From Bombella pluederhausensis (lineage in GTDB: Bacteria; Pseudomonadota; Alphaproteobacteria; Acetobacterales; Acetobacteraceae): a stretch of DNA of 64,000 nt. Both the position numbers and the translations under genes were made by a program. Each line of letters opens with the position of its first letter. The stretch's first letter is position 1. Below are positions 1 through 64,000 of this stretch, piece by piece. The notes below the pieces were generated by a model that searched no databases, was not told the origin of the DNA, and saw nothing but the letters and a program-made list of their open reading frames with translations. The DNA lies in assembly GCF_026385525.1 (NCBI RefSeq), contig NZ_JANIDY010000005.1, positions 1-64,000 on the forward strand. Direction: 5' to 3'.

Positions 1-38
1 AGAAAAAAGGCAGGTGATTCTCATCAGAAGCCCGAATC

Positions 39-77
39 AAAAAAGGCCGCCCTCCCAAAAAGGAGAACGGCCTTTTT
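39..77 (-). terminator. Rho-independent terminator of the F1 ATP synthase operon
   Basis: An inverted repeat with GGCCG/CGGCC arms (45-49 and 68-72) is flanked by an A-run on one side and a T-run on the other. An inner CTCC/GGAG pairing lengthens the stem. On the minus strand it starts about 22 nt after the atpC stop and ends in a run of U. The A/T symmetry means it could also stop plus-strand transcription entering from the left. Confidence 0.85.
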
Positions 78-99
78 CAAAAACCACCGAAAAGAGCTC

Positions 100-531
100 T
101 CAGAGTGCCTTCAGATCGTTCTGCTGAACCTTCTGAGCCACCTCAATCTCCGCACGAGCGGCCTGAATCTGACGACTCAGACTTGCACGGAGCTCAACTT
201 CATCAGGGCCAACCTTTGTCCACTGATCCTTCAGCTGATCAAGCGTCTGACGCGCATCATCAATGGAGAGATCTTCAAGCGCCCGCACCGAATCTGCAAG
301 AATCGTGCAGTGATCTGCTGTCATATCGACAAAACCACCCGTGACGAAGCAACGTTCCAGAACCTGATCGTCCTTGTACAGGGTCACGACCCCACCACGA
401 AGCTGTAGCATCAGCGGGGAGCGGCCTGGCATGGCCGCAATGTCCCCTTCTCCGCCCGGAACAACCACCATATCGACCTCACGGTCTGTATAGCGCTTCT
501 CTGGACTGACGATCTCGGTGCGAAGCGGCAT
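100..531 (-). CDS. atpC: F1F0 ATP synthase subunit epsilon
   Basis: Epsilon subunit of the F1 sector (143 aa). It couples rotation of the central stalk to the catalytic head and can inhibit ATP hydrolysis. The N-terminal beta-sandwich is recognisable (residues about 1-88, with a VVVPGGEGDIAAMPGRSPLM segment), followed by a helical tail (about 90-143) with DDARQTLDQL. Length is normal for alphaproteobacteria. It is the last gene of the operon, 3 nt after atpD, and is followed by a strong terminator. Identity is certain from family features and position. Confidence 0.97.
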   Translation of the reverse strand: MPLRTEIVSPEKRYTDREVDMVVVPGGEGDIAAMPGRSPLMLQLRGGVVTLYKDDQVLERCFVTGGFVDMTADHCTILADSVRALEDLSIDDARQTLDQLKDQWTKVGPDEVELRASLSRQIQAARAEIEVAQKVQQNDLKAL

Positions 532-534
532 GGA

Positions 535-2917
<2,383 letters not shown>

Positions 2918-2928
2918 GAGCTAAACCC

Positions 2929-4464
2929 TCAGGCTGAGAAACGTTTGCCGAAGGCCTCAAGCAGAGTCTTGAGCTCACCCTCGATCTCTGGCGTCAGCTT
3001 CTGCTCGGTGCGGATCTTCTCCAGCACGGCCTTACCACTCTGGCGGATCTCATCCAGCAGGGCGGCCTCATAAGCTGTCACCTTGTTCACGGCGATCGGG
3101 TCCAGATAGCCACGTGTACCAGCGTACAGAACGACCACCTGCTCCTCAACGGCCAGCGGAGAGGTCTCAGGCTGCTTCAGCAGCTCAACCAGACGGGCAC
3201 CGCGGTCCAGCTGACGGCGTGTAGCCGGGTCAAGGTCAGAAGCAAACTGAGCGAAGGACGCCATTTCACGATACTGAGCCAGCTCCAGCTTAATGGTACC
3301 AGCAACCTGCTTCATGGCCTTAATCTGCGCCGCAGACCCCACACGGGACACGGAACCACCAACGTTCACAGCCGGACGGATACCCTTATAGAACAGATCT
3401 GTCTCAAGGAAGATCTGACCGTCTGTAATGGAAATGACGTTGGTTGGAATATAGGCAGATGTATCACCAGCCTGCGTTTCGATCACCGGCAGGGACGTCA
3501 TGGAGCCAGCACCGAACTCCTCAGACATCTTAGCGGAACGTTCCAGCAGACGGGAATGCAGGTAAAACACGTCGCCCGGGAAAGCTTCACGCCCCGGCGG
3601 ACGGCGCAGCAGCAGGGACATCTGACGGTAAGCCACAGCCTGCTTGGACAGGTCATCATAGCACAGCAGAGAGTGCATACCGTTGTCACGGAAATACTCA
3701 CCCATGGCAGAAGCTGCATAAGGGGCCAGATACTGAAGCGGTGCAGAATCAGAAGCCGTAGCAGCCACGACGATGGAATATTCCATCGCACCAGCCTCTG
3801 TCAGCTTACGGACGAGGTTAGCCACTGTGGAACGCTTCTGCCCGACCGCAACATAGATGCAGTACAGGGACTTCTTGGGATCACCAGCAGCGTTGACACT
3901 TTTCTGAGCCACGATCGTATCGATCAGAATAGCCGTCTTACCAGTCTGACGGTCACCAATCACCAACTCACGCTGGCCACGCCCGATCGGCACGAGGGCA
4001 TCGATGGCCTTAATGCCGGTCTGCATCGGCTCACTGACGGACTGGCGGGGCATGATGCCAGGAGCACGAACGTCAGCACGGCGATATTCGATGTTCTCCA
4101 GAGGGCCACGACCATCAATCGGGTCACCCAGAGCATTAACCACACGTCCCAGAAGCCCCTTACCAACGGGGACTTCCACGACCTTGCCGGTACGCAGAAC
4201 TGTGTCACCTTCGCCGATCAGGTCACCTTCACCGAAAATGACGACACCAACGCTATCGCTCTCAAGGTTGAGAGCCATGCCACGCACGCCACTCCCCTCG
4301 AACTCCACCATCTCACCGGCCTGAACATTCGTCAGACCATAGACGCGGGCAATCCCGTCCCCAACAGACAGAACTGTGCCTGTCTCTGAAACAGCGGCAG
4401 GCTGATCGAAAGACGCGATCTGCTGCTTGAGAATTTCTGAAATCTCGGCGGGACGGATCTCCAT
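2929..4464 (-). CDS. atpA: F1F0 ATP synthase subunit alpha
   Basis: Non-catalytic, regulatory nucleotide-binding alpha subunit (511 aa). The P-loop GDRQTGKT is at about 170-177, and the N-terminus [13 protein letters not shown] is the usual alphaproteobacterial form. A GTG codon lies just before ATG 4464, but the ATG is preferred: it has an AGGGAG ribosome-binding site 7 nt upstream and shares one base with the atpH stop (TGATG), a classic translational-coupling arrangement. Second gene of the operon. Confidence 0.98.
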
Positions 4465-5039
4465 CACGCGGCTCCCTTCATGGCGTTCTGCAGGCGGGCC
4501 AGACGCCCTGCGATCGATGTATCAAAAAGAACAGAACCGACACGCACAACCATACCCCCAATAAGGGCCTGATCGACATGTTCGGTCATAGCAATATTAG
4601 CATATCCGGCCTGCTGAAGGCTGGCACGGAGGCTTTCACGCTGCCCATCTTCCATAGGGCGGGCAGTCGTCACCTCCACACGAACCTCACCGCGCTGGCG
4701 GGAGTCCAGAAGAAGGACGGCAGACAGGATTTCATCCAGACCAACCAGACGGCGCTGCCGGGCGATAAAACCGACAAAGCGGCGCATGGCATCGTTGAAA
4801 CTGAGCGCAGACCCAAGAGCCTTCACCAGCCCCTCTGCCTGGCTGACATCCAGCCGAGGGTCTGCCAAAGCGGCGCTCAACTCCGGAATCTGGGCAATTG
4901 CCTCGCGCAGTGCACGCACCTGCTCCAGAGTGGCGGCCTTATCCTCTTTGCTTTCTGAGAGATATTCCTCAAAGGCCCGGGCGTAACGCTGCGCTACTTC
5001 ACCTGGCGCTCTGATCTGCTTTTCCTGTGCAACCGTCAC
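4464..5039 (-). CDS. atpH: F1F0 ATP synthase subunit delta
   Basis: Delta subunit (191 aa; OSCP equivalent), which joins the F1 head to the peripheral stalk. An N-terminal helical domain ([13 protein letters not shown]) and a C-terminal segment with [21 protein letters not shown] are typical. The start is GTG at 5039, preceded only by a weak purine-rich stretch; an ATG at 5047 is out of frame. First gene of the F1 operon. The Fo genes (atpBEF) are not in the window, as expected for alphaproteobacteria, in which F1 and Fo are separate operons. Confidence 0.96.
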
Positions 5040-5336
5040 GGGTTCATTCCGTCTTCATGAGGTTCTGCTTTCAAACCGGTTTCCCGGTCTTAACCTAACC
5101 GGCATGCCCCAGATTACCGCACGATGCGCAGATCACCAGGGCCGGAACCCGGCCAGTGTTTCGTTAAAGTCCACTAACACGGGCAGCCCCTTCAACGCAA
5201 CCTGAAGGCCGCTCAACAGCGTTCCATCACAGCATGTCTGCAGACACGTCCAAACGGTATGATGCAGGACGAGGAAAACGGCGGATAACCCCGCCAGATA
5301 GACCTTCTACAACGGATCAGTTTTTTCAGGAGACTC
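5040..5336. other. Intergenic region upstream of the ATP synthase operon
   Basis: About 300 nt between atpH and tRNA-Gly. It must hold the promoter and leader of the F1 operon and the 3' trailer of the minus-strand tRNA-Gly. No convincing conserved ORF was seen; a short plus-strand frame here runs into the tRNA and looks spurious. No clear intrinsic terminator follows the tRNA, so some read-through from tRNA-Gly into the atp operon is possible. Confidence 0.5.
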
Positions 5337-5411
5337 TGGAGCGGGCGAAGGGAATCGAACCCTCATCAGAAGCTTGGAAGGCTACTGCATTAGCCATTAT
5401 GCTACGCCCGC
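5337..5411 (-). tRNA. tRNA-Gly (anticodon TCC)
   Basis: Read on the minus strand this folds as a full cloverleaf: acceptor GCGGGCG/CGCCCGC, D-arm GCAT/ATGC, anticodon loop CTTCCAA (TCC, decoding GGA/GGG), T-arm with TTCGATT, and an encoded CCA at 5337-5339. The anticodon stem GTAGC/GCTTC has an apparent U-U mismatch at its second pair, a small oddity in an otherwise standard tRNA. Confidence 0.95.
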
Positions 5412-5601
5412 TCTATGAGTGAGGCGACTCTATACCCATTCCCTACCAGCAAGACAAGGGGGGATTCAGCCACGCCCCAGAATATGAAAGGTTTTTTCAT
5501 TTTCCTCGAGATAGTGCTTGACTTTATGGCGGTCTCGTTATCTTTTCCTGCCCATCGTCACGCCGCACAAGGCAGGACGGTCAGGTCGATTCGACCCAGA
5601 A

Positions 5602-5678
5602 AGGGGTGTAGCTCAATTGGCTAGAGCGCCGGTCTCCAAAACCGGAGGTTGGGGGTTCGAGACCCTCCACCCCTGCCA
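5602..5678 (+). tRNA. tRNA-Trp (anticodon CCA)
   Basis: Cloverleaf with acceptor AGGGGTG/CACCCCT, D-stem GCTC/GAGC, anticodon stem CCGGT/ACCGG with loop CTCCAAA (CCA), T-loop TTCGAGA, discriminator G and encoded CCA (5676-5678). It lies just upstream of secE-nusG, a conserved bacterial arrangement, and may share a promoter with them. A TTGACT at 5518 followed by TATCTT 15 nt later is a weak promoter candidate. Confidence 0.97.
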
Positions 5679-5747
5679 CGTCATACCCTACCCACCTGAC
5701 TGCCTTACCCGGGTAACAGGACCAGGGTTGAGATAGATTTGAGGATA

Positions 5748-6002
5748 ATGGTGTCGGTCACAAAGCCGAAAGGCAATTCACCGAAGATGCCTCCGGCCCA
5801 GAAAGGCCCAGGATTCAGCCTTCGCAGATATTTTGCAGATGTTCGCGCCGAGGCCAAACGTGTCACGTGGCCCACGCGCCGCAACACCATCATTACAACA
5901 GGTGCCGTGATGGCCATGGTGGTCGCCACCTGTATTTTCTTTTTTATCGTTGACCAGGTTATCGGCCTGGGAGTCAGCAAAATTTTGGGTATCGGAGGCT
6001 AA
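5748..6002 (+). CDS. secE: Preprotein translocase subunit SecE
   Basis: Small inner-membrane subunit (84 aa) that clamps SecY in the SecYEG channel. The conserved amphipathic helix with RAEAKRVTWPTRRN precedes a single membrane helix (about residues 48-70). The frame is open back to TTG 5739. A GAGG at 5741-5744 lies 3 nt before ATG 5748 and 6 nt before GTG 5751, so GTG 5751 is an equally possible start. It is followed 9 nt later by nusG and preceded by tRNA-Trp. Confidence 0.93.
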   Translation: MVSVTKPKGNSPKMPPAQKGPGFSLRRYFADVRAEAKRVTWPTRRNTIITTGAVMAMVVATCIFFFIVDQVIGLGVSKILGIGG

Positions 6003-6011
6003 AGCAGCATC

Positions 6012-6545
6012 ATGGCAAAACGTTGGTACGTTGTGCATGTCTATTCAGGCTTCGAGAAAAAGATTGCCGATCATATCCGTGAACAGGCCGACAAAAAGGG
6101 ACTGAGCGATCAGTTCGAGGAAGTTCTGGTTCCTTCCGAGGAAGTCACGGAAGTACGCCGTGGCCGCAAGGTGAATGCCGAGCGTAAATTCTTCCCCGGC
6201 TATGTACTGGTGAAGATGGAGCTGACAGACCGTGCCTGGCATCTTGTTAAAGATACCCCCAAGGTGACGGGTTTCCTCGGGACACGGAATAACCAGCCAA
6301 CCCCCATCAGCAATGCGGAAGCCAAGCGCATTCTCCAGCAGGCTCAGGAAGGTGTTGAACGCCCCCGCTCCAGCCTGTCGTTCGAGATTGGCGAACAGGT
6401 TCGTGTATCCGATGGTCCTTTCACATCCTTCAATGGCAGTGTTGAGGACATCGACACCGAGAATCAGCGCCTGAAGGTCAGCGTCTCCATCTTCGGACGC
6501 TCCACGCCAGTTGATCTGGACTATAATCAAGTCGAGAAGCTCTAA
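6012..6545 (+). CDS. nusG: Transcription termination/antitermination factor NusG
   Basis: NusG (177 aa) binds RNA polymerase, suppresses pausing and links to Rho or ribosomal S10. The N-terminal NGN domain ([17 protein letters not shown], then [14 protein letters not shown]) and the C-terminal KOW domain ([19 protein letters not shown]) are intact. Co-transcribed with secE. Unlike the common order it is not followed by rplK-rplA-rplJ-rplL: a double hairpin terminator and a convergent pqi operon come next. Confidence 0.98.
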
Positions 6546-6555
6546 GCCTTGTCTT

Positions 6556-6624
6556 AAAGCGGGTTATATCCCCGCTTTGTAGAAAACCACCCGCTACCGC
6601 TTTCTGGTTTCGGGTGGTTTTTTT
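6556..6624 (+). terminator. Double hairpin terminator after nusG
   Basis: First hairpin AAAGCGGG/CCCGCTTT (6556-6563 and 6571-6578), then a second with AAAACCACCCG/CGGGTGGTTTT arms (6583-6593 and 6611-6621) ending in a T-run to 6624. The second is a standard intrinsic terminator. Both lie just after the nusG stop, so secE-nusG forms a closed unit. Confidence 0.85.
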
Positions 6625-6659
6625 ATGCCTAGCTTTTCCAATGAAACACTAAAGACATT

Positions 6660-6696
6660 AAAAAAACCCGCACTCCATCAGGAGCACGGGCTTTTT
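6660..6696 (-). terminator. Rho-independent terminator of the pqi operon
   Basis: The inverted repeat CCCGTGCTCC/GGAGTGCGGG (one internal mismatch) is followed on the minus strand by seven or more T. It lies 27 nt beyond the pqiC stop and forms a convergent terminator pair with that of nusG. Confidence 0.85.
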
Positions 6697-6723
6697 CTCA
6701 CCACCTCAAACGAGCAGTTGCTC

Positions 6724-7401
6724 TTATCGGTGTGAACCTTTCGGCAAAGGCAGAGTGGCCAAAAGCTGAATCGCCTGATCGGACAAAGCACCAACACCTT
6801 CAGCCAAAGCTGCCACAAGGTCAGCCTGCTTCCCAGAAACAGGCTGTGGGGATGTCCAACTGACTGTCACGGCACGAGCCTGTGAGGCTGGCGCATCAAC
6901 ACGATGCGCCGACATGACCCCCACAATGACAGCATGGCCAGATGCGTCTTCTTCAAATCGGGACAGACTTAGCTCCAGATAAGCCCCAGCCGTAACCGCC
7001 ACAGAATCATTCTGGGAGAAAAGCACATGGCCCGGCAGGCGCTGCGCCAAATTAGCCGTCAGAGCATGGCCGATCATTTCGTTCAGCGACTCACTCCATG
7101 CGGCAGCAGGCACCATATGGTCCTGTGCATCCCGCATCACCCGCAAAATACCATCTCGGTCCAAACGAGACGTCACTGACGGCGTAAGGACCTCGATAGC
7201 CTGCGGCAAAGCCATTCCCATAGCTGGGGATGCTACCTGACCAGGCTGCGGAGCCAGAACATAGTACGTTGTCGGCGTACTACTGCATCCACTCAGCATC
7301 CCTCCACCAAGGCAGGCCGTCCCCAGCAGGGCCCACTGCCTCAGACGCTTCAGGGACAGTTTCTTCTGAAACACGGAGGAAGAACGAAGAAAATTCATCA
7401 T
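6724..7401 (-). CDS. pqiC: PqiC-like outer-membrane lipoprotein (ABC-transport auxiliary family)
   Basis: Lipoprotein (225 aa) with signal peptide and lipobox LSGC at about 36-39, then a TTYYVLAP stretch typical of the PqiC/DUF330 family. In E. coli PqiC caps the PqiB tunnel at the outer membrane and helps move lipids across the periplasm. It starts 3 nt after the pqiB stop; ATG 7401 and 7398 are both possible, with GGAGG 9 or 12 nt upstream. Last gene of pqiABC. The function is inferred from the E. coli system. Confidence 0.85.
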   Translation of the reverse strand: MMNFLRSSSVFQKKLSLKRLRQWALLGTACLGGGMLSGCSSTPTTYYVLAPQPGQVASPAMGMALPQAIEVLTPSVTSRLDRDGILRVMRDAQDHMVPAAAWSESLNEMIGHALTANLAQRLPGHVLFSQNDSVAVTAGAYLELSLSRFEEDASGHAVIVGVMSAHRVDAPASQARAVTVSWTSPQPVSGKQADLVAALAEGVGALSDQAIQLLATLPLPKGSHR

Positions 7402-7404
7402 GAA

Positions 7405-9081
7405 TCAGGGCCTCCGGCCAGTAATGAAGGATGAGGGATGACGATCCAGATAATCGGCCAGCATATGGAAGGAACGGGACATCCGTGTCAGCTGAACAAT
7501 CAGCTCCTCAAGATTTCTGCGGAAATCCGGATTACCGCCGTAAGAGGCCAACAGAGTATTAGCCTGCGCCAATGTGCCATTCAGATTCTTCATCAGCTCG
7601 GGAAGATGCTCATCCGCATGGTCCAGAAGATGATTCAGAGACACCAGAGACCCGCGCAGAGCGACCAGAGAGCGGGTCACTTCCGGGCTTCTCAGACGTT
7701 CGTCACTATGTTCCAGAATATTATTCAGATGATCGCCAATCTGCGTCAGCGGCATCTCAGAAATCTTGTCAGCAATCGTAGAAACCGACTGAAGGATACT
7801 ATCCATCCCACCCGGCTGGCTTGGGATCACAGCAATGCCGTTCTCAAACGTCATCGGTGCCGGTGCACGACCCTTTTCATGCACGAAAGAGAGCGCAATC
7901 ATGGCTTCACCTGTCAGGAAGCTGACATTCTGCACTGAGGCACGCATACCCTCAGCTACGAAATCCCCCAGCAGGCCCGTGCTGCGCCCTGAAGCTGCAG
8001 TGCCGTCTGCTATAACACGCTCAGGCTCAAGCTGCATTTCCACACGAACACGAGGGTTATGCGTCTTGTCACCCAGCTCCAGATGAACACCTGTGACCTG
8101 ACCAACCTGAAGGCCGAACATGGTCACCTTGCTACCCTCTGTCAGGCCACCAACAGCTGTATCAACATAGGTCAGGACAGGCACCTTATGCCGATAGCGG
8201 GCATTATCAGCATCTTCCTGTGTCTCATAAAGATGGAAGACGGAATCAGGTGTCGCAGATGGAGTATCCTCACCCTGAACCTTATCAGGCCGCCCGAAAG
8301 CAACACCGCCGGACAACAACGCCTGGAAAGATTGCAGGCGAATCTTCATTCCACCAGCACCAAAACCGATCTGCATGCCAGACACATTCCAGAAGCGGCT
8401 GTCTGTCCTCAGATAATGATCATACGGTGCCTTAATGAACACCTTGAGCAGAATGGGGCCTTCCCCACCCGGTGGCATGGTGTAACCCAAAATCTCGCCC
8501 ACCTGCACGTCACGATAGAAAATCGGCGCTCCCGGACCGAGGGATTCCAATTTCGGCGAGACAAGCCAGTATGTGCTCCCCGGTTTGTCAGAGCGGACAC
8601 CGGGCGGATTCTCCAGCCCCTTGAAATGATCCTGGAAACGGCCCGTCCCCGGTTTGCCGGGGTCCATGGCAATGTAGGAACCAGAAAACAGCGTATCGAG
8701 CCCGGTAATGCTGGCGCCATTGATCCGCGGGCTGACGACCCAGAAACGGGTATGCTCATTCAGCATATGAGCATCAATGCCATTCATCTGAATCGTGACA
8801 TCAGCATGACTCATATCCGGACTCAGGGACACGGACTGGACCACACCAAGGGTCACGGCCTTATTCTTCACCTGCGTCTGGCCCGGAACGATACCATCTG
8901 CCGCATCGAAAGAAATGACGATGCGTGGCCCCATAGAAGCAAAATGCCGCCATGCCAGCCAGCCAGCTATCAACAATGCCAGAACAGGGATGATCCAGAG
9001 CACGGAGAAACGGGGCAGCCGGGTATTGGCCTCTACACCACGCCTTGGGTCTGGATGTAGCTTATGCTGATCATCACTCAC
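7405..9081 (-). CDS. pqiB: Intermembrane transport protein PqiB (MCE/MlaD domains)
   Basis: 558 aa, close to E. coli PqiB (546). One N-terminal membrane helix (about 27-46, VLWIIPVLALLIAGWLAW) is followed by repeated MCE modules. Their starts are visible as GPRIVISFDAADGIVPGQT (about 51), STYWLVSPKLESLGPGAP (about 165) and VPVLTYVDTAVGGLTEGS (about 300), and the C-terminus is helical. Such proteins form stacked hexameric rings spanning the periplasm. The GTG start overlaps the pqiA stop (GTGA), implying translational coupling. Confidence 0.93.
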   Translation of the reverse strand: MSDDQHKLHPDPRRGVEANTRLPRFSVLWIIPVLALLIAGWLAWRHFASMGPRIVISFDAADGIVPGQTQVKNKAVTLGVVQSVSLSPDMSHADVTIQMNGIDAHMLNEHTRFWVVSPRINGASITGLDTLFSGSYIAMDPGKPGTGRFQDHFKGLENPPGVRSDKPGSTYWLVSPKLESLGPGAPIFYRDVQVGEILGYTMPPGGEGPILLKVFIKAPYDHYLRTDSRFWNVSGMQIGFGAGGMKIRLQSFQALLSGGVAFGRPDKVQGEDTPSATPDSVFHLYETQEDADNARYRHKVPVLTYVDTAVGGLTEGSKVTMFGLQVGQVTGVHLELGDKTHNPRVRVEMQLEPERVIADGTAASGRSTGLLGDFVAEGMRASVQNVSFLTGEAMIALSFVHEKGRAPAPMTFENGIAVIPSQPGGMDSILQSVSTIADKISEMPLTQIGDHLNNILEHSDERLRSPEVTRSLVALRGSLVSLNHLLDHADEHLPELMKNLNGTLAQANTLLASYGGNPDFRRNLEELIVQLTRMSRSFHMLADYLDRHPSSFITGRRP

Positions 9082-10523
9082 GCTTTTTCAGGCTCCATAT
9101 CCTGTAATTCCGATGTACCAGCCTCACCACCTTTACGGGAGAAATCCAGTACTTCCTGATTATAGCCCGCAGCATCCCACATACGCCGGGGATCATACAG
9201 GTCTGCTGCAAAAATAGTTAACACCACCACCATGGCAAAAAAGACCACGCCCAGCTCTGCCATCACGCTGGCCATAAAGCCAAACCGCACCACAGCCGCC
9301 AGGATGGAGATCATGAACACGTCAATCATCGACCACCGACCAATGAACACCACCACCTTATAAAGGCGTGTCAGGCGCCTAAGAGATGCAAGTGTCGCCT
9401 TGCCACGGCACTCACAGGCCATCATCAGGGCCAGCAAGATCACCTTCAGGACCGGCACGGTGATACTGGCAAACAGCACCAGCAAGGCGAGGAAATAAAG
9501 ATTCGCCTCCCAGAGCTGGATAACACCGGAAATGATGGTACTGGGCTGACCATGCCCCATCTTCACAAAAGCCATGACGGGCAGAAGATTAGCCGGAATA
9601 TAAAAGATAAAAGCGGCTATCAGAAAACACATTGCCGCCTGCAGGCTGTTCCGTTTCCGCCGCCGCAATATCTGCCCGCAACGGGGGCAATCCCCCATGT
9701 CACTCTCGTCATTCACAGAGCTACGTGCAACAAAAGTCAGACCACAGGCATGACAGGAGAGCATATGTTTTTCGGGCGGCATAGGCCGTCCTGCTGCTGC
9801 CCTGTAAACCCCCAGCCCATGCCGTGGGGCAACGGAACGGTGCCGCCAGATCATTTCAGCATCGAAGGTGGAATCCATCGCTGCCATCAGCACCATGAGC
9901 GCCCCAAGAAGGAACACACCGGGCTGCAATGTCACCAGTGCCAGGTCAACCAGCTTGGTGTAAGCCACCAGCACGCCGATAACGTACACCTCAATCATGG
10001 ACCATGGGCGCAGGCGCTCGTACCACGCCATTAAGGGCCTCACCCAAAGAGGCATCTCTACTCGGGATGCGCCATATAAGATCAGCGCCATGCAGACCAG
10101 CACGATACCGGGCATGAGCACACTGGCCAGAGCCACCAGAATAGCAATAGCCCCAAAGCCCTGCCGTGCCATTTCCACGGGGCCACTCATGAGGGACACC
10201 ATGTTCTCCCGGCCATAGACATTCAATGTCATGAGCGGGCTGACCAGAAGCACAATATACAAAGCGAGAGACGATAGACAGAAGGCCAGCGGACCACCAA
10301 TCTCCGATGTCTTACGCTGGCGCCCCATGGTTTCTCCACAGCGGGCGCAGGTCAGCACATGGCCAGGCTTCAGCGCAGGCACATGCTGGAACAGACCGCA
10401 GGCGGCGCACTCATGCACACCTTCCACTATCTTGAGGGAGGGTTGATCAACATCATGTCGGAGGAGGGAACATGCCCCGCCCTGGGTCCACAACCCCTTA
10501 TGAAAACGGTCTTTCCTGAGCAT
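9078..10523 (-). CDS. pqiA: Paraquat-inducible protein A (PqiA/YebS-like integral membrane protein)
   Basis: 481 aa. Two PqiA repeats, each beginning with a zinc-ribbon-like CxxC pair (CAACG and CARCG near 37-63; CHACG and CPRCG near 255-285) and followed by about four membrane helices. PqiA is the inner-membrane partner of PqiB in lipid trafficking and membrane-stress resistance. The start at ATG 10523 is supported by AGAGGAA upstream. First gene of pqiABC. No SoxR-type operator was recognised upstream. Confidence 0.93.
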   Translation of the reverse strand: MLRKDRFHKGLWTQGGACSLLRHDVDQPSLKIVEGVHECAACGLFQHVPALKPGHVLTCARCGETMGRQRKTSEIGGPLAFCLSSLALYIVLLVSPLMTLNVYGRENMVSLMSGPVEMARQGFGAIAILVALASVLMPGIVLVCMALILYGASRVEMPLWVRPLMAWYERLRPWSMIEVYVIGVLVAYTKLVDLALVTLQPGVFLLGALMVLMAAMDSTFDAEMIWRHRSVAPRHGLGVYRAAAGRPMPPEKHMLSCHACGLTFVARSSVNDESDMGDCPRCGQILRRRKRNSLQAAMCFLIAAFIFYIPANLLPVMAFVKMGHGQPSTIISGVIQLWEANLYFLALLVLFASITVPVLKVILLALMMACECRGKATLASLRRLTRLYKVVVFIGRWSMIDVFMISILAAVVRFGFMASVMAELGVVFFAMVVVLTIFAADLYDPRRMWDAAGYNQEVLDFSRKGGEAGTSELQDMEPEKA

Positions 10524-10637
10524 CTATTCCTCTTGCGCTGCCGGAGGCCCATCTGCAACCCCTCCAGGCTTTATTGAGAAATATTTTATACCGCCCATTG
10601 CCCCACCGTCCAATTTTCTGTATAGGCTCAACCGGAC

Positions 10638-10712
10638 GCCGACATAGCTCAGGGGTAGAGCAACTGATTCGTAATCAGTAGGCCCTCGGTTCAATTCCGA
10701 GTGTCGGCACCA
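10638..10712 (+). tRNA. tRNA-Thr (anticodon CGT)
   Basis: Complete cloverleaf: acceptor GCCGACA/TGTCGGC, D-stem GCTC/GAGC, anticodon stem ACTGA/TCAGT with loop TTCGTAA (CGT), T-arm CTCGG/CCGAG with TTCAATT, discriminator A and encoded CCA (10710-10712). It is followed 24 nt later by a nuclease gene on the same strand. Confidence 0.97.
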
Positions 10713-10736
10713 TTTTCCCCACAGGATAAGGCAGGC

Positions 10737-11609
10737 ATGGCGGAAAGACCGAGCGGTGATTTCATGTCCCCTTCGGGTCCTTTTTTCTCCACTGCCCACC
10801 ATGACGTAACAAAACCATCCCTGCTACCAGGCCATGGTATTGCTGTTCTGCCAGCAGATACGCTTTTGCTTGTCTTCTTCCTGATCGTTTTTCTTGAATA
10901 TCGCCATCGTGCAAGGCAAAAGCGCAAAGCTTGGCAGATAGTGTGCCAGTTGATTGCCCAACATCAAAATACCCTTGCCCAACGCCAACAGCGTTGCCTG
11001 ACTGGCGATCATTATGGTGTTGTCCATGCAGAGCGTTGGGAGAAAGAGCTCGACTATTTCTGCCGCAGCATCCTGCTAACGACCCTAAGCCAGGAAAATC
11101 TGGCTCTTTTCTGGCCTCCTTTGCGGAAGCGTGCCCTACGGCGCATTCAGCGTGTCACGCGGACTATCCTCAGGCAAAACAGAACACCCTCACCCCGCAT
11201 TCCCACAGCAATGGGCAATACGGTGCCAGAGCGTTTCCATGCCAACATGGACCCGCTGGATTATGAGCGTTTTTGCGCTCATCAGCTCTATCAGGCTGGA
11301 TGGCAGGCCCGAACGACACCTCCCGGTGCCGATCAAGGGCTCGACATCATGGCCGAACAAGATGGGGTGCGGCTTGTTGTTCAATGCAAGCTCTATAGCC
11401 GCCCTGTAGGCAACAAAGCTGTGCAGGAAATCTTCACAGCACGGGAACACAGACGGGCCCATCATGCCGCTGTCGTCTCCAATGCAGGCTATACACGCTC
11501 AGCCCGGCAACTTGCCCATGCAACGGGCGTGCATCTGCTCCATCACAGTGAACTTGCCACGCTAAACCTGCTCGACCTCCAACCAGCCCCCGACCTGTTC
11601 ACGCAATAA
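10737..11609 (+). CDS. Membrane-anchored Mrr-type restriction endonuclease-like protein
   Basis: 290 aa. The N-terminal part carries a hydrophobic segment (TLLLVFFLIVFLEY) followed by a basic run (RHRARQKRK), suggesting a membrane anchor with the rest in the cytoplasm. The C-terminal third matches the Mrr_cat fold of the PD-(D/E)xK superfamily: DYERFCAHQLYQAGW, then GADQGLDIMA, VVQCKLY (the QxK motif) and KAVQEI. Mrr-family enzymes cleave modified DNA, but similar membrane-linked proteins occur outside restriction loci. The frame extends upstream into tRNA-Thr, so I start at ATG 10737, with AAGG about 8 nt upstream. No methylase partner is adjacent. Confidence 0.8.
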   Translation: MAERPSGDFMSPSGPFFSTAHHDVTKPSLLPGHGIAVLPADTLLLVFFLIVFLEYRHRARQKRKAWQIVCQLIAQHQNTLAQRQQRCLTGDHYGVVHAERWEKELDYFCRSILLTTLSQENLALFWPPLRKRALRRIQRVTRTILRQNRTPSPRIPTAMGNTVPERFHANMDPLDYERFCAHQLYQAGWQARTTPPGADQGLDIMAEQDGVRLVVQCKLYSRPVGNKAVQEIFTAREHRRAHHAAVVSNAGYTRSARQLAHATGVHLLHHSELATLNLLDLQPAPDLFTQ

Positions 11610-11640
11610 AAAAAGACCGGCTTTTGAGCCGGTCTTTTTT
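11608..11640. terminator. Bidirectional terminator between the Mrr-like gene and ahpF
   Basis: AAAAGACCGGC/GCCGGTCTTTT stem with a TTTTGA loop, with A and T runs on both flanks, so it can stop both the plus-strand nuclease gene and the minus-strand ahpCF operon. It overlaps the stop codon of the nuclease gene. Confidence 0.88.
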
Positions 11641-11647
11641 CCCATCA

Positions 11648-11686
11648 TGACAGGGTGACCACCCAAAGGGCAAGGTCACCCTGTCA
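11648..11686 (-). terminator. 13-bp perfect hairpin after ahpF
   Basis: TGACAGGGTGACC (11648-11660) and its exact complement (11674-11686) enclose a 13-nt loop. It lies between the ahpF stop and the T-tract terminator. It has no T-run of its own, so it more likely protects the 3' end of the ahpCF mRNA or boosts termination. Confidence 0.55.
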
Positions 11687-11698
11687 TCACACCTGATA

Positions 11699-13267
11699 TC
11701 AGGATGCAGCAGGCACGCGGATGATGTAATCGAAGGCAGAAAGAGCTGCCTTAGCACCTTCACCCATAGCAACGATAATCTGCTTGTACGGCACGGTCGT
11801 AGCATCACCAGCAGCAAACACGCCGGGGATGGATGTACGGCAACGCTCGTCAATGCCGATCTCACCGATGCGGGACATCTCGATACTGCCACCCTTCAGC
11901 CAGTCTGTGTTAGGCAGCAGACCGATCTGAACGAAGATACCATCCACATCAATGCTGTGGTCGCTGCCATCCTTGACATCCTGCCAGCTCAGGCCAGTCA
12001 TCTTACGGCCATCACCACGGATTTCTGTCGTACGGGCATTCACCACGATATCGACATTCGGCAAGCTGCGGACCTTGTTCTGGAGGACTTCATCAGCCGT
12101 CAGCACAGGGTCATACTGAAGCAGCGTCACATGAGAGACGATACCGGCGAGGTCAATGGCGGCTTCCACGCCGCTGTTGCCACCACCGGCCACAGCAACC
12201 GGACGACCCTTGAAGAACGGACCATCGCAGTGCGGGCAGTAGGCAACGCCCCGTGTGCGGTATTCTTCCTCACCCGGCACGTTCAGCTGACGCCAGCGGG
12301 CACCAGTTGCCACGATGATGGTACGAGCCTTCAGGTGAGCACCGCTTTCCAGAATGATCTCGTGAAGACCACCTTCCTTCTCGGCCGGGATCAGCTTGGC
12401 AGCGCGCTGTGCTGTGATGACACGGACATCATAGCTACGAACATGCTGTTCCAGATTCTTGGCCAGAGCCGGACCTTCTGTCTCCGGTACGGAGATGAAG
12501 TTTTCAATGCCAGCCGTATCCATGACCTGACCACCGAAGCGCTCAGCCAGCAGACCCGTACGCACACCCTTACGAGCTGTATAGATGGCAGCCGCACAGC
12601 CAGCCGGGCCAGAACCGATCACCAGCGTGTCGAACGGTGCTTCATCATTCAGCTTCTCGGAAGCCTTGGCAGCACCTTCTGTATCGATCTTAGCCAGAAT
12701 CTCGGGCAGCTCCATGCGGCCTGTGGAGAAACGCTCACCATTCAGGAAGACCTGCGGAACGGAACGCACGTCACGCTCGTTCACTTCGTCCTGGAACAGG
12801 GCGCCGTCAATAGCCGTGTGACGGATGTTCGGGTTCAGAACGCTCAGCGTGTTCAGAGCCTGCACGACATCCGGGCAGTTATGGCAGGACAGGGAGAAAT
12901 AGGTCTCGAAGTGGAAATCACCCTTCAGAGCCTTGATCTGCGCAACCTGTTCAGCCTCAACCTTCGGCGGGTGGCCACCGACCTGGAGCAGAGCCAGCAC
13001 CAGAGACGTGAACTCATGGCCCATCGGAATCCCGGCGAAGCAGACCTGCACGTCGGAATTTGCGGCACGGATCAGGAAGGACGGGCGGCGGGAATCCGTG
13101 CCACCTTCCTGATAGGAAACCTTGTCAGAGAGTTCGGAAATTTCATTCAGAAATTCCTTCATCTCACGGGACTTGTCGCCATCATCAAGGCTAGCAACAA
13201 GAATGATGTCGTGGCGCAGATGCTGGAGGTACCCTCTCAGCTGGCCTTTGAGTTCGTCGTTCAGCAT
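11699..13267 (-). CDS. ahpF: Alkyl hydroperoxide reductase subunit F
   Basis: Flavoprotein disulfide reductase (522 aa) that passes electrons from NADH to AhpC. The N-terminal thioredoxin-like tandem has CHNC at 128-131. The FAD site [10 protein letters not shown] is at about 218, the active-site CPHC at 344-347, the NADH site [11 protein letters not shown] at about 360, and the C-terminal FAAGDATT motif is present. Length matches the family. GGAGAGAG precedes the ATG. It lies 147 nt downstream of ahpC; that gap contains GC-rich hairpins (CTCCCC/GGGGAG around 13360-13379) that could lower ahpF expression relative to ahpC. Confidence 0.97.
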
Positions 13268-13414
13268 GAATTCTCTCTCCAGAATCTCTGGTGCTCAAGG
13301 CAGGACAGACCGGGGACTGACCCTATGAAAAAGGAGGCGCACCGCAAGTCACAGCACGCCTCCCCTCAGCGGTGGGGAGAGGCCCCCACCAGACTTCCCG
13401 TTTTCAGGGCGTGA

Positions 13415-13987
13415 TCAGATCTTGCCGACCAGGTCCAGGGACGGGTTCAGGGTTGCTGTATCGCCACCTTCTTTCCACTTAGCCGGGCAGACTTCACCCG
13501 GATGAGCGGCGATGTACTGAGCAGCGCGGATCTTGTCGAGCAGCTCGGCAGCGCTACGGCCCACACCCTCAGAGGTGATTTCGATGTACTGGATCTTGCC
13601 TTCCGGGTCGATCAGGAACGTAGCGCGGTCAGCTGTGTGGCTGCCATCAGCACGCAGAGCATCGAAGTTACGAGCGATGTCACCGGACGGGTCACCGATC
13701 ATGGTGTACTGCACCTTGCCGATGGCCGGGGATGTGTCGTGCCATGCCTTATGGGTGAAGTGCTTGTCTGTGGACACACCAAAGACTTCAACACCCATCT
13801 TCTGGAAAGTTTCATAGTTCTCGGCGAGGTCTTCCAGCTCCGTCGGGCAGACGAAAGTGAAGTCAGCCGGGTAGAAGAACACGACGGACCACTTGCCGCG
13901 CAGGTCTGCATCAGAGACCTGAAGGAACTTGCCATCACGGAAAGCCTGTGCGGTAAAAGGCTTAATTTCGGAACCAATAGCAGGCAT
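13415..13987 (-). CDS. ahpC: Peroxiredoxin, alkyl hydroperoxide reductase subunit C
   Basis: Typical 2-Cys peroxiredoxin (190 aa) that reduces H2O2, organic peroxides and peroxynitrite. Peroxidatic Cys47 lies in [10 protein letters not shown] and the resolving Cys near 168 in [10 protein letters not shown]. The start is ATG 13987 ([11 protein letters not shown]), with AGGAGG 6 nt upstream; the frame is open for six more codons, but those codons contain the Shine-Dalgarno. Divergent from oxyR and followed by ahpF, so OxyR control is very likely. Confidence 0.98.
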
Positions 13988-14115
13988 GAAAACCTCCTCA
14001 TTCACTATCAGAGTTCTAGACTTCCGCAGGACTTGCGAATGCCCCTTTTAGGGAGCAACCTGACCTTTGGAATGTCAAGCATGTTTACCTTCTAGCCTCC
14101 GCTGACAAAAGCGTC

Positions 14116-14157
14116 TAATTGAGGGTTGTTATCAGTATAATTAAGAATCATTATCAG
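14116..14157. promoter_or_regulatory. Candidate OxyR operator: imperfect direct repeat with 22-bp period
   Basis: Two 20-bp half-elements start at 14116 and 14138 and match at 15 of 20 positions. Both begin TAATT and end TTATCAG. A 22-bp period puts equivalent contacts on the same DNA face two turns apart, as expected for a tetrameric LysR-type regulator. The site lies in the ahpC/oxyR divergent region. Assignment to OxyR is inferred from position and spacing, not from an exact consensus match. Confidence 0.55.
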
Positions 14158-14220
14158 CATCTATACGATTTCAGTCTTTTTCCCTTGGCCCTTTCTCCAA
14201 CTCAGCTTATTGGTACTATC

Positions 14221-15168
14221 ATGTCCTATGTTCCTCTCTCCGGTCTGTCCCTCCGGGACATCGAGTACGTCGTTGCAGTTGATGATCTGCGCAATTTTTC
14301 CCGTGCTGCTGAGCGTTGCGGAGTCAGCCAGGCAGGACTTTCTGAACAGGTAAGAAAGCTGGAACAGCTTCTTAACGTCACCCTGTTCGAACGCTCCCGC
14401 CGCCATGTGGCTCCCACACCGGAAGGTGAGCGCCTCATCGCACTGGGACGGGATGTGCTGGCCTCAGCCCGCAACCTGCTGGAAGTCGCCCGTGCCCATA
14501 CGGGCCCGCTGGATGGCCTGCTGCATATTGGTGTGATTCCCACGCTTGGGCCCTATTACATTCCCGGCCTGTTGCCACGCCTGCGGCAGAAATACCCTCA
14601 GCTTGGCCTGCGGCTGAATGAGAACACGACTCCCAACCTTGTCCAGCTTCTCCGACAGGGCGATCTGGATGTTGCCTTCATGGCCCCTACAGCCGCCACC
14701 GAATCGCTGGAACATGCACCGCTCTTTCTAGAGCCTTTCCTCGCTGTCTTCCCCAAAGATCACGAGCTGGCAAACAAGAAGCACCTTTCCATTTCCGATC
14801 TGGCCCGGCCGGACCTTCTGCTGCTGGAAGATGGACACTGCCTGCGGGATCAGGCCCTCTCCCTCTGCCCCAGCAATTTCCGGTCTCAGGATCAGCGACT
14901 GGCTACCAGCCTGGAAATGCTCTGGCACATGATCGGGGCTGGTGAAGGCTTCTCTCTCATCCCCCGTCTGGCGCTCAATAACCGTCAGGAGTTCGACAGC
15001 CTCGTAACCATCCGGGAGCTAAGCGAAACAGAAGCACGCAGGACCATCAGCCTCGTCTGGCGCCCTTCCGATCCGCGAGCAACGTCTTTCCGGGAACTGG
15101 CCAACTTCCTCCGGGTTGCGACACCTGACGGATGCCTCCCACTGCCCAAAACAAAAATCCCAGCCTAA
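14221..15168 (+). CDS. oxyR: Hydrogen peroxide-inducible activator OxyR (LysR family)
   Basis: 315 aa. N-terminal winged helix-turn-helix (about 10-70, with NFSRAAERCGVSQAGLSEQVRKLE) and a C-terminal redox domain. Two cysteines in LEDGHCLRDQALSLC (Cys207, Cys216) have the nine-residue spacing of the E. coli OxyR Cys199/Cys208 pair, so this is a peroxide sensor rather than a generic LysR protein. The frame extends to 14119, but the conserved protein begins at ATG 14221 (MSYVPLSGLSLRD), although its Shine-Dalgarno is weak. Transcribed divergently from ahpCF. Confidence 0.93.
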   Translation: MSYVPLSGLSLRDIEYVVAVDDLRNFSRAAERCGVSQAGLSEQVRKLEQLLNVTLFERSRRHVAPTPEGERLIALGRDVLASARNLLEVARAHTGPLDGLLHIGVIPTLGPYYIPGLLPRLRQKYPQLGLRLNENTTPNLVQLLRQGDLDVAFMAPTAATESLEHAPLFLEPFLAVFPKDHELANKKHLSISDLARPDLLLLEDGHCLRDQALSLCPSNFRSQDQRLATSLEMLWHMIGAGEGFSLIPRLALNNRQEFDSLVTIRELSETEARRTISLVWRPSDPRATSFRELANFLRVATPDGCLPLPKTKIPA

Positions 15169-15200
15169 CGCCTCTCTCGGGGTAGACTGGCAACAGGATC

Positions 15201-15242
15201 AAAAAAACGGGTGGAGAGCTCCTGCTCTCTCACCCGTTTTTT
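15201..15242 (+). terminator. Terminator between oxyR and putA
   Basis: AAAAACGGGTG...GAGAG paired with CTCTC...CACCCGTTTTT, flanked by an A-run and a T-run, 32 nt after the oxyR stop. Because it is symmetric it can also terminate the convergent putA transcript. Confidence 0.88.
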
Positions 15243-15311
15243 ATGACCTCATATCACGCCCGGATCAGGGCGGGCTGATCAACAGCCCACCCTTCTCCTA
15301 GAGCAGATATC

Positions 15312-18300
15312 TCAGCTCAGCGTCATCAGCTCGGCGTTACCACCAGCAGCAGCCGTGTTGATACTGACCAGCTTCTCCTGAAGCAGAGCTTCCGGATGCA
15401 GCGTAGCGCTATCAGCCCAATAGACCAGCGGCACAGGCGCATCTGGGTTCTTCAGATGATCTGCAACAATCTGCCACAGCCCTTCATTAACGGTCTCTGT
15501 CAGGATGACGGTGCAACCGCCAACATCTTCCAGAGAATCCGCTGGATGAATGACATTCCGCAGCACGTCAGGCAGCGTATCCAGAGAGCTGATAACAGCC
15601 GGAGCGGCCAGAGCCACGACTTCGTTCCCACAGCTCACGGCATAGCTGATCATGCGCTTCAGGCCACGGGCTGTCTCAGCCACAACCAGAACACGTCCAC
15701 GAGGCTCCAGCGTATAGGTGTTGCTCTCACCCACCGGAGACGGCAGGGACAGGCTGCATTCCAGCAGACCATGATCCATCCATGGCGTCACTTCACGGGC
15801 CAGTTCACGGTCATCCGTGCCCAGCCACAGCAGCCATGAGCGTGCCATAGCCGGCATGGCGCCTGTCTTAGCCAGCGGCGTGCGGGGAGACTCTGCCAGC
15901 TGACGGCGCAGTGCCAGCGGGCCACCAGCCTTTGGCCCCGTACCGGAAAGCCCATGCCCACCGAACGGCTGAACACCAACGATAGCCCCAACGATATTGC
16001 GGTTGACGTAGATGTTCCCCGCCTCGACACGATTCACCAGATAGTCAATCCGGGAGGAGACACGGCTATGAACACCAAAGGTCAGACCATAACCACCGGC
16101 ATTACTGCGGGTAATCAGGGCTTCCAGCTCCTCACGCTTGTAGCGCAACACATGGAGCACCGGACCGAAGATTTCACCACCCACATCAGCAATTGAATTG
16201 ACTTCAATCAGGGTCGGCGGAACGAAAGTGCCACCATTGGTTTCTTCCACCACAGTCGGCGCCTGGAAGACCGGATGATTCCGGGAACGCAGTGCCTCAA
16301 TGTGATCTTCAATCCCCTTGCGAGCCACTTCACTGATGACCGGCCCAACATCCGTAGCCAGCTTGGCCGGGATACCAATCCGCAGTTCTTCCATGGCTCC
16401 CTTCAAGAGGGAAATGATGCGATCGGCGGCATCTTCCTGCACGCAGAGAACACGCAGTGCGGAACAACGCTGACCAGCACTATCAAAAGCGGAAGATACA
16501 ATGTCCTTCACGACCTGTTCCGGCAGGGCGGAGGAATCAACCACCATGGCATTCAGCCCACCTGTTTCCGCCACGAGCGGCACAGGCTGACCATTACGAC
16601 CCAGACGGCCATTCAGCTGACGGGCAATGATCTGTGCCACAACCGTGGAGCCGGTGAACATCACACCTGCGATGCGTTCATCCGCCACCATGGCCGCACC
16701 AACATCCCCTTCACCGGGAAGGAACTGCAGGACTTCCTTGGGAACACCAGCCTCATGCAGAAGCTTGACGGCCTCCATAGCAATCAGCGGCGTTTCTTCT
16801 GCCGGTTTGGCCAGCACGGTGTTACCGGCTGCCAGAGCAGCAGAAACCTGCCCAAGGAAAATGGCCAGAGGGAAGTTCCACGGGCTGATACAGACGACCG
16901 TTCCCAGCGGGCGGTGTGTCTTGTTGCTGAATTCCCGCCGGACCATCCCGCCGTAATAGCGCAGGAAGTCGATAGCCTCACGAACCTCGGCAACAGCGTT
17001 CGGGTAGGATTTACCCGCCTCACGCACGGCCAGCCCCATATAGGCGATGTAGCGTTCTTCCAGCAGGTCTGCTGCACGCTCAAGAATGGCACCACGCTCG
17101 TCAGACGGACGGCCTGCCCAGTCCTCGAAAGCACCTTCAGCAACATCAACTGCGTGACGGATATCACCCGGCACGGCAAACGTCACCTGCCCGACCTTAT
17201 CGCTCCGCTCGGCAGGGTTGGTTACTGGATGAACAGGGCGCTCTGCTGCACCAAGACCGGGGACCAGCGGCGCAGCCTCATACTGTTCCGGCAGAGTGTC
17301 GAGCACCTTGCCGAGATGGGCCAGAACGACATCATCATTCAGGTCCATACCCTTCGAGTTCCGGCGCTCCGGCTCGAACATGTCCAGCGGCTTCTTGATC
17401 TCACCATGCGGGGCACCAACCGGGCTATAGGACCGTGTAATCTTGACCGGGTCTTCCACCAGTTTTTCCAGCGAAATCTTCGGGTCGCCCAGCAGATTGA
17501 TGAAGGAGGAGTTCGCACCATTCTCCAGCAGGCGGCGGACCAGATAGGCCAGCAACGTGTCATATGTGCCTACGGGCGCATAGATACGGCACGGACGGTC
17601 CAGATTCTTCGGCCCGACAACCCGCTCAAACAGGGCTTCACCCATGCCGTGCAGGCACTGGAATTCATACTGCCCCTTCTGGAAGTTCTGGCCTGCCATC
17701 GCATAGATGGACGCCACCGTGCGGGCATTATGCGTTGCAAACTGCGGGAAGACAGCATCCGTAGCGCCCAGCAGCTTGCGGGCACAGGCAACGTAGCTGA
17801 CATCCGTATGACATTTGCGAGTGAAGACCGGGAAGTCTGACACGCCATCAATCTGGGCCTTCTTGAGCTCACTATCCCAGTAAGCTCCCTTGACCAGACG
17901 AATCATGAGGCGATGGCCGGTCTCACGACCGAGGGCAATGATATAGTCGAGTACGGCAGCAGCACGGCGGCCATAAGCCTGCACAACAAAACCGATACCA
18001 TCCCAGTTGGCCAGATCAGGATCACGGCAAAGGGCCTCCAGAATATCCAGAGAGATGTCCAGACGCTCACTTTCCTCGGCATCAATGTTCAGGCCGATAT
18101 TGTAGTGCTTGGCCCGTACGGCCAGTGCCTTCACGGTCGGCAGGAGCTCGCCCAGAACACGCTCACGCTTGGCCCGCTCGTAACGGGGGTGCAGAGCGGA
18201 GAGCTTGATGGACAGGCCGGGACGCTCATAAACCGTTGCCCCTTTGGCACGGCTGCCGATGGCTTCCAGCGCAGCGTGGTAAGATGCCTGATAGCGCTCG

Positions 18301-18947
18301 GCATCAGCACGATCCAGCGCTGCCTCGCCCAGCATGTCGTAAGAATAGGTGAAACCCTGTGATTCCCGCTTGCGGGAGTCCTTCAGCGCACCCTCGATGG
18401 TCTGGCCCAGCACGAACTGCTGACCCATCATCTGCATGGCAAACTGCACGGCCTGACGGACGACCGGCTCACCACGCTTCCGCAGCATACGGTGAATGAC
18501 ACCCATACGCTTCTTGGGGGCGACCAGACGGCTCGTAATGTCCAGCCCCCATGAAGCAGCATTGATGATGAGGCCGTTATCACGCCCCATATGGGAGAGC
18601 CAGTCACCCACACCGACCTGATCCCGGATCAGGGCATCACGAGTAGCACGGTCCGGTGTCCGCAGCAGGGCCTCGGCCATGCTCATCAGGGCCACACCCT
18701 CGGCAGAACCAAGACTGAACTCCTGCACCAGTGTTTCCACGAGGCCGGGCTGACGGTGGTCACGCAGGGCACGGGCAAGTGCGAGACTGACTCGCCCTGC
18801 GATTCCCTCCTCCTCCACATTCAGCTCAGCAGCTGGAATCAGGGCCTCAATACAGGCCTGCTCCGGGTACCTGATCTTTTCAGTAATGGCCTTCCGCAGG
18901 ACAGAACGTTCCGGCAATGAACCAAAATGACGCGCAAAATAAGCCAT
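15312..18947 (-). CDS. putA: Bifunctional proline dehydrogenase / L-glutamate gamma-semialdehyde dehydrogenase PutA
   Basis: 1211 aa. Oxidises proline to glutamate in two steps, feeding electrons to the quinone pool and NAD. The FAD-dependent proline dehydrogenase barrel is at about 190-490 (LSIKLSALHPRYE, RLMIRLVKGAYWD, then APVGTYDTLLAYLVRRLLENG). The aldehyde dehydrogenase domain is at about 560-1010 (SPWNFP at 688-693, LVAETGGLNA, catalytic Cys828 in GQRCSA). A C-terminal extension of about 190 residues makes it a long (type B) PutA. There is no N-terminal ribbon-helix-helix domain, so it should not repress itself. GAAGG precedes the ATG. Confidence 0.97.
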   Translation of the reverse strand: MAYFARHFGSLPERSVLRKAITEKIRYPEQACIEALIPAAELNVEEEGIAGRVSLALARALRDHRQPGLVETLVQEFSLGSAEGVALMSMAEALLRTPDRATRDALIRDQVGVGDWLSHMGRDNGLIINAASWGLDITSRLVAPKKRMGVIHRMLRKRGEPVVRQAVQFAMQMMGQQFVLGQTIEGALKDSRKRESQGFTYSYDMLGEAALDRADAERYQASYHAALEAIGSRAKGATVYERPGLSIKLSALHPRYERAKRERVLGELLPTVKALAVRAKHYNIGLNIDAEESERLDISLDILEALCRDPDLANWDGIGFVVQAYGRRAAAVLDYIIALGRETGHRLMIRLVKGAYWDSELKKAQIDGVSDFPVFTRKCHTDVSYVACARKLLGATDAVFPQFATHNARTVASIYAMAGQNFQKGQYEFQCLHGMGEALFERVVGPKNLDRPCRIYAPVGTYDTLLAYLVRRLLENGANSSFINLLGDPKISLEKLVEDPVKITRSYSPVGAPHGEIKKPLDMFEPERRNSKGMDLNDDVVLAHLGKVLDTLPEQYEAAPLVPGLGAAERPVHPVTNPAERSDKVGQVTFAVPGDIRHAVDVAEGAFEDWAGRPSDERGAILERAADLLEERYIAYMGLAVREAGKSYPNAVAEVREAIDFLRYYGGMVRREFSNKTHRPLGTVVCISPWNFPLAIFLGQVSAALAAGNTVLAKPAEETPLIAMEAVKLLHEAGVPKEVLQFLPGEGDVGAAMVADERIAGVMFTGSTVVAQIIARQLNGRLGRNGQPVPLVAETGGLNAMVVDSSALPEQVVKDIVSSAFDSAGQRCSALRVLCVQEDAADRIISLLKGAMEELRIGIPAKLATDVGPVISEVARKGIEDHIEALRSRNHPVFQAPTVVEETNGGTFVPPTLIEVNSIADVGGEIFGPVLHVLRYKREELEALITRSNAGGYGLTFGVHSRVSSRIDYLVNRVEAGNIYVNRNIVGAIVGVQPFGGHGLSGTGPKAGGPLALRRQLAESPRTPLAKTGAMPAMARSWLLWLGTDDRELAREVTPWMDHGLLECSLSLPSPVGESNTYTLEPRGRVLVVAETARGLKRMISYAVSCGNEVVALAAPAVISSLDTLPDVLRNVIHPADSLEDVGGCTVILTETVNEGLWQIVADHLKNPDAPVPLVYWADSATLHPEALLQEKLVSINTAAAGGNAELMTLS

Positions 18948-19284
18948 ACCAAACCTTCAAGCTGATAGCGTGACAATCACTTCCTGTTGTTGCTGGAGAA
19001 AGAACTTCTCTGCTGCAAGCCAGACCATGAAATATGGGGTGTTGTCCATATCCAAAAAGAAGATTCCTGCAAAATATATTTTAAGAACGAAACATTCCCA
19101 AAGCCCGCTCCCTGCCCACAGCAAGGAACTGTCTCGTTACACCTTCGACTCTTATCCCCCCTAAAGGGCAGAAAAGAGCCATTTGTTTAAAATACGGTAA
19201 AAATCATACAACAGGGTGAGGCGGTGGAAAGCACACTCCCGCCCCCATCATGCCCTCATGAAGGGAAAAGCCTTCACGGTACCG
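18948..19284. other. Intergenic region upstream of putA
   Basis: About 340 nt between the putA start and the mnmA stop. It is AT-richer than its surroundings (AAAATATATTTTAAG around 19070) and should hold the putA promoter. Two short overlapping plus-strand frames are present, but they lack recognisable content and are not called. A small hairpin TGAAGG/CCTTCA (19259-19276) follows mnmA but has no T-run. No RNA gene was recognised. Confidence 0.45.
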
Positions 19285-20361
19285 TCAGGCGAGGATGAAT
19301 CCCCCACCGAGCACACGGTCACCTTCATACATCACACAAGCCTGCCCCGGCGCTGGCAGAGCGGGCTCCTCAAGCTGCACCTCAGCCCGGTTCCCCTCCA
19401 GAGGGCGCACAATGGCCTGACGCAGCCCTTCCCGTGCCCGAAGCTGTACCCCACAACGCACGCCTTCTGCTGGTGCATCAATCAGCCAGTTCATGTCTCT
19501 CAGGCGAACGGTGCGGCGACTCTCATCGCTGGTCAGCTTCTGGCGAGGGCCGACAATGATGCGGCGGGACGGCACATCAATAGCCGTGACCATCTGGCGT
19601 TCGCCCGTGCCGGTGTGAATATCCCCCAGACGGCGACTCTGCCCGACCGTATAGCGGGCAATACCCTCATGACGGCCCAGCACGTTACCTTTTTCGTCCA
19701 CAATGTCACCCGGCCCTTCGATCTCAGGCCGCATCTTCTCCACCAGCCCGGCGTAAGAGCCATTCGTAACAAAACAGATATCCTGACTGTCCCGTTTGGT
19801 GGCGACATCCAGCCCCAGCTCCTCCGCCAGTGCCCGAACATGGGCCTTATCTGGCATCTCACCCAGCGGGAACCGCAAAAACTCAAGCTGCTCACGCGTA
19901 GTGGCAAACAGGAACCAGCTCTGATCCCGGTCACGGTCAACGGGACGGTGCATCTCCACCCCGTCCGGCCCTTCCACCCGGCGCACATAATGGCCGGTCG
20001 CCATAGCCTCACAGCCAAGGTCCCGGGCCATGTTCAGAAGGTCCGTGAACTTGACCCCCTGATTGCAGGCCACGCAAGGAACGGGTGTTTCCCCTCTGGC
20101 ATAGGCATCAGCAAAGCTCTCGATCACGCTTTCCCGAAAGCGGCTTTCCGCATCAATAACATAATGAGGAAAACCGATGCGCTCGGCGACCATGCGGGCA
20201 TCCATGATGTCCCGCCCGGCGCAGCAGGCACCGGGCTTTGCCGGGCCGCTATGATCGTAAAGCTGGAGCGTTGCCCCGATAACCTCGTGGCCCTGCCGCT
20301 TCAGCAGTGCCGCCACGACAGAACTGTCCACACCGCCAGACATGGCCACAAGGATACGCAT
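19285..20361 (-). CDS. mnmA: tRNA-specific 2-thiouridylase MnmA
   Basis: 358 aa. Adenylates and thiolates U34 of tRNA-Lys/Glu/Gln in the cytoplasm, using sulfur from a cysteine desulfurase. The PP-loop SGGVDSS is at 8-14, the catalytic Cys lies in PCVACNQGVKF (Cys99), and the second Cys in DSQDICFV. All key residues are present. It closes a minus-strand cluster with two cysteine desulfurases and a ferredoxin, which fits a sulfur-relay role. GAGG lies 9 nt upstream of the ATG. Confidence 0.97.
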   Translation of the reverse strand: MRILVAMSGGVDSSVVAALLKRQGHEVIGATLQLYDHSGPAKPGACCAGRDIMDARMVAERIGFPHYVIDAESRFRESVIESFADAYARGETPVPCVACNQGVKFTDLLNMARDLGCEAMATGHYVRRVEGPDGVEMHRPVDRDRDQSWFLFATTREQLEFLRFPLGEMPDKAHVRALAEELGLDVATKRDSQDICFVTNGSYAGLVEKMRPEIEGPGDIVDEKGNVLGRHEGIARYTVGQSRRLGDIHTGTGERQMVTAIDVPSRRIIVGPRQKLTSDESRRTVRLRDMNWLIDAPAEGVRCGVQLRAREGLRQAIVRPLEGNRAEVQLEEPALPAPGQACVMYEGDRVLGGGFILA

Positions 20362-20372
20362 GGTCAGGAACC

Positions 20373-20687
20373 TCAGCCAGCCTTGGGAAGATGAACAACA
20401 AGACCATCCAGCTCGTCCGTCATGACGATCTGACAGCCAAGGCGTGATGTCTTTTCCAACCCGAAGGCAAGGTCGAGCATGTCTTCTTCATCATCGGTCG
20501 GGCTTTTCAGCTTGTCAGCCCATGCCGGGTCCACGATCACATGGCAGGTTGCACAGGCGAGAGAGCCTTCGCAGGCCCCTTCCAGGTCGATATTATTCTC
20601 ATGGGCGATCTCCAGCACGGAAAGACCAGCCTGTGCCTCCACCTCGTGGCGGCTACCATCACGCTCTACAAAAACCATCCGAGCCAT
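20373..20687 (-). CDS. fdx: [2Fe-2S] ferredoxin (ISC/adrenodoxin type)
   Basis: 104 aa. The four cluster ligands are Cys39, Cys45, Cys48 ([10 protein letters not shown]) and Cys85 (RLGCQ), the adrenodoxin-type pattern of ferredoxins serving Fe-S assembly. It probably supplies electrons during cluster building with the adjacent cysteine desulfurases. The frame is open to 20711, but ATG 20687 ([11 protein letters not shown]) has a GAGGGA Shine-Dalgarno and is preferred. It lies between a cysteine desulfurase (33 nt upstream) and mnmA (11 nt downstream). Confidence 0.92.
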
Positions 20688-20720
20688 AAATCCCTCACTC
20701 CCTGTATCCATGCAGCAGCC

Positions 20721-21884
20721 TTACCTTCTGGCAAGGCCCTGCCCAAAACGGGCCACTGCGCACTCCACATCACCTGCCGAGGTAAAACGTCCCACCGACA
20801 GACGCAAGCTTCTGCGTGCTTCCGCATCTGTCAGCCCCATTGCCTTCAGAACGTAAGACGGTGCCCCGGATGCTGCCGAACACGCTGAACCCGCTGAAAA
20901 AGCAACCCCCGGTACGGCGGCCATGACCTGCTGAACCTCCGGCCCATCAGGCAGACAGATGTTCAAAACACCCGGTAGCCGTGATGCAGAGGCTCCATTA
21001 CAGCGAGCCACCGGGAACAGCTGCCGCATACCCTGCCATAGCCCATCCCGCAAGCCCGCAAGCCGTGTAGCTTCATCCGCCTGTCCTATCACGGCCAGTC
21101 GGGCTGCCATGCCCATCCCCACGATCAGCGGCACGGGCAGTGTACCGGACCGCAGGCCACGCTCCTGTCCACCACCGGAAAGCAGCGGCATCAGCCGCAC
21201 ACGGGGGCGCCGCCGGACATACAGAGCCCCCACCCCCTTGGGGCCATAGATTTTATGTGCCGAAAATGATGCCAGATCGACTCCCTTCAGCGTAAAGGGC
21301 AGCTTACCAAGCATCTGAGCCATATCCACATGCAGCAGAGCACCCGCCTGCCGAACCAACGGCGTAAGGCGGGACAGGTCCTGCACTACGCCCGTCTCAT
21401 TATTCGCCGCCATGATGCTGACCAGCAGAGTAGGCGTCTTCAGGGCCTCCTCCAGACGTTCCGGCAACAGACGGCCATCCGGCTCCACGGGCAGGATGAC
21501 AGGTTCAAACCCTTCAGTCGCTAGGGAGCTTACGGCTTCCAGAACGCATTTATGCTCGGTCGCCACGGTGATAATGCGCCGCCGTTCGTCCCCCTGTTCC
21601 TTCAGGAAGCGAACGGCCCCCTTGATGGCCAGATTGTTGGCTTCCGTTGCCCCGGAGGTCCAGACCACTTCCTGCGGGCTGACTCCCAGTGCGCCAGCAA
21701 GCTCCTCTCTGGCCTGCTCCACGGCACCCTCAGCCCGCCGCCCCGGATGATGCAGACTCCCCGCATTGGCAAAATGCTGCGTGAAATAGGGCAGCATAGC
21801 CTCCAGAACGGCAGGGTCACAGGGAGTCGTGGCAAGGTAATCCAGATAGATCACATCATCCTGACTGTTCACCGGCCCCTCCAT
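20721..21884 (-). CDS. Cysteine desulfurase (NifS/IscS class), downstream copy
   Basis: 387 aa PLP enzyme that takes sulfur from cysteine as a persulfide. The PLP lysine is in FSAHKIYGPKG (Lys211) and the catalytic Cys335 in SAGSACSAASG; a short loop around the Cys marks the IscS/NifS class. ATG 21884 lies 1 nt after the stop of the upstream paralogue. A GTG 12 nt further in (MNSQDD) has GGAGG 5 nt upstream and is a credible alternative start. Together with the upstream copy and fdx it probably supplies Fe-S assembly or MnmA. Confidence 0.93.
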   Translation of the reverse strand: MEGPVNSQDDVIYLDYLATTPCDPAVLEAMLPYFTQHFANAGSLHHPGRRAEGAVEQAREELAGALGVSPQEVVWTSGATEANNLAIKGAVRFLKEQGDERRRIITVATEHKCVLEAVSSLATEGFEPVILPVEPDGRLLPERLEEALKTPTLLVSIMAANNETGVVQDLSRLTPLVRQAGALLHVDMAQMLGKLPFTLKGVDLASFSAHKIYGPKGVGALYVRRRPRVRLMPLLSGGGQERGLRSGTLPVPLIVGMGMAARLAVIGQADEATRLAGLRDGLWQGMRQLFPVARCNGASASRLPGVLNICLPDGPEVQQVMAAVPGVAFSAGSACSAASGAPSYVLKAMGLTDAEARRSLRLSVGRFTSAGDVECAVARFGQGLARR

Positions 21885-21885
21885 T

Positions 21886-23055
21886 TCAGGACGATGCCCT
21901 TTTCAGAACGCCACGCTCAGCGAAACGCTGTGCCATGAGCATATAGGCCTGCCCAAAGGCCTTCACATCCTCGGCAGCGACATTCCACGGCAGGGACACA
22001 CGGATCGCCTGACCCGCCGCTTCCTCCTGCCCCATGGCCTCCAACACATGCGACCGGGACACTTTGCCCGATGAACAGGCTGACCCGGCAGAAACGCAAT
22101 AGCCTTCAATATCCAGCGCCATGAGCTGCATCTGGGCGGCCACACCGGGCAGAACGGCACTGACCGTATTGGGCAGCCGGGCACCATCCCGCCCCATGAT
22201 GATAGCCCCTGCCTGAATCATGACGGTCTCCAACTCATCCCGCAGCGCTTCCAGCAGTTTCCAGTCCTGCTTTCGGCTCTCCTCAAGAGCGGCAGCCATA
22301 CCCATGTGAGAGGCAAGGGCTGGTGTACCGCCACGCCGTCCCCGTTCCTGCCCCCCACCGGGCAACAAAGGAGGCAAAGGTCGATCCTCTGGCAACAGCA
22401 GAGCCCCTGCCCCTTTAGGACCGCCCATCTTATGAGCCGACAGAGCCAGACTGGCCCCTGCCAGAGAGCCATCCTTCAAGGCCAGAGAAAACGCATCCTG
22501 TTTCCACATCCGCCCTGCCGCCTGCACGGCATCAACATGCAGGAAGGCCCCATGATGGCGGCATAAGGCAGCGACCTCCCGCAATGGTGCATACACACCC
22601 GTCTCGTTATTCGCCGCCATAATGCAGACTAATGGAGGTACCGTCTGGGTGGCCAGCATGTCCTCCAGAGCCGCACAGTCGATCACACCCTGCCCGTCCA
22701 CGGGTATGATCCCGGCATCTGGTGCTGCCTTGCGGATGGCATCATGTTCAGTCGCCCCCATCAGGACAGGGCGCCCCTCCACACGGGCGAACCCATGCAG
22801 GGCGAGCGTATCTGCCTCCGTTCCGCCTGACGTGAACACACAGCTATCCGCTTCCCGCCCGAAGGCCGTGGCGATCTGACGCCGGGCCTCCTCCAGCATG
22901 ATGCGAGCCGTCCGCCCTGCAGCATGAACGGAAGCCGGATTCCCCGTCTGCTCCAGCCCGGCCAGAATGGCCTCCCGTGCAGCGGGCCGCAGAGGTTCAG
23001 TTGCATTGGCATCCAGATAAACCGGCCTGTTCCGTGATGCTGTCCCCTGAATCAT
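21886..23055 (-). CDS. Cysteine desulfurase (NifS/IscS class), upstream copy
   Basis: 389 aa. The PLP lysine is in LSAHKMGGPKG (Lys209) and the catalytic Cys327 in SAGSACSSGK, so both active-site residues are intact. It is clearly diverged from the adjacent copy (QERGRRGGT versus QERGLRSGT in the shared GGGQERG region), so this is an old paralogue pair rather than a recent duplication. First gene of the cluster. Which copy serves Fe-S assembly and which serves tRNA thiolation cannot be told from sequence. Confidence 0.93.
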   Translation of the reverse strand: MIQGTASRNRPVYLDANATEPLRPAAREAILAGLEQTGNPASVHAAGRTARIMLEEARRQIATAFGREADSCVFTSGGTEADTLALHGFARVEGRPVLMGATEHDAIRKAAPDAGIIPVDGQGVIDCAALEDMLATQTVPPLVCIMAANNETGVYAPLREVAALCRHHGAFLHVDAVQAAGRMWKQDAFSLALKDGSLAGASLALSAHKMGGPKGAGALLLPEDRPLPPLLPGGGQERGRRGGTPALASHMGMAAALEESRKQDWKLLEALRDELETVMIQAGAIIMGRDGARLPNTVSAVLPGVAAQMQLMALDIEGYCVSAGSACSSGKVSRSHVLEAMGQEEAAGQAIRVSLPWNVAAEDVKAFGQAYMLMAQRFAERGVLKRASS

Positions 23056-23334
23056 GCTTCCTCTCCCGATGCCCCCGTGACAGGCCCCACCCCCATGAGG
23101 GGACCGATACGATCTTCTTTACCGTTTTGAAAAAACCGGCGTGTCAGAGTCGATTTTGGTAGAAATTACCAAGATGAAACCGATATACAACGCCGGTATG
23201 TTCCTCCCGGATAAGGTCCATCCTTCCGCCGGGAGCGTAAAATCATGCCCGGCACCCTGCCCCGGGCATAGTCGGTTCGCACACCACTCTGAGCCTTCGT
23301 TGGGCGGCGGAGTGGACAAGAAGATGAGAGACGC

Positions 23335-24027
23335 ATGCCTGAAGTCATGTTCGCCGGCCCGGATGGGCGGCTCGAAGGCCATTACCACCACTCCGAAGAC
23401 CCTAATGCCCCTCTCGCCCTGATTATCCATCCGCACCCGCTACATGGCGGCACGATGAACAACCGCATCGCCTACACCATGTACCGCCGTTTCCAGACAA
23501 TGGGCTTTTCTGTCCTGCGTTACAACTCCCGCGGGGTTGGCCGCTCTCAGGGGCGTTATGATGGTGGAATCGGGGAGATTTCCGATGCCGCCGCTGCGCT
23601 GGACTGGATGCAGATGATCAATCCCAATTCTTCGGAACTGTGGATTGCCGGTTATTCCTTCGGTGCCTTCGTGGGGATGCAGCTGCTGATGCGGCGGCCG
23701 GAAATCCGTGGCTGGATCAGCGTGGCACCGCCTGCTGATGATTATGACTTCAACTTCCTTGCCCCCTGCCCGTGCAGCGGCCTGATGATTGCCGGTGGAA
23801 AAGACAGCATGGCCCCTGAGCCTGTCATCCGCAAGCTGGTGGACAAGCTCAACACGCAGAAGAATGTCACGGTCGATTATCGTGTCTTCGACAATGCCGA
23901 TCATATTTTCTCCCAGCAGGCCGAGCTGATTGCCGATGCGCTGGAAGACCATGTGACAACCCGGCAGCGGAATCTTTTCGCTCCTGAAGAAACAATGGCA
24001 CAGCCTGCGGCAGAAGCTGTCGGCTGA
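23335..24027 (+). CDS. Alpha/beta hydrolase (serine-esterase fold)
   Basis: 230 aa. The nucleophile elbow GYSFG is at 106-110 (Ser108), the early strand and [13 protein letters not shown] form the oxyanion region, and a C-terminal DNADHIF supplies the likely catalytic His. This fits the small cytoplasmic dienelactone-hydrolase-like family found widely in alphaproteobacteria; the substrate is unknown. GAGAGACGC precedes the ATG. It is divergent from the cysteine desulfurase cluster and 46 nt upstream of tyrS, so it is probably co-transcribed with tyrS. Confidence 0.85.
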
Positions 24028-24073
24028 ACCAGCGCCCCGCCCGACAGGACATCTACAGGAAGGAAGGCCCTTC

Positions 24074-25324
24074 ATGACCGACATATCGCTTAAAAGCCCG
24101 TTCCTGCGGGAAGCTCAGGCCCGTGGCATGATCTTTCAGTGCACCGATTTCGAAGCACTGGACGAACAGATGCTGGCAGGCCCGATCACGGCCTATATCG
24201 GTTTCGACCCCACGGCAGACTCCCTGCATGTGGGCAATGCCATGTCGATCATGATGCTGCGGCTTCTCCAGAAGCACGGGCACAACCCCATCGCCCTGAT
24301 TGGCGGTGGCACGGCAAAGATCGGTGATCCATCCTTCCGTGATGAAGCCCGGTCCCTGATGACGGACGAGACCATCACCCATAACCTCGCCGGGCTGCGG
24401 GCTTCTCTTGGGCAGTTCCTGAACTTTGATGATGGCAAGTGCCGCCTCGTCAATAATGCGGACTGGCTGGACAAGCTGTCTTACATCAACCTGCTTCAGG
24501 ATGTCGGGGTACAGTTCTCTGTCAGCCGGATGCTCTCCTTCGAAAGTGTGAAGCAGCGTCTGGACCGTGAGCAGGGCCTGACTTTCCTTGAGTTCAACTA
24601 CTCCATTCTTCAGGCTTTCGACTTCCGGGAGCTGTATCGCCGCCACGGGGCCATCCTCCAGATGGGTGGGTCTGACCAGTGGGGCAACATCGTCTCCGGC
24701 ATCGACCTTGCCCGCCGTACCGATGGCGCCCGCCTGTTCGGGCTGACGACTCCACTCGTCACCACCTCCTCCGGGGCCAAGATGGGCAAATCCGCCAACG
24801 GTGCCGTATGGGTCCGCAAGGAGCGGCGGCCTGTCTTTGATTACTGGCAGTTCTGGCGCAACACCGAAGATGCCGATGTGGGGCGCTTCCTCAAGATGTT
24901 CACGGACCTTCCCGTGGAGGAATGTGAACGTCTCGGCGCTCTGGAAGGGGCAGAGATCAACGAGGCTAAGAAGATTCTGGCCACCGAGGCCACGGCCATC
25001 TGTCACGGTCGTGAAGCCGCCGAGGAAGCCGCCGAGACGGCTCACAAGGTGTTCGAACAGGGCAGCGTTCAGGCTGCCCTGCCGGAAGTCACGCTTGCCT
25101 CTGGCCTGCCTGCCGAAGGCATGCCTGCCTTCAAACTCTTTGCAGAAGCTGGACTGGCTGCCAGCGGTGGCGAAGCCCGCCGTCTCATCCGTGGTGGAGG
25201 TGCCCGGCTGAATGATGTGGTCATCAAGGATGAGAACCAGACCATCACATCCGCCGACCTGACGGATGGTGCGCTGAAACTCTCCTCCGGCAAGAAGAAA
25301 CACATTCTCGTCCGGGTAGGATAA
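24074..25324 (+). CDS. tyrS: Tyrosyl-tRNA synthetase
   Basis: 416 aa class I aminoacyl-tRNA synthetase. The HIGH-like motif is SLHVG (about 50-54) and the KMSKS-like motif KMGKS (about 235), with the tyrosine-pocket segment GGSDQWGN between them. An S4 RNA-binding domain closes the protein ([15 protein letters not shown]). An AGGAAGGAAGG Shine-Dalgarno precedes the ATG. Followed by a strong terminator. Confidence 0.98.
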
Positions 25325-25355
25325 CAGTCCACCACACAGTCAGGGCCCCTGAATA

Positions 25356-25398
25356 TAAAACAGCACGGTAAGCCTTTTTGCTGCCGTGCTGTTTTTTT
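25356..25398. terminator. Bidirectional terminator between tyrS and the heparinase-family gene
   Basis: AAAACAGCACGG/CCGTGCTGTTTT stem with a 15-nt loop and a seven-T run. It is 32 nt past the tyrS stop and 23 nt from the convergent heparinase-family stop, and the A/T flanks allow use in both directions. Confidence 0.9.
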
Positions 25399-25420
25399 AT
25401 GTCCAGCTTATACAGACAAA

Positions 25421-27061
25421 TTACAAAGGCACATGCTCCAACACCCACTCTACCCTTTGCTGGCGTCTGGGGGATTTGGCTGCCTTATTAGCAGACTCAG
25501 CCGGTTCTTCTGTCACGGGCAAAGTGCGACCGGGGCGGGACTGTACGATGATCTGGGCCGTGCGTTCTGGAACGCCCCGCCCCATGTAGAGGTCATCCTC
25601 CAGAGCAATCACGCCGCCCGTCTGGCGGAAACGCCATATCTCTGATGGTGCATGGAGGATGATTTCCTCATCCTCCTGCTCCACCCGCACATCGGGATGA
25701 ATGTGAAAGCGCAGCGTAAAGGATACATCACGCTCCCCTTCCACCGTATCGCACCCCCGCAATTCTTCACCAGAAGGCTCCAGAAACAGGGAACGGGACC
25801 AAATGACCCCATGGGAAGGGTAATAGCCATTATGGGAGAGATGCAGCTCATGCACACGGGCCCGTTTTTCCTGTGTGCAGCGCACCTGCGAGGGGCGGCG
25901 TGTCACATGCCCGTCCGCACCAAAATCGGATGATGAATCACCATCAACCACCAGAGCCGTATGGGCAGCAGAATTACGCAACGCCCTGCGCCACGCCCCT
26001 CCCTCTGCCGCTCCACAATTCACAAACAGGCGCTGCCGGTGATGGGAAAACTCAAAAGACAGCGTACCCGCATGGGCATTGAGATCCATCCCATAGGGAG
26101 CAGGCGCCGCCGCATCGACAAGGAGAAGCGCCCGCCCTGCCGTCAATCGAACGAAGCCCCCTTTGGCGAGGCTGGATGCCACAACCTTGTAACGCTCAAC
26201 CTGTTCCAGCAGGCCCCGCACGGCCTTTGCACCACGCTCCTGCGATCCATTGAACAGAGCCAACCCACCATCCTCGTGGCAGAAAGCTCTCAAAACGGCA
26301 CAGGCCCGCCCCAACATCACTGGCACGCAATCCGGCGGCATCCATTGCAGTACGGTAAACATACCCTGAATGGCCGCCAACTGCTGAACACACCGAAACT
26401 GCGCCTCTGGGCTGCGCTCTGCCACGATGCCATCATCTGTCATCAAGCGCTTCAGCTCCAGAGGAAGCTGGTTCTCAAACCGTTTGAAGAAGCCGTCATA
26501 ATAGGGAACAGCCATATAAACCGCCAGCAATCCCCGCAGCACGGCCAGCCCTTCCCAACCGGAAGGCGGCAATGGCAGCATAGCCGACAGAAGACGCGCT
26601 TCCTTCACGGCGGCATCCAGAACCAGCTGTTGCGTCCCCTCCGTAGCGGTGGAAAGGCAAAACTCGTAATGCCCCAGCCAGTTGGACAGACGCCGCCCCA
26701 TTACACCGCTTTCCCGTGCTACGGAATCAGTCGGAGGACGATCTGCCCATGAAGCCACCATGGAACGGGCAAGAAGACGGGCACCATTCGTGCCAAAGGC
26801 CCGCAGGTCCTTCAGCCAATCAAACCCATAAAACCAGCGGCGAACATCCTCCGGCCAGTCATTATTCTGCCAGACACCCCGCCATGGCAGATTGTAGGTC
26901 TTCTGGGCAAAGCGGAAGACACCGCCTGTCAGCAAAGCCCCCTGATCGACATCGCCTTCTTCCCTGTCCTGATACAGGCAGACAGGGCTTGCTCCACCCC
27001 GCTGCCTTCTGGGCAGAGAAGCCAGCAAAAGCCTAAAATGCCGCCAGCAGGACCTAAACAA
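25421..27061 (-). CDS. Heparinase II/III-family protein
   Basis: 546 aa. An N-terminal alpha-helical toroid region (roughly 60-330) is followed by a C-terminal beta-sandwich with the family pattern HAGTLSFEFSHHRQRLFVNCG and AAHTALVVDG. Members are polysaccharide lyases, but the copy next to rpe in alphaproteobacteria has no proven substrate. No signal peptide is visible. The start appears to be TTG 27061, with GAGGGG 10 nt upstream. It lies 12 nt after rpe and is likely co-transcribed. Confidence 0.82.
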   Translation of the reverse strand: MFRSCWRHFRLLLASLPRRQRGGASPVCLYQDREEGDVDQGALLTGGVFRFAQKTYNLPWRGVWQNNDWPEDVRRWFYGFDWLKDLRAFGTNGARLLARSMVASWADRPPTDSVARESGVMGRRLSNWLGHYEFCLSTATEGTQQLVLDAAVKEARLLSAMLPLPPSGWEGLAVLRGLLAVYMAVPYYDGFFKRFENQLPLELKRLMTDDGIVAERSPEAQFRCVQQLAAIQGMFTVLQWMPPDCVPVMLGRACAVLRAFCHEDGGLALFNGSQERGAKAVRGLLEQVERYKVVASSLAKGGFVRLTAGRALLLVDAAAPAPYGMDLNAHAGTLSFEFSHHRQRLFVNCGAAEGGAWRRALRNSAAHTALVVDGDSSSDFGADGHVTRRPSQVRCTQEKRARVHELHLSHNGYYPSHGVIWSRSLFLEPSGEELRGCDTVEGERDVSFTLRFHIHPDVRVEQEDEEIILHAPSEIWRFRQTGGVIALEDDLYMGRGVPERTAQIIVQSRPGRTLPVTEEPAESANKAAKSPRRQQRVEWVLEHVPL

Positions 27062-27073
27062 GCCTCATGCCCC

Positions 27074-27739
27074 TCAGCTTCGCAGGAGAGCAGGACGGGC
27101 AGCGGCTCTCATGCCTTCAATCGCTGCCTTGCGGTCATCCTTGCCAAAAATAGCCGAGCCTGCCACCAGCATAGTCGCACCAGCCTCTGTCACCAGCGGC
27201 GTGGTGGTCTCATCAATCCCACCATCAACGCCCAGCACGATCTCGCGGCCACTCTGGCGGATCATCCCGGCAAGAGTACGGATCTTAGCCAACTGACCAT
27301 GTAAGAACTTCTGCCCCCCAAACCCCGGATTGACCGTCATCACCAGAATAATATCGACCATATCCATCACTTCAGACAGTGCCTCCGGTGGCGTAGCCGG
27401 ACAAATGGCCACACCGGCCTTGCAGCCCAGAGCATGAATGGTCTGCAACGTGCGATGCAGATGGGCATTCCCCTCTACATGCACGGTAATATGATCCACC
27501 CCGGCCTCTGCCATAGCGGCCAGATAAGGGTCAGCTGGCTCGATCATCAGGTGAGCATCAAACCGGGCCTTACTATGAGGCCGCAGCGCTTTGATAACCG
27601 GCATGCCAAAAGAAATATTCGGAACGAAATGCCCATCCATGACATCAAGATGCAGCCATGGTGCTTCCGCTACAGCGCCCATCTCGTGACGCAGATTAGA
27701 GAAGTCAGCGGCAAGCAGGCTTGGCGCAATAATGGGCAT
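27074..27739 (-). CDS. rpe: Ribulose-phosphate 3-epimerase
   Basis: 221 aa TIM-barrel enzyme interconverting ribulose 5-phosphate and xylulose 5-phosphate in the pentose phosphate pathway, which is central in acetic acid bacteria. Family motifs are IIAPSLLAADFSNL, LHLDVMDGHFVPNISFG, MTVNPGFGGQKF and VDGGID. The frame is open 58 codons further, but ATG 27739 has GGAGG 4 nt upstream and begins the conserved protein. Confidence 0.97.
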   Translation of the reverse strand: MPIIAPSLLAADFSNLRHEMGAVAEAPWLHLDVMDGHFVPNISFGMPVIKALRPHSKARFDAHLMIEPADPYLAAMAEAGVDHITVHVEGNAHLHRTLQTIHALGCKAGVAICPATPPEALSEVMDMVDIILVMTVNPGFGGQKFLHGQLAKIRTLAGMIRQSGREIVLGVDGGIDETTTPLVTEAGATMLVAGSAIFGKDDRKAAIEGMRAAARPALLRS

Positions 27740-27894
27740 GTAACCTCCAGATAAAAGGAAGATAAACAGATATTGGCCCCGATATTGGCAGAATAAGGCT
27801 TTTTTACAAGAGAAACACAACACCGGCCTCTGCCATCCAGCCCAACAGGAAAGAAAATGGACACGCCCCATCCTGTCTGCTAACGGAATATCCG

Positions 27895-27995
27895 TTCCGA
27901 GGGGTGCCTTCATTGCGCAAGGCTGAGAGGATGGGCAACACGGCCATCCAACCCTTTGAACCTGATCCGGTTCGTACCGGCGAAGGGACAGGAAA
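27895..27995 (+). promoter_or_regulatory. TPP riboswitch (THI element)
   Basis: All core THI-box segments appear in order: GGGGTGCC (27901), GCTGAGA (27922-27928), ACCCTTTGAACCTGAT (27951-27966), a GGTTCGTACCGG hairpin, and GCGAAGGGA (27980-27988). A short P1 forms with TTCC (27895) and GGAA (27991). It lies about 90 nt upstream of a TonB receptor. Downstream, CCTTC (28052-28056) can pair with GAAGG (28070-28074), just ahead of the receptor start, a possible Shine-Dalgarno sequestering switch. Thiamine pyrophosphate binding should turn the operon off. Confidence 0.95.
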
Positions 27996-28084
27996 CAGCA
28001 CAGAGCGGGCCATGCCCGTCATCTCCCCTGAACTGACGCCTGCACAGCGAACCTTCACCATCGTGCTCCGAAGGCGAAGATTCC

Positions 28085-30484
28085 ATGCGCTCATTTTTCT
28101 CTGGCCGAAGAACGGCCCCTTTCTTTCTGCTCCTCTGTAGTCCCGGCTGGGCACTGGCTGCTTCGGGGAAACAGCCCCACAAATCCACTACTCTCCATCG
28201 TTCATCAGGACAGCAGCCAGCTCATGCCACGCAAACCAAAGATGTGCAGGCAAAAAAGGTAGAATACATCACCACCCGTGCCGCCCCAGAGGCCGTACAG
28301 CGTGGAGGCGGGCTGATACAGCCCCAGCATGGCACGCAGTCCATCAGTGAGGTGGGGCGCAGCTATATGGACATACAGGCCCCTACAGCCTCGGCCTTTC
28401 AGCTCGTTTCCATTCTGCCGGGTGCCAATGTCACGACATCCGACCCATTCGGTATTTCACCCAACACCAATATCAACGTGCGTGGCCTGAATGGTGATGC
28501 GCTGGGCTATGTGCTGGAGGGCATGCCCCTCAATGACGTAGCCTCCTATGGTGGATACCCCAACCAGTTCGCCGATACGGAGAATTACAGCAAGGTCGGT
28601 CTTCAGCAAGGGTCAGCCGATCTGGACAGTCCGGTCCTCAATGCCGCAGGCGGGTTGATGAAGCTTTCCTTTCTTGATCCATCTCTGAAGCCCGGCGGGC
28701 TGGCCTCCTTCTCCTACGGCTCCTTCAACACACGGCGGGGCTTCCTCCGGCTGGAGACAGGGGAAATAGGCCATACTGGCATGAGGGGCTTCGTCTCCTA
28801 CTCCAATACACATGCGGATAACTGGCGCAGTGGCGGCTATGATACCCGCCAGCATATTGATTTCCGGCTTCTCAAAGAATGGGGGCAAGGAAATCAGGCG
28901 GGCATTCTGGGGTCATGGAACAGGGCCAATACCAGCTATTATCCCTTCACCTCCCTTGAGGACTGGAAAACCTACGGTACCCACAGCGGCAAACTGACCC
29001 AGCATTTCGAGCCCGAAAACGGCACGAATTACTGGCGTCTCTCCCGTGACCCGGAAGAAACGCTCTATGTCGGTGCGCCGGTGCATCTGCACTTCAACCA
29101 GCGTATTTCCTTCGACATCACCCCCTATGCCCAGCGGGCTTATGGCAACTTCCCTTATGGTTCCACACTTTCCAGCACAGGGAATTATTACGGCTCTCAA
29201 CCTGTATCGTCCCTGCCAGTAACGGATGGCCAGACCGTACGGGCGGATTACACCCAGCGCAGCTACCGCTCTGGCGTAAACATGGCCCTCCATGCCCGAT
29301 ATAAATGGAACGACTTCGTCATGGGCTACTGGTACGATTATTCGGACGATAACGAGCCACAGCCCTTCACATCCGTAGGCAGCGATGGCTCCGCCGCCAA
29401 TATCTGGGCGGATAAGAAGCGCAGCCGCATCCTCATGCCGGATGGTAACCCCTATCTGGCCGGGGGCTTCCACACCATGTCCCAGACCAATGCCCTCTAT
29501 GTGGGAGACCATATCTCCCTGATGAATGACAGGCTGGCCATGGATATTGGTTTCAAAGAGGTCATGCTGCATCGCTGGGGAACCAATGATGTGCCGGGAC
29601 CGCAGCGCAACATCTCCAGCAACAGGCAGGAGCCCCTGCCCCGCTTCGGAATGCGCTGGAACTTCACGAAACAGGATCAACTGTTCCTCAATGTGAACAC
29701 CAACTTCCGGACACCGGCTGTTTCCACCTATTACAACAGCTATGCCGGTGTGGATGCCAATGGCGCACCCAACGGTTCCATCAGCCAAGCCGGAACCAAC
29801 CGCCTGAAGAATGAATTTTCAGTCTCCGAGGAATTCGGCTACCGCCGTACGGGGGACTGGCTGACAGCAAGCCTGACCTTCTTCAACTATAATTTCCGCA
29901 ACCGGCAGATACAGACCGGGGAAGCGAATAACCCCAATATCACTACGACCATCAATGCCGGGAAACAGACCTCCCGTGGTGTGGATGTGGAGCTCGGTAC
30001 ACGCCCATGGCACCATATCAGCCCCTATGCGTCCTTCGAATATCTCCATGCCACCATCGACAATAACATCGCTTCCGGGAGCGATATCCTGCCCACAGCG
30101 GGCAAAACAGCCGTCCGCAGCCCTCATTTTCAGGCAGGGGCTGGACTGCGCTATGATGACGGACACTTCTTCAGCATGATCACCATGCATTACATGAGCC
30201 ATCAATATTCCAGCTTCATGAATGACGAACGCATTCCCTCCATCATGACCGCCGACCTGACCCTTGGTTACCGCTTTAACAATGTCGGCTTCCTGCATCA
30301 GCCCACATTGCGGTTGAACCTGAGCAACATCAGCAACCAGCGTTATCTCTCCGGCATCAACTCCACCACCCTGAACGCTCACGATACCACGGGCCTGCAT
30401 GGCACACGGATCAGCGGGTCGGCACCGGGCTATTACATCGGCGCTCCCTTCGCTGCCCTTGCCAGCCTGACAGCCGGGTTCTGA
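28085..30484 (+). CDS. TonB-dependent receptor, probable thiamine (or precursor) importer
   Basis: 799 aa outer-membrane protein. A signal peptide (about 1-25, cleavage near WALA-AS) precedes a plug domain with INVRGLNGDALGYVLEGMPL (about 135-155) and a beta-barrel rich in aromatic girdle residues. The last residues, ASLTAGF, end in the Phe expected for outer-membrane insertion. The TPP riboswitch upstream and the PnuC-type transporter downstream point to thiamine or a thiamine precursor as substrate; this is inference. It lies 2 nt ahead of a kinase gene. Confidence 0.9.
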   Translation: MRSFFSGRRTAPFFLLLCSPGWALAASGKQPHKSTTLHRSSGQQPAHATQTKDVQAKKVEYITTRAAPEAVQRGGGLIQPQHGTQSISEVGRSYMDIQAPTASAFQLVSILPGANVTTSDPFGISPNTNINVRGLNGDALGYVLEGMPLNDVASYGGYPNQFADTENYSKVGLQQGSADLDSPVLNAAGGLMKLSFLDPSLKPGGLASFSYGSFNTRRGFLRLETGEIGHTGMRGFVSYSNTHADNWRSGGYDTRQHIDFRLLKEWGQGNQAGILGSWNRANTSYYPFTSLEDWKTYGTHSGKLTQHFEPENGTNYWRLSRDPEETLYVGAPVHLHFNQRISFDITPYAQRAYGNFPYGSTLSSTGNYYGSQPVSSLPVTDGQTVRADYTQRSYRSGVNMALHARYKWNDFVMGYWYDYSDDNEPQPFTSVGSDGSAANIWADKKRSRILMPDGNPYLAGGFHTMSQTNALYVGDHISLMNDRLAMDIGFKEVMLHRWGTNDVPGPQRNISSNRQEPLPRFGMRWNFTKQDQLFLNVNTNFRTPAVSTYYNSYAGVDANGAPNGSISQAGTNRLKNEFSVSEEFGYRRTGDWLTASLTFFNYNFRNRQIQTGEANNPNITTTINAGKQTSRGVDVELGTRPWHHISPYASFEYLHATIDNNIASGSDILPTAGKTAVRSPHFQAGAGLRYDDGHFFSMITMHYMSHQYSSFMNDERIPSIMTADLTLGYRFNNVGFLHQPTLRLNLSNISNQRYLSGINSTTLNAHDTTGLHGTRISGSAPGYYIGAPFAALASLTAGF

Positions 30485-30486
30485 GC

Positions 30487-31611
30487 ATGTCGGTACGCCC
30501 CCTTGGTCTGGAAAGCGGTTATAATGGCTGCGTCTGGCCACCCCTGACAGAGGATGACATTGCAGCCCTTCTACCGCACTGGGGGGCACACCCTGCTCAT
30601 GATCCCATCCTCTGGCACAGCCACCGCCCTTTCTCCGCCTCCGCCATTGTGGCGCTGGACGATGGTGGGCGGCTGTTCCTCAAGCGCCATGGCCGTGCTC
30701 TGCGCTCTGCTGAAACACTGACGGAAGAACATCTCTTTGCCCATCATCTGGCCCGGCAGGGCCTGCCCGTCTCGGCCCCCATCCCCATGCGGAATGGCCT
30801 GACCGCTCTGGCGACCCCTGACTATACCTATGAGGCCTTCCCGCTCCATGCAGAGAGAGACGCCTATCGAGGGCTGGATTCATGGCGCCCCTATCAGGAG
30901 ACGGCGCAGGCTGCCTCCAGCGGAACACTTCTGGCACGACTGCATCAGGCCAGTGAGGGCCATCAGGCACCACAACGGCAGAACCCGCCACTGATCTCCG
31001 CCCGTCACCCCCTGCTGCATGACAGGCTGGAAGACAGCCTGATTCCATGGGCGGCCCAACAAGACGGGCTGGCAGCGTTCTGCCCGCCCGATGCCCTGCA
31101 CCGGGATGTTCTGCCCCTACTGACCCCTTTTCATGAAGCCCTGCTCCCTCTGCTCCCGGATGACCAGCCACTCTGGGGGCATGGAGACTGGCATGGAGCC
31201 AACCTGCTCTGGAACGGAGAAGGCCAGAACCTCACAGCCGCCCGTGCCTTCGATTTCGGCATGTGTGACCTGACCAGCGCCGCCTTTGACCTCGCTGTCG
31301 CCATAGAACGCAGCTTCATCAGCTGGCTGGACCCGCATGGCACCCCCGCCGTGCATGAGAAGCAGCTACGGGCCTTTCTACACGCCTATGATGCCCAGCG
31401 CCCCCGCAGCGCTTCTGAAAAACACCTCACCGCCTGCTGGCTGCCACTCTGTCACGTCACCTTCGCCCTCTCGGAAACCGCCTATTACGGCCATATTCTT
31501 GGCAACAGGGAGGCCGCGGAAATCTCCCGCAGGGACTATCTCATCGGCCATGCCCGCTGGTTCCATACCTCTCGTGGGAAAGCCCTTCTGACCATGCTGA
31601 AGGAGCACTAA
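30487..31611 (+). CDS. APH/choline-kinase-fold phosphotransferase, probable thiamine-salvage kinase
   Basis: 374 aa. Kinase-like fold with the catalytic loop HGDWHGANLLW (232-242; catalytic Asp in HGDWH, metal-binding Asn in GAN) and a DFG-like AFDFGMCDL at about 254-262. The lysine in LFLKRHG (about 63-69) probably contacts ATP. The family covers choline, homoserine, aminoglycoside and thiamine (ThiK-like) kinases. Its place inside a TPP-riboswitch operon between a TonB receptor and PnuT suggests that it phosphorylates imported thiamine and traps it in the cell. The substrate is inferred from context. Confidence 0.8.
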   Translation: MSVRPLGLESGYNGCVWPPLTEDDIAALLPHWGAHPAHDPILWHSHRPFSASAIVALDDGGRLFLKRHGRALRSAETLTEEHLFAHHLARQGLPVSAPIPMRNGLTALATPDYTYEAFPLHAERDAYRGLDSWRPYQETAQAASSGTLLARLHQASEGHQAPQRQNPPLISARHPLLHDRLEDSLIPWAAQQDGLAAFCPPDALHRDVLPLLTPFHEALLPLLPDDQPLWGHGDWHGANLLWNGEGQNLTAARAFDFGMCDLTSAAFDLAVAIERSFISWLDPHGTPAVHEKQLRAFLHAYDAQRPRSASEKHLTACWLPLCHVTFALSETAYYGHILGNREAAEISRRDYLIGHARWFHTSRGKALLTMLKEH

Positions 31612-31615
31612 CCTG

Positions 31616-32188
31616 ATGGAACTGATTGCCGCCCTGTTCAGTGCCTCTGGCGTCTGGCTGACCGCACAGCGCCGTATGATCGGCTGGCCCATCTCACTCT
31701 TGGCAACGCTCTTTTATGGCACGGTATTCTTTCAGGCCCATCTCTATGCAGATACAGTGCTGCAAGGGGTGTTCAGTGTCGCCATTCTTTATGGCTGGGC
31801 CTTATGGGCACAAGAGAAGAAAATGGGCAAAAGGGGCGCAGAACATCTTCCCACCCTGCCCGCTGACGACCTGCCAGCACGTCCCCTACCCGCTGGCCGG
31901 GCCATGTTGGAGACAGGCTTCTTTCTGATTCTCTCCATCCTCTGGATTCTGGCCCTGAAACGCTGGAGCGATGACCCCACCCCCATACTCGATGGCGGAC
32001 TGAGCGGAGCCAGCCTCTTAGCCCAGCTCTGGACAGCACGCCGCCATCGGGTGAGCTGGCTGCTCTGGTCTGGCATTGACGTGGTCTATACGGGGCTGTT
32101 CATCAACCGTTCCCTCACCATCACCGCCCTGCTCTATGCGGGCTATACCGGCCTCGGCCTCTATGGCTACTGGAAGTGGAAACGCTGA
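31616..32188 (+). CDS. pnuT: PnuC-family vitamin transporter, probable thiamine transporter PnuT
   Basis: 190 aa inner-membrane protein with about six to seven helices. PnuC-family features include GWPISLLATLFYG near the N-terminus and WLLWSGIDVVYTGLFI plus ALLYAGYTGLGLYGYWKWK near the C-terminus. PnuC proteins carry nicotinamide riboside, and PnuT members carry thiamine by facilitated diffusion coupled to a kinase. The TPP riboswitch and the adjacent kinase favour thiamine. It begins 4 nt after the kinase stop. Confidence 0.85.
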   Translation: MELIAALFSASGVWLTAQRRMIGWPISLLATLFYGTVFFQAHLYADTVLQGVFSVAILYGWALWAQEKKMGKRGAEHLPTLPADDLPARPLPAGRAMLETGFFLILSILWILALKRWSDDPTPILDGGLSGASLLAQLWTARRHRVSWLLWSGIDVVYTGLFINRSLTITALLYAGYTGLGLYGYWKWKR

Positions 32189-32212
32189 TCCCCGGACAGG
32201 TCGTGGCCCGTC

Positions 32213-32566
32213 TTACTGGTTCATTCTGTCCAGTTCATCCGGTGTGAGACGCTGAATACGGACGGCCTTGCCACTGGCATCGTAATAAACGATGGCCCCC
32301 CCACGCCGCTCGGCGTAACCATCTGGCTGGCCACTCTTTTTGCGAAAGAGAAGGCGATTCCGCTCAGGCTGCACAGTCACCTCATCCCCCCGTGGCACGA
32401 AGTGAAACATGCTGTAATCGGCGTGCATTCTGGGCAGGGAGGAGCCCGGCATGGGCTTTCTGACCACGGAATTGAAGTCATCCGCCTGCGCTGGAACCAG
32501 TCCGGCCACACTCATCACCATCATGCCAGCTCCTGCCAGCAGACCGGCCCGTTTCACAAAACGCAT
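32213..32566 (-). CDS. Small secreted protein of unknown function
   Basis: 117 aa. Clear signal peptide (KRAGLLAGAGMMVMSVAGL with cleavage near AQA-DD), then a mature domain of about 88 residues with no cysteine or recognised motif. It has basic and aromatic patches (RNRLLFRKK, GAIVYYD) and ends LTPDELDRMNQ. GGGAGAAG precedes the ATG. It lies 27 nt downstream of the efflux outer-membrane gene on the same strand, so it may be the fourth gene of the efflux operon. I do not recognise the family. Confidence 0.7.
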   Translation of the reverse strand: MRFVKRAGLLAGAGMMVMSVAGLVPAQADDFNSVVRKPMPGSSLPRMHADYSMFHFVPRGDEVTVQPERNRLLFRKKSGQPDGYAERRGGAIVYYDASGKAVRIQRLTPDELDRMNQ

Positions 32567-32593
32567 ATGCTTCTCCCTTCGACCACGACTGCC

Positions 32594-34087
32594 CTACAGA
32601 TGACCGGGCTGCGTACTGGGTGCAATCCGGCTTTTGCGGCTCCAGCCACCGCCCAGCGCACGATACAACGTCACCATATTCTGGAACCGTGCCGCCTCGA
32701 CCATGATGCGGGTCTGCTGGGCCTGATAGAGCTGACGCTCCTGCACCAGCGTGGTCAGATAACTATCAATTCCAGCATGATAACGCATCCGGGCGAGATC
32801 GTAAGCCTTCTGGGCCTGTGCCTCCAACACAATCATATGACTGTCCTGCCTGCGATAGGTTTCCCGTGCTGTCAGCCCATCTGAAACTTCACGAAAGGCA
32901 GACTGGATGGCCTTCTGATATTCAGCGATATCCTGTTTCAGCCGTGCCTTTGAGGTCCGCAGATTCCCTTCATTGACACCCCATGTCAGCAACGGAATGC
33001 TGATATTGGGGGAAACACCCCATGTCTCCGCCAGATGGCTGAACAGGCGACGGAACTGAAGGGAACTGGTCCCCTCACTCGCTGTCAGTGTCACACGGGG
33101 ATAAAACGCCGCCCGTGCCGCACCAACAGAGGCATGAGCCCCCAGAAGACGGTGTTCAGCCGCCATGATGTCAGGCCGCTGCTGCAACAGGTCAGACGGT
33201 AGACCGGCAGGAAGGTCAGTAATCATCGTCTGCCGCCCCATAGGCAGAGGCGGCGGCAGATTTGCAGGCAATGGGACGCCAACAAGAAGCTGTAGCGCAT
33301 GTTCGTCATCCGCTACGGCACGAGTTTCCTTTTCCTCGTCAGAGCGGGCCTGCTCCAGCTCGGTCGCACTCTGGGCCAGAGTGAGCGCATCCAGCTCGCC
33401 ATGGTCATATTCCAGCTTGTTCAGGCGCCATGTATCCGCCCTTGTCCGGGCCGTACGATGGGCAAGGTCCAGAAGGCGCCGGTCTGCCAGCCACTGAATA
33501 TAGGTGCTCGCCACCTGCGACACGGTGGTGATCCACAGATTCCGCAGATTTTCCGCCGTGCTCAGCGTCTGCTCTTTCTGAGCATTGCTCATATTGCGGA
33601 TACGCCCCCAGAGGTCGATCTCATAAGACGAGAAACCGATAGAGGTCTGATAGAAACGCAGTGTCGAAACGGATTCACCAGCCCCCGGCGCAAAGGAGAA
33701 CCCGGCCGTATCGGAAGGACCAGCATACTGGGCGGCTCCCCCTACCGAAATAGTCGGGAACAGGGCAGCATTCTGCACCTGATACTGCCCCCGCTCAGCC
33801 GCCACGGCGGCCATCTGGGCAGCAAGGTCCCGATTATTGGCAAGGGACAGGCCAATCAGGGCTTTCAGCCTTGGATCTGTGAAGAAATCTTCCCAGCCCA
33901 GATCAGACACCTGCTGATGAGCAGGCTGGCCGGGCTTGATCTCCGCGTCAGCCGGGTATGTCTTTGAGACAGCCGGGTCTGGCCGCTGATATTTCGGCGC
34001 CATGTTACAGGAGGAGAGCAACAGGCTGCCCAGCCCCATCATGCCCGCAAGGACGACCCTGCTTCTGCCATGCCATGTCATGCTCAT
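32594..34087 (-). CDS. RND efflux outer-membrane lipoprotein (NodT/OprM family)
   Basis: 497 aa. Signal peptide with lipobox LLSSC, then the two TolC-like halves of an outer-membrane channel (for example FPTISVGGAAQYAGPSD and FYPRVTLTASEG at the repeats). Exports drugs through the outer membrane together with the upstream pump. The ATG 34087 overlaps the pump stop (ATGA). A second in-frame ATG at 34081 is also possible. Confidence 0.94.
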   Translation of the reverse strand: MSMTWHGRSRVVLAGMMGLGSLLLSSCNMAPKYQRPDPAVSKTYPADAEIKPGQPAHQQVSDLGWEDFFTDPRLKALIGLSLANNRDLAAQMAAVAAERGQYQVQNAALFPTISVGGAAQYAGPSDTAGFSFAPGAGESVSTLRFYQTSIGFSSYEIDLWGRIRNMSNAQKEQTLSTAENLRNLWITTVSQVASTYIQWLADRRLLDLAHRTARTRADTWRLNKLEYDHGELDALTLAQSATELEQARSDEEKETRAVADDEHALQLLVGVPLPANLPPPLPMGRQTMITDLPAGLPSDLLQQRPDIMAAEHRLLGAHASVGAARAAFYPRVTLTASEGTSSLQFRRLFSHLAETWGVSPNISIPLLTWGVNEGNLRTSKARLKQDIAEYQKAIQSAFREVSDGLTARETYRRQDSHMIVLEAQAQKAYDLARMRYHAGIDSYLTTLVQERQLYQAQQTRIMVEAARFQNMVTLYRALGGGWSRKSRIAPSTQPGHL

Positions 34088-37000
34088 GCGTGGTCTCCTT
34101 CCTGCCCTGCCTCATGCCGTTCCGACAGCCGCTTGACCTTGAAGACACGCAGCACGACCACAAAGAACAGCGGCACAAAATAGACGGCCAGTATGGTGGC
34201 TGTGAGCATCCCGCCCACCACACAGGTACCGATAGCCACACGAGACGCTGCCCCCGCCCCCGTGGCAATAGCCAACGGGAACACACCACAGACGAACGCA
34301 ATGGAGGTCATAAGAATAGGGCGCAGACGCTCCTGACCGGCCTTCATCACGGCGTCTTCCAGCGTATCGCCATGATCATAGAAGAACTTTGCAAACTCCA
34401 CGATCAGAATGGCGTTCTTCACGGCCAGACCAACCGTTGTCAGCAGCCCAACCTGAAAATACACGTCATTGCTCAGCCCCCGCCAGAGTGTTGAGCCAAT
34501 GGCCCCCAGCACGCCCAGCGGCAGCACCAGCAGAACAGCAAAAGGAATCGCCCAACTCTCATAAAGAGCGGCCAGACAGAGCAGGATCACGATAACAGCC
34601 AGAGCATAAAGCGGCCCTGTCGCATTACCAGAGGCCAGCTGCTCGAAGGTCAGGCCCGTCCATTCATGCCCGACACCCGGCGGCAGGGTCTTGAGAATCT
34701 TCTCGATCTCCGCCACAGCCCGACCAGAGCTGACACCAACGGCAGGCACACCCTGAATCTCGTAAGAGTTCAGACCGTTATAATTCTCCACCTTCTGCGG
34801 CCCAACAATCCAGTGCCCCGCAGCAAAAGCATTAAACGGCACCATATCCCCGACATTATTGCGGACATACCAGCGATTCAGATCTTCCGGCGTCATGCGG
34901 GAGAATGGTTCACCCTGAATATAGACCTGCTTCACACGGTCATTACGGGTGAACTGATTGACATAGATCGACCCCAGAGCCCCCTGAATGGTTGTGTTGA
35001 GCTCCGCATTGCTGATGCCCTGCGCATTGGCCTTCTCACGATTGAGGTCCAGCACGAACTGGGGCGCATCTTCCAGCCCCATGGGACGCACAGCAGCCAG
35101 AAGCGGATTTTTAGACGCTGCCGCCAGAAGCTTGTTCCGGGCCGCAAGGAAGGCCTGATGACCAATATGGCCATTGTCTTCAAGCTCCAGATCAAAGCCG
35201 GTTGCGTTACCAAGCTCCATCACCGCTGGAGGATTCAGGGCATAAATCTGCGCCGCCGGGTCGCCCCAGAAATGCTTCATGATCTTATTGGCAATGGCCA
35301 TGCTGGAATGTTCATATCCCGGCCGCACATCCCACGGCTTGAGACGGATAAAGAACGCCCCGGCATTCTGCCCCTGCCCGGCAAAGCTGAAGCCGTTCAT
35401 GGTGAAGACGGATTCCACATCCTGACCATAGGTCTTCAATACGTAATCCGTGATCCGGCGGTTGACGGCCCCTGTCTGCGCATCAGTCGCACCGGCAGGC
35501 ATGCTGACCTGCCCGAAAATGAGAGCCTGATCTTCATCTGGCAGGAAGCCAGTCGGCACCTTTATGAACAGGTAGCCCACCAGAGCCGTCAGACCGAGAA
35601 AAACGATCATAGCCGGGGTACGCAGACGCAGCATATGCCGCACGCCCCCCACATAACGCTGTGTCAGCCGGTCAAACCAGTTATTGAACCAGACAGCCGG
35701 GCGGAAATGCACCTCATGCTTGGTCGGCTTGAGCATGGTAGCGCAAAGAGCGGGTGTCATGACCATTGCCACCAGAACGGACAGCCACATGGCCGCCACC
35801 ACCGTGATGGAGAACTGCCGGTAGATCACGCCAGTGGACCCACCAAAAGCCGCCATAGGCAGGAAGACCGCACTGAGAACCAGCACAATACCCACCAGCG
35901 CCCCAGAAATTTCATCCATGGATTCACGGGCGGCTTCCCGCGGTGAGAGCTTCTTCTCGCTCATCACACGTTCAACATTCTCCACCACCACGATGGCATC
36001 ATCCACCAGAAGCCCCACAGCCAGCACCATCGCCAGCATGGTCAGCGTGTTGATGCTGTAACCAAGGACAGACAGCATCCCGAACGTCCCCAAAAGTACC
36101 ACCGGCACGGCAATGGTCGGGATCAGGGTGGCCCGGAAATTCTGGAGGAACACAAGCATCACGATGAAGACCAGTGCAATGGCTTCAAACAGTGTTTCAA
36201 TCACTTCCTCGATGGAGTGGGTGATGAAGGGCTCCGTATCCAGCGGATAAACGACCTTCAACCCCTTGGGGAAGAACTGGGAAAGCTGTGCGATTTTCGC
36301 CCGGACAGCTTCCTCCGTCACAAGCTGGTTAGCTCCCGGTGCCAGCTTCAGGGCCATGGCCGTGGCAGGCTCATTATTATAACGGGATGTCAGATTATAG
36401 CTCTGTGCACCAAGCTCCACATGGCCAATATCTTTCATGCGGACCTGACTGCCATCCTGTTGGACCTTCAACAGCATATTGCTGAACTGCTCTGGTTCCG
36501 TCAGACGGACAGGCCCGATGATATTGGCATCAAACCCAATCCCTTTACGGGCTGGCAAACCACCAAGCTCACCAGAAGCCACCTGAATATTCTGGCTCTG
36601 AACAGCAGCCTGCACGTCACTCACGGTCAGGCCATATTTGTACAGCTTGTCCGGGTCCATCCAGATACGCATGGCATATTCAGAGCCGAACAGCGTGTGA
36701 TCCCCCACGCCGGAAATACGGGAAAGCGGGTCCATCACGTTGGACGCCACATAGTCCGAAATATCCTGCCCGCTCATGCTCCCATCCGTAGAGATGAAGC
36801 CGATGACAAGCATGAAGTTCTTGGCTGCCTTGGTGATGCTCAACCCCTGACTGACCACCTCTGGCGGCAGGCGTGGCTGAGCAAGCTGCAGCTTGTTCTG
36901 CACCTGTACCTGAGCAATGTCGGGATTCGTTCCCTGCTCAAAGGTCAGGTCAATTTCCATATGGCCACTGCCGTAAGACTGGGCAGACAGATATTCCAGA

Positions 37001-37227
37001 TGGTCCAGACCGGACATCTGCTGAAGGATCGGTTCCACCACCGTGTTGTTGACCGTATCTGCCGAGGCACCGGGATCATCCACAGTGATGGCAATTTGCG
37101 GCGGAGCAATGGTTGGATACTGGGCAATGGGCATACGGGTGATGGACACACCCCCCACCAGCATGATGATAAGCCCAACCACCCAAGCGAAGATAGGACG
37201 GTCGATAAAGAAACGTGACAATGACAT
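34084..37227 (-). CDS. RND multidrug efflux permease (AcrB/MexB-like, HAE-1)
   Basis: 1047 aa, the usual family length. N-terminus MSLSRFFIDRPIFAWVVG, twelve membrane helices, two large periplasmic loops, and the proton-relay pair in GLLVDDAIVVVENVERVM (about 400-418). The C-terminal half has the matching AVKNAILIVEFAKF helix. A proton antiporter that forms a tripartite pump with the adjacent adaptor and outer-membrane protein. It begins 6 nt after the adaptor gene. Confidence 0.97.
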   Translation of the reverse strand: MSLSRFFIDRPIFAWVVGLIIMLVGGVSITRMPIAQYPTIAPPQIAITVDDPGASADTVNNTVVEPILQQMSGLDHLEYLSAQSYGSGHMEIDLTFEQGTNPDIAQVQVQNKLQLAQPRLPPEVVSQGLSITKAAKNFMLVIGFISTDGSMSGQDISDYVASNVMDPLSRISGVGDHTLFGSEYAMRIWMDPDKLYKYGLTVSDVQAAVQSQNIQVASGELGGLPARKGIGFDANIIGPVRLTEPEQFSNMLLKVQQDGSQVRMKDIGHVELGAQSYNLTSRYNNEPATAMALKLAPGANQLVTEEAVRAKIAQLSQFFPKGLKVVYPLDTEPFITHSIEEVIETLFEAIALVFIVMLVFLQNFRATLIPTIAVPVVLLGTFGMLSVLGYSINTLTMLAMVLAVGLLVDDAIVVVENVERVMSEKKLSPREAARESMDEISGALVGIVLVLSAVFLPMAAFGGSTGVIYRQFSITVVAAMWLSVLVAMVMTPALCATMLKPTKHEVHFRPAVWFNNWFDRLTQRYVGGVRHMLRLRTPAMIVFLGLTALVGYLFIKVPTGFLPDEDQALIFGQVSMPAGATDAQTGAVNRRITDYVLKTYGQDVESVFTMNGFSFAGQGQNAGAFFIRLKPWDVRPGYEHSSMAIANKIMKHFWGDPAAQIYALNPPAVMELGNATGFDLELEDNGHIGHQAFLAARNKLLAAASKNPLLAAVRPMGLEDAPQFVLDLNREKANAQGISNAELNTTIQGALGSIYVNQFTRNDRVKQVYIQGEPFSRMTPEDLNRWYVRNNVGDMVPFNAFAAGHWIVGPQKVENYNGLNSYEIQGVPAVGVSSGRAVAEIEKILKTLPPGVGHEWTGLTFEQLASGNATGPLYALAVIVILLCLAALYESWAIPFAVLLVLPLGVLGAIGSTLWRGLSNDVYFQVGLLTTVGLAVKNAILIVEFAKFFYDHGDTLEDAVMKAGQERLRPILMTSIAFVCGVFPLAIATGAGAASRVAIGTCVVGGMLTATILAVYFVPLFFVVVLRVFKVKRLSERHEAGQEGDHA

Positions 37228-37233
37228 GCGCCG

Positions 37234-38409
37234 TTACTCCAGCCCCATCTCGGCCAGATTGGCCTCGTAAGGCTTAACCTCCCCTTCCGGCTTGACCTTC
37301 TGCAACCCTTCCACAATGACCTTCTCACCAGCATTCACCCCCTTGGTGACAAGCCAGTTAGACCCCACCGTCTGGCCCAGCGAAACCATGCGCATATGAA
37401 CATGATTATGCCCATCCACCACCATGACATAGGGGTCACCCTTGGGTGTCCGCTGCACGCCAACCTGTGGCAGAAGCAGCGCATTCGGGTCGCTTCCTTC
37501 CTTGATATGAGCATGCACAAACATACCCGGCAGAAGCAGCTTATCCGGATTGGGCATGACACCCCGCATCACCAGCGTCCCCGTGGCAGGGTCAACCGTT
37601 ACTTCGGAGAGTTTCAACTGGCCTGTCTGATTGTAGGTGGACCCATCGGGCAGTTCCAATGTGACAGCAGCTTCACTTCCGTTACGCTCCAGCTGACCGG
37701 AAGCCAGTTCACGCCGTAGGCGGATCATATCTTCTGCTGCCAGATTCACATCCACATAGATCGGGTCCAGCCGTGTGACCACCGCAATAGGCGTGCTCTG
37801 ATTAGCCGTTACCAGCGTACCCGCTGTATAGAGTGTCCTGCCAATACGGCCATCAATCGGTGACTGCACATGCGTATAGTTCAGATTGACCTGAGCCGTT
37901 TCCACGGCGGCCTGTGCCTGTACAACCTCAGCATCCGCCTGCCGGGCCGTTGCCAGCGCATTGTCATAATCCTGACGGCTGATGGCCCGTGGCCCGACCA
38001 GCGCCTTATACCGCTTCAGCTGGGCATGGGCACGGATAGCACTGGCCTGCGCTTCCATAAGCCGCCCACGAGCCTGATCGTACGCTGCCTGAAAAGGCGC
38101 AATATAGATCTGGTAAAGAGGCTGCCCGGCCTGAACGTCTTTCCCTTCCTCAAAGGTACGGGATACCAGAACCCCACTGACCTGCGGGCGTATCTGCGCC
38201 TGCTCATAGGCATCAGTCCGCCCCGGCAGGGATGTCTCCAACGCAACGCTCTTTTTATGCAGAGTGACAACAGCAACGGACTGCGGGGGTGGAGCCGGAG
38301 GGGCTTTCTTCTGGCAGCCTGCCAGAACACCAAGCCCAAGCAGAGCCGTACTGCCATAAAAGACCGTTCGGGACAGACACACAGCCAGTTTTGGACGGAA
38401 CATGCGCAT
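37234..38409 (-). CDS. RND efflux periplasmic adaptor (AcrA/MexA-like)
   Basis: 391 aa. Lipoprotein signal with lipobox LAGC, then the lipoyl half-motifs and hairpin (GVLVSRTFEEGKDVQAGQPL, then VQSPIDGRIGRTLYTAGTLV) and a beta-barrel/membrane-proximal C-terminus. Bridges the pump and the outer-membrane channel. The frame begins at GTG 38439, but ATG 38409 (MRMFRPK) has GAGAG upstream and gives a normal signal peptide, so I prefer it. First gene of the efflux operon. Confidence 0.95.
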   Translation of the reverse strand: MRMFRPKLAVCLSRTVFYGSTALLGLGVLAGCQKKAPPAPPPQSVAVVTLHKKSVALETSLPGRTDAYEQAQIRPQVSGVLVSRTFEEGKDVQAGQPLYQIYIAPFQAAYDQARGRLMEAQASAIRAHAQLKRYKALVGPRAISRQDYDNALATARQADAEVVQAQAAVETAQVNLNYTHVQSPIDGRIGRTLYTAGTLVTANQSTPIAVVTRLDPIYVDVNLAAEDMIRLRRELASGQLERNGSEAAVTLELPDGSTYNQTGQLKLSEVTVDPATGTLVMRGVMPNPDKLLLPGMFVHAHIKEGSDPNALLLPQVGVQRTPKGDPYVMVVDGHNHVHMRMVSLGQTVGSNWLVTKGVNAGEKVIVEGLQKVKPEGEVKPYEANLAEMGLE

Positions 38410-38508
38410 AGACAGGCGGCTCTCTAAGGAATTGGACACAGAAGAATAAAACTACAGACAAATAATCCTGCCTGCATCATATCTCGCCATGAAAAAACGA
38501 GTGGGAGC

Positions 38509-38526
38509 GGAAACTACTCAGTTTCC
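38509..38526. promoter_or_regulatory. Candidate TetR operator (inverted repeat)
   Basis: GGAAACT and AGTTTCC, perfect complements, flank a 4-bp spacer (ACTC). The site lies in the 260-bp divergent region between the efflux adaptor gene and the TetR gene, where an autorepressor operator is expected. No binding data. Confidence 0.5.
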
Positions 38527-38670
38527 ATCATGGCCGTCAATCCCATATTGGCTGCATAGGTTAAAAAAGCACGAGCCTGAGGGATCTTTCCCAATAGGGC
38601 TTGACAGCCCCATGCCAAAATCGGGAACAAAGCCTGCTTCCATTTTCCATTTCGCAAGGAGTGTGGCGCC

Positions 38671-39291
38671 ATGCAGCCCCATGATGACACGGACCGCCGC
38701 AAAACCATCCTGAAGGTTGCCTGCACTCTGCTCCAGAAGCAGGGCTACCACCACACTACGATGGACCATATCGCCCATCATGCCGGGATGTCGAAAAAGA
38801 CGCTCTATCTCTTTTTCCCATCCAAGCGAGACCTGCTGGAGCAACTGCTTCTCTCCGAGCTTTTCGTGCCTCTCACCCCTTCCTCCATCCCAGAAACAGG
38901 GTTGGAAGAACAACTCCGAGCCATGATCTTCCAGATGGCGGAGATTCTTCTCTGCGAGAAACGGCTCGGCCTGATGCGGACCATCATTGGCGAAACCAAC
39001 CGATCCCCCTCCATCCAGCAGCTCATGACCGAGCTTTTCCACGTTTCCGGCAACAAAACGAAAATACAGAACTGGCTTGATGAGCAGAAACAAGCTGGAA
39101 AGCTCTTTTTCAACAATGCAGCTGATGCGGCTGACCATCTCTTTGGCCTGACGGTTGGTGGCCCCATGCTGTCCCGACTAGCCCATTGCGGCCCGGCACG
39201 GGATCAGGACAGTCTTCGCCACTATCTGAATGAAGGACTCCGCATCTTTCTACATGGCTGCTACGCATCGTCCGGGTCTTTTAAGCAATAA
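38671..39291 (+). CDS. TetR/AcrR-family transcriptional regulator
   Basis: 206 aa. N-terminal helix-turn-helix (about 10-56: RKTILKVACTLLQKQGYHHTTMDHIAHHAGMSKKTLYLFFPSK, quoted here in outline only as RKTILKVACTLL ... KTLYLFF) and a C-terminal ligand-binding/dimer domain with FGLTVGGPM. Divergent from the RND efflux operon, so probably its ligand-responsive repressor. AAGGAG lies 10 nt before the ATG. Confidence 0.92.
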   Translation: MQPHDDTDRRKTILKVACTLLQKQGYHHTTMDHIAHHAGMSKKTLYLFFPSKRDLLEQLLLSELFVPLTPSSIPETGLEEQLRAMIFQMAEILLCEKRLGLMRTIIGETNRSPSIQQLMTELFHVSGNKTKIQNWLDEQKQAGKLFFNNAADAADHLFGLTVGGPMLSRLAHCGPARDQDSLRHYLNEGLRIFLHGCYASSGSFKQ

Positions 39292-39350
39292 ACAGACCGT
39301 AACGGACCTATTAATCCTTTATAAAAACAGCTTTCCCGGTACCACGCATT

Positions 39351-39365
39351 GGCAAAGTCTTTGCC
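39351..39365. promoter_or_regulatory. Perfect palindrome upstream of the ansP-like gene
   Basis: GGCAAAG-T-CTTTGCC, 7-bp arms around one base, centred about 112 bp upstream of the permease start. A near-identical copy (GGCAAAG-C-CTTTGCT) lies at 44511-44525 upstream of pstC at almost the same distance. Recurrence and placement suggest a regulator site. Confidence 0.45.
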
Positions 39366-39469
39366 GTTGGTTATAGAATCTATTCGTAAAGCACATGGCA
39401 GACCAGACAGAAACGAGGGTCCCATTGCCCAGGCCATGGCCCACAGACCGCTCATTGCAGGATTAGCGC

Positions 39470-40888
39470 ATGACCACTCCACCCCCCGACACGAACCGCC
39501 CTGAGCCCGCCAATGTCTCCGAGGAAGGCTACCAGAAGGACCTGAGCCGCCGTCATGTCCAGATGATCGCCATCGGTGGCGCCATCGGCACGGGGCTGTT
39601 TCTCGGGGCTGGGTCCCGCCTCCAGATCGCCGGTCCCTCTCTGGCCATTACCTACGCCATCTGCGGGCTCTGCGCTTTCATGATCCTTCGCGCCATGGGC
39701 GAGCTGGTCATGTACCGCCCCAGCAGCGGCAGCTTCGTCACCTATGCCCGTGAGTTCCTTGGGGAAGGCGCTGCCTATGCAGCAGGCTGGTTCTTCTTCC
39801 TCAACTGGGCCATGACCGGCATTGTGGACATCACCGCTATTGCGCTTTACGTCCATTACTGGCCCATGTTCGGGCACATTCCCCAGTGGCTCACCGCTCT
39901 CGGAGCGCTGGTTGTGGTCGGGGCTGTTAACCTCACCGGGGTCCGCTATTTTGGTGAGATTGAATTCTGGTTCTCTCTGGTTAAAGTTCTCACGCTGGTC
40001 ATCTTCCTGGGTGTAGGTGGCTATATCCTGCTGAGCGGGACACATGTCGGCGGTTACACACCGGGCATCCATCTCATCACTGAATCCGGTGGTATTTTCC
40101 CCCATGGCATGGTGGCTTCTCTCATGCTGGTGCAGGGTGTCGTCTTTGCCTATGCTGCCACCGAGCTCATCGGGATTGCGGCAGGTGAATGCGAGCATCC
40201 CCGCAAGGTCGTGCCCAGCGCCGTTAACAGCGTGATCTGGCGTATTGTCGTCTTCTATGTTGGTTCAGTAGCTCTGCTGGTCTGCCTCATGCCGTGGTCC
40301 GCTTACCATGCTGGTGAAAGCCCGTTCGTCACCTTCTTCCATAAGCTGGGCCTGCCTGCTGCTGATAGCATCATGAACTTTGTCGTGCTGACGGCAGCTC
40401 TCTCAAGCCTCAATTCTGGTCTCTATTCCACAGGGCGCATCCTGCGTGCGCTGGCACTTGGCGGCTCTGGCCCGCAGGCCATGGGCAAACTGAACCGTAA
40501 TGCTGTCCCTTATGTGGGCATTGGCGTCACGCTCTTTATCTATCTGATTGGCGTACTGATGAACTATCTGTACCCCACGCAGATTTTCGAGATCGTGCTG
40601 AGCATCTCCTCTCTGGGTATTCTGGGCACATGGGCTACGATCCTGCTCTGCCAGCTGCGCCTACACAGGGCCATCAAGCGGGGCCGTATCGCTACCACGG
40701 GCTTCTCCATGCCGGGCGCTCCTTACACAGGTTGGCTGACACTGGCCTTCCTGCTTCTGGTACTGGTCATGATGGCCTTTGACTATCCCTCGGGGACCAT
40801 CACCGTTGCCTCCATCCCCGTACTGGCCCTGATCTTCTACGGAGGGTGGTTACTCCTCAAACGTAAGGATGATCCTTCAGAATCCTGA
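39470..40888 (+). CDS. ansP: Amino acid permease, AnsP-like (APC superfamily, AAT family)
   Basis: 472 aa with twelve predicted membrane helices. The N-terminal signature VQMIAIGGAIGTGLFLGAG and the stretch YAREFLGEGAAYAAGWFFFL followed by NWAMTGIVDITAIALYVHYW resemble the L-asparagine permease AnsP closely. Imports an amino acid with protons across the inner membrane. Asparagine is the best guess from sequence recall, but related permeases carry other substrates. The ATG has AGGA 8 nt upstream, and a palindrome lies 105 bp further up. Confidence 0.82.
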   Translation: MTTPPPDTNRPEPANVSEEGYQKDLSRRHVQMIAIGGAIGTGLFLGAGSRLQIAGPSLAITYAICGLCAFMILRAMGELVMYRPSSGSFVTYAREFLGEGAAYAAGWFFFLNWAMTGIVDITAIALYVHYWPMFGHIPQWLTALGALVVVGAVNLTGVRYFGEIEFWFSLVKVLTLVIFLGVGGYILLSGTHVGGYTPGIHLITESGGIFPHGMVASLMLVQGVVFAYAATELIGIAAGECEHPRKVVPSAVNSVIWRIVVFYVGSVALLVCLMPWSAYHAGESPFVTFFHKLGLPAADSIMNFVVLTAALSSLNSGLYSTGRILRALALGGSGPQAMGKLNRNAVPYVGIGVTLFIYLIGVLMNYLYPTQIFEIVLSISSLGILGTWATILLCQLRLHRAIKRGRIATTGFSMPGAPYTGWLTLAFLLLVLVMMAFDYPSGTITVASIPVLALIFYGGWLLLKRKDDPSES

Positions 40889-40910
40889 TCGTCATACGGT
40901 CGGAACCTAC

Positions 40911-40954
40911 AAAAACCCCCCGGCAGGAGATGAACCTGCCGGGGGGTTTCTTTT
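40911..40954. terminator. Bidirectional terminator between the ansP-like gene and phoU
   Basis: A 15-bp stem, AAACCCCCCGGCAGG/CCTGCCGGGGGGTTT, with a 7-nt loop, A-run before and T-rich tail after. It separates the two convergent genes and can serve both. Confidence 0.92.
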
Positions 40955-40977
40955 CCAGTAATGGCTTGTCTTTCAGA

Positions 40978-41694
40978 CTAGCGCTTACCAAGCCCCTGTG
41001 TATCCGGGCTGCCCCCACGAGGGCGCAATGTCGGCAGGTTTTCACCCGTCACCGCATAATAAACACGCTCAGCCACGTTGGTGGCGTGATCGCCAATCCG
41101 TTCCAGATTCTTGGCGATGAAAAGCAGTTCCGTGCAGGCACGGATATTGCGGGCATCTTCCATCATGTAGGTAACGAGCTCACGGAACAGCGTCACATAA
41201 TGCTCATCCACACCACGATCAGCATGCCAGACCTCCATGGCCTGATGGGCATCGTGATTAATGACGGCTTCCACCGTTCTACCCAGATTTTCCCGCACCA
41301 GACGACCCATGCTCCGCAGGCCGGACAGGGAAATATGCCCCTCACTGGAAGCCGCCTTGATCGCCTTGCGCGCAATGGATGCCGCATAATCACCGATGCG
41401 CTCAAGATCACCCGTGATCTTCAGAGCCGCAACGATTTCCCGCAGGTCCGCCCCCATTGGGCTCCGCAGAGCAAGAAGGCGAATAACCAACCCTTCCACC
41501 TCACGCTCCAGCTCATCCACATCGGGGTCAAGGCGTGTCGCCTCATCGGCGGCGGCTTCGTCATGATCTGCAATGGCCCGAAGGGCAAGGCTCACCTGCT
41601 CCTCCACAATACGGCCAATCTTCACCATCATCGCCCGGAGCTGTTCCAGCTCCTGCTCAAAGCTTGAGACGATATGAGAACGCTCATGTGGCAT
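40978..41694 (-). CDS. phoU: Phosphate-signalling regulator PhoU
   Basis: 238 aa, two tandem three-helix PhoU repeats, each with the metal-site pattern (ALKITGDLERIGDYAASIA and FIAKNLERIGDHATNVAE). Couples Pst transport status to the PhoR/PhoB system. The frame is open 48 codons further, but ATG 41694 (MPHERSHIV) has GGGAGAGAG upstream and fits the family. Last gene of pstCAB-phoU. Confidence 0.95.
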   Translation of the reverse strand: MPHERSHIVSSFEQELEQLRAMMVKIGRIVEEQVSLALRAIADHDEAAADEATRLDPDVDELEREVEGLVIRLLALRSPMGADLREIVAALKITGDLERIGDYAASIARKAIKAASSEGHISLSGLRSMGRLVRENLGRTVEAVINHDAHQAMEVWHADRGVDEHYVTLFRELVTYMMEDARNIRACTELLFIAKNLERIGDHATNVAERVYYAVTGENLPTLRPRGGSPDTQGLGKR

Positions 41695-41714
41695 AGTCTC
41701 TCTCCCTTCCCGCT

Positions 41715-42533
41715 TTATCCAAACCGGCCAGTAATATAATCCTGCGTCTGCTTCTGACGGGGGTTGGTGAAGATGCGGTCTGCCGTATCCACTTCCACCA
41801 GCCTGCCGAGATAGAAGAAGGCAACACGGTCGGCACAACGTGCAGCCTGCTGCATGTTATGCGTCACGATGGCGATGGTGAACTCCTCTTTCAGCTCATC
41901 CAGAAGTTCTTCAATCCGGGCCGTAGAAATCGGGTCCAGTGCGGAGGTTGGTTCATCCAGCAAAAGAACCTCAGGCCGGGTTGCGATACTCCGTGCGATG
42001 CACAGGCGCTGCTGCTGCCCGCCGGAAAGGCCTGTCGCTGGAGCGTGCAGCCGGTCCCGCACCTCATTCCAGAGGGCGACACGGGTCAGCACATCCTGCA
42101 CACGTTCATCCATCTCGGTCCGGCTCAGCTTCTCATGAAGACGGACACCGAAGGCGATGTTGTCATAAATGGACATGGGAAACGGCGTAGGTTTCTGAAA
42201 CACCATTCCGATACGGGCCCGCAGCATGTCCAAATTGATGGAGTCTTCCAGAATGTTGCGTCCGTCAAACAGAACCTCACCTGTCGCCCGCTGACCGGGA
42301 TACAGATCGTAAATCTTGTTGAACACCCGCAGCAGGGTGGACTTCCCGCAGCCACTGGGGCCAATCATGGCCGTGACACACCGGGCCGGAAAATCCAGAG
42401 AAATCCCATGCAGGGCATGGTGACTTCCATAATGGAAGTTCAGATCCCGTACGGAGAGCGCAACCTCCTGTTCAGGCCCTGTGTCTGACGGTCCAGCAGC
42501 ATGCTCGGAAGAAGGCAGCGGAACGGAAGTCAT
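41715..42533 (-). CDS. pstB: Phosphate ABC transporter ATP-binding protein PstB
   Basis: 272 aa ABC ATPase. Walker [10 protein letters not shown], PstB-specific [17 protein letters not shown], signature LSGGQQQR, Walker [13 protein letters not shown], and a C-terminal [21 protein letters not shown] typical of PstB. The frame extends to 42629, but ATG 42533 (MTSVPLP) has GGGGAGAG upstream and is preferred. Drives high-affinity phosphate import with PstC and PstA. Confidence 0.97.
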
Positions 42534-42553
42534 GAAGGTCTCTCCCCTTGATT

Positions 42554-43462
42554 TCAATGACGGGATGAAAGCCGCACGGTTATGTTGATGAGAAGCACAC
42601 CAAATGTCACCAGCAGGGCGCCTGTCCATGCCAGCTGCACCCAGTCCTCATAAGAAGCGCCAGCATACTGATAAATGGCAATAGGCAAGCTGGCCATCGG
42701 GCGGGTCATATCCATGGACATGGTCTGATTGCCCAAAGAGGTAAAGAGCAGCGGCGCCGTCTCACCCCCCATACGAGCCAGAGCCAGCAGGATGCCGGTC
42801 ATCACGCCTTTCCGTGCCGAACGCAGGCACAGGAAAATAATGACCCTCCAGCGGGCTGCCCCCAGAGCGGCACCAGCCTCCCGCATAGCTGTCGGCACCA
42901 GACGAAGCATGTCCTCCGTTGTCCGCACAATCAACGGAAGCGCCAGCACGGCCAGAGCCACAGCACCGGAGAAACCGGAGAAATGTCCGAACGGAACCAC
43001 CAGAAGCTGATAGATGAACAGACCAATCAGAATAGATGGTGCAGACATCAGCATGTCAGCGACAAAACGCACGACACTGGCAAAATGATTCCCGTTACGA
43101 CCATATTCCGAAAGGTAGATGCCACACATCAACCCGACCGGAGCCGCCATCAGCAGCGCAAGCCCTGTCTGCAACAGACTCCCGATAATAGCATTCGCCA
43201 ACCCCCCACCGGAACCGGGTGGCCCCATGGTGCGGGTCAGTGTGGCCCATGAGATCCCGACCAGCCCACGGCTAAGCAATGTCCAGAGAATGGAGACCAG
43301 AACGAGCAGCAGAATACTGCCCGCCGCAACACTGGCCACTGTAGCGACATAATCCAGCATCTGCCGCCGCATCGCCTTACGCCCCGGACGCCAAAGATCC
43401 GGGGTGGAATCGGCCTTGCCTACCTCATGTGAGGAGGTCGGAGAAGTTACAGGTTCCGTCAT
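42554..43462 (-). CDS. pstA: Phosphate ABC transporter permease PstA
   Basis: 302 aa inner-membrane permease with about six helices. The permease coupling motif is seen as [15 protein letters not shown], with [12 protein letters not shown] after it, both typical of PstA. ATG 43462 overlaps the pstC stop (ATGA) and has AGGGGG upstream, so it is preferred over the TTG at 43483. Confidence 0.95.
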
Positions 43463-44403
43463 TGACGTTTCCCCCTGAGACAACGCGCCAGAACAAGGCT
43501 GACACAGGAAAGAAGCATGAGAATGAAACCCAACGCCATAAGAGAAGAAAGACGCAGGGAGCCTGCCGGACTTTCTGGAAACTGAAGGGCAATCAAAGAG
43601 GCTACGGTGCTACGAGGGGCAAAGAGTGACCAGCCCACGGTGGTGACATTACCAATGATGAACGTCACAGCCATCGTTTCGCCAAGGGCCCGCCCCATGC
43701 CCAGTACAATGGCCCCAATCATGCCATTACGGGACCACGGCACGACAATCTTATGCATCATCTCCCAGCGTGTTGCGCCGAGTCCGAAAGCACTTTCCCG
43801 CAACATGGGAGGAACGGCTCCGAATACATCCACCATTACAGCCGTAATAAAGGGAGCAATCATCACCGCCAATACAATGCCGGACGTCACAAGCCCCGTC
43901 CCCACCGGCGGCCCTGTGAACAGCGGTCCCACCATAGGAACGTGCCGCAGATGGTGGTTCAGGAAAGGCTGAATATAACGGGCGATGAACGGCACAATGG
44001 TCTGAAAGCCCCACATGCCGAAAATAATGGAGGGAACAGCCGCCAGAAGCTGGATGGTTGTCCCAACAATAGAAGCAAACCGTGCCGAAGCGATATAGAC
44101 CAGCCAGAAGGCGGTTCCGAATGCCATAGGCACGGCAATCAACATGGCAATGGCTGTGCTCACGGCTGTCCCCAACAGGGGGGCCAAGATCCCGTACACA
44201 TCCTTAACAGGATTCCATGACGCACTTGTGAAGAAAGCCAGACCAAACGTTGTGAATGCCTGCCATCCACCCGTTGCCATCAACAGGATAAGCCCACCCA
44301 GCAACGCCAGCACCAAGAGCGCACATATCCAGAGGAGCCCATGAAAAACGGTATCAAACCCCGCTCTGCGGTGTGATGATCGCGATACGGGCGTCATGCG
44401 CAT
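43459..44403 (-). CDS. pstC: Phosphate ABC transporter permease PstC
   Basis: 314 aa permease with about six helices. Typical PstC stretches are AVPSIIFGMWGF, FGLGATRWEMMHKIVVPWSRNG and GRALGETMAVTFIIGN. First gene of pstCAB-phoU here. No pstS (phosphate-binding protein) precedes it. The Shine-Dalgarno is weak, and ATG 44397 is an alternative start. No convincing Pho box was recognised upstream. Confidence 0.95.
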   Translation of the reverse strand: MRMTPVSRSSHRRAGFDTVFHGLLWICALLVLALLGGLILLMATGGWQAFTTFGLAFFTSASWNPVKDVYGILAPLLGTAVSTAIAMLIAVPMAFGTAFWLVYIASARFASIVGTTIQLLAAVPSIIFGMWGFQTIVPFIARYIQPFLNHHLRHVPMVGPLFTGPPVGTGLVTSGIVLAVMIAPFITAVMVDVFGAVPPMLRESAFGLGATRWEMMHKIVVPWSRNGMIGAIVLGMGRALGETMAVTFIIGNVTTVGWSLFAPRSTVASLIALQFPESPAGSLRLSSLMALGFILMLLSCVSLVLARCLRGKRQ

Positions 44404-44490
44404 GTGTCCAAAGCCTTGGCCGTTTCAACTGCGGTGGCCGCCATCTTAACCCATGCTGGCCGCCTATGCCTTCGTGCATTACCTTCCCTG

Positions 44491-44525
44491 CCGGCAAAGG
44501 ACAACCTTCCGGCAAAGCCTTTGCT
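44491..44525. promoter_or_regulatory. Repeat/palindrome upstream of pstC
   Basis: CCGGCAAAG occurs twice, at 44491 and 44509 (18 bp apart), each preceded by CCTTCC. The second copy is part of a palindrome GGCAAAG-C-CTTTGCT (44511-44525), which matches the site upstream of the ansP-like gene at 14 of 15 positions. It lies 108 bp before pstC and about 140 bp before the divergent glycosyltransferase gene. Confidence 0.45.
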
Positions 44526-44663
44526 GCAAATTACCTCCATTGAAAGGGCTTTTTTTTGTAATTCTCCGACCCACAATAGGAAATTCCGTGCACTTGCCAC
44601 AAAATTATTTCATAATTATGAAGATAGCGCATTTTCTTCACACCTTATTTCCAGGAGGGGGCC

Positions 44664-47168
44664 TTGCCCGCAAACCAATTCCGGGGTTACATCGACGCTA
44701 TAGACGGCCAGAGCGGTATCGTTCGCGGCTGGGCCGTCAACCTGCGCGACCCCGTCCAACCTGTTCTGCTACACATCCTGATGGACGGTCAGGAGGTCAT
44801 GCAGGCTGTCTGCGATCTTCCTCGTGAGGACGTTCGCGATGTTCTGCTCGCTCCCAGCGAGAAACTCGGCTTTCAGTTCACTCTGCCAGTTGAAGCCTGT
44901 GATGGCCAGCCTCATGATCTGTCCATTCGTTTTGAAGACCGCAGTGCCCTCCTCTTTCCGGATTCCGAAAACCCAGAAGTTGGCCACGAAGTTGTCACCT
45001 TCACACGGAAACCATTCACCGAATACATGAGCAACGTGGATGGTCTGCATGAAGGCCTCCTGCGTGGCTGGATCGTCTCCCGCGACTTCCCCGGTGCGGG
45101 CTGGACTGGCAATGTCATCATCTCCGTCAAGATTGATGGTGTGTCCCTCGGCACCATCCGCGCCGACTGCTACCGCGGCGATGTTGTTGAAGCCCTGAAA
45201 TGCGAACCGAACTGCGGCTTTGAGTTCCCTATTCCGCATCGCTACCATGACGGGATTCCGCACAACATCACCGTTATGACCATGCCGGATGAAGTGCCCC
45301 TCTCTGGCAGCCCGATGGTGACCTCCCTGGTCGATGACCAGCTGACGGCAAAGCTGGTTCAGATTGAAAATACCATTGCTGGCCTGCACCAGCAGCTGAC
45401 AGCTCTACGGAGCAGCACACGCTCGCTGATTCCCCGCAAGCCGCTCAATCTGCAGCACTACGACAAATGGGCAAAAAGCTACTACAACCTCCTGCGTGAA
45501 CAGACCGCTCTCCAGCGGGAAGCTCGCCCCCTGAAGAAAAGCCCGCTTGTCTCCGTTCTCTGCCCGACATGGCGCCCCGATGAAGGTGACTTCCGTGCGG
45601 CTGTCGAGTCCGTCCTGAACCAGACTTACCAGAACTGGGAGCTGATTCTTGTTGACGATGGTAGCCAGTGCAAAAAGACAACGGCTCTCATCGAAGAATA
45701 CAGCAAGAAGGACAAACGCGTCCGCGCCTTTGCTCTGAAGAAAAACCAGGGTATTGCTGGTGCCACCAACGAGGCGATCAAGAACGCCAAGGGCGACTAC
45801 ATCGCCTTCTTCGATCATGACGATCTGCTCGTTGATGTCGCTCTGGAGCGCATGGTCCGTGCCGCCCTGGATACCGGCGCCAAGCTGCTCTACTGCGATG
45901 AAGACAAGGTGGACGCTGCGGGTCACTTCCTCGAGCCCAACCTGAAACCAGCCTATGACTATCGTTATCTGCTGGGCTGCAACTATATCTGCCATCTGAC
46001 CTTCATGGATGCAGACGTGGTACGCAAGGTTGGTCCGCTGGAGAGCCGCTATAACGGTGCCCAGGATCATGACTTCCTGCTTCGTGCTACGGAAATCATC
46101 CCCCGTGAGGCCATCCACCACGTGCCGGAGATCCTGTATCACTGGCGCAAAACGCCTAACTCCACAGCCAGCAACATTGGCAATAAGGGCTATGCTGTTA
46201 AGGCTGGCGTTGACTGCGTTACGGACCATCTGAAGCGCCGTAAGATCAAAGCCAACGTTTCCTCCGTGGAACGCCTGAGCCTCTATGCAGTGAGCTGGCC
46301 ATTCCGCCGTCAGCCAACTCTCACAGTTATCATTCCTTTCCGCGACCAGCTGGAAATGACCCGGAACTGTGTCGAGTCCCTGCTGGAAACCCAGAAATAC
46401 CGCAAGTTTGATATCATTCTCGTGGATAACTTCTCGGTTCAGAAGGACACACTGGCTTGGCTGGAAGACGTCAAGAAGAACAAGCAGGTCAATGTTCTGC
46501 GCGTGGAAGAACCGTTCAACTACGCTCGCCTGAACAATCTGGCTGCCAAGGAAAGCAAGAGCGATCTGCTGCTTTTCCTGAACAATGACGTCATCATCAC
46601 CCAGCCAGACTTCCTGGAAAAGATGGTCCAGGAGATGCTGGCATCCCCGGATGTTGGCGCTGTTGGTGCCCGTCTTCTCTATCCTAACGGCACCATCCAG
46701 CACGCTGGTGTCGCCGTGGGACCGGAAGTCATTGGTGTGCATGTCCATCGTCTCCAGTCTGCAACGGACTTCGGCTATATTGGCCGTCTCCGCCTCAACC
46801 ACGAGGTGACCGCCGTAACAGGGGCTGCCCTGATGGTGTCTCATGCTGTCTTTGATGAAGTTGGCTGCTTTGATGAAGTCGGTCTGGCCGTGGCCTACAA
46901 CGATGTTGACCTCTGCCTGAAGATCCGTGACCACGGACACCGGATCATCTTCTGTGCCGAGGCCGAAGCGATCCATCATGAAAGCTACTCTCGCGGCAGT
47001 GACAACCGCCCTGAGCAGGAAGCCCGCTTCTTCCACGAAAGACAGGTCATGCTGGAGCGTTGGAAAGACAATCCGCTCTTTAAAAAAGATCCAACGTACC
47101 CACATTACTTCAAGCAGGATCTGCGGACCTTCTTTGACCTCAACGGTCCTGAAGACCTATGGTCCTAA
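44664..47168 (+). CDS. Glycosyltransferase with duplicated N-terminal module and two GT2 domains
   Basis: 834 aa. Two N-terminal beta-rich modules of about 80 residues resemble each other (GIVRGWAV...LMDGQ...DGQPHDLSIR at about 18-89 and GLLRGWIV...VKIDG...DGIPHNITV at about 131-204). They are followed by a short coiled-coil-like stretch (about 224-250) and two GT-A glycosyltransferase family 2 domains: one at about 295-500 with DDG (331-333) and FDHDD (383-387), the second at about 552-790 with VDN (587-589) and LNNDV (639-643). No signal peptide or membrane helix, so cytoplasmic. Likely builds a surface glycan or glycosylates a protein; acceptor unknown. The start is TTG 44664, decided by AGGAGG 5-8 nt upstream. 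Confidence 0.88.
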   Translation: MPANQFRGYIDAIDGQSGIVRGWAVNLRDPVQPVLLHILMDGQEVMQAVCDLPREDVRDVLLAPSEKLGFQFTLPVEACDGQPHDLSIRFEDRSALLFPDSENPEVGHEVVTFTRKPFTEYMSNVDGLHEGLLRGWIVSRDFPGAGWTGNVIISVKIDGVSLGTIRADCYRGDVVEALKCEPNCGFEFPIPHRYHDGIPHNITVMTMPDEVPLSGSPMVTSLVDDQLTAKLVQIENTIAGLHQQLTALRSSTRSLIPRKPLNLQHYDKWAKSYYNLLREQTALQREARPLKKSPLVSVLCPTWRPDEGDFRAAVESVLNQTYQNWELILVDDGSQCKKTTALIEEYSKKDKRVRAFALKKNQGIAGATNEAIKNAKGDYIAFFDHDDLLVDVALERMVRAALDTGAKLLYCDEDKVDAAGHFLEPNLKPAYDYRYLLGCNYICHLTFMDADVVRKVGPLESRYNGAQDHDFLLRATEIIPREAIHHVPEILYHWRKTPNSTASNIGNKGYAVKAGVDCVTDHLKRRKIKANVSSVERLSLYAVSWPFRRQPTLTVIIPFRDQLEMTRNCVESLLETQKYRKFDIILVDNFSVQKDTLAWLEDVKKNKQVNVLRVEEPFNYARLNNLAAKESKSDLLLFLNNDVIITQPDFLEKMVQEMLASPDVGAVGARLLYPNGTIQHAGVAVGPEVIGVHVHRLQSATDFGYIGRLRLNHEVTAVTGAALMVSHAVFDEVGCFDEVGLAVAYNDVDLCLKIRDHGHRIIFCAEAEAIHHESYSRGSDNRPEQEARFFHERQVMLERWKDNPLFKKDPTYPHYFKQDLRTFFDLNGPEDLWS

Positions 47169-47256
47169 CGGGTAAGGAAACCTGAGGGAGTCCCATCCGG
47201 TTTCCAAGCCTTCCTTCCCCTCCCTGCCGAGGGGAAGGACATCACGAAGGAGCGAT

Positions 47257-47766
47257 ATGATGAGCAAGATCAATCATTACCCCACAAGCAACAACACGCC
47301 AGACAACACGAAGGCCGTGTCCATCGAGACCCTGAATGCCCGTCTGGCTGATCTGATCGATCTGGCACTGGTGACCAAGCAGGCTCACTGGAATCTCAAA
47401 GGCGTCAACTTCATTGGTGTGCATGAGATGCTGGATGGCTTCCGCGGCGGTCTGGATGGCTTTGTGGACACAGCAGCTGAGCGTGCTGTCCAGCTGGGTG
47501 GCGTAGCTCTCGGTACCGTGCAGAATGTGCATCGTCACACAAACTGCGCTCCGTACCCGACAGACATCTACACCGTCATGGATCACATCAAGGCTCTGGC
47601 CGAGCGCTATGGCGTTGTTGCCAACAAGATCCGTGAAGCCATCAAGGTGACGGCAGAAGCTGGCGATGAAGATACATCCGACATCTTCACCGAAATCTCC
47701 CGCGGACTGGACAAGAACCTTTGGTTCCTTGAGGCTCATCTGCAGGCTGAAGCTGGTCCTCGCTAA
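47257..47766 (+). CDS. dps: DNA-binding ferritin-like protein Dps
   Basis: 169 aa, four-helix ferritin fold. The intersubunit ferroxidase residues are visible in KQAHWNLKG (His44), HEMLD (His56, Asp60) and DTAAERAVQLGG (Glu75). Stores iron and protects DNA against peroxide. A polar N-terminal tail (about 1-20) may bind DNA. AAGGAG lies upstream of tandem ATGs at 47257 and 47260. Its own unit, followed by terminators. Confidence 0.96.
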   Translation: MMSKINHYPTSNNTPDNTKAVSIETLNARLADLIDLALVTKQAHWNLKGVNFIGVHEMLDGFRGGLDGFVDTAAERAVQLGGVALGTVQNVHRHTNCAPYPTDIYTVMDHIKALAERYGVVANKIREAIKVTAEAGDEDTSDIFTEISRGLDKNLWFLEAHLQAEAGPR

Positions 47767-47778
47767 GAGAACAGAAAT

Positions 47779-47837
47779 GGGGGCTTATGCCCCCTTTCTT
47801 AAAAAGGCACGCTCTCTTTCAGGGGCGTGCCTTTTTT
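47779..47837 (+). terminator. Tandem terminators after dps
   Basis: First hairpin GGGGGC-TTAT-GCCCCC followed by TTT, then AAAAAGGCACGC/GCGTGCCTTTTTT (47801-47837) with flanking A and T runs. The second can act in both directions and so may also end the minus-strand operon that stops at 47920. Confidence 0.88.
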
Positions 47838-47919
47838 AGGTTGAGATATTTTCTCAATACATCCACCAAAAAAGGGGACGGTAAATACCGCCCCCATCAA
47901 CCCCAGACTCCACGTTCCC

Positions 47920-48477
47920 TTAGAGAGAAAGGGCCAGATGGAGCCGAGCAAAATAGAACGGGTCATCCCGTAGAACATCCCGCACCAGCCGGCCATCTTC
48001 CAGCACATCATTACTACCGGGACCGACTTCGGCTGGCATGTAATCAGGCCGCCAGTCCTTTTCTTCCTGCTCAGCTGGGGCTGGGACAGAAGCGGCTTCT
48101 TCTGGCTGTTCTGGCTGTTCTGGCTGTTCTGGCTGTTCTGGCTGTTCTGGCTGCGAAACAGCCGGTGGGGGTTCGACCTCCTGCCTGACAAGCTTCAGGC
48201 TCTCCATGATAGCCTGAAAATCTTCTTCCAACAGACGCCCCGGTAGGCTGCCCCGCTCACGCTGAACAATCCACTCGCGTGTCATATCCCGCAGAGCGTT
48301 CTGTGCAGCCCGATCATGCCCCTCCTGTGAAGCCAGCCAGCTACGCTGCGCAGCTTCCGCCAACTGCTCGCACTCTACCGCCCCCACCCTCTGCGGCGCA
48401 GAAGAAGCGGATTTCTTGACAATCCATCCCGCTACCAGCGCCTGTAAAGCGGCACTGTCCATCTCTGGCATCATCAT
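47920..48477 (-). CDS. Hypothetical protein with Pro-Glu-Gln repeats
   Basis: 185 aa, no recognised family. The N-terminal half is helical (about 1-105), then a low-complexity PEQ tract (about six copies), then an acidic, proline-rich segment and a short conserved-looking tail (VRDVLRDDPFYFARLHLAL). No signal peptide. It starts at ATG 48477, overlapping the stop of the upstream glycosyltransferase (ATGA), with GGGAG upstream. Last gene of the secretion/glycosylation operon. The tract is encoded by a 9-bp tandem repeat that could vary in length. Confidence 0.7.
   Translation of the reverse strand: MMMPEMDSAALQALVAGWIVKKSASSAPQRVGAVECEQLAEAAQRSWLASQEGHDRAAQNALRDMTREWIVQRERGSLPGRLLEEDFQAIMESLKLVRQEVEPPPAVSQPEQPEQPEQPEQPEQPEEAASVPAPAEQEEKDWRPDYMPAEVGPGSNDVLEDGRLVRDVLRDDPFYFARLHLALSL
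48102..48153. repeat. 9-bp tandem repeat inside the Pro-Glu-Gln protein gene
   Basis: The unit CTGGCTGTT is repeated five times in full (48102-48146), followed by a partial copy to 48153. The copies are identical at the DNA level, which suggests recent slippage. The unit is three codons, so changes in copy number keep the frame and alter only the length of the tract. Confidence 0.95.
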
Positions 48478-49706
48478 ATCGTCTCCCGGCCTGTCATCCT
48501 GCATACCAGCGCCTCATACTGGGCCAAATACTGCTTCATATCCAATAGTTTTTCCGCACGCTGACGCACATTATGGCTCAGCCTTTCTGCAAGACTCCGG
48601 GTCTCCAAGAGATGCAGAATGGCCTCTCCAATCGCTTCGGGCTGAAGGAAAGGTACCATCAGCGCCGTTTTCTCATGCTCAAGATATTCCCTTACCGGCG
48701 CCGTATCACTGGCTACAAGCGGGCAGCCTATCGCCATGGCCTCCCTCAAAGACCATGACAGCACAAACGGATAGGTCAGATAAATATGAGCATCTGAACG
48801 CTGCAGAACACGAATCATCTGCTCGCGTTCCAGCCAACCAACGAAGTGAATACGGGAAAGATCCAGCTTCCCTTCCAGCTCCTTCAGTATGGTCTCCCGC
48901 CAGCTGCCACCACCAGCAGGAGGCAGACCATAACTGACATCCTCCCGCCCCATCAGAATCACCTGACAGTCCGGCCGTGCCTTCATCAAAGCCGGCAGGG
49001 CACGCATCACACTATGAAACCCTCTATAGGGCTCCAGATTACGCGCCGCATATGTCACCAGCTTCTCATAAGGAGCAATGGTAATATTACCCAACCGGAA
49101 AGGCTTCTTCCTCAATTGGGGATTGGGCCGATATAGCTCCAGATCAACCCCTTCATCCAAAAGGGATAATTTGTCCCATGCCCAACGGGGATATGTGTCC
49201 CGCTGAAAACAGGTCGGAGTCTGCCCCTGTCCCGGACCAGCCAAAGCCTGAAGGTTGACGGCATTTTTACACCGGACCAGCAGTTCCGGCTGTTCCGGCA
49301 TGGGAAACTCAGGATCGAAACCTATGTCTCGTCCTTCCACACCGTAATAGAACTCGAAATATCCCAATAGCGGCACACCGGGAAACACTGAATCAAGATT
49401 CAGCAACTCTCCCCAACCGTGATGGCCGATAATGATGTCCGGGACAAACCCCAAATCCTTTAAAGAGCGGGCTACAGCGGCAATAGCCTCTGCCCGCTGT
49501 ATGGCGTGATCGAACTCTCTAACAAAAGGATGCACAGCATCCCCGTTCATCTCCGGCGGGCGGTACAGAACCCGGCGCACACCGGGAATATCCGGCCCCT
49601 TGCCCGCAGTAAGAAAGACGACATCATGCTCCGGTTTACGGGCAAGATGTGCCACCATATGGGCATACTGTGCCGGGAAGCTTTGATGAACAAAAAGAAA
49701 ACGCAC
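48474..49706 (-). CDS. Glycosyltransferase family 4 protein
   Basis: 410 aa GT-B enzyme. The N-terminal domain begins MRFLFVHQSFPAQYAH, and the C-terminal domain carries LEPYRGFHSVMRALPAL, then RIHFVGWL and the nucleotide-sugar region SWSLREAMAIGCPLVASD with its E. No signal peptide; cytoplasmic. The GTG start at 49706 has GGGGGGAA upstream. It lies 26 nt after the ChW-like gene and overlaps the next gene by 4 nt. Sugar donor and acceptor unknown. Confidence 0.88.
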   Translation of the reverse strand: MRFLFVHQSFPAQYAHMVAHLARKPEHDVVFLTAGKGPDIPGVRRVLYRPPEMNGDAVHPFVREFDHAIQRAEAIAAVARSLKDLGFVPDIIIGHHGWGELLNLDSVFPGVPLLGYFEFYYGVEGRDIGFDPEFPMPEQPELLVRCKNAVNLQALAGPGQGQTPTCFQRDTYPRWAWDKLSLLDEGVDLELYRPNPQLRKKPFRLGNITIAPYEKLVTYAARNLEPYRGFHSVMRALPALMKARPDCQVILMGREDVSYGLPPAGGGSWRETILKELEGKLDLSRIHFVGWLEREQMIRVLQRSDAHIYLTYPFVLSWSLREAMAIGCPLVASDTAPVREYLEHEKTALMVPFLQPEAIGEAILHLLETRSLAERLSHNVRQRAEKLLDMKQYLAQYEALVCRMTGRETI

Positions 49707-49732
49707 CGTTCCCCCCGGCCAGTTTCTGGCTG

Positions 49733-50674
49733 TTACTCCTTGTCAGAACGGGGAGAAGCGTCTTTCTGACCACTTCCCTGCGCCGACTTGCGCCCAGCCT
49801 TGGCGGAATCCTTATCGTCTTTCTTTTCACCACCATCCAGAGGAACAAACTCCAACCGGAATCCTTCCAGAGGAGCAAGGCTTTCTGCCTGAAGGGCTTC
49901 TTCACCCCCTTCAACCGGCCCGACTTCTGTTCCATCGGTAAAGCAGGCTGTCAGCCGAACGGTCCATTTATGGGACACATCCCCCTTCAGCCGGACACGC
50001 AGCCCCAGAATGGGCAGGGACATACCACGGGACCCGCAGAACTGCCCCCCTTCGGCCCAAGGTGACAGCCACCCACGCCCCAGAACAGCCTGATATTCAA
50101 CATCTTTTGCTTGGATGGCCCCTTCAGGCTGAATAGAGAAGCCCTCAATCCAGCGCTTACTGCCACCCTGACCGATCCACTCACCCGCGACCACGCCCAC
50201 ATCACCACGCCGCTGGATATGCGCAATGATTTCACGGCCTGTATCGCTCATGGCACCGGAAACGGAAATACGGCTATCAGAAGACTTGGCCTTGGCAGCA
50301 TCACTACCAGCCTTCGGCTCAACCGGAACACCACCAATCAGACGGATCACCTGCAGGCGGGGCGCTTCACCTGTCTGATTATCCTGATAGGTTGTCACCA
50401 TCACACCAGCAGGGCCACGCCGCACCCGCACCAGTGCTGCACTATTTGCGGCGCCCATCCACCCATCAGCCATGAAAGTGACGACCTCCACAGCATCCTC
50501 AGGCACACCCGGAGCACGGGAAATACGCACACCTGGCAGTCCGCTCGGGCCTGCCTCCTTCTGACCAGGTGCATGGAACACACAGAAAACACCGGCATCC
50601 AGCGTCATCACGTGAGCACCCGCTTTCAGGTCCACAATACGATGACGGGGCTGTTCCTTATCTGTTTCTGGCAT
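49733..50674 (-). CDS. Protein with ChW-like repeats, unknown function
   Basis: 313 aa. The segment at about 150-232 resembles clostridial hydrophobic 'ChW' repeats: a weak first unit (AHIQRRGDVGVVAGEWIG) and a stronger second (VEYQAVLGRGWLSPWAEGGQ, then LPILGLRVRLKG). ChW units are known mostly from secreted surface proteins of Gram-positives. Here no signal peptide is visible and the ends are polar (C-terminal Lys/Asp/Ser-rich tail). ATG 50674 has GGAGAG upstream and is preferred to 50725. It lies between two glycosyltransferases in the secretion operon. It could be a lectin-like partner or a cargo; both are guesses. Confidence 0.65.
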   Translation of the reverse strand: MPETDKEQPRHRIVDLKAGAHVMTLDAGVFCVFHAPGQKEAGPSGLPGVRISRAPGVPEDAVEVVTFMADGWMGAANSAALVRVRRGPAGVMVTTYQDNQTGEAPRLQVIRLIGGVPVEPKAGSDAAKAKSSDSRISVSGAMSDTGREIIAHIQRRGDVGVVAGEWIGQGGSKRWIEGFSIQPEGAIQAKDVEYQAVLGRGWLSPWAEGGQFCGSRGMSLPILGLRVRLKGDVSHKWTVRLTACFTDGTEVGPVEGGEEALQAESLAPLEGFRLEFVPLDGGEKKDDKDSAKAGRKSAQGSGQKDASPRSDKE

Positions 50675-50752
50675 GTTCTCTCCAGCTGCCTGTAAGTCTT
50701 GCAGAAGCGCAAGGCGCTTATGCACAAATTTTCTTAGAATGTCTCTGTAATC

Positions 50753-53700
50753 TTAGCTGATTTTAATGCGTTCTGCAAAATATCCCTTCTTCTTCACTTT
50801 TCTGTTTTCATCTCGACATCCCATTTCTAGGAAAATCTTAACAAGACGGTCTACTGGCAGCCCTAACGGCACAACACGCCCCCAATCTGGACCTGCCTGC
50901 CGGATACGCTCGGCAGATGCCCCAATATCAAACCCGACAACAGCTAGTTTAGCCCTCCACAACCACCCCAAAGTATAGCACCATGTTTCTGGAGCAATTG
51001 ATGGTACAAATCCAATATCAGCACCAGACATCTCAAGAAGTGACAAGACATCATCATCTTCATAAGAACCCGTTACTTCAATTCCTGCTTTCAGGCAGGT
51101 TTCATCATCATGAGTTCCACCGATCAGAATCAGGCGTAATGGAAGATTATTCTTCTGAACATGCTGGGCCAGCGCCAGCAGAACATCATACCCTTTCCAC
51201 CGGCTAATTCCCCCCAAAACGACTATACGCAGCGGTCTTTCCTCTGTCGGGGGGCATCCACTCCTCACGGGGGGGGAACCAGCCCTTATCTGCCGGTCAT
51301 CTTCCAACGGCTCGATCTCAATGGGCCCCACATCCGGCACGTGCCGCTCTAGCCGATGAGCGGCATCTCTGGACGGCGCCACAACCCGGCGAGCCTGTTT
51401 CAGCTCCTCTGCCGAACGAGACAGATAAGCGGGCAGGTCCATCCCCTCATCCACCTGTAATTTTCCTCTGGAAAGGCAGGCCCTACACCCTGCCATGGAA
51501 GGCTCCCCACAATAGCGGCCATGCTCATCCAACAAAGCAATACGTGGGCAGAACCAGACATGATCGTGCACGTAGATGTCATAAGGGACATTTAGCTGCC
51601 GGTGCAGAGTCCGCAGGCCCCTCTCATGCCCCAGCATATGATGCCATATCACATGCTGTACGCCCATTTCCCTTAGAAAACTCAGTAAAACGGGCTGTTC
51701 CTCTGGGAGAACGAACATAAGATTCGGCACATCCAGCGCCACAACAAGGCTGACAACCCGGCACCCTGTTTCCGTAGGCTCCAGAATGATTGGCAGAATG
51801 CCCGCCCGGGCCAGCCTGGCCGCCTGCTCCCGCACAGCGCGCGCCACCCCACCGCCACCCCGGTGCTGAAACGATACAACCGCCCCGGAAAACTGCATCC
51901 GATACTGCCGAAGGCGCCGCCAATCCAGCTGACGCCGGAAATCCTTCAACGGGTCTCCATCCTTCCAACGCTGGATGGCTGCATCATAACCGGGATACAG
52001 ACGGTTCAGTATATCCAGATTACGCTGGAGCAGCGGGGCGGCACCTGTCCCAAAAGACCCATGAGCGTGATGCAGAACATACACATCCACAGCCGCCAAA
52101 TGGGTAAAGCCTGCTTCACTGGCACGGAGGCAAAAATCATTTTCCTCCCCATAGCCCTGAGCAAAATACTCTCCCCTCAACAGCCCCACGGCAGCCAGAC
52201 AGGATGCTGATATCCCCATGCAAAACCCGTTCGCCGTTGGCAATGCCACAACAGGCCGTTCGGACTGCGCCTGAAGCTGGAACATTCTGTCCAGCTCCGC
52301 CACATCAGCCGGGTCTGGAGCAGGATTGTCACGGTCCCGCTTCGGATAGGATGTCAGCCCACCTGCATTAGAGAAAGGCGTGACCGTTCCGGCACCTTCA
52401 TGCCGTATCCAGCGCAGGAGACGCTCCACCCAGCTACCAGATACCAGCGTGTCACTATTCAGCAGAATGACATCCCACCCGGCAGGCACGTATGTCAGGC
52501 CAGTATTGATACTGGCCACAAACCCACGATTGATTTCATGCCGATGCAGGCAGCCCCGTCCACACCGGGCCAGACCAGCCAGATAATCCTGCAAGCCTTT
52601 TTCAGGGGACGCATCATCTACAATAATAAGTCTGCATGATGCAGGAACTGTCTCAAGAACACGTTCCAGACACGCCCGCACCATCATCTCATCCCGACAG
52701 ACAGGTATGATGATGGCACAGCCTGCCTCATCATCGTGGCAGGCTACTTTTTTAATCGTGGAAGATTTAGCCCCTTTTCGAGGCATTCGGCACCCCCGCA
52801 CCGTCCAACCCTTCCGAACACTCCCTGCTGGGCGAGGGTGCTGCATCAGGGTCATTAAAACCGGATCAAGCGGAGCCCCCAACAGAAGGCGCCCATATTG
52901 GTCATAAAAACTGGTCGATTTACCGGCAAGCTGAGGCCAATCTTCATAGGGCAGGGAAAAACCACGAGGCCGCTGCAAGAGAGCTGAACTGCTAAAATCC
53001 TCCGCCAGCCCCTCAACCTGAAAGGCCGTTTCATGACCTTCAATCCACATGGAAGGCAGAAAATCCGGCTCTCCCGGATACCATAGCCAGCCCCGGACAC
53101 CCCTTTCCTCCGCCATCACCAGAGACTGGCAGCGTATGACGGCCTGTATGTCAATCGGGCTCCCCAGCACAGGCTGCCCAGCGCAGCTTATGGTAAGAGT
53201 CTGCCCCTGCCACCACGGCCCTGTATCCTCCGAAATCATCAGGGACAGGTCATGAACACCTGCGGGCACCGTCCCCACCGTCCTGCCATCCAGACCCACC
53301 ACAGCATTTCCAGTGACACGAAGACGCAGGGTTCCTTCATTGGAGAGTACAGCCCAACCCGGCAACCCGGCAGGAAAAGACAAGCTATCCGCCAACGTAT
53401 GATGGGCCGCTGTCATGCTGTTACGAGACAGAACCTGCCCCATAATGCGCCTTCCGGCTTCAGGCTCACCGCAGCGCAAATAGCCCCCCGCCAGAGCCAG
53501 CCCGGCCTCCCGCATTCCATAACGGGCCCATAATGCTTCAAGCCGGGGCAGCGCTTGCCGGACCGCACCGCTCTCCAGAAGAATCATGGCACAAGTGAAG
53601 CTGATATTATCGTCCCGGCCCGACAGACGTTCCGCACGCTGCAACCAGAACAGGGCATCGCTCCGTTCACCCTGCTTCAAAGAGGCCAGCCCTCGCTCAA

Positions 53701-53803
53701 AGGTCTGCTGGATCTCCTGCATATGCCGGATTTTCCAACGAACCTCATCCTGAGGCCGATAAAAACGACCATATCCCGGAATGAAGCTGGCCTGCCCTCT
53801 CAC
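50753..53803 (-). CDS. Large glycosyltransferase: TPR-like, beta-module, GT2 and GT4 domains
   Basis: 1016 aa. A helical TPR-like N-terminus (about 28-135), a beta-rich middle with RGVRGWLWYPGEPDFLPSMW (234-253), a GT2 domain (about 362-600: VDDAS at 395-399, LLNSDT at 447-452, YGEENDFCLR at 551-560), and a GT4 domain (about 640-1000, with GISRWKGYDVL and PETWCYTLGWLWRAK). No membrane helix. Two catalytic folds suggest that it adds two different sugars. The GTG start at 53803 overlaps the Sel1 gene stop (GTGA); a later ATG at 53722 lacks a good Shine-Dalgarno. Confidence 0.85.
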   Translation of the reverse strand: MRGQASFIPGYGRFYRPQDEVRWKIRHMQEIQQTFERGLASLKQGERSDALFWLQRAERLSGRDDNISFTCAMILLESGAVRQALPRLEALWARYGMREAGLALAGGYLRCGEPEAGRRIMGQVLSRNSMTAAHHTLADSLSFPAGLPGWAVLSNEGTLRLRVTGNAVVGLDGRTVGTVPAGVHDLSLMISEDTGPWWQGQTLTISCAGQPVLGSPIDIQAVIRCQSLVMAEERGVRGWLWYPGEPDFLPSMWIEGHETAFQVEGLAEDFSSSALLQRPRGFSLPYEDWPQLAGKSTSFYDQYGRLLLGAPLDPVLMTLMQHPRPAGSVRKGWTVRGCRMPRKGAKSSTIKKVACHDDEAGCAIIIPVCRDEMMVRACLERVLETVPASCRLIIVDDASPEKGLQDYLAGLARCGRGCLHRHEINRGFVASINTGLTYVPAGWDVILLNSDTLVSGSWVERLLRWIRHEGAGTVTPFSNAGGLTSYPKRDRDNPAPDPADVAELDRMFQLQAQSERPVVALPTANGFCMGISASCLAAVGLLRGEYFAQGYGEENDFCLRASEAGFTHLAAVDVYVLHHAHGSFGTGAAPLLQRNLDILNRLYPGYDAAIQRWKDGDPLKDFRRQLDWRRLRQYRMQFSGAVVSFQHRGGGGVARAVREQAARLARAGILPIILEPTETGCRVVSLVVALDVPNLMFVLPEEQPVLLSFLREMGVQHVIWHHMLGHERGLRTLHRQLNVPYDIYVHDHVWFCPRIALLDEHGRYCGEPSMAGCRACLSRGKLQVDEGMDLPAYLSRSAEELKQARRVVAPSRDAAHRLERHVPDVGPIEIEPLEDDRQIRAGSPPVRSGCPPTEERPLRIVVLGGISRWKGYDVLLALAQHVQKNNLPLRLILIGGTHDDETCLKAGIEVTGSYEDDDVLSLLEMSGADIGFVPSIAPETWCYTLGWLWRAKLAVVGFDIGASAERIRQAGPDWGRVVPLGLPVDRLVKIFLEMGCRDENRKVKKKGYFAERIKIS

Positions 53804-55614
53804 GGGTCAGTCTTATCTTCTACCGTATCGACCGATGATTCTTCATGTTCAGAGGGCCGGTCTAAACTATCCAGAAGATGCTGTGCCTGCTGGATACCCT
53901 GACGGACAGCCTGCTGAAGCCAGTAACGAGCCTGCTCCCGGTCTTCCTCGCCGCCCAGACCTTTCATCAGATAACGCCCCAGCATCATCTGACCCAGACC
54001 ATGCCCACGCTGCGCCGCTTCCTCAAAACACTCACGAGCACGAGGCACATCGGCCGGGACATCGTGACCACCGCCATACATGGCGCCCAGCGAGAAATAA
54101 GCCTCTGGCAAGCCAGCGTCCGCCGCCTGATGGTAAAGCTCCAGCGCACGGGCATGATCCTTCACGCCCCCAACCTGCCCCGTTACCAGCACCTGAGCCA
54201 CGCTTGCACAGGCCTCCGGCATACCCTGACGGGCCGCCTTATCCATCCATATCAGGCCGCTCTGCTGGTCCATGGCCACACCACGGCCCTCAAACAACAT
54301 ACGACCATACCAATACTGGGCGTTCACAACACCTTCTCGTGCCAGTCCCAACCAGTAGAAGGCCTTAGCCTCGTCCGAACTGCCACCAACACCCTGCGCC
54401 AGACAGACGCCCAGATTGAACGCTCCCAGCAGATCACCCCCTTCAGCCTGCACCCTAAGGCGTTGCTGGAGGTTCTTCTGCTCCTCCTCAGGATGAGCCA
54501 CACCCGCCAGCACCAGATTGCCAAGGTCTGCATCAGCGTGACGGTCGCCCAGCGCAGCCGCGTGGCTGAACCAATAGGCTGCCTTCTTTTCATCCCGTAT
54601 GACGCCCGTGCCCGTCAGATACAGCACGGCCAGAACACGGGCTGCGGGCGTATGCTGCTGCTCGGCAGCAAACTCATACCAGCGGGCTGCCTCCGCTGGA
54701 CGCCGAAGGAAATCCTCCCCTCGAATATACAAATCGCCCAGCAGAGCCGCCGCTTCAGCATCGCCACCATAGGCGGCCCGCCGCAACCAGCTTTCTGCCT
54801 GCACGACATTGGTTTCAACCCCCACCCCTTTCAGGAGCATCAACCCATAACGGGCCTGCGCTGAAGGAATGTCCTGATCGGCGGCCATACGGTAACAGCG
54901 CGCCGCCTTGCCGGCATCCCGCTCCTGCCCGCAGGCACCATGCTCATAAATCCAGCCCATGGCCGCACTGGCCAGACCGATTCCTCCTTCAGCCGCCCGC
55001 TGAAGATGAGCCATGGCATGGGCTCTCTGGTCATCATCGGTCGCTTCATCCAGCAGGATAAGCCCCAGCCCCAGAGCCGCCTGTAACGAGCCGCCCCGTA
55101 CAGCTTCACCATACCAATGCCGGGCCGCTTCACGGTCCTGAATCTCATCAGGCCCATGATTGAAAATATGCCCCAGCAGAGCCTGCGCCTCGACATGCCC
55201 CGCCTCGGCGCCTTTCTCTGCCCAGAAGCGGGCCTGAGAGAAGTCCGGCTGATAATCTTCCGTTTCTTCACGGTCGTAACGCCCGTAAAGACCATCCCCA
55301 CCCGAAGCAGGCAAAGAAGGATCAAACCCTTTGGGAACACCCATGGCAAACAGGGTCGCCAGCGTAAAACACGCCTCACTGATCCCCGCCTGCGCTGCCT
55401 GATATGTCCAACGGGCACCATCTTCCAATGAGGAGGGCGTGCCCTGACCAGACAGATAGCACTGCCCGACCCTGTAAGCGGCCTCTGGCACGCCGGAACG
55501 TGCCATCTTTGCCAGCAGGGAGAAAGCCTGCGGTGCCTTCCCCTCATCCTGAAGCCGCTTCGCACGATTCAGCTTGCGGGTTACAGAATCGAAAAGCGCA
55601 AACCTGCGTACCAT
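53800..55614 (-). CDS. Sel1-repeat protein
   Basis: 604 aa made almost wholly of Sel1-like repeats (about twelve, each around 36 residues), for example AAYRVGQCYLSGQGT, AQARYGLMLLKGVGV, AFNLGVCLAQGVGG and AYFSLGAMYGGGHDV. These form an alpha-solenoid used as a protein-interaction scaffold. No signal peptide, so probably cytoplasmic. AGGAGG lies about 10 nt before the ATG. It sits between the HlyD adaptor and the large glycosyltransferase, so it may dock glycosyltransferases or cargo to the transporter; this is inference. Confidence 0.9.
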   Translation of the reverse strand: MVRRFALFDSVTRKLNRAKRLQDEGKAPQAFSLLAKMARSGVPEAAYRVGQCYLSGQGTPSSLEDGARWTYQAAQAGISEACFTLATLFAMGVPKGFDPSLPASGGDGLYGRYDREETEDYQPDFSQARFWAEKGAEAGHVEAQALLGHIFNHGPDEIQDREAARHWYGEAVRGGSLQAALGLGLILLDEATDDDQRAHAMAHLQRAAEGGIGLASAAMGWIYEHGACGQERDAGKAARCYRMAADQDIPSAQARYGLMLLKGVGVETNVVQAESWLRRAAYGGDAEAAALLGDLYIRGEDFLRRPAEAARWYEFAAEQQHTPAARVLAVLYLTGTGVIRDEKKAAYWFSHAAALGDRHADADLGNLVLAGVAHPEEEQKNLQQRLRVQAEGGDLLGAFNLGVCLAQGVGGSSDEAKAFYWLGLAREGVVNAQYWYGRMLFEGRGVAMDQQSGLIWMDKAARQGMPEACASVAQVLVTGQVGGVKDHARALELYHQAADAGLPEAYFSLGAMYGGGHDVPADVPRARECFEEAAQRGHGLGQMMLGRYLMKGLGGEEDREQARYWLQQAVRQGIQQAQHLLDSLDRPSEHEESSVDTVEDKTDP

Positions 55615-55631
55615 GGAACTGGCCCCCTCCT

Positions 55632-57134
55632 TTAAGAAGGCTCTCTCATACCATCCGTTGCCATCGGTACGGCACGGCTGAACAGATAGTACAGAATGGT
55701 TCTCTTACCGACATCAATATCAGATGTCACAGGCATACCCGCACTGGGATGGAAGAAAGAAGGCTGTCCATGCAGGGTATATTTATCAATCTTCAATCGA
55801 ACACGATAGAAAATGGCGGCCCCGCTACCCTGCATGAGAGCAGAGGGATCAATCCCGGCACGAATATTACCCTCCACCATTTCGGGCGGCAGGAACGTAT
55901 CAGCACTGATGAGACGGACTGTCCCTTCTGCACCGCCATATTGTGGATAAGGGAAGCTGGCAAATTTGATGACCGCATGATGGCCCTGCCGCACATAAGC
56001 AGCATCCTGCGGACTCATGATGGCTTCCACCTCCAGACCAGTATTGGTCGGCTCCAATGTCATTACCCGTAGAGACGGGGCTACCATCGAACCGACCGAG
56101 ATAGGAGCGATTGTCAGAACAATGCCATCTTCAGGAGCACGCAGATCAATATATTTCTGCTCCACACGCCCTTTACGATAGTTGCTGCGCAACTGATCCA
56201 ATCGGCGCTCCCCGGCTACGAGCTGGCTGTAAATACCCGTCTTCCATGACTGGATATAACTCTCCCTCATGGCTTTGAGGGCTGTGAGACGGTTCTGCGT
56301 TCCACCAGCTGTCTGCTGGGCAGAAATCAGGGCCCGCTCGGTATCCATCACGGCATCCTGCGCCCCAAGGGTAGACAGACGTGACCCAACGGCTTCCTTC
56401 TGCTCACGCTCACGCATGTCCAGCACAGCCTGTGTAACCTTCAGCTTGCTGGCATACATGGCGGCATTGCCTCTAGCCGCCTGAAGATCATTCTCCATGC
56501 CCGCAATGCGGCGGTCAAAATCCTGTATATGAGCCTGATAATCCGCCTGCATCTGCAGGAAGACCTGAGCCTGCTGGATAGAGGCAGGGACATTCATGTC
56601 CGCATGATATTCCAGCCCGGCAGCCTGTGCCTTCAGACGGGCAACTTCCGCCTGCATGGACAGCATCTGCGAAGACAGATTTTCCATGTCCACATCACTC
56701 AGTGACGGATCAAGTCTGGCCAGCACCTGCCCTTTGTGAACGTACTCACCCACCGCAACATTGATAGAGCGGACACGCCCTTCCGACACAGGCTGAACAA
56801 CCACAATTGGAGCAGTCGAAATGATCCGCCCCGTAACGGTTACGACCTTATTGACAGGGAACAGCCCCATCGCAGCAACAGATGCCAGCACCAGAGACCC
56901 TACGAGCCATACGATATAACGGGCTGATGCCGTCATGGGCATGTTGACCATACCCAGCGTAGGGGAATGGAACTCCAACAGAGCAACAGGCATGTCATCA
57001 GGGGCAAACGGATCATCGGCCCGGCGAGGCCCCCGATTATTATCCCCCTCCTCCATGGCAGGCGCAGACCCTTTAACCTGCGGCTCTTTCTCCTGCGCAG
57101 GGCCGGTGCTGATTGGCTCTTTCTCGCTCATCAT
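55632..57134 (-). CDS. HlyD-family type I secretion adaptor
   Basis: 500 aa. A cytoplasmic N-terminal tail rich in Pro/Glu, one membrane helix (about 70-95), a lipoyl half-motif (VVVQPVSEGRVRSINVAVGEYVHKG), a long coiled-coil hairpin (about 150-320), the second lipoyl half (LRAPEDGIVLTIAPISVGS) and a C-terminal beta-barrel with the family end GMPVTSDIDVGKRTILYYLFS. Links the ABC transporter to an outer-membrane channel. The ATG overlaps the transporter stop (TGATG) and has AGGAGGG upstream. No TolC homologue is adjacent. Confidence 0.94.
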   Translation of the reverse strand: MMSEKEPISTGPAQEKEPQVKGSAPAMEEGDNNRGPRRADDPFAPDDMPVALLEFHSPTLGMVNMPMTASARYIVWLVGSLVLASVAAMGLFPVNKVVTVTGRIISTAPIVVVQPVSEGRVRSINVAVGEYVHKGQVLARLDPSLSDVDMENLSSQMLSMQAEVARLKAQAAGLEYHADMNVPASIQQAQVFLQMQADYQAHIQDFDRRIAGMENDLQAARGNAAMYASKLKVTQAVLDMREREQKEAVGSRLSTLGAQDAVMDTERALISAQQTAGGTQNRLTALKAMRESYIQSWKTGIYSQLVAGERRLDQLRSNYRKGRVEQKYIDLRAPEDGIVLTIAPISVGSMVAPSLRVMTLEPTNTGLEVEAIMSPQDAAYVRQGHHAVIKFASFPYPQYGGAEGTVRLISADTFLPPEMVEGNIRAGIDPSALMQGSGAAIFYRVRLKIDKYTLHGQPSFFHPSAGMPVTSDIDVGKRTILYYLFSRAVPMATDGMREPS

Positions 57135-59425
57135 TCCTGCCCTCCTGCTGGACGATCAGACGGTTCTGAACCGCCTGCCTCAAGATGACGGTTCTGCTGC
57201 AGCCACAAGGTCCGATACACATCGCAGCGCTCAAGCAGAACTTCATGCGGTGCGATATCAATGGCACGCCCTTTATCCATCACGGCAATCTGGTCACAAT
57301 CCACCAGAGAGGACAGACGGTGCGACACGATCACCATCGTACGCCCCTTGGCCAGATTCTTCAGGTTAGCGTTCACCAAAGCCTCAGATTCTGGATCAAG
57401 AGCCGATGTTGCCTCATCGAGAATCATGAGTTTGGGATCAGAAATGACGGCACGGGCAATCGCCAAACGCTGCCTCTGCCCGCCGGAAATATTGGTCGAG
57501 CCTTCTTCAATCCATGTTTCATAACCAGCCGGCATCCGTTCGATGAATTCCTCGGCCCCGGCCAGACGAGCGGCCCGAACAACATCATCCAGAGTCAATC
57601 CGGGGCGCCCGGCAGTAATATTGTCATGAATGGTACCACGGAACAGGAAGTTATCCTGAAGCACCACACCGAAAGACCGGCGCAAATAATGCAGGTTGAT
57701 CTCTCGCAGATCGACCCCATCAAGACGCAGATACCCCTGATACTCACGGCTAACGCCCTGAAGAAGACGGGTAATGGTTGATTTACCCGACCCTGAACGC
57801 CCGACAAGGCCCAGCATGGTCCCCGCAGGCACCTCAAAATTCACATCCGAAAGGGCACGGTTCGATCCGCCCGGATAAGTGAAGTTGATGTTTGTGAAGC
57901 TCAACGCCCCCTTGATGGGCGGGCGCATACCATGTGTCAGAGCATAGGTTTCCGTGGGCTGGTTGAGCACAGCCCCTGCCTCCCCCAGAGACACAGTCAC
58001 TTCATTAAGGGACTCCATAATTCGAGCCAAACTGACCAGCGGTGAGGCAACACGACCACCCAACATCATGAAGGCCATGAGCGCACCGCCCTGCATGGTA
58101 TTGGAATCCACAAGCACCAGATAGCCACCCACCAGAATAATACCCCGGTTGATGAACATATTGATCGGCTGGACCATCGTGCTGACCAGATTCGCCAGAC
58201 GCTGAGAGGCCAGACGCCAGCGAATTACAATGGCCGTACGCTCATCCCACTCCGCACGCCGTGTCTGCTCCAACGCCAGCGTTTTGACTGTGCGGATACC
58301 AGCTACTGTTTCGTAAAGTGTAGCGCCTCGCTGCATCTCGGCACGGATCATCTTCCCCGCCACCCGGCTAACCACAGGCAACATGATGACCACGATCAAC
58401 CCGATCGCTGCAGCTGCCAAAAGGGTCAACCAAGCCAGGGTCGAGCTCATGTAAAACAGCACGGGCATAACAACCAGGAGCATGAACATATCCAACAGGG
58501 TGTTCAGCACCTGCCCGGTCATGAAGTCACGCACCTTGAAGATGGAGTTAAACCGTCCCAGCACCTCACCAGCCTGCTGGCGCTCATAAAACTCCAGTGG
58601 CAGGGCCAGAAGACGGTTGAACGCATGCAGAGAAATACGGGCATCAAGACGGGTCGTGACCACCAGCGTCAATTCCTGCCGGGCATAGGTCAACAACACT
58701 TCATAAAGGCTGAGAATAACCACAAAACCCGTCAGGGAGATCAGCGTGGCCATGGAGCGGTAATTGATGACACGATCCACCACCTGCATGACGATCAGAG
58801 CCGGGAAAAGCCCCAGAACACTAAGCACCATGGAGGAGAAAAGAATGTCCTTCAGGCCCTTCTTTTCTCGGAGAACCATCCGGGCAAACCAGTGAAAATC
58901 AAAATTGGCATCAGCCTCTGATTCATCACTGCGCCGCTTGATGAGGACAGCATCGCCCGTCCAGAGCTGCATCAGTCGCAGCTCATCAATCGGGACAGGC
59001 GGCTCCCCTTCACCCTTAAGCGGGTCTCTCAGCCAGACGATGCCTTTTTCCGGGTCCGTACGGACCATCAGGCCGGCAGAACCATCACGGAACAACAGCA
59101 CGATAGGCGGCGTGAAGCCCAGCTTGACAAGATAGCGCCAGCGCAAGCGCATCCCTTTGGCGACAGCACCATATTCCCGCAACCAGCGAACAAGGGTCGC
59201 GGGAGAGGGTGAATCCTCGCCGGGTTCTGCTGCAAAGTCCCGCAGGTCCAGCTCAATCCCATGGTACCGGGCTGCCGCCATGACAGCACGCAGACGGATA
59301 TAGACAGGGCTCACACGCTGAGGCTGCTGCCCTGCACTGTTACGCTCCGCCCCATGGGCGTTGGACTCACGGCCCCCAGCATTCCGCCCGGAAGACTGGT
59401 CGCCAGTTGGAGGCTGGTTCTCCAC
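57131..59425 (-). CDS. Type I secretion ABC transporter with degenerate C39-like domain
   Basis: 764 aa. The N-terminal C39-like domain (about 40-165) keeps ARYHGIELDLRDF and the LRDP strand but has no Cys at the peptidase position (RAVMAAARYHG), so it should bind cargo rather than cleave it. Six membrane helices (about 195-470) are followed by the ATPase: Walker A GRSGSGKST (542-550), signature ISGGQRQR, Walker B LMILDEATSALD. Homologous to RTX/adhesin exporters. GTG 59425 has AAGGA upstream. First gene of the operon. No RTX-type substrate is encoded in this window. Confidence 0.94.
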   Translation of the reverse strand: MENQPPTGDQSSGRNAGGRESNAHGAERNSAGQQPQRVSPVYIRLRAVMAAARYHGIELDLRDFAAEPGEDSPSPATLVRWLREYGAVAKGMRLRWRYLVKLGFTPPIVLLFRDGSAGLMVRTDPEKGIVWLRDPLKGEGEPPVPIDELRLMQLWTGDAVLIKRRSDESEADANFDFHWFARMVLREKKGLKDILFSSMVLSVLGLFPALIVMQVVDRVINYRSMATLISLTGFVVILSLYEVLLTYARQELTLVVTTRLDARISLHAFNRLLALPLEFYERQQAGEVLGRFNSIFKVRDFMTGQVLNTLLDMFMLLVVMPVLFYMSSTLAWLTLLAAAAIGLIVVIMLPVVSRVAGKMIRAEMQRGATLYETVAGIRTVKTLALEQTRRAEWDERTAIVIRWRLASQRLANLVSTMVQPINMFINRGIILVGGYLVLVDSNTMQGGALMAFMMLGGRVASPLVSLARIMESLNEVTVSLGEAGAVLNQPTETYALTHGMRPPIKGALSFTNINFTYPGGSNRALSDVNFEVPAGTMLGLVGRSGSGKSTITRLLQGVSREYQGYLRLDGVDLREINLHYLRRSFGVVLQDNFLFRGTIHDNITAGRPGLTLDDVVRAARLAGAEEFIERMPAGYETWIEEGSTNISGGQRQRLAIARAVISDPKLMILDEATSALDPESEALVNANLKNLAKGRTMVIVSHRLSSLVDCDQIAVMDKGRAIDIAPHEVLLERCDVYRTLWLQQNRHLEAGGSEPSDRPAGGQE

Positions 59426-59701
59426 AGAATATCCTTATCTTGTCTCGTCACCCATATCAGGGCGCTTCAGAATTCACGCCCTGTTCTACCGCATCATGCA
59501 GGAATCTATAAGCAGTTATGTGGCACAGCAAGGGCGCAGGCACCGTTGCTCCTTCTTTTTCCCACCGCCTGCAGGCTCTGGCCTATCGGCCTGTTCCGGT
59601 TTTTCCCCTTCCATTCCTCCAGCCATCTCCCCATCTGGAAAAAACGATCCGGCCTTTTGAAAGGCCCATACCCTCATGTCAGATACCGGAAACTGCCCTT
59701 C

Positions 59702-61189
59702 ATGCCTGTTCCCCCTCATTATGCCACGGCCCTGCCTGAGTTCTTCCACCGAAAAGTTACACCTACTGCACCACCGGCCCCCCAACTCATTGCCCTGAAT
59801 GAATCTCTGGCCCGTCAGCTTGGCCTGGATGTGGACTGGCTTCAGTCCCCGGCTGGGCTGGCCTTTCTCTCCCGTGGCGCCCTGCCTGAGCATAAAAACA
59901 ACCCACCCCATGGACCTGTCGCAACAGCCTATGCCGGGCACCAATTCGGCCATTTCGTGCCCTCATTAGGGGATGGGCGGGCCATTCTCATAGCAGACTG
60001 CCAGCATGAAGACGGCTCACTCATGGAGCTCCAGATAAAAGGAGCTGGTCTGACCCCCTTTTCCCGTAATGGCGATGGTCGAAACACGTTAGGGCCAGCT
60101 CTGCGGGAATATCTTGTCAGTGAGGCGATGCATGCCCTGTCCATCCCCACCACCAGAGCATTGGCCGTACTCACCACGGGTGAGATGGTGGAACGCAGCG
60201 ATGGTCCCGTTCCCGGAGCCCTGCTTGTGCGGGCAGCCCACAGTCATATCAGGGTCGGGAGCTTTCAATATGCGGCAGCTCATGGAGGGCTGGACCATGT
60301 AAGGCAGCTTGCCGATCTTGCCATCCAGCGCCTTTTCCCCGATATTCCTGCCGATGAGCCGGAACGCTACCTGATATTCCTGCAACAGGTCATCGAACGG
60401 CAGGCCCGACTTGTGGCCCGCTGGATGGAAGTTGGCTTCATCCATGGCGTGATGAATACGGACAACTGCGCCATCTCTGGCGACACGCTGGATTATGGTC
60501 CCTGCGCCTTCATGGATCAATTCGACCCGATGAAGCATTTCAGCTTCATCGACAAAGACGGTCGCTATGCCTATGGCCGCCAACCTGCCCTTGCCCTCTG
60601 GAATCTCAGCCGACTGGCAGAATGTCTCTTTCCACTCTTTGATGACGATGACGACAAAGCCATTGAGCAGGCACAGGAGGCCCTACATAGCTACGACCGT
60701 CTCTTTCATCACCACTGGTTAGCCGGCTTCCGCCGTAAGCTGGGATTGGAAGAACAGGACGAGCATGACATCCGCCTTCTGGAGCATATTCTGGAGACCA
60801 TGCATACCGGGCAGGCCGATTTCACCAATGCCTTCCGCATGATGGGCTCACCCACTGTCGCCATAGAAGGCAATTACGCCCCCTTACGGGAGCTTTTCCC
60901 CGGGAACAGAGGCCATTTCGACCTGTGCCGGACAGAAATCCTGCACCGCCTGACGCTTGAAAAACGCTCGCCCAGCGCACGGCAACAAACCATGCAGGCC
61001 ACAAACCCACGCCTCATACCACGCAACCATCAGATAGAGGCCGTGCTGACTCAAGCCCTGCATGGCAACTATCAGCCCTTCCACGCCCTGCACGAAGCTC
61101 TAAAGACACCCTTTGCCGAGGCGGATGACGGGCTGGAGGCCGCTCCTCTCCCCCATGAAGAAGTCCGCCATACATTCTGCGGCACCTGA
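59702..61189 (+). CDS. selO: Protein adenylyltransferase SelO (YdiU family)
   Basis: 495 aa pseudokinase-fold enzyme that attaches AMP to proteins and helps oxidative-stress responses in E. coli. Typical segments are ATAYAGHQFGHF, QIKGAGLTPFSRNGDGRNTLGPALREYL, ARWMEVGFIHGVMNTDN and DYGPCAFMDQFDP. The frame is open to 59261, but ATG 59702 matches the usual length; its Shine-Dalgarno is poor, so the start could differ slightly. The C-terminus ends CGT, so the last Cys is not in the CxxC selenocysteine-like position of eukaryotic forms. Divergent from the secretion operon. Confidence 0.93.
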   Translation: MPVPPHYATALPEFFHRKVTPTAPPAPQLIALNESLARQLGLDVDWLQSPAGLAFLSRGALPEHKNNPPHGPVATAYAGHQFGHFVPSLGDGRAILIADCQHEDGSLMELQIKGAGLTPFSRNGDGRNTLGPALREYLVSEAMHALSIPTTRALAVLTTGEMVERSDGPVPGALLVRAAHSHIRVGSFQYAAAHGGLDHVRQLADLAIQRLFPDIPADEPERYLIFLQQVIERQARLVARWMEVGFIHGVMNTDNCAISGDTLDYGPCAFMDQFDPMKHFSFIDKDGRYAYGRQPALALWNLSRLAECLFPLFDDDDDKAIEQAQEALHSYDRLFHHHWLAGFRRKLGLEEQDEHDIRLLEHILETMHTGQADFTNAFRMMGSPTVAIEGNYAPLRELFPGNRGHFDLCRTEILHRLTLEKRSPSARQQTMQATNPRLIPRNHQIEAVLTQALHGNYQPFHALHEALKTPFAEADDGLEAAPLPHEEVRHTFCGT

Positions 61190-61208
61190 TATCCGAAAGG
61201 GCAGGCCC

Positions 61209-61760
61209 TTACTGCATAAGGGTGCGGACACGCTGAAGGGCCTGCGCCAGTCCCTTCGTGGAGAAGGCCAGCTTCATCGGCTGGCCGGAGAAGGTCATGG
61301 CTGTGAAGGTGGCCTTCTCCTCCTTCAGCAACGTATTCCACTGCTGATCATCAAAAGAAAGCGGAACGAGGCACCCCGTGGGCAGGCAGGTGGAAAAGGA
61401 ATAGCTATCTCCCACAGGCTGGATATCACTGGTCAGCGTCAAACCACGGACCAAATCCAGACCGAAAGGAACAGTCGCCACACCACGCACCTGCACGCCA
61501 TCGGGCTCAAGACGGACACTCATCACACGGCGGCGGGTCCGGCTATCCAGAGCCTGCTGGACCATATAGCACTGGACACCCGGCGCATCCTTCGTCCCAT
61601 CTGATACATGACAAAGAACCCGCCAGTCCTGATAGCGCTCCTGCAAGCTGCTGACGCCACCGGGCAGGCTGGATGCCGCATGACCTGTGGCCCCTGCACA
61701 CAGAGCCAGCAGGCCACACAGCCCTCCCAAACGCCGCAATGCCTTCATGCCTCGTCCCAT
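61209..61760 (-). CDS. Invasion-associated locus B (IalB) family protein
   Basis: 183 aa. Signal peptide (GLCGLLALCAGATGHAAS), then the IalB pattern YQDWRVLC...GVQCYMVQQ and a C-terminal half with FGLDLVRGLTL and the Cys pair TCLPTGC. Probably a periplasmic protein with two disulfides. The name comes from Bartonella; in other alphaproteobacteria its role is unclear. ATG 61760 has GGAGAAA upstream and is preferred to 61778. Convergent with selO. Confidence 0.82.
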   Translation of the reverse strand: MGRGMKALRRLGGLCGLLALCAGATGHAASSLPGGVSSLQERYQDWRVLCHVSDGTKDAPGVQCYMVQQALDSRTRRRVMSVRLEPDGVQVRGVATVPFGLDLVRGLTLTSDIQPVGDSYSFSTCLPTGCLVPLSFDDQQWNTLLKEEKATFTAMTFSGQPMKLAFSTKGLAQALQRVRTLMQ

Positions 61761-61834
61761 ATTTCTCCTGCCTTGCACAGCTGCTCATCAATCGGGCGCC
61801 AATAGATCACAGAACCCCGCGTATCACCAGCCTT

Positions 61835-62383
61835 TCAGTGGCCTTCCCACCAATGGCGCTGGCTCATCTTGGTCGCTTCACCAATATCGGACTTCAGCTT
61901 CTCATCACCCTGTGAGCTCTGGACCAGATGATCCGTTTCCGCCTGCTTCTGAGCAAGATCAGTATTGATGAAGTCACTCTCTCGATTGGCACGGGTCTCC
62001 ATCATCTGAATCTTGAGCTGCTGCTCCTTCAGCGCAAGCGCCCGGCTGGCTTCACGATAGCGGCGCTCATCCTCCCAGTCAGTGGTATCACGGGATTCCT
62101 GCGCATTCCGGGCGGCAGCGGCACGGGCTGCACTGGCGGCTGCCTGCTTCCTCTGACGCTCCTGCGCCAACTGCGCCTGTCGTGCCGCCTGCTGGGCAGC
62201 CTGCTGCTGAGCAGCTTCCAGAGCAACACGGCGCTGATCCTGACTATCCTGAATCCGCCCAAGCTGTTCCAGCTGGGCGGGGTCCGTAGCCTGTGCACGA
62301 GCTGATGATCCAACATCGGAAACAACCACCACGCCCATCATCAGGCAAAGCAGGCTGACATTCCTCCCGTAAAGACGCACCAT
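61835..62383 (-). CDS. Exported Ala/Gln-rich coiled-coil protein, unknown function
   Basis: 182 aa. A signal peptide (LLCLMMGVVVVSDVGSSARA) is followed by a long helical region full of Ala, Gln and Arg (about 45-150) and ends MSQRHWWEGH. The composition suggests a periplasmic coiled coil. It may belong to an uncharacterised Acetobacteraceae family, but I cannot name it with confidence. It lies 74 nt upstream of the IalB-family gene on the same strand. Confidence 0.7.
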   Translation of the reverse strand: MVRLYGRNVSLLCLMMGVVVVSDVGSSARAQATDPAQLEQLGRIQDSQDQRRVALEAAQQQAAQQAARQAQLAQERQRKQAAASAARAAAARNAQESRDTTDWEDERRYREASRALALKEQQLKIQMMETRANRESDFINTDLAQKQAETDHLVQSSQGDEKLKSDIGEATKMSQRHWWEGH

Positions 62384-62413
62384 TTCATCCTCCTTTTCAG
62401 CCGGGGCTACCCC

Positions 62414-62935
62414 TTACCGCTTCGGGCAGGCCGCATTAGGCTGAACACGGGTCCCATTATCGCCAGTCGAGACCAGCAAGGCCGTCCCCGGCTGATATTC
62501 GCAGGTCCGTCCCACCTGTGTGGACAGAAGAACATCGCCGCCCGCACGGTCCTGATAGGCAATGGTCACACCATTGACGAGCGTGTGATCCCCCACAGCC
62601 TGCCCGCCAACCATGGTCCCACCAATGGCACCACCAGCACCGGCGGCCAGACCACCACCCCAGCCCGCATGGCCCGCACCGACAGCAAGGCCACTACCCA
62701 ACGCTGCCCCCAGAATACCACCAATGATCTTGGCAGTCTGCCGATTGCGCGAATTATCCACATTCACCTTTGCGGCAGAAATGGAAATGATCTGCACAGC
62801 ACGGCCCCGCTGTATCGTATTGACCTGTGACTGATCATACACGTCCGGGCGTGATTCCTGACCCGGCGTCGTGCAGGCACCAAGAGCCAGAAAAGGCACG
62901 ATCATGACAGCCATCAGGCCACGAATTTTCAACAT
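62414..62935 (-). CDS. Glycine-zipper outer-membrane lipoprotein
   Basis: 173 aa. Lipobox LALGAC near residues 18-23, then a variable linker and a glycine-zipper hydrophobic region (GGILGAALGSGLAVGAGHAG, about 72-91, continuing to about 115), as in SlyB/17-kDa surface-antigen proteins, and a C-terminal domain ending in PNAACPKR. Probably anchored in the outer membrane; such proteins support envelope integrity. ATG 62935 has GGAGAGA upstream. First of three minus-strand exported-protein genes. Confidence 0.82.
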   Translation of the reverse strand: MLKIRGLMAVMIVPFLALGACTTPGQESRPDVYDQSQVNTIQRGRAVQIISISAAKVNVDNSRNRQTAKIIGGILGAALGSGLAVGAGHAGWGGGLAAGAGGAIGGTMVGGQAVGDHTLVNGVTIAYQDRAGGDVLLSTQVGRTCEYQPGTALLVSTGDNGTRVQPNAACPKR

Positions 62936-63208
62936 GGTCTCTCCATTCTTTAGAACAGCCTGCCACGACACGCACAGGACTATGCAAAAAACCTTCCATT
63001 ACAGACAGATCACTCTCAATGACATCATCGGGAGCGCACGAGCGTCCCTTTATTCCAGAAACAGGAACCCCATCGTCAAGTTAGATTTTTGCAAAACTTA
63101 ACCCCGGCCTCCCCAATCCTTGATTGCCCTTCCGCCTTTACGGGACATCACGGGTCCGATAGTGAACCTCTGCACACTCCCCCCTGACTGTCAGACGGAC
63201 ACATCTTC

Positions 63209-64000
63209 ATGACCACTGCCAGCTCCCTCCCTCATCTCTGGCTACCCTATAGCCAGATGCAGACAGCCCCCCTGCCAGTAGAAGCCGCTGCCACCTCCGG
63301 CAGCACCATCACCCTTGCAGACGGACGAACCCTTGTTGATGGCATCGCCTCATGGTGGACAGCCTGCCACGGCTATAATCATCCCCATATCCGGCAGGCC
63401 CTCATCCAGCAGGCCGAAACGATGCCGCATGTCATGTTCGGCGGCATGGTCCATCAGCCCGCCATGACGCTGGCCCGGCGTCTGGCAGACCGGCTGCCGG
63501 GTGATCTGGAACGGGTCTTCTTCACGGATTCAGGGTCAGTGGCGATGGAGGTCGCTGCCAAGATGGCTATCCAATACCAGCTCAATCAGGGGCAGGAAGG
63601 ACGGCACAGACTTCTCTCCTTCCGGGGCGGGTATCATGGCGACACGCTGGCCATGATGGCCATCTGCGACCCGGAAGAAGGAATGCATCGCCTTTTCGGA
63701 GACGCCCTGACACCGCAGATCATTGCCGACCTCCCCACCACACCAGAGACACTGGCGGCGCTGGAGGTCCTGCTCACCGAACGAAGCCACGAAATTACGG
63801 CCATTATCACCGAGCCACTCGTGCAGGGCGCAGGTGGGATGCTCTTTCATGAACCGGAAACCCTCCGTCACCTCCGCCGTCTTTGTGATGAACATGGCAT
63901 CCTGCTCATCATTGATGAAATCTTCACGGGCTTCGGGCGGACAGGCACCTTCTTTGCCTGCGAGCAGGCCGGTATCACGCCAGATATTGTCACTCTCTCC
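63209..64000 (+). CDS. bioA: Adenosylmethionine-8-amino-7-oxononanoate aminotransferase BioA (5' part)
   Basis: The first 264 codons, running off the right edge. Translated by hand it begins [20 protein letters not shown] and carries [42 protein letters not shown] and [12 protein letters not shown], all typical of BioA class III aminotransferases. Makes 7,8-diaminopelargonate in biotin synthesis. The PLP lysine should lie just past the window edge. Its start is 237 nt from any annotated neighbour and divergent from the lipoprotein gene. Shine-Dalgarno weak. Confidence 0.92.

Follow-up and report, generated by a model that had tools for sequence, protein, structure and literature searches.

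A conserved operon in Bombella pluederhausensis that may couple glycosylation to type I secretion of an RTX-like protein

The window analyzed here, a 64,000-nucleotide stretch of a Bombella pluederhausensis contig, encodes an operon in which type I secretion genes are joined to glycosyltransferase genes. We regard it as reasonably likely that this operon specifies a dedicated secretion-glycosylation system, whose cargo would be glycosylated in the cytoplasm and then exported by the type I route. The cargo is probably an RTX-like protein encoded on another contig of the same genome (Table 1).

Structure and conservation of the operon

An ORF check found seven reading frames open in one tight minus-strand run (47920-59425), confirming the gene content given in the initial annotation. 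From P0007 to P0001 the gaps between the longest reading frames are -4, 17, -4, 27, 26, and -31 nt; with later starts at residue 18 of the ChW-like protein and residue 10 of the Pro-Glu-Gln (PEQ) protein they become -4, 17, -4, 78, 26, and -4 nt, which reproduces the three 4-nt overlaps and the gaps of 17, 26, and 78 nt reported there. The later start of the ChW-like protein is the likely one because homologues begin at this residue in our alignment. The stem-loop that follows the PEQ gene, read from 47895 to 47874, has a 9-pair stem and a T-run, and since the scan returned 18 such sites against 11.0 in shuffles, calling it a terminator rests on the strength and place of the stem.

Table 1. 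Features of the operon, its surroundings, and the candidate cargo
Feature	Position	Strand	Description
P0007	57131..59425	-	HlyB-type ABC transporter; N-terminal C39-like region without cysteine
P0006	55632..57134	-	HlyD-type periplasmic adaptor; TIGR01843 272 bits (cut-off 208.65)
P0005	53800..55614	-	Sel1-repeat protein, 11 stretches (Pfam)
P0004	50753..53803	-	GT2 + GT4 glycosyltransferase; N-terminus weakly TPR-like
P0003	49733..50725	-	ChW-like protein; start likely residue 18 (50674)
P0002	48474..49706	-	GT4 glycosyltransferase; PF12000 + PF00534
P0001	47920..48504	-	PEQ linker protein; lineage-restricted accessory
Terminator-like stem-loop	47874..47895	-	Resembles intrinsic terminator, behind operon; consensus match only
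P0011	44664..47168	+	Convergent tandem GT2-GT2 glycosyltransferase, same locus; probable accessory
Host cargo candidate	G000:C8:12241-13098		285 aa; Cys-free, Ser/Thr/Gly/Asn-rich, RTX-like

The transporter P0007 matches PF00664 and PF00005, the transmembrane and nucleotide-binding domains of an ABC exporter, and TIGR01846 over residues 47-745 (E 8e-158, yet below the curated cut-off), and its PDB matches include solved HlyB chains. Its only cysteines are at residues 710 and 734, with none before 710, and C39 peptidase is absent from its Pfam matches. The host genome has 22 domain matches to PF02321, the TolC family. By eye we saw no signal peptide in the Sel1 protein, which is therefore presumed to be cytoplasmic, and none in the ChW-like protein. 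The latter has one ChW repeat, which narrowly passes the cut-off (23.0 versus 22 bits), and a 31-member alignment of its family displays a strongly conserved SPW...CGSR.M.LP core. Its AlphaFold model is all-beta (pLDDT 80.8, pTM 0.51), with no PDB match at E <= 0.001 by fold or at E <= 1 by sequence. In sequence comparison with the PDB, the nearest entries to P0002 and P0004 are distant glycosyltransferases that give no acceptor; at E <= 0.001 P0004 matches a single one, GalT1 (5hea, E 5e-4, GT2 region only), which we take to be an enzyme of the serine-rich repeat adhesin glycosylation pathway. P0001 has no Pfam or NCBIfam match.

The loci we collected from relatives are centered on P0004 and comprise the best 80 of 592. 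Of these, 47 have the same core order, ABC-HlyD-Sel1-GT2/GT4-ChW-GT4, so the arrangement is more than chance, and 12 further loci are contig-end fragments with the same gene order. The cluster is rearranged in five loci (L056, L064, L068, L072, and L079), L069 has the first four core genes without ChW or GT4, and L063 and L075 carry a fused ChW domain without type I secretion genes in the fetched stretch; in 13 others a GT2/GT4 relative stands alone, with the rest of the cluster missing. Fusion of ChW to GT2/GT4 was found in four of the 80 (L063, L072, L075, and L079) and also in genome G450, while a match in G480, on a contig equal in length to the L063 record, is probably the same sequence. 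The ChW family is present in 138 of 200 Acetobacteraceae genomes. Neighboring genes were named nadE, dsbB, proC, tetR, and metH by eye, only the nadE-like protein of L027 being named by Pfam.

These loci uphold the earlier proposal that the secretion and glycosyltransferase genes form one conserved unit: the two kinds of gene are neighbors in relatives, and we found no consistent pairing of the transporter with a different cargo and of the glycosyltransferases with a lipopolysaccharide cluster. The proposal had extended to all seven families, of which the six-gene core holds and the PEQ protein does not. PEQ homologues lie 3' of GT4 in L003-L007, L016, L023, L040, L045, and L146, BLAST finds them only in nine Gluconobacter/Neokomagataea loci and genome G091, and the protein is not a core member of the system. 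The convergent gene P0011, which the initial annotation missed, belongs to this locus; its homologues lie beside the cluster in L003, L007, L023, L146, L147, and L148, and about 7 kb from the GT2/GT4 gene in L028.

An RTX-like candidate cargo

The candidate was found through its C-terminus, which is type I-like, and its family has an N-terminus without an evident signal peptide. Proteins of this family measure 285 aa in the host, about 285-520 aa in most of the relatives printed, and near 800 aa in some paralogues. A large, repeat-rich protein lacking a signal peptide and tracking the cluster had been anticipated; the tracking, the repeats, and the lack of an evident signal peptide were borne out, and the size was not. 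No large repeat-rich cargo was recognized among the ORFs of >1000 aa in the fetched cluster loci (excluding the 2047-aa ORF of L081), which by eye are mostly GT2/GT4 genes, a methionine-synthase-like gene, and antisense frames. The host protein has no Pfam match. Among its relatives, matches to PF00353, the RTX family of GGxGxDxUx calcium-binding repeats, exceed the cut-off in 4 of 5 members of one set, and such matches also occur in L152, L064, and L075. For the L063 relative, the prediction shows short strands that follow one another every 8-10 residues. Comparison of this structure with the PDB gave ten matches at E <= 0.001, namely RTX-bearing chains and a beta-helical antifreeze domain that is Ca2+-dependent, all with low TM-scores (0.17-0.34, query-normalized).

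Several markers for this family were set aside. A full-length model from five loci (A1) has no match in the host genome, and PF00353 matches none of the 11 genomes of the host genus (the host and 10 congeners) at E <= 0.01. The C-terminal model A2 detects the host cargo and matches 178 of 200 genomes, 128/138 with the ChW family and 50/62 without it; among the genomes it misses, G216 and G217 were identified by deduction. Because this model is too general, we used a full-length model, A5.

Cargo homologues lie immediately upstream of GT2/GT4, on the same strand, in 7 of the 80 loci: an Acetobacteraceae bin (L028), a Rhodospirillales bin (L063), Azospirillum (L056 and L075), Fulvimarina (L064), and Sphingobium (L072 and L079). 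The search was seeded with five of these loci and added L064 and L075; L064, L072, and L079 also have the other five core genes. The cargo gene adjoins a ChW gene in L144 and L145. In L028 the adjoining gene is a GT2/GT4 relative, and the other core genes are absent from the fetched stretch.

Across genomes, A5 at E <= 1e-20 matches 64/138 ChW-positive versus 3/62 ChW-negative genomes (p 5.8e-10, a value that, like our other p-values for this co-occurrence, ignores shared ancestry). The model was built from few lineages, its rows coming from 11 genomes that are all ChW-positive; with these left out the counts are 53/127 versus 3/62, and by genus they are 40/73 versus 1/29. Of the three ChW-negative genomes with a match, two are drafts, one in 480 contigs and one 73% complete, and the third is G146. 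At the same threshold A5 has no match in 74/138 ChW-positive genomes, and A2 at E <= 1e-3 has none in 10/138. In three of these ten, a short divergent ORF is found next to nadE (A5 E 2e-15, 1.5e-4, and 3.7e-4), and the other seven have no A5 match at E <= 5.

In G146, six cluster genes, a cargo gene, and its two neighbors are all broken or gone (9/9) versus 6/19 flanking ORFs, a joint decay seen in this single genome, where some flanking ORFs are thus also affected; the same cluster and cargo genes are intact in its congener G067. We checked 12 cargo loci that lie outside the cluster: the cargo gene has a GT4-GT4 glycosyltransferase directly beside it in seven, a GT4-GT2 protein is encoded nearby in six, and an RgpF-like protein in five.

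Proposed pathway and alternative readings

We propose that the cargo gene, which lies apart from the operon, yields a small RTX-like protein carrying a type I signal at its C-terminus, and that the GT2/GT4 and GT4 enzymes would glycosylate this protein in the cytoplasm while it is still unfolded. GT2/GT4 would have the ChW-like protein as its partner, and enzymes, cargo, and transporter may be tethered by the Sel1 protein. Further glycosyltransferases encoded next to the cargo could extend the glycan in many relatives, as P0011 may in the host. Export of the glycoprotein to the surface would then fall to the HlyB/HlyD pair together with a TolC-type protein. Chances seem to us evenly balanced that this is an undescribed, family-wide pathway, in which a cytoplasmic complex of Sel1 scaffold, ChW-like adaptor, GT2/GT4, GT4, and cargo-borne glycosyltransferases is firmly linked to type I secretion and glycosylates one unfolded RTX-type surface protein before export.

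The glycosyltransferases might instead build a surface polysaccharide, with the transporter exporting a protein for its binding, anchoring, or processing and the genes lying together because both act on the envelope. A parallel is Rhizobium, where PrsDE lies near exopolysaccharide genes. Enzymes of the GT2/GT4 type are characteristic of polysaccharide pathways, P0002 has many NCBIfam matches to polysaccharide or glycolipid enzymes (each far under its cut-off), and alginate epimerases carry RTX beta-rolls. We nevertheless consider this unlikely, as the cargo-adjacent glycosyltransferases, the ChW fusion, and the joint decay point to the cargo, and no flippase, polymerase, priming transferase, or polysaccharide exporter occurs among the seven operon proteins and the window neighbors scanned.

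That the transporter serves another cargo, the RTX-like protein using a different route and co-occurring through shared ancestry, would fit the separation of cargo and cluster in the host and in the other cargo loci of the 12-locus check, the several proteins with similar C-termini in many Acetobacteraceae genomes, and the ChW-positive genomes without a recognizable cargo. It appears improbable given the seven loci where cargo directly adjoins GT2/GT4, the ChW family in 64 of the 67 A5-positive genomes, and the decay in G146. ABC-adaptor-TolC systems for glycolipids also exist, and the pair could export a glycolipid or oligosaccharide product of the glycosyltransferases, as cyanobacterial DevBCA or HepA exporters do; HepA-family and DevB models are among the weaker NCBIfam matches of P0007 and P0006, respectively. 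With HlyB and HlyD type I secretion as the best families, and a linked protein cargo in some loci, we find this highly improbable.

Under the proposed glycosylation and type I export of the cargo, a set of orphan glycosyltransferases and the so far unassigned ChW-like family would gain a function, and because a concrete cargo is named, secretion and glycosylation are directly testable. The pathway may perhaps explain a surface coat for colonizing insects, flowers, or pellicles. Acetobacteraceae include vinegar, cellulose, and insect-associated bacteria, and the cluster also occurs in some relatives.

Comparison with known systems

Among the literature matches listed, we found no description of this secretion-glycosylation gene set. 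Glycosylation in the cytoplasm that serves a single exported protein is a known feature of accessory Sec systems. It is also described for type V secretion (PMC8151025), and a type I version would, if true, be a new pairing spread through the family.

The cyanobacterial RTX surface proteins SwmA and oscillin are reported as glycosylated (PMC3034196), and the swmA island also carries a beta-glycosyltransferase gene (PMC7522525). The resemblance is that of an RTX surface protein reported to be glycosylated, accompanied in the case of swmA by a glycosyltransferase gene on its island; these proteins belong to another phylum, and the passages cited describe no such operon there.

HMW1A/HMW1B/HMW1C combine two-partner (type V) secretion with a cytoplasmic N-glycosyltransferase (PMC8151025). 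There, an exporter and a dedicated cytoplasmic glycosyltransferase are co-encoded and modification precedes export (PMC8151025), as we propose for our system. The HMW1 system uses type V secretion and one HMW1C-like enzyme, whereas ours has type I genes with GT2/GT4, GT4, ChW, and Sel1. P0002 and P0004 match GT2/GT4-type families in Pfam and NCBIfam, and neither an HMW1C/GT41 enzyme nor a two-partner exporter is among the operon-protein matches listed (for P0007, the best 25 of 191 in NCBIfam).

Serine-rich repeat adhesins are served by accessory Sec and Gtf enzymes, with several cytoplasmic glycosyltransferases for each exported Ser-rich protein. The dedication of several such enzymes to one exported Ser-rich protein is what we propose here, whereas those systems are Gram-positive and SecA2-dependent, an unrelated export route. 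HlyB/HlyD/TolC systems share with ours an ABC transporter with a cysteine-less C39-like region, an HlyD adaptor, unlinked TolC-family proteins, and a probable cargo whose C-terminus is type I-like and which has a beta-roll; they differ in that here the Sel1 protein, the ChW-like protein, and two glycosyltransferase genes are fixed operon partners, and the cargo gene usually lies elsewhere.

Organization and conservation of the operon

The window (positions 1-64000) is contig 10 in a 2.0-Mb, 14-contig genome and carries a minus-strand run of seven ORFs in which every junction overlaps or spans a gap of <80 nt, confirming the tight arrangement in the initial annotation, with a terminator-like hairpin directly behind the last ORF. 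The ABC protein has a C39-like region without cysteine, its only cysteines being at positions 710 and 734; a cysteine-free region of this type is expected for exporters that read a C-terminal signal. The host genome has 22 TolC-family domain matches. The sole TolC-family gene within the window looks dedicated to the AcrB-type efflux pump in its own run, the third ORF of which is a probable adaptor. The convergent GT2-GT2 gene ends ~750 nt past the operon end, and its homologues adjoin the cluster in six further fetched loci. SelO likewise lies upstream of the cluster and divergent from it in Gluconobacter and Neokomagataea relatives.

Features of the operon, its surroundings and loci in other contigs
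Feature	Location	Strand	Remark
Seven-ORF run	window, 59425 to 47920	-	order by family searches: HlyB-type ABC, HlyD adaptor, Sel1-repeat, GT2+GT4, ChW-like, GT4, orphan Pro-Glu-Gln protein
Pro-Glu-Gln protein	window, 47920-48504	-	last ORF of the run
Ferritin-like gene (PF00210)	window, 47257-47766	+	separates operon end from convergent GT2-GT2
SelO adenylyltransferase gene	window, 59261-61189	+	divergent from ABC gene
Outer-membrane efflux protein (PF02321), AcrB-type pump and third ORF	window, 32594-38439	-	one run
Candidate cargo (A2 match)	host genome, G000:C8:12253-12531		single match
GT2+GT4 relative	L027, 13059-15149		directly before NAD synthase gene
2,047-aa ORF	L081 (Methylovulum), 12017-18160		directly downstream of GT2+GT4 relative

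Loci were fetched with the GT2+GT4 protein, and the best 80 of 592 matches were compared; the named relatives closest to the host protein are Acetobacteraceae, Gluconobacter among them, and the host's family is accordingly taken as Acetobacteraceae. The order ABC-HlyD-Sel1-GT2+GT4-ChW-GT4 was found on a single strand in 47 of these 80 loci, and 12 further loci are contig-end fragments that follow it as far as they reach, upholding the proposal that the secretion genes and glycosyltransferases are conserved together. Another 13 loci have a GT2+GT4 relative alone, and the set is rearranged or partial in Sphingobium (L072, L079), Fulvimarina (L064), Azospirillum (L056) and a Caulobacteraceae bin (L068). 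Core membership of the Pro-Glu-Gln protein was not borne out. Same-place ORFs in two genomes (G091, G051) keep, by eye, its C-terminal DPxxFxRxHL motif and have a variable linker. The L027 relative lacks the other core genes; a nadE-like gene flanks the candidate cargo in other genomes too.

Because a ChW-like part is fused to the C terminus of the GT2+GT4 enzyme in four loci (L063, L072, L075, L079), the ChW-like protein is marked as a partner of that enzyme. It occurs in 138 of 200 genomes of the host's family and in 6 of 385 in a class-wide sample (4 from the host's family, 2 outside). Both outside matches sit inside long ORFs of 1,334 and 1,197 aa, the former probably the same sequence as the L063 record.

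A candidate cargo and its neighbors

A glycine-rich ORF of 368 to 442 aa lies immediately 5' of the GT2+GT4 gene in five loci, and four of the five pass the Pfam RTX cutoff. Model A2, built from the C-terminal 100 residues of the five, has a single match in the host genome, in an ORF of 285 aa with a TTG start, 20% Ser+Thr, no Cys, and 25 acidic and 11 basic residues, located between nadE-like and tetR-like genes with a proC-like gene nearby. The cargo gene missing from the window has probably been found; the earlier interpretation was right in direction and wrong in taking the cargo to be large. Relatives in other genomes share an N-terminal MAxVTVxGA and a C-terminal GGNTTIxLxDxxxITFxxVTxL, and five genomes (G106, G169, G211, G030, G067) have several paralogues each, some with open frames of ~800 aa.

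A second scan added L064 and L075, bringing linked cargo to 7 of the best 80 of 592 loci, in all seven upstream of GT2+GT4 on the same strand. Among these seven, L064, L072 and L079 carry the complete remaining core (five genes) in their fetched stretches, and L028 carries none of it; a cargo gene adjoins a ChW gene in L144 and L145. For the L063 cargo, AlphaFold predicts a long series of short strands in a beta-roll pattern (pLDDT 78.8, residues 1 to 56 unreliable). At E ≤ 0.001 this model has ten matches in the PDB, with low query-normalized TM-scores (0.17 to 0.34): RTX-domain chains (CyaA RTX fragments and two lipases of the extracellular type) and an antifreeze domain that is beta-helical and Ca2+ dependent.

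Of 12 cargo loci away from the cluster (L143, L150-L159, L179; Pfam run on examples), seven have a GT4-GT4 homologue next to the cargo, six a GT4-GT2 homologue close to it and five an RgpF-like homologue; five loci (the host, one congener and three others) are without these enzymes. A nadE homologue lies inside the fetched stretch in 9 of the 12.

Co-occurrence and joint decay

The full-length cargo model (A5, E ≤ 1e-20) matched 67 of the 200 family genomes, 64 of them also with ChW: 64/138 ChW-positive versus 3/62 ChW-negative genomes (P = 5.8e-10, ancestry ignored). Without the 11 row-supplying genomes the counts are 53/127 versus 3/62 (P = 2.3e-8, ancestry ignored), and by genus 40/73 versus 1/29 (P = 3.7e-7, ancestry ignored). 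At E ≤ 1e-40, 44 of 45 matching genomes are ChW positive. Two counts speak against this link: the looser A2 is common either way (128/138 versus 50/62; P = 0.015, ancestry ignored), and in 74 of the 138 ChW-positive genomes A5 gave no match at E ≤ 1e-20. Ten of the 138 have no A2 match; three of these (G091, G051, G137) carry a short divergent ORF (A5 E values of 2.4e-15, 1.5e-4 and 3.7e-4) next to a gene that by eye is nadE-like, the position of the host's cargo. No A5 match at E ≤ 5 was obtained for the other seven, nor for G160 and G206, two A2-weak genomes from the genus of one of the seven.

The sole ChW-negative genome at E ≤ 1e-40 is G146, a single contig of 1.97 Mb whose congener G067 has cluster and cargo intact. 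Through frameshifts and a deletion, its ABC, HlyD, Sel1, GT2+GT4 and GT4 genes are frameshifted or truncated with no ChW match left, and at a second locus a cargo gene and both its neighbors (a GT4-GT4 homologue and a 463-aa ORF) are broken (decayed loci L181 and L177). All 9 system genes are broken or gone; among the flanking ORFs of ≥150 aa in the two stretches, 6 of 19 are broken or missing, some probably not being genes (P = 8e-4), and those labeled nadE, dsbB, proC and tetR are intact. One pathway predicts joint loss of two separate loci, and this single genome fits.

Proposed function and precedents

We propose that one unfolded secretory protein would be glycosylated in the cytoplasm and then exported by a type I route, with the Sel1 protein, by analogy, plausibly acting as scaffold; we infer the glycan, its linkage, the use of this transporter for export and the sequence of events. 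As the chief alternative, the enzymes would make a polysaccharide and the exported protein would bind it, but the genes scanned near the operon include no flippase, polymerase or polysaccharide exporter.

Among the matches listed, titles and abstract openings in the open-licence literature do not describe this gene set. In the part covered of a review on type 1 secretion, glycosylation comes up on two occasions, and in neither does it concern a type I cargo (PMC8277102). Excerpts of other papers report type V secretion with glycosylation in the cytoplasm (PMC8151025), in an RTX review the protein SwmA, which appears glycosylated, and a highly glycosylated oscillin (PMC3034196), and a glycosyltransferase in the swmA island (PMC7522525); the excerpts covered also include one from PMC4949707. 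On these excerpts, the nearest precedents are therefore the HMW1C systems and the cyanobacterial RTX glycoproteins.
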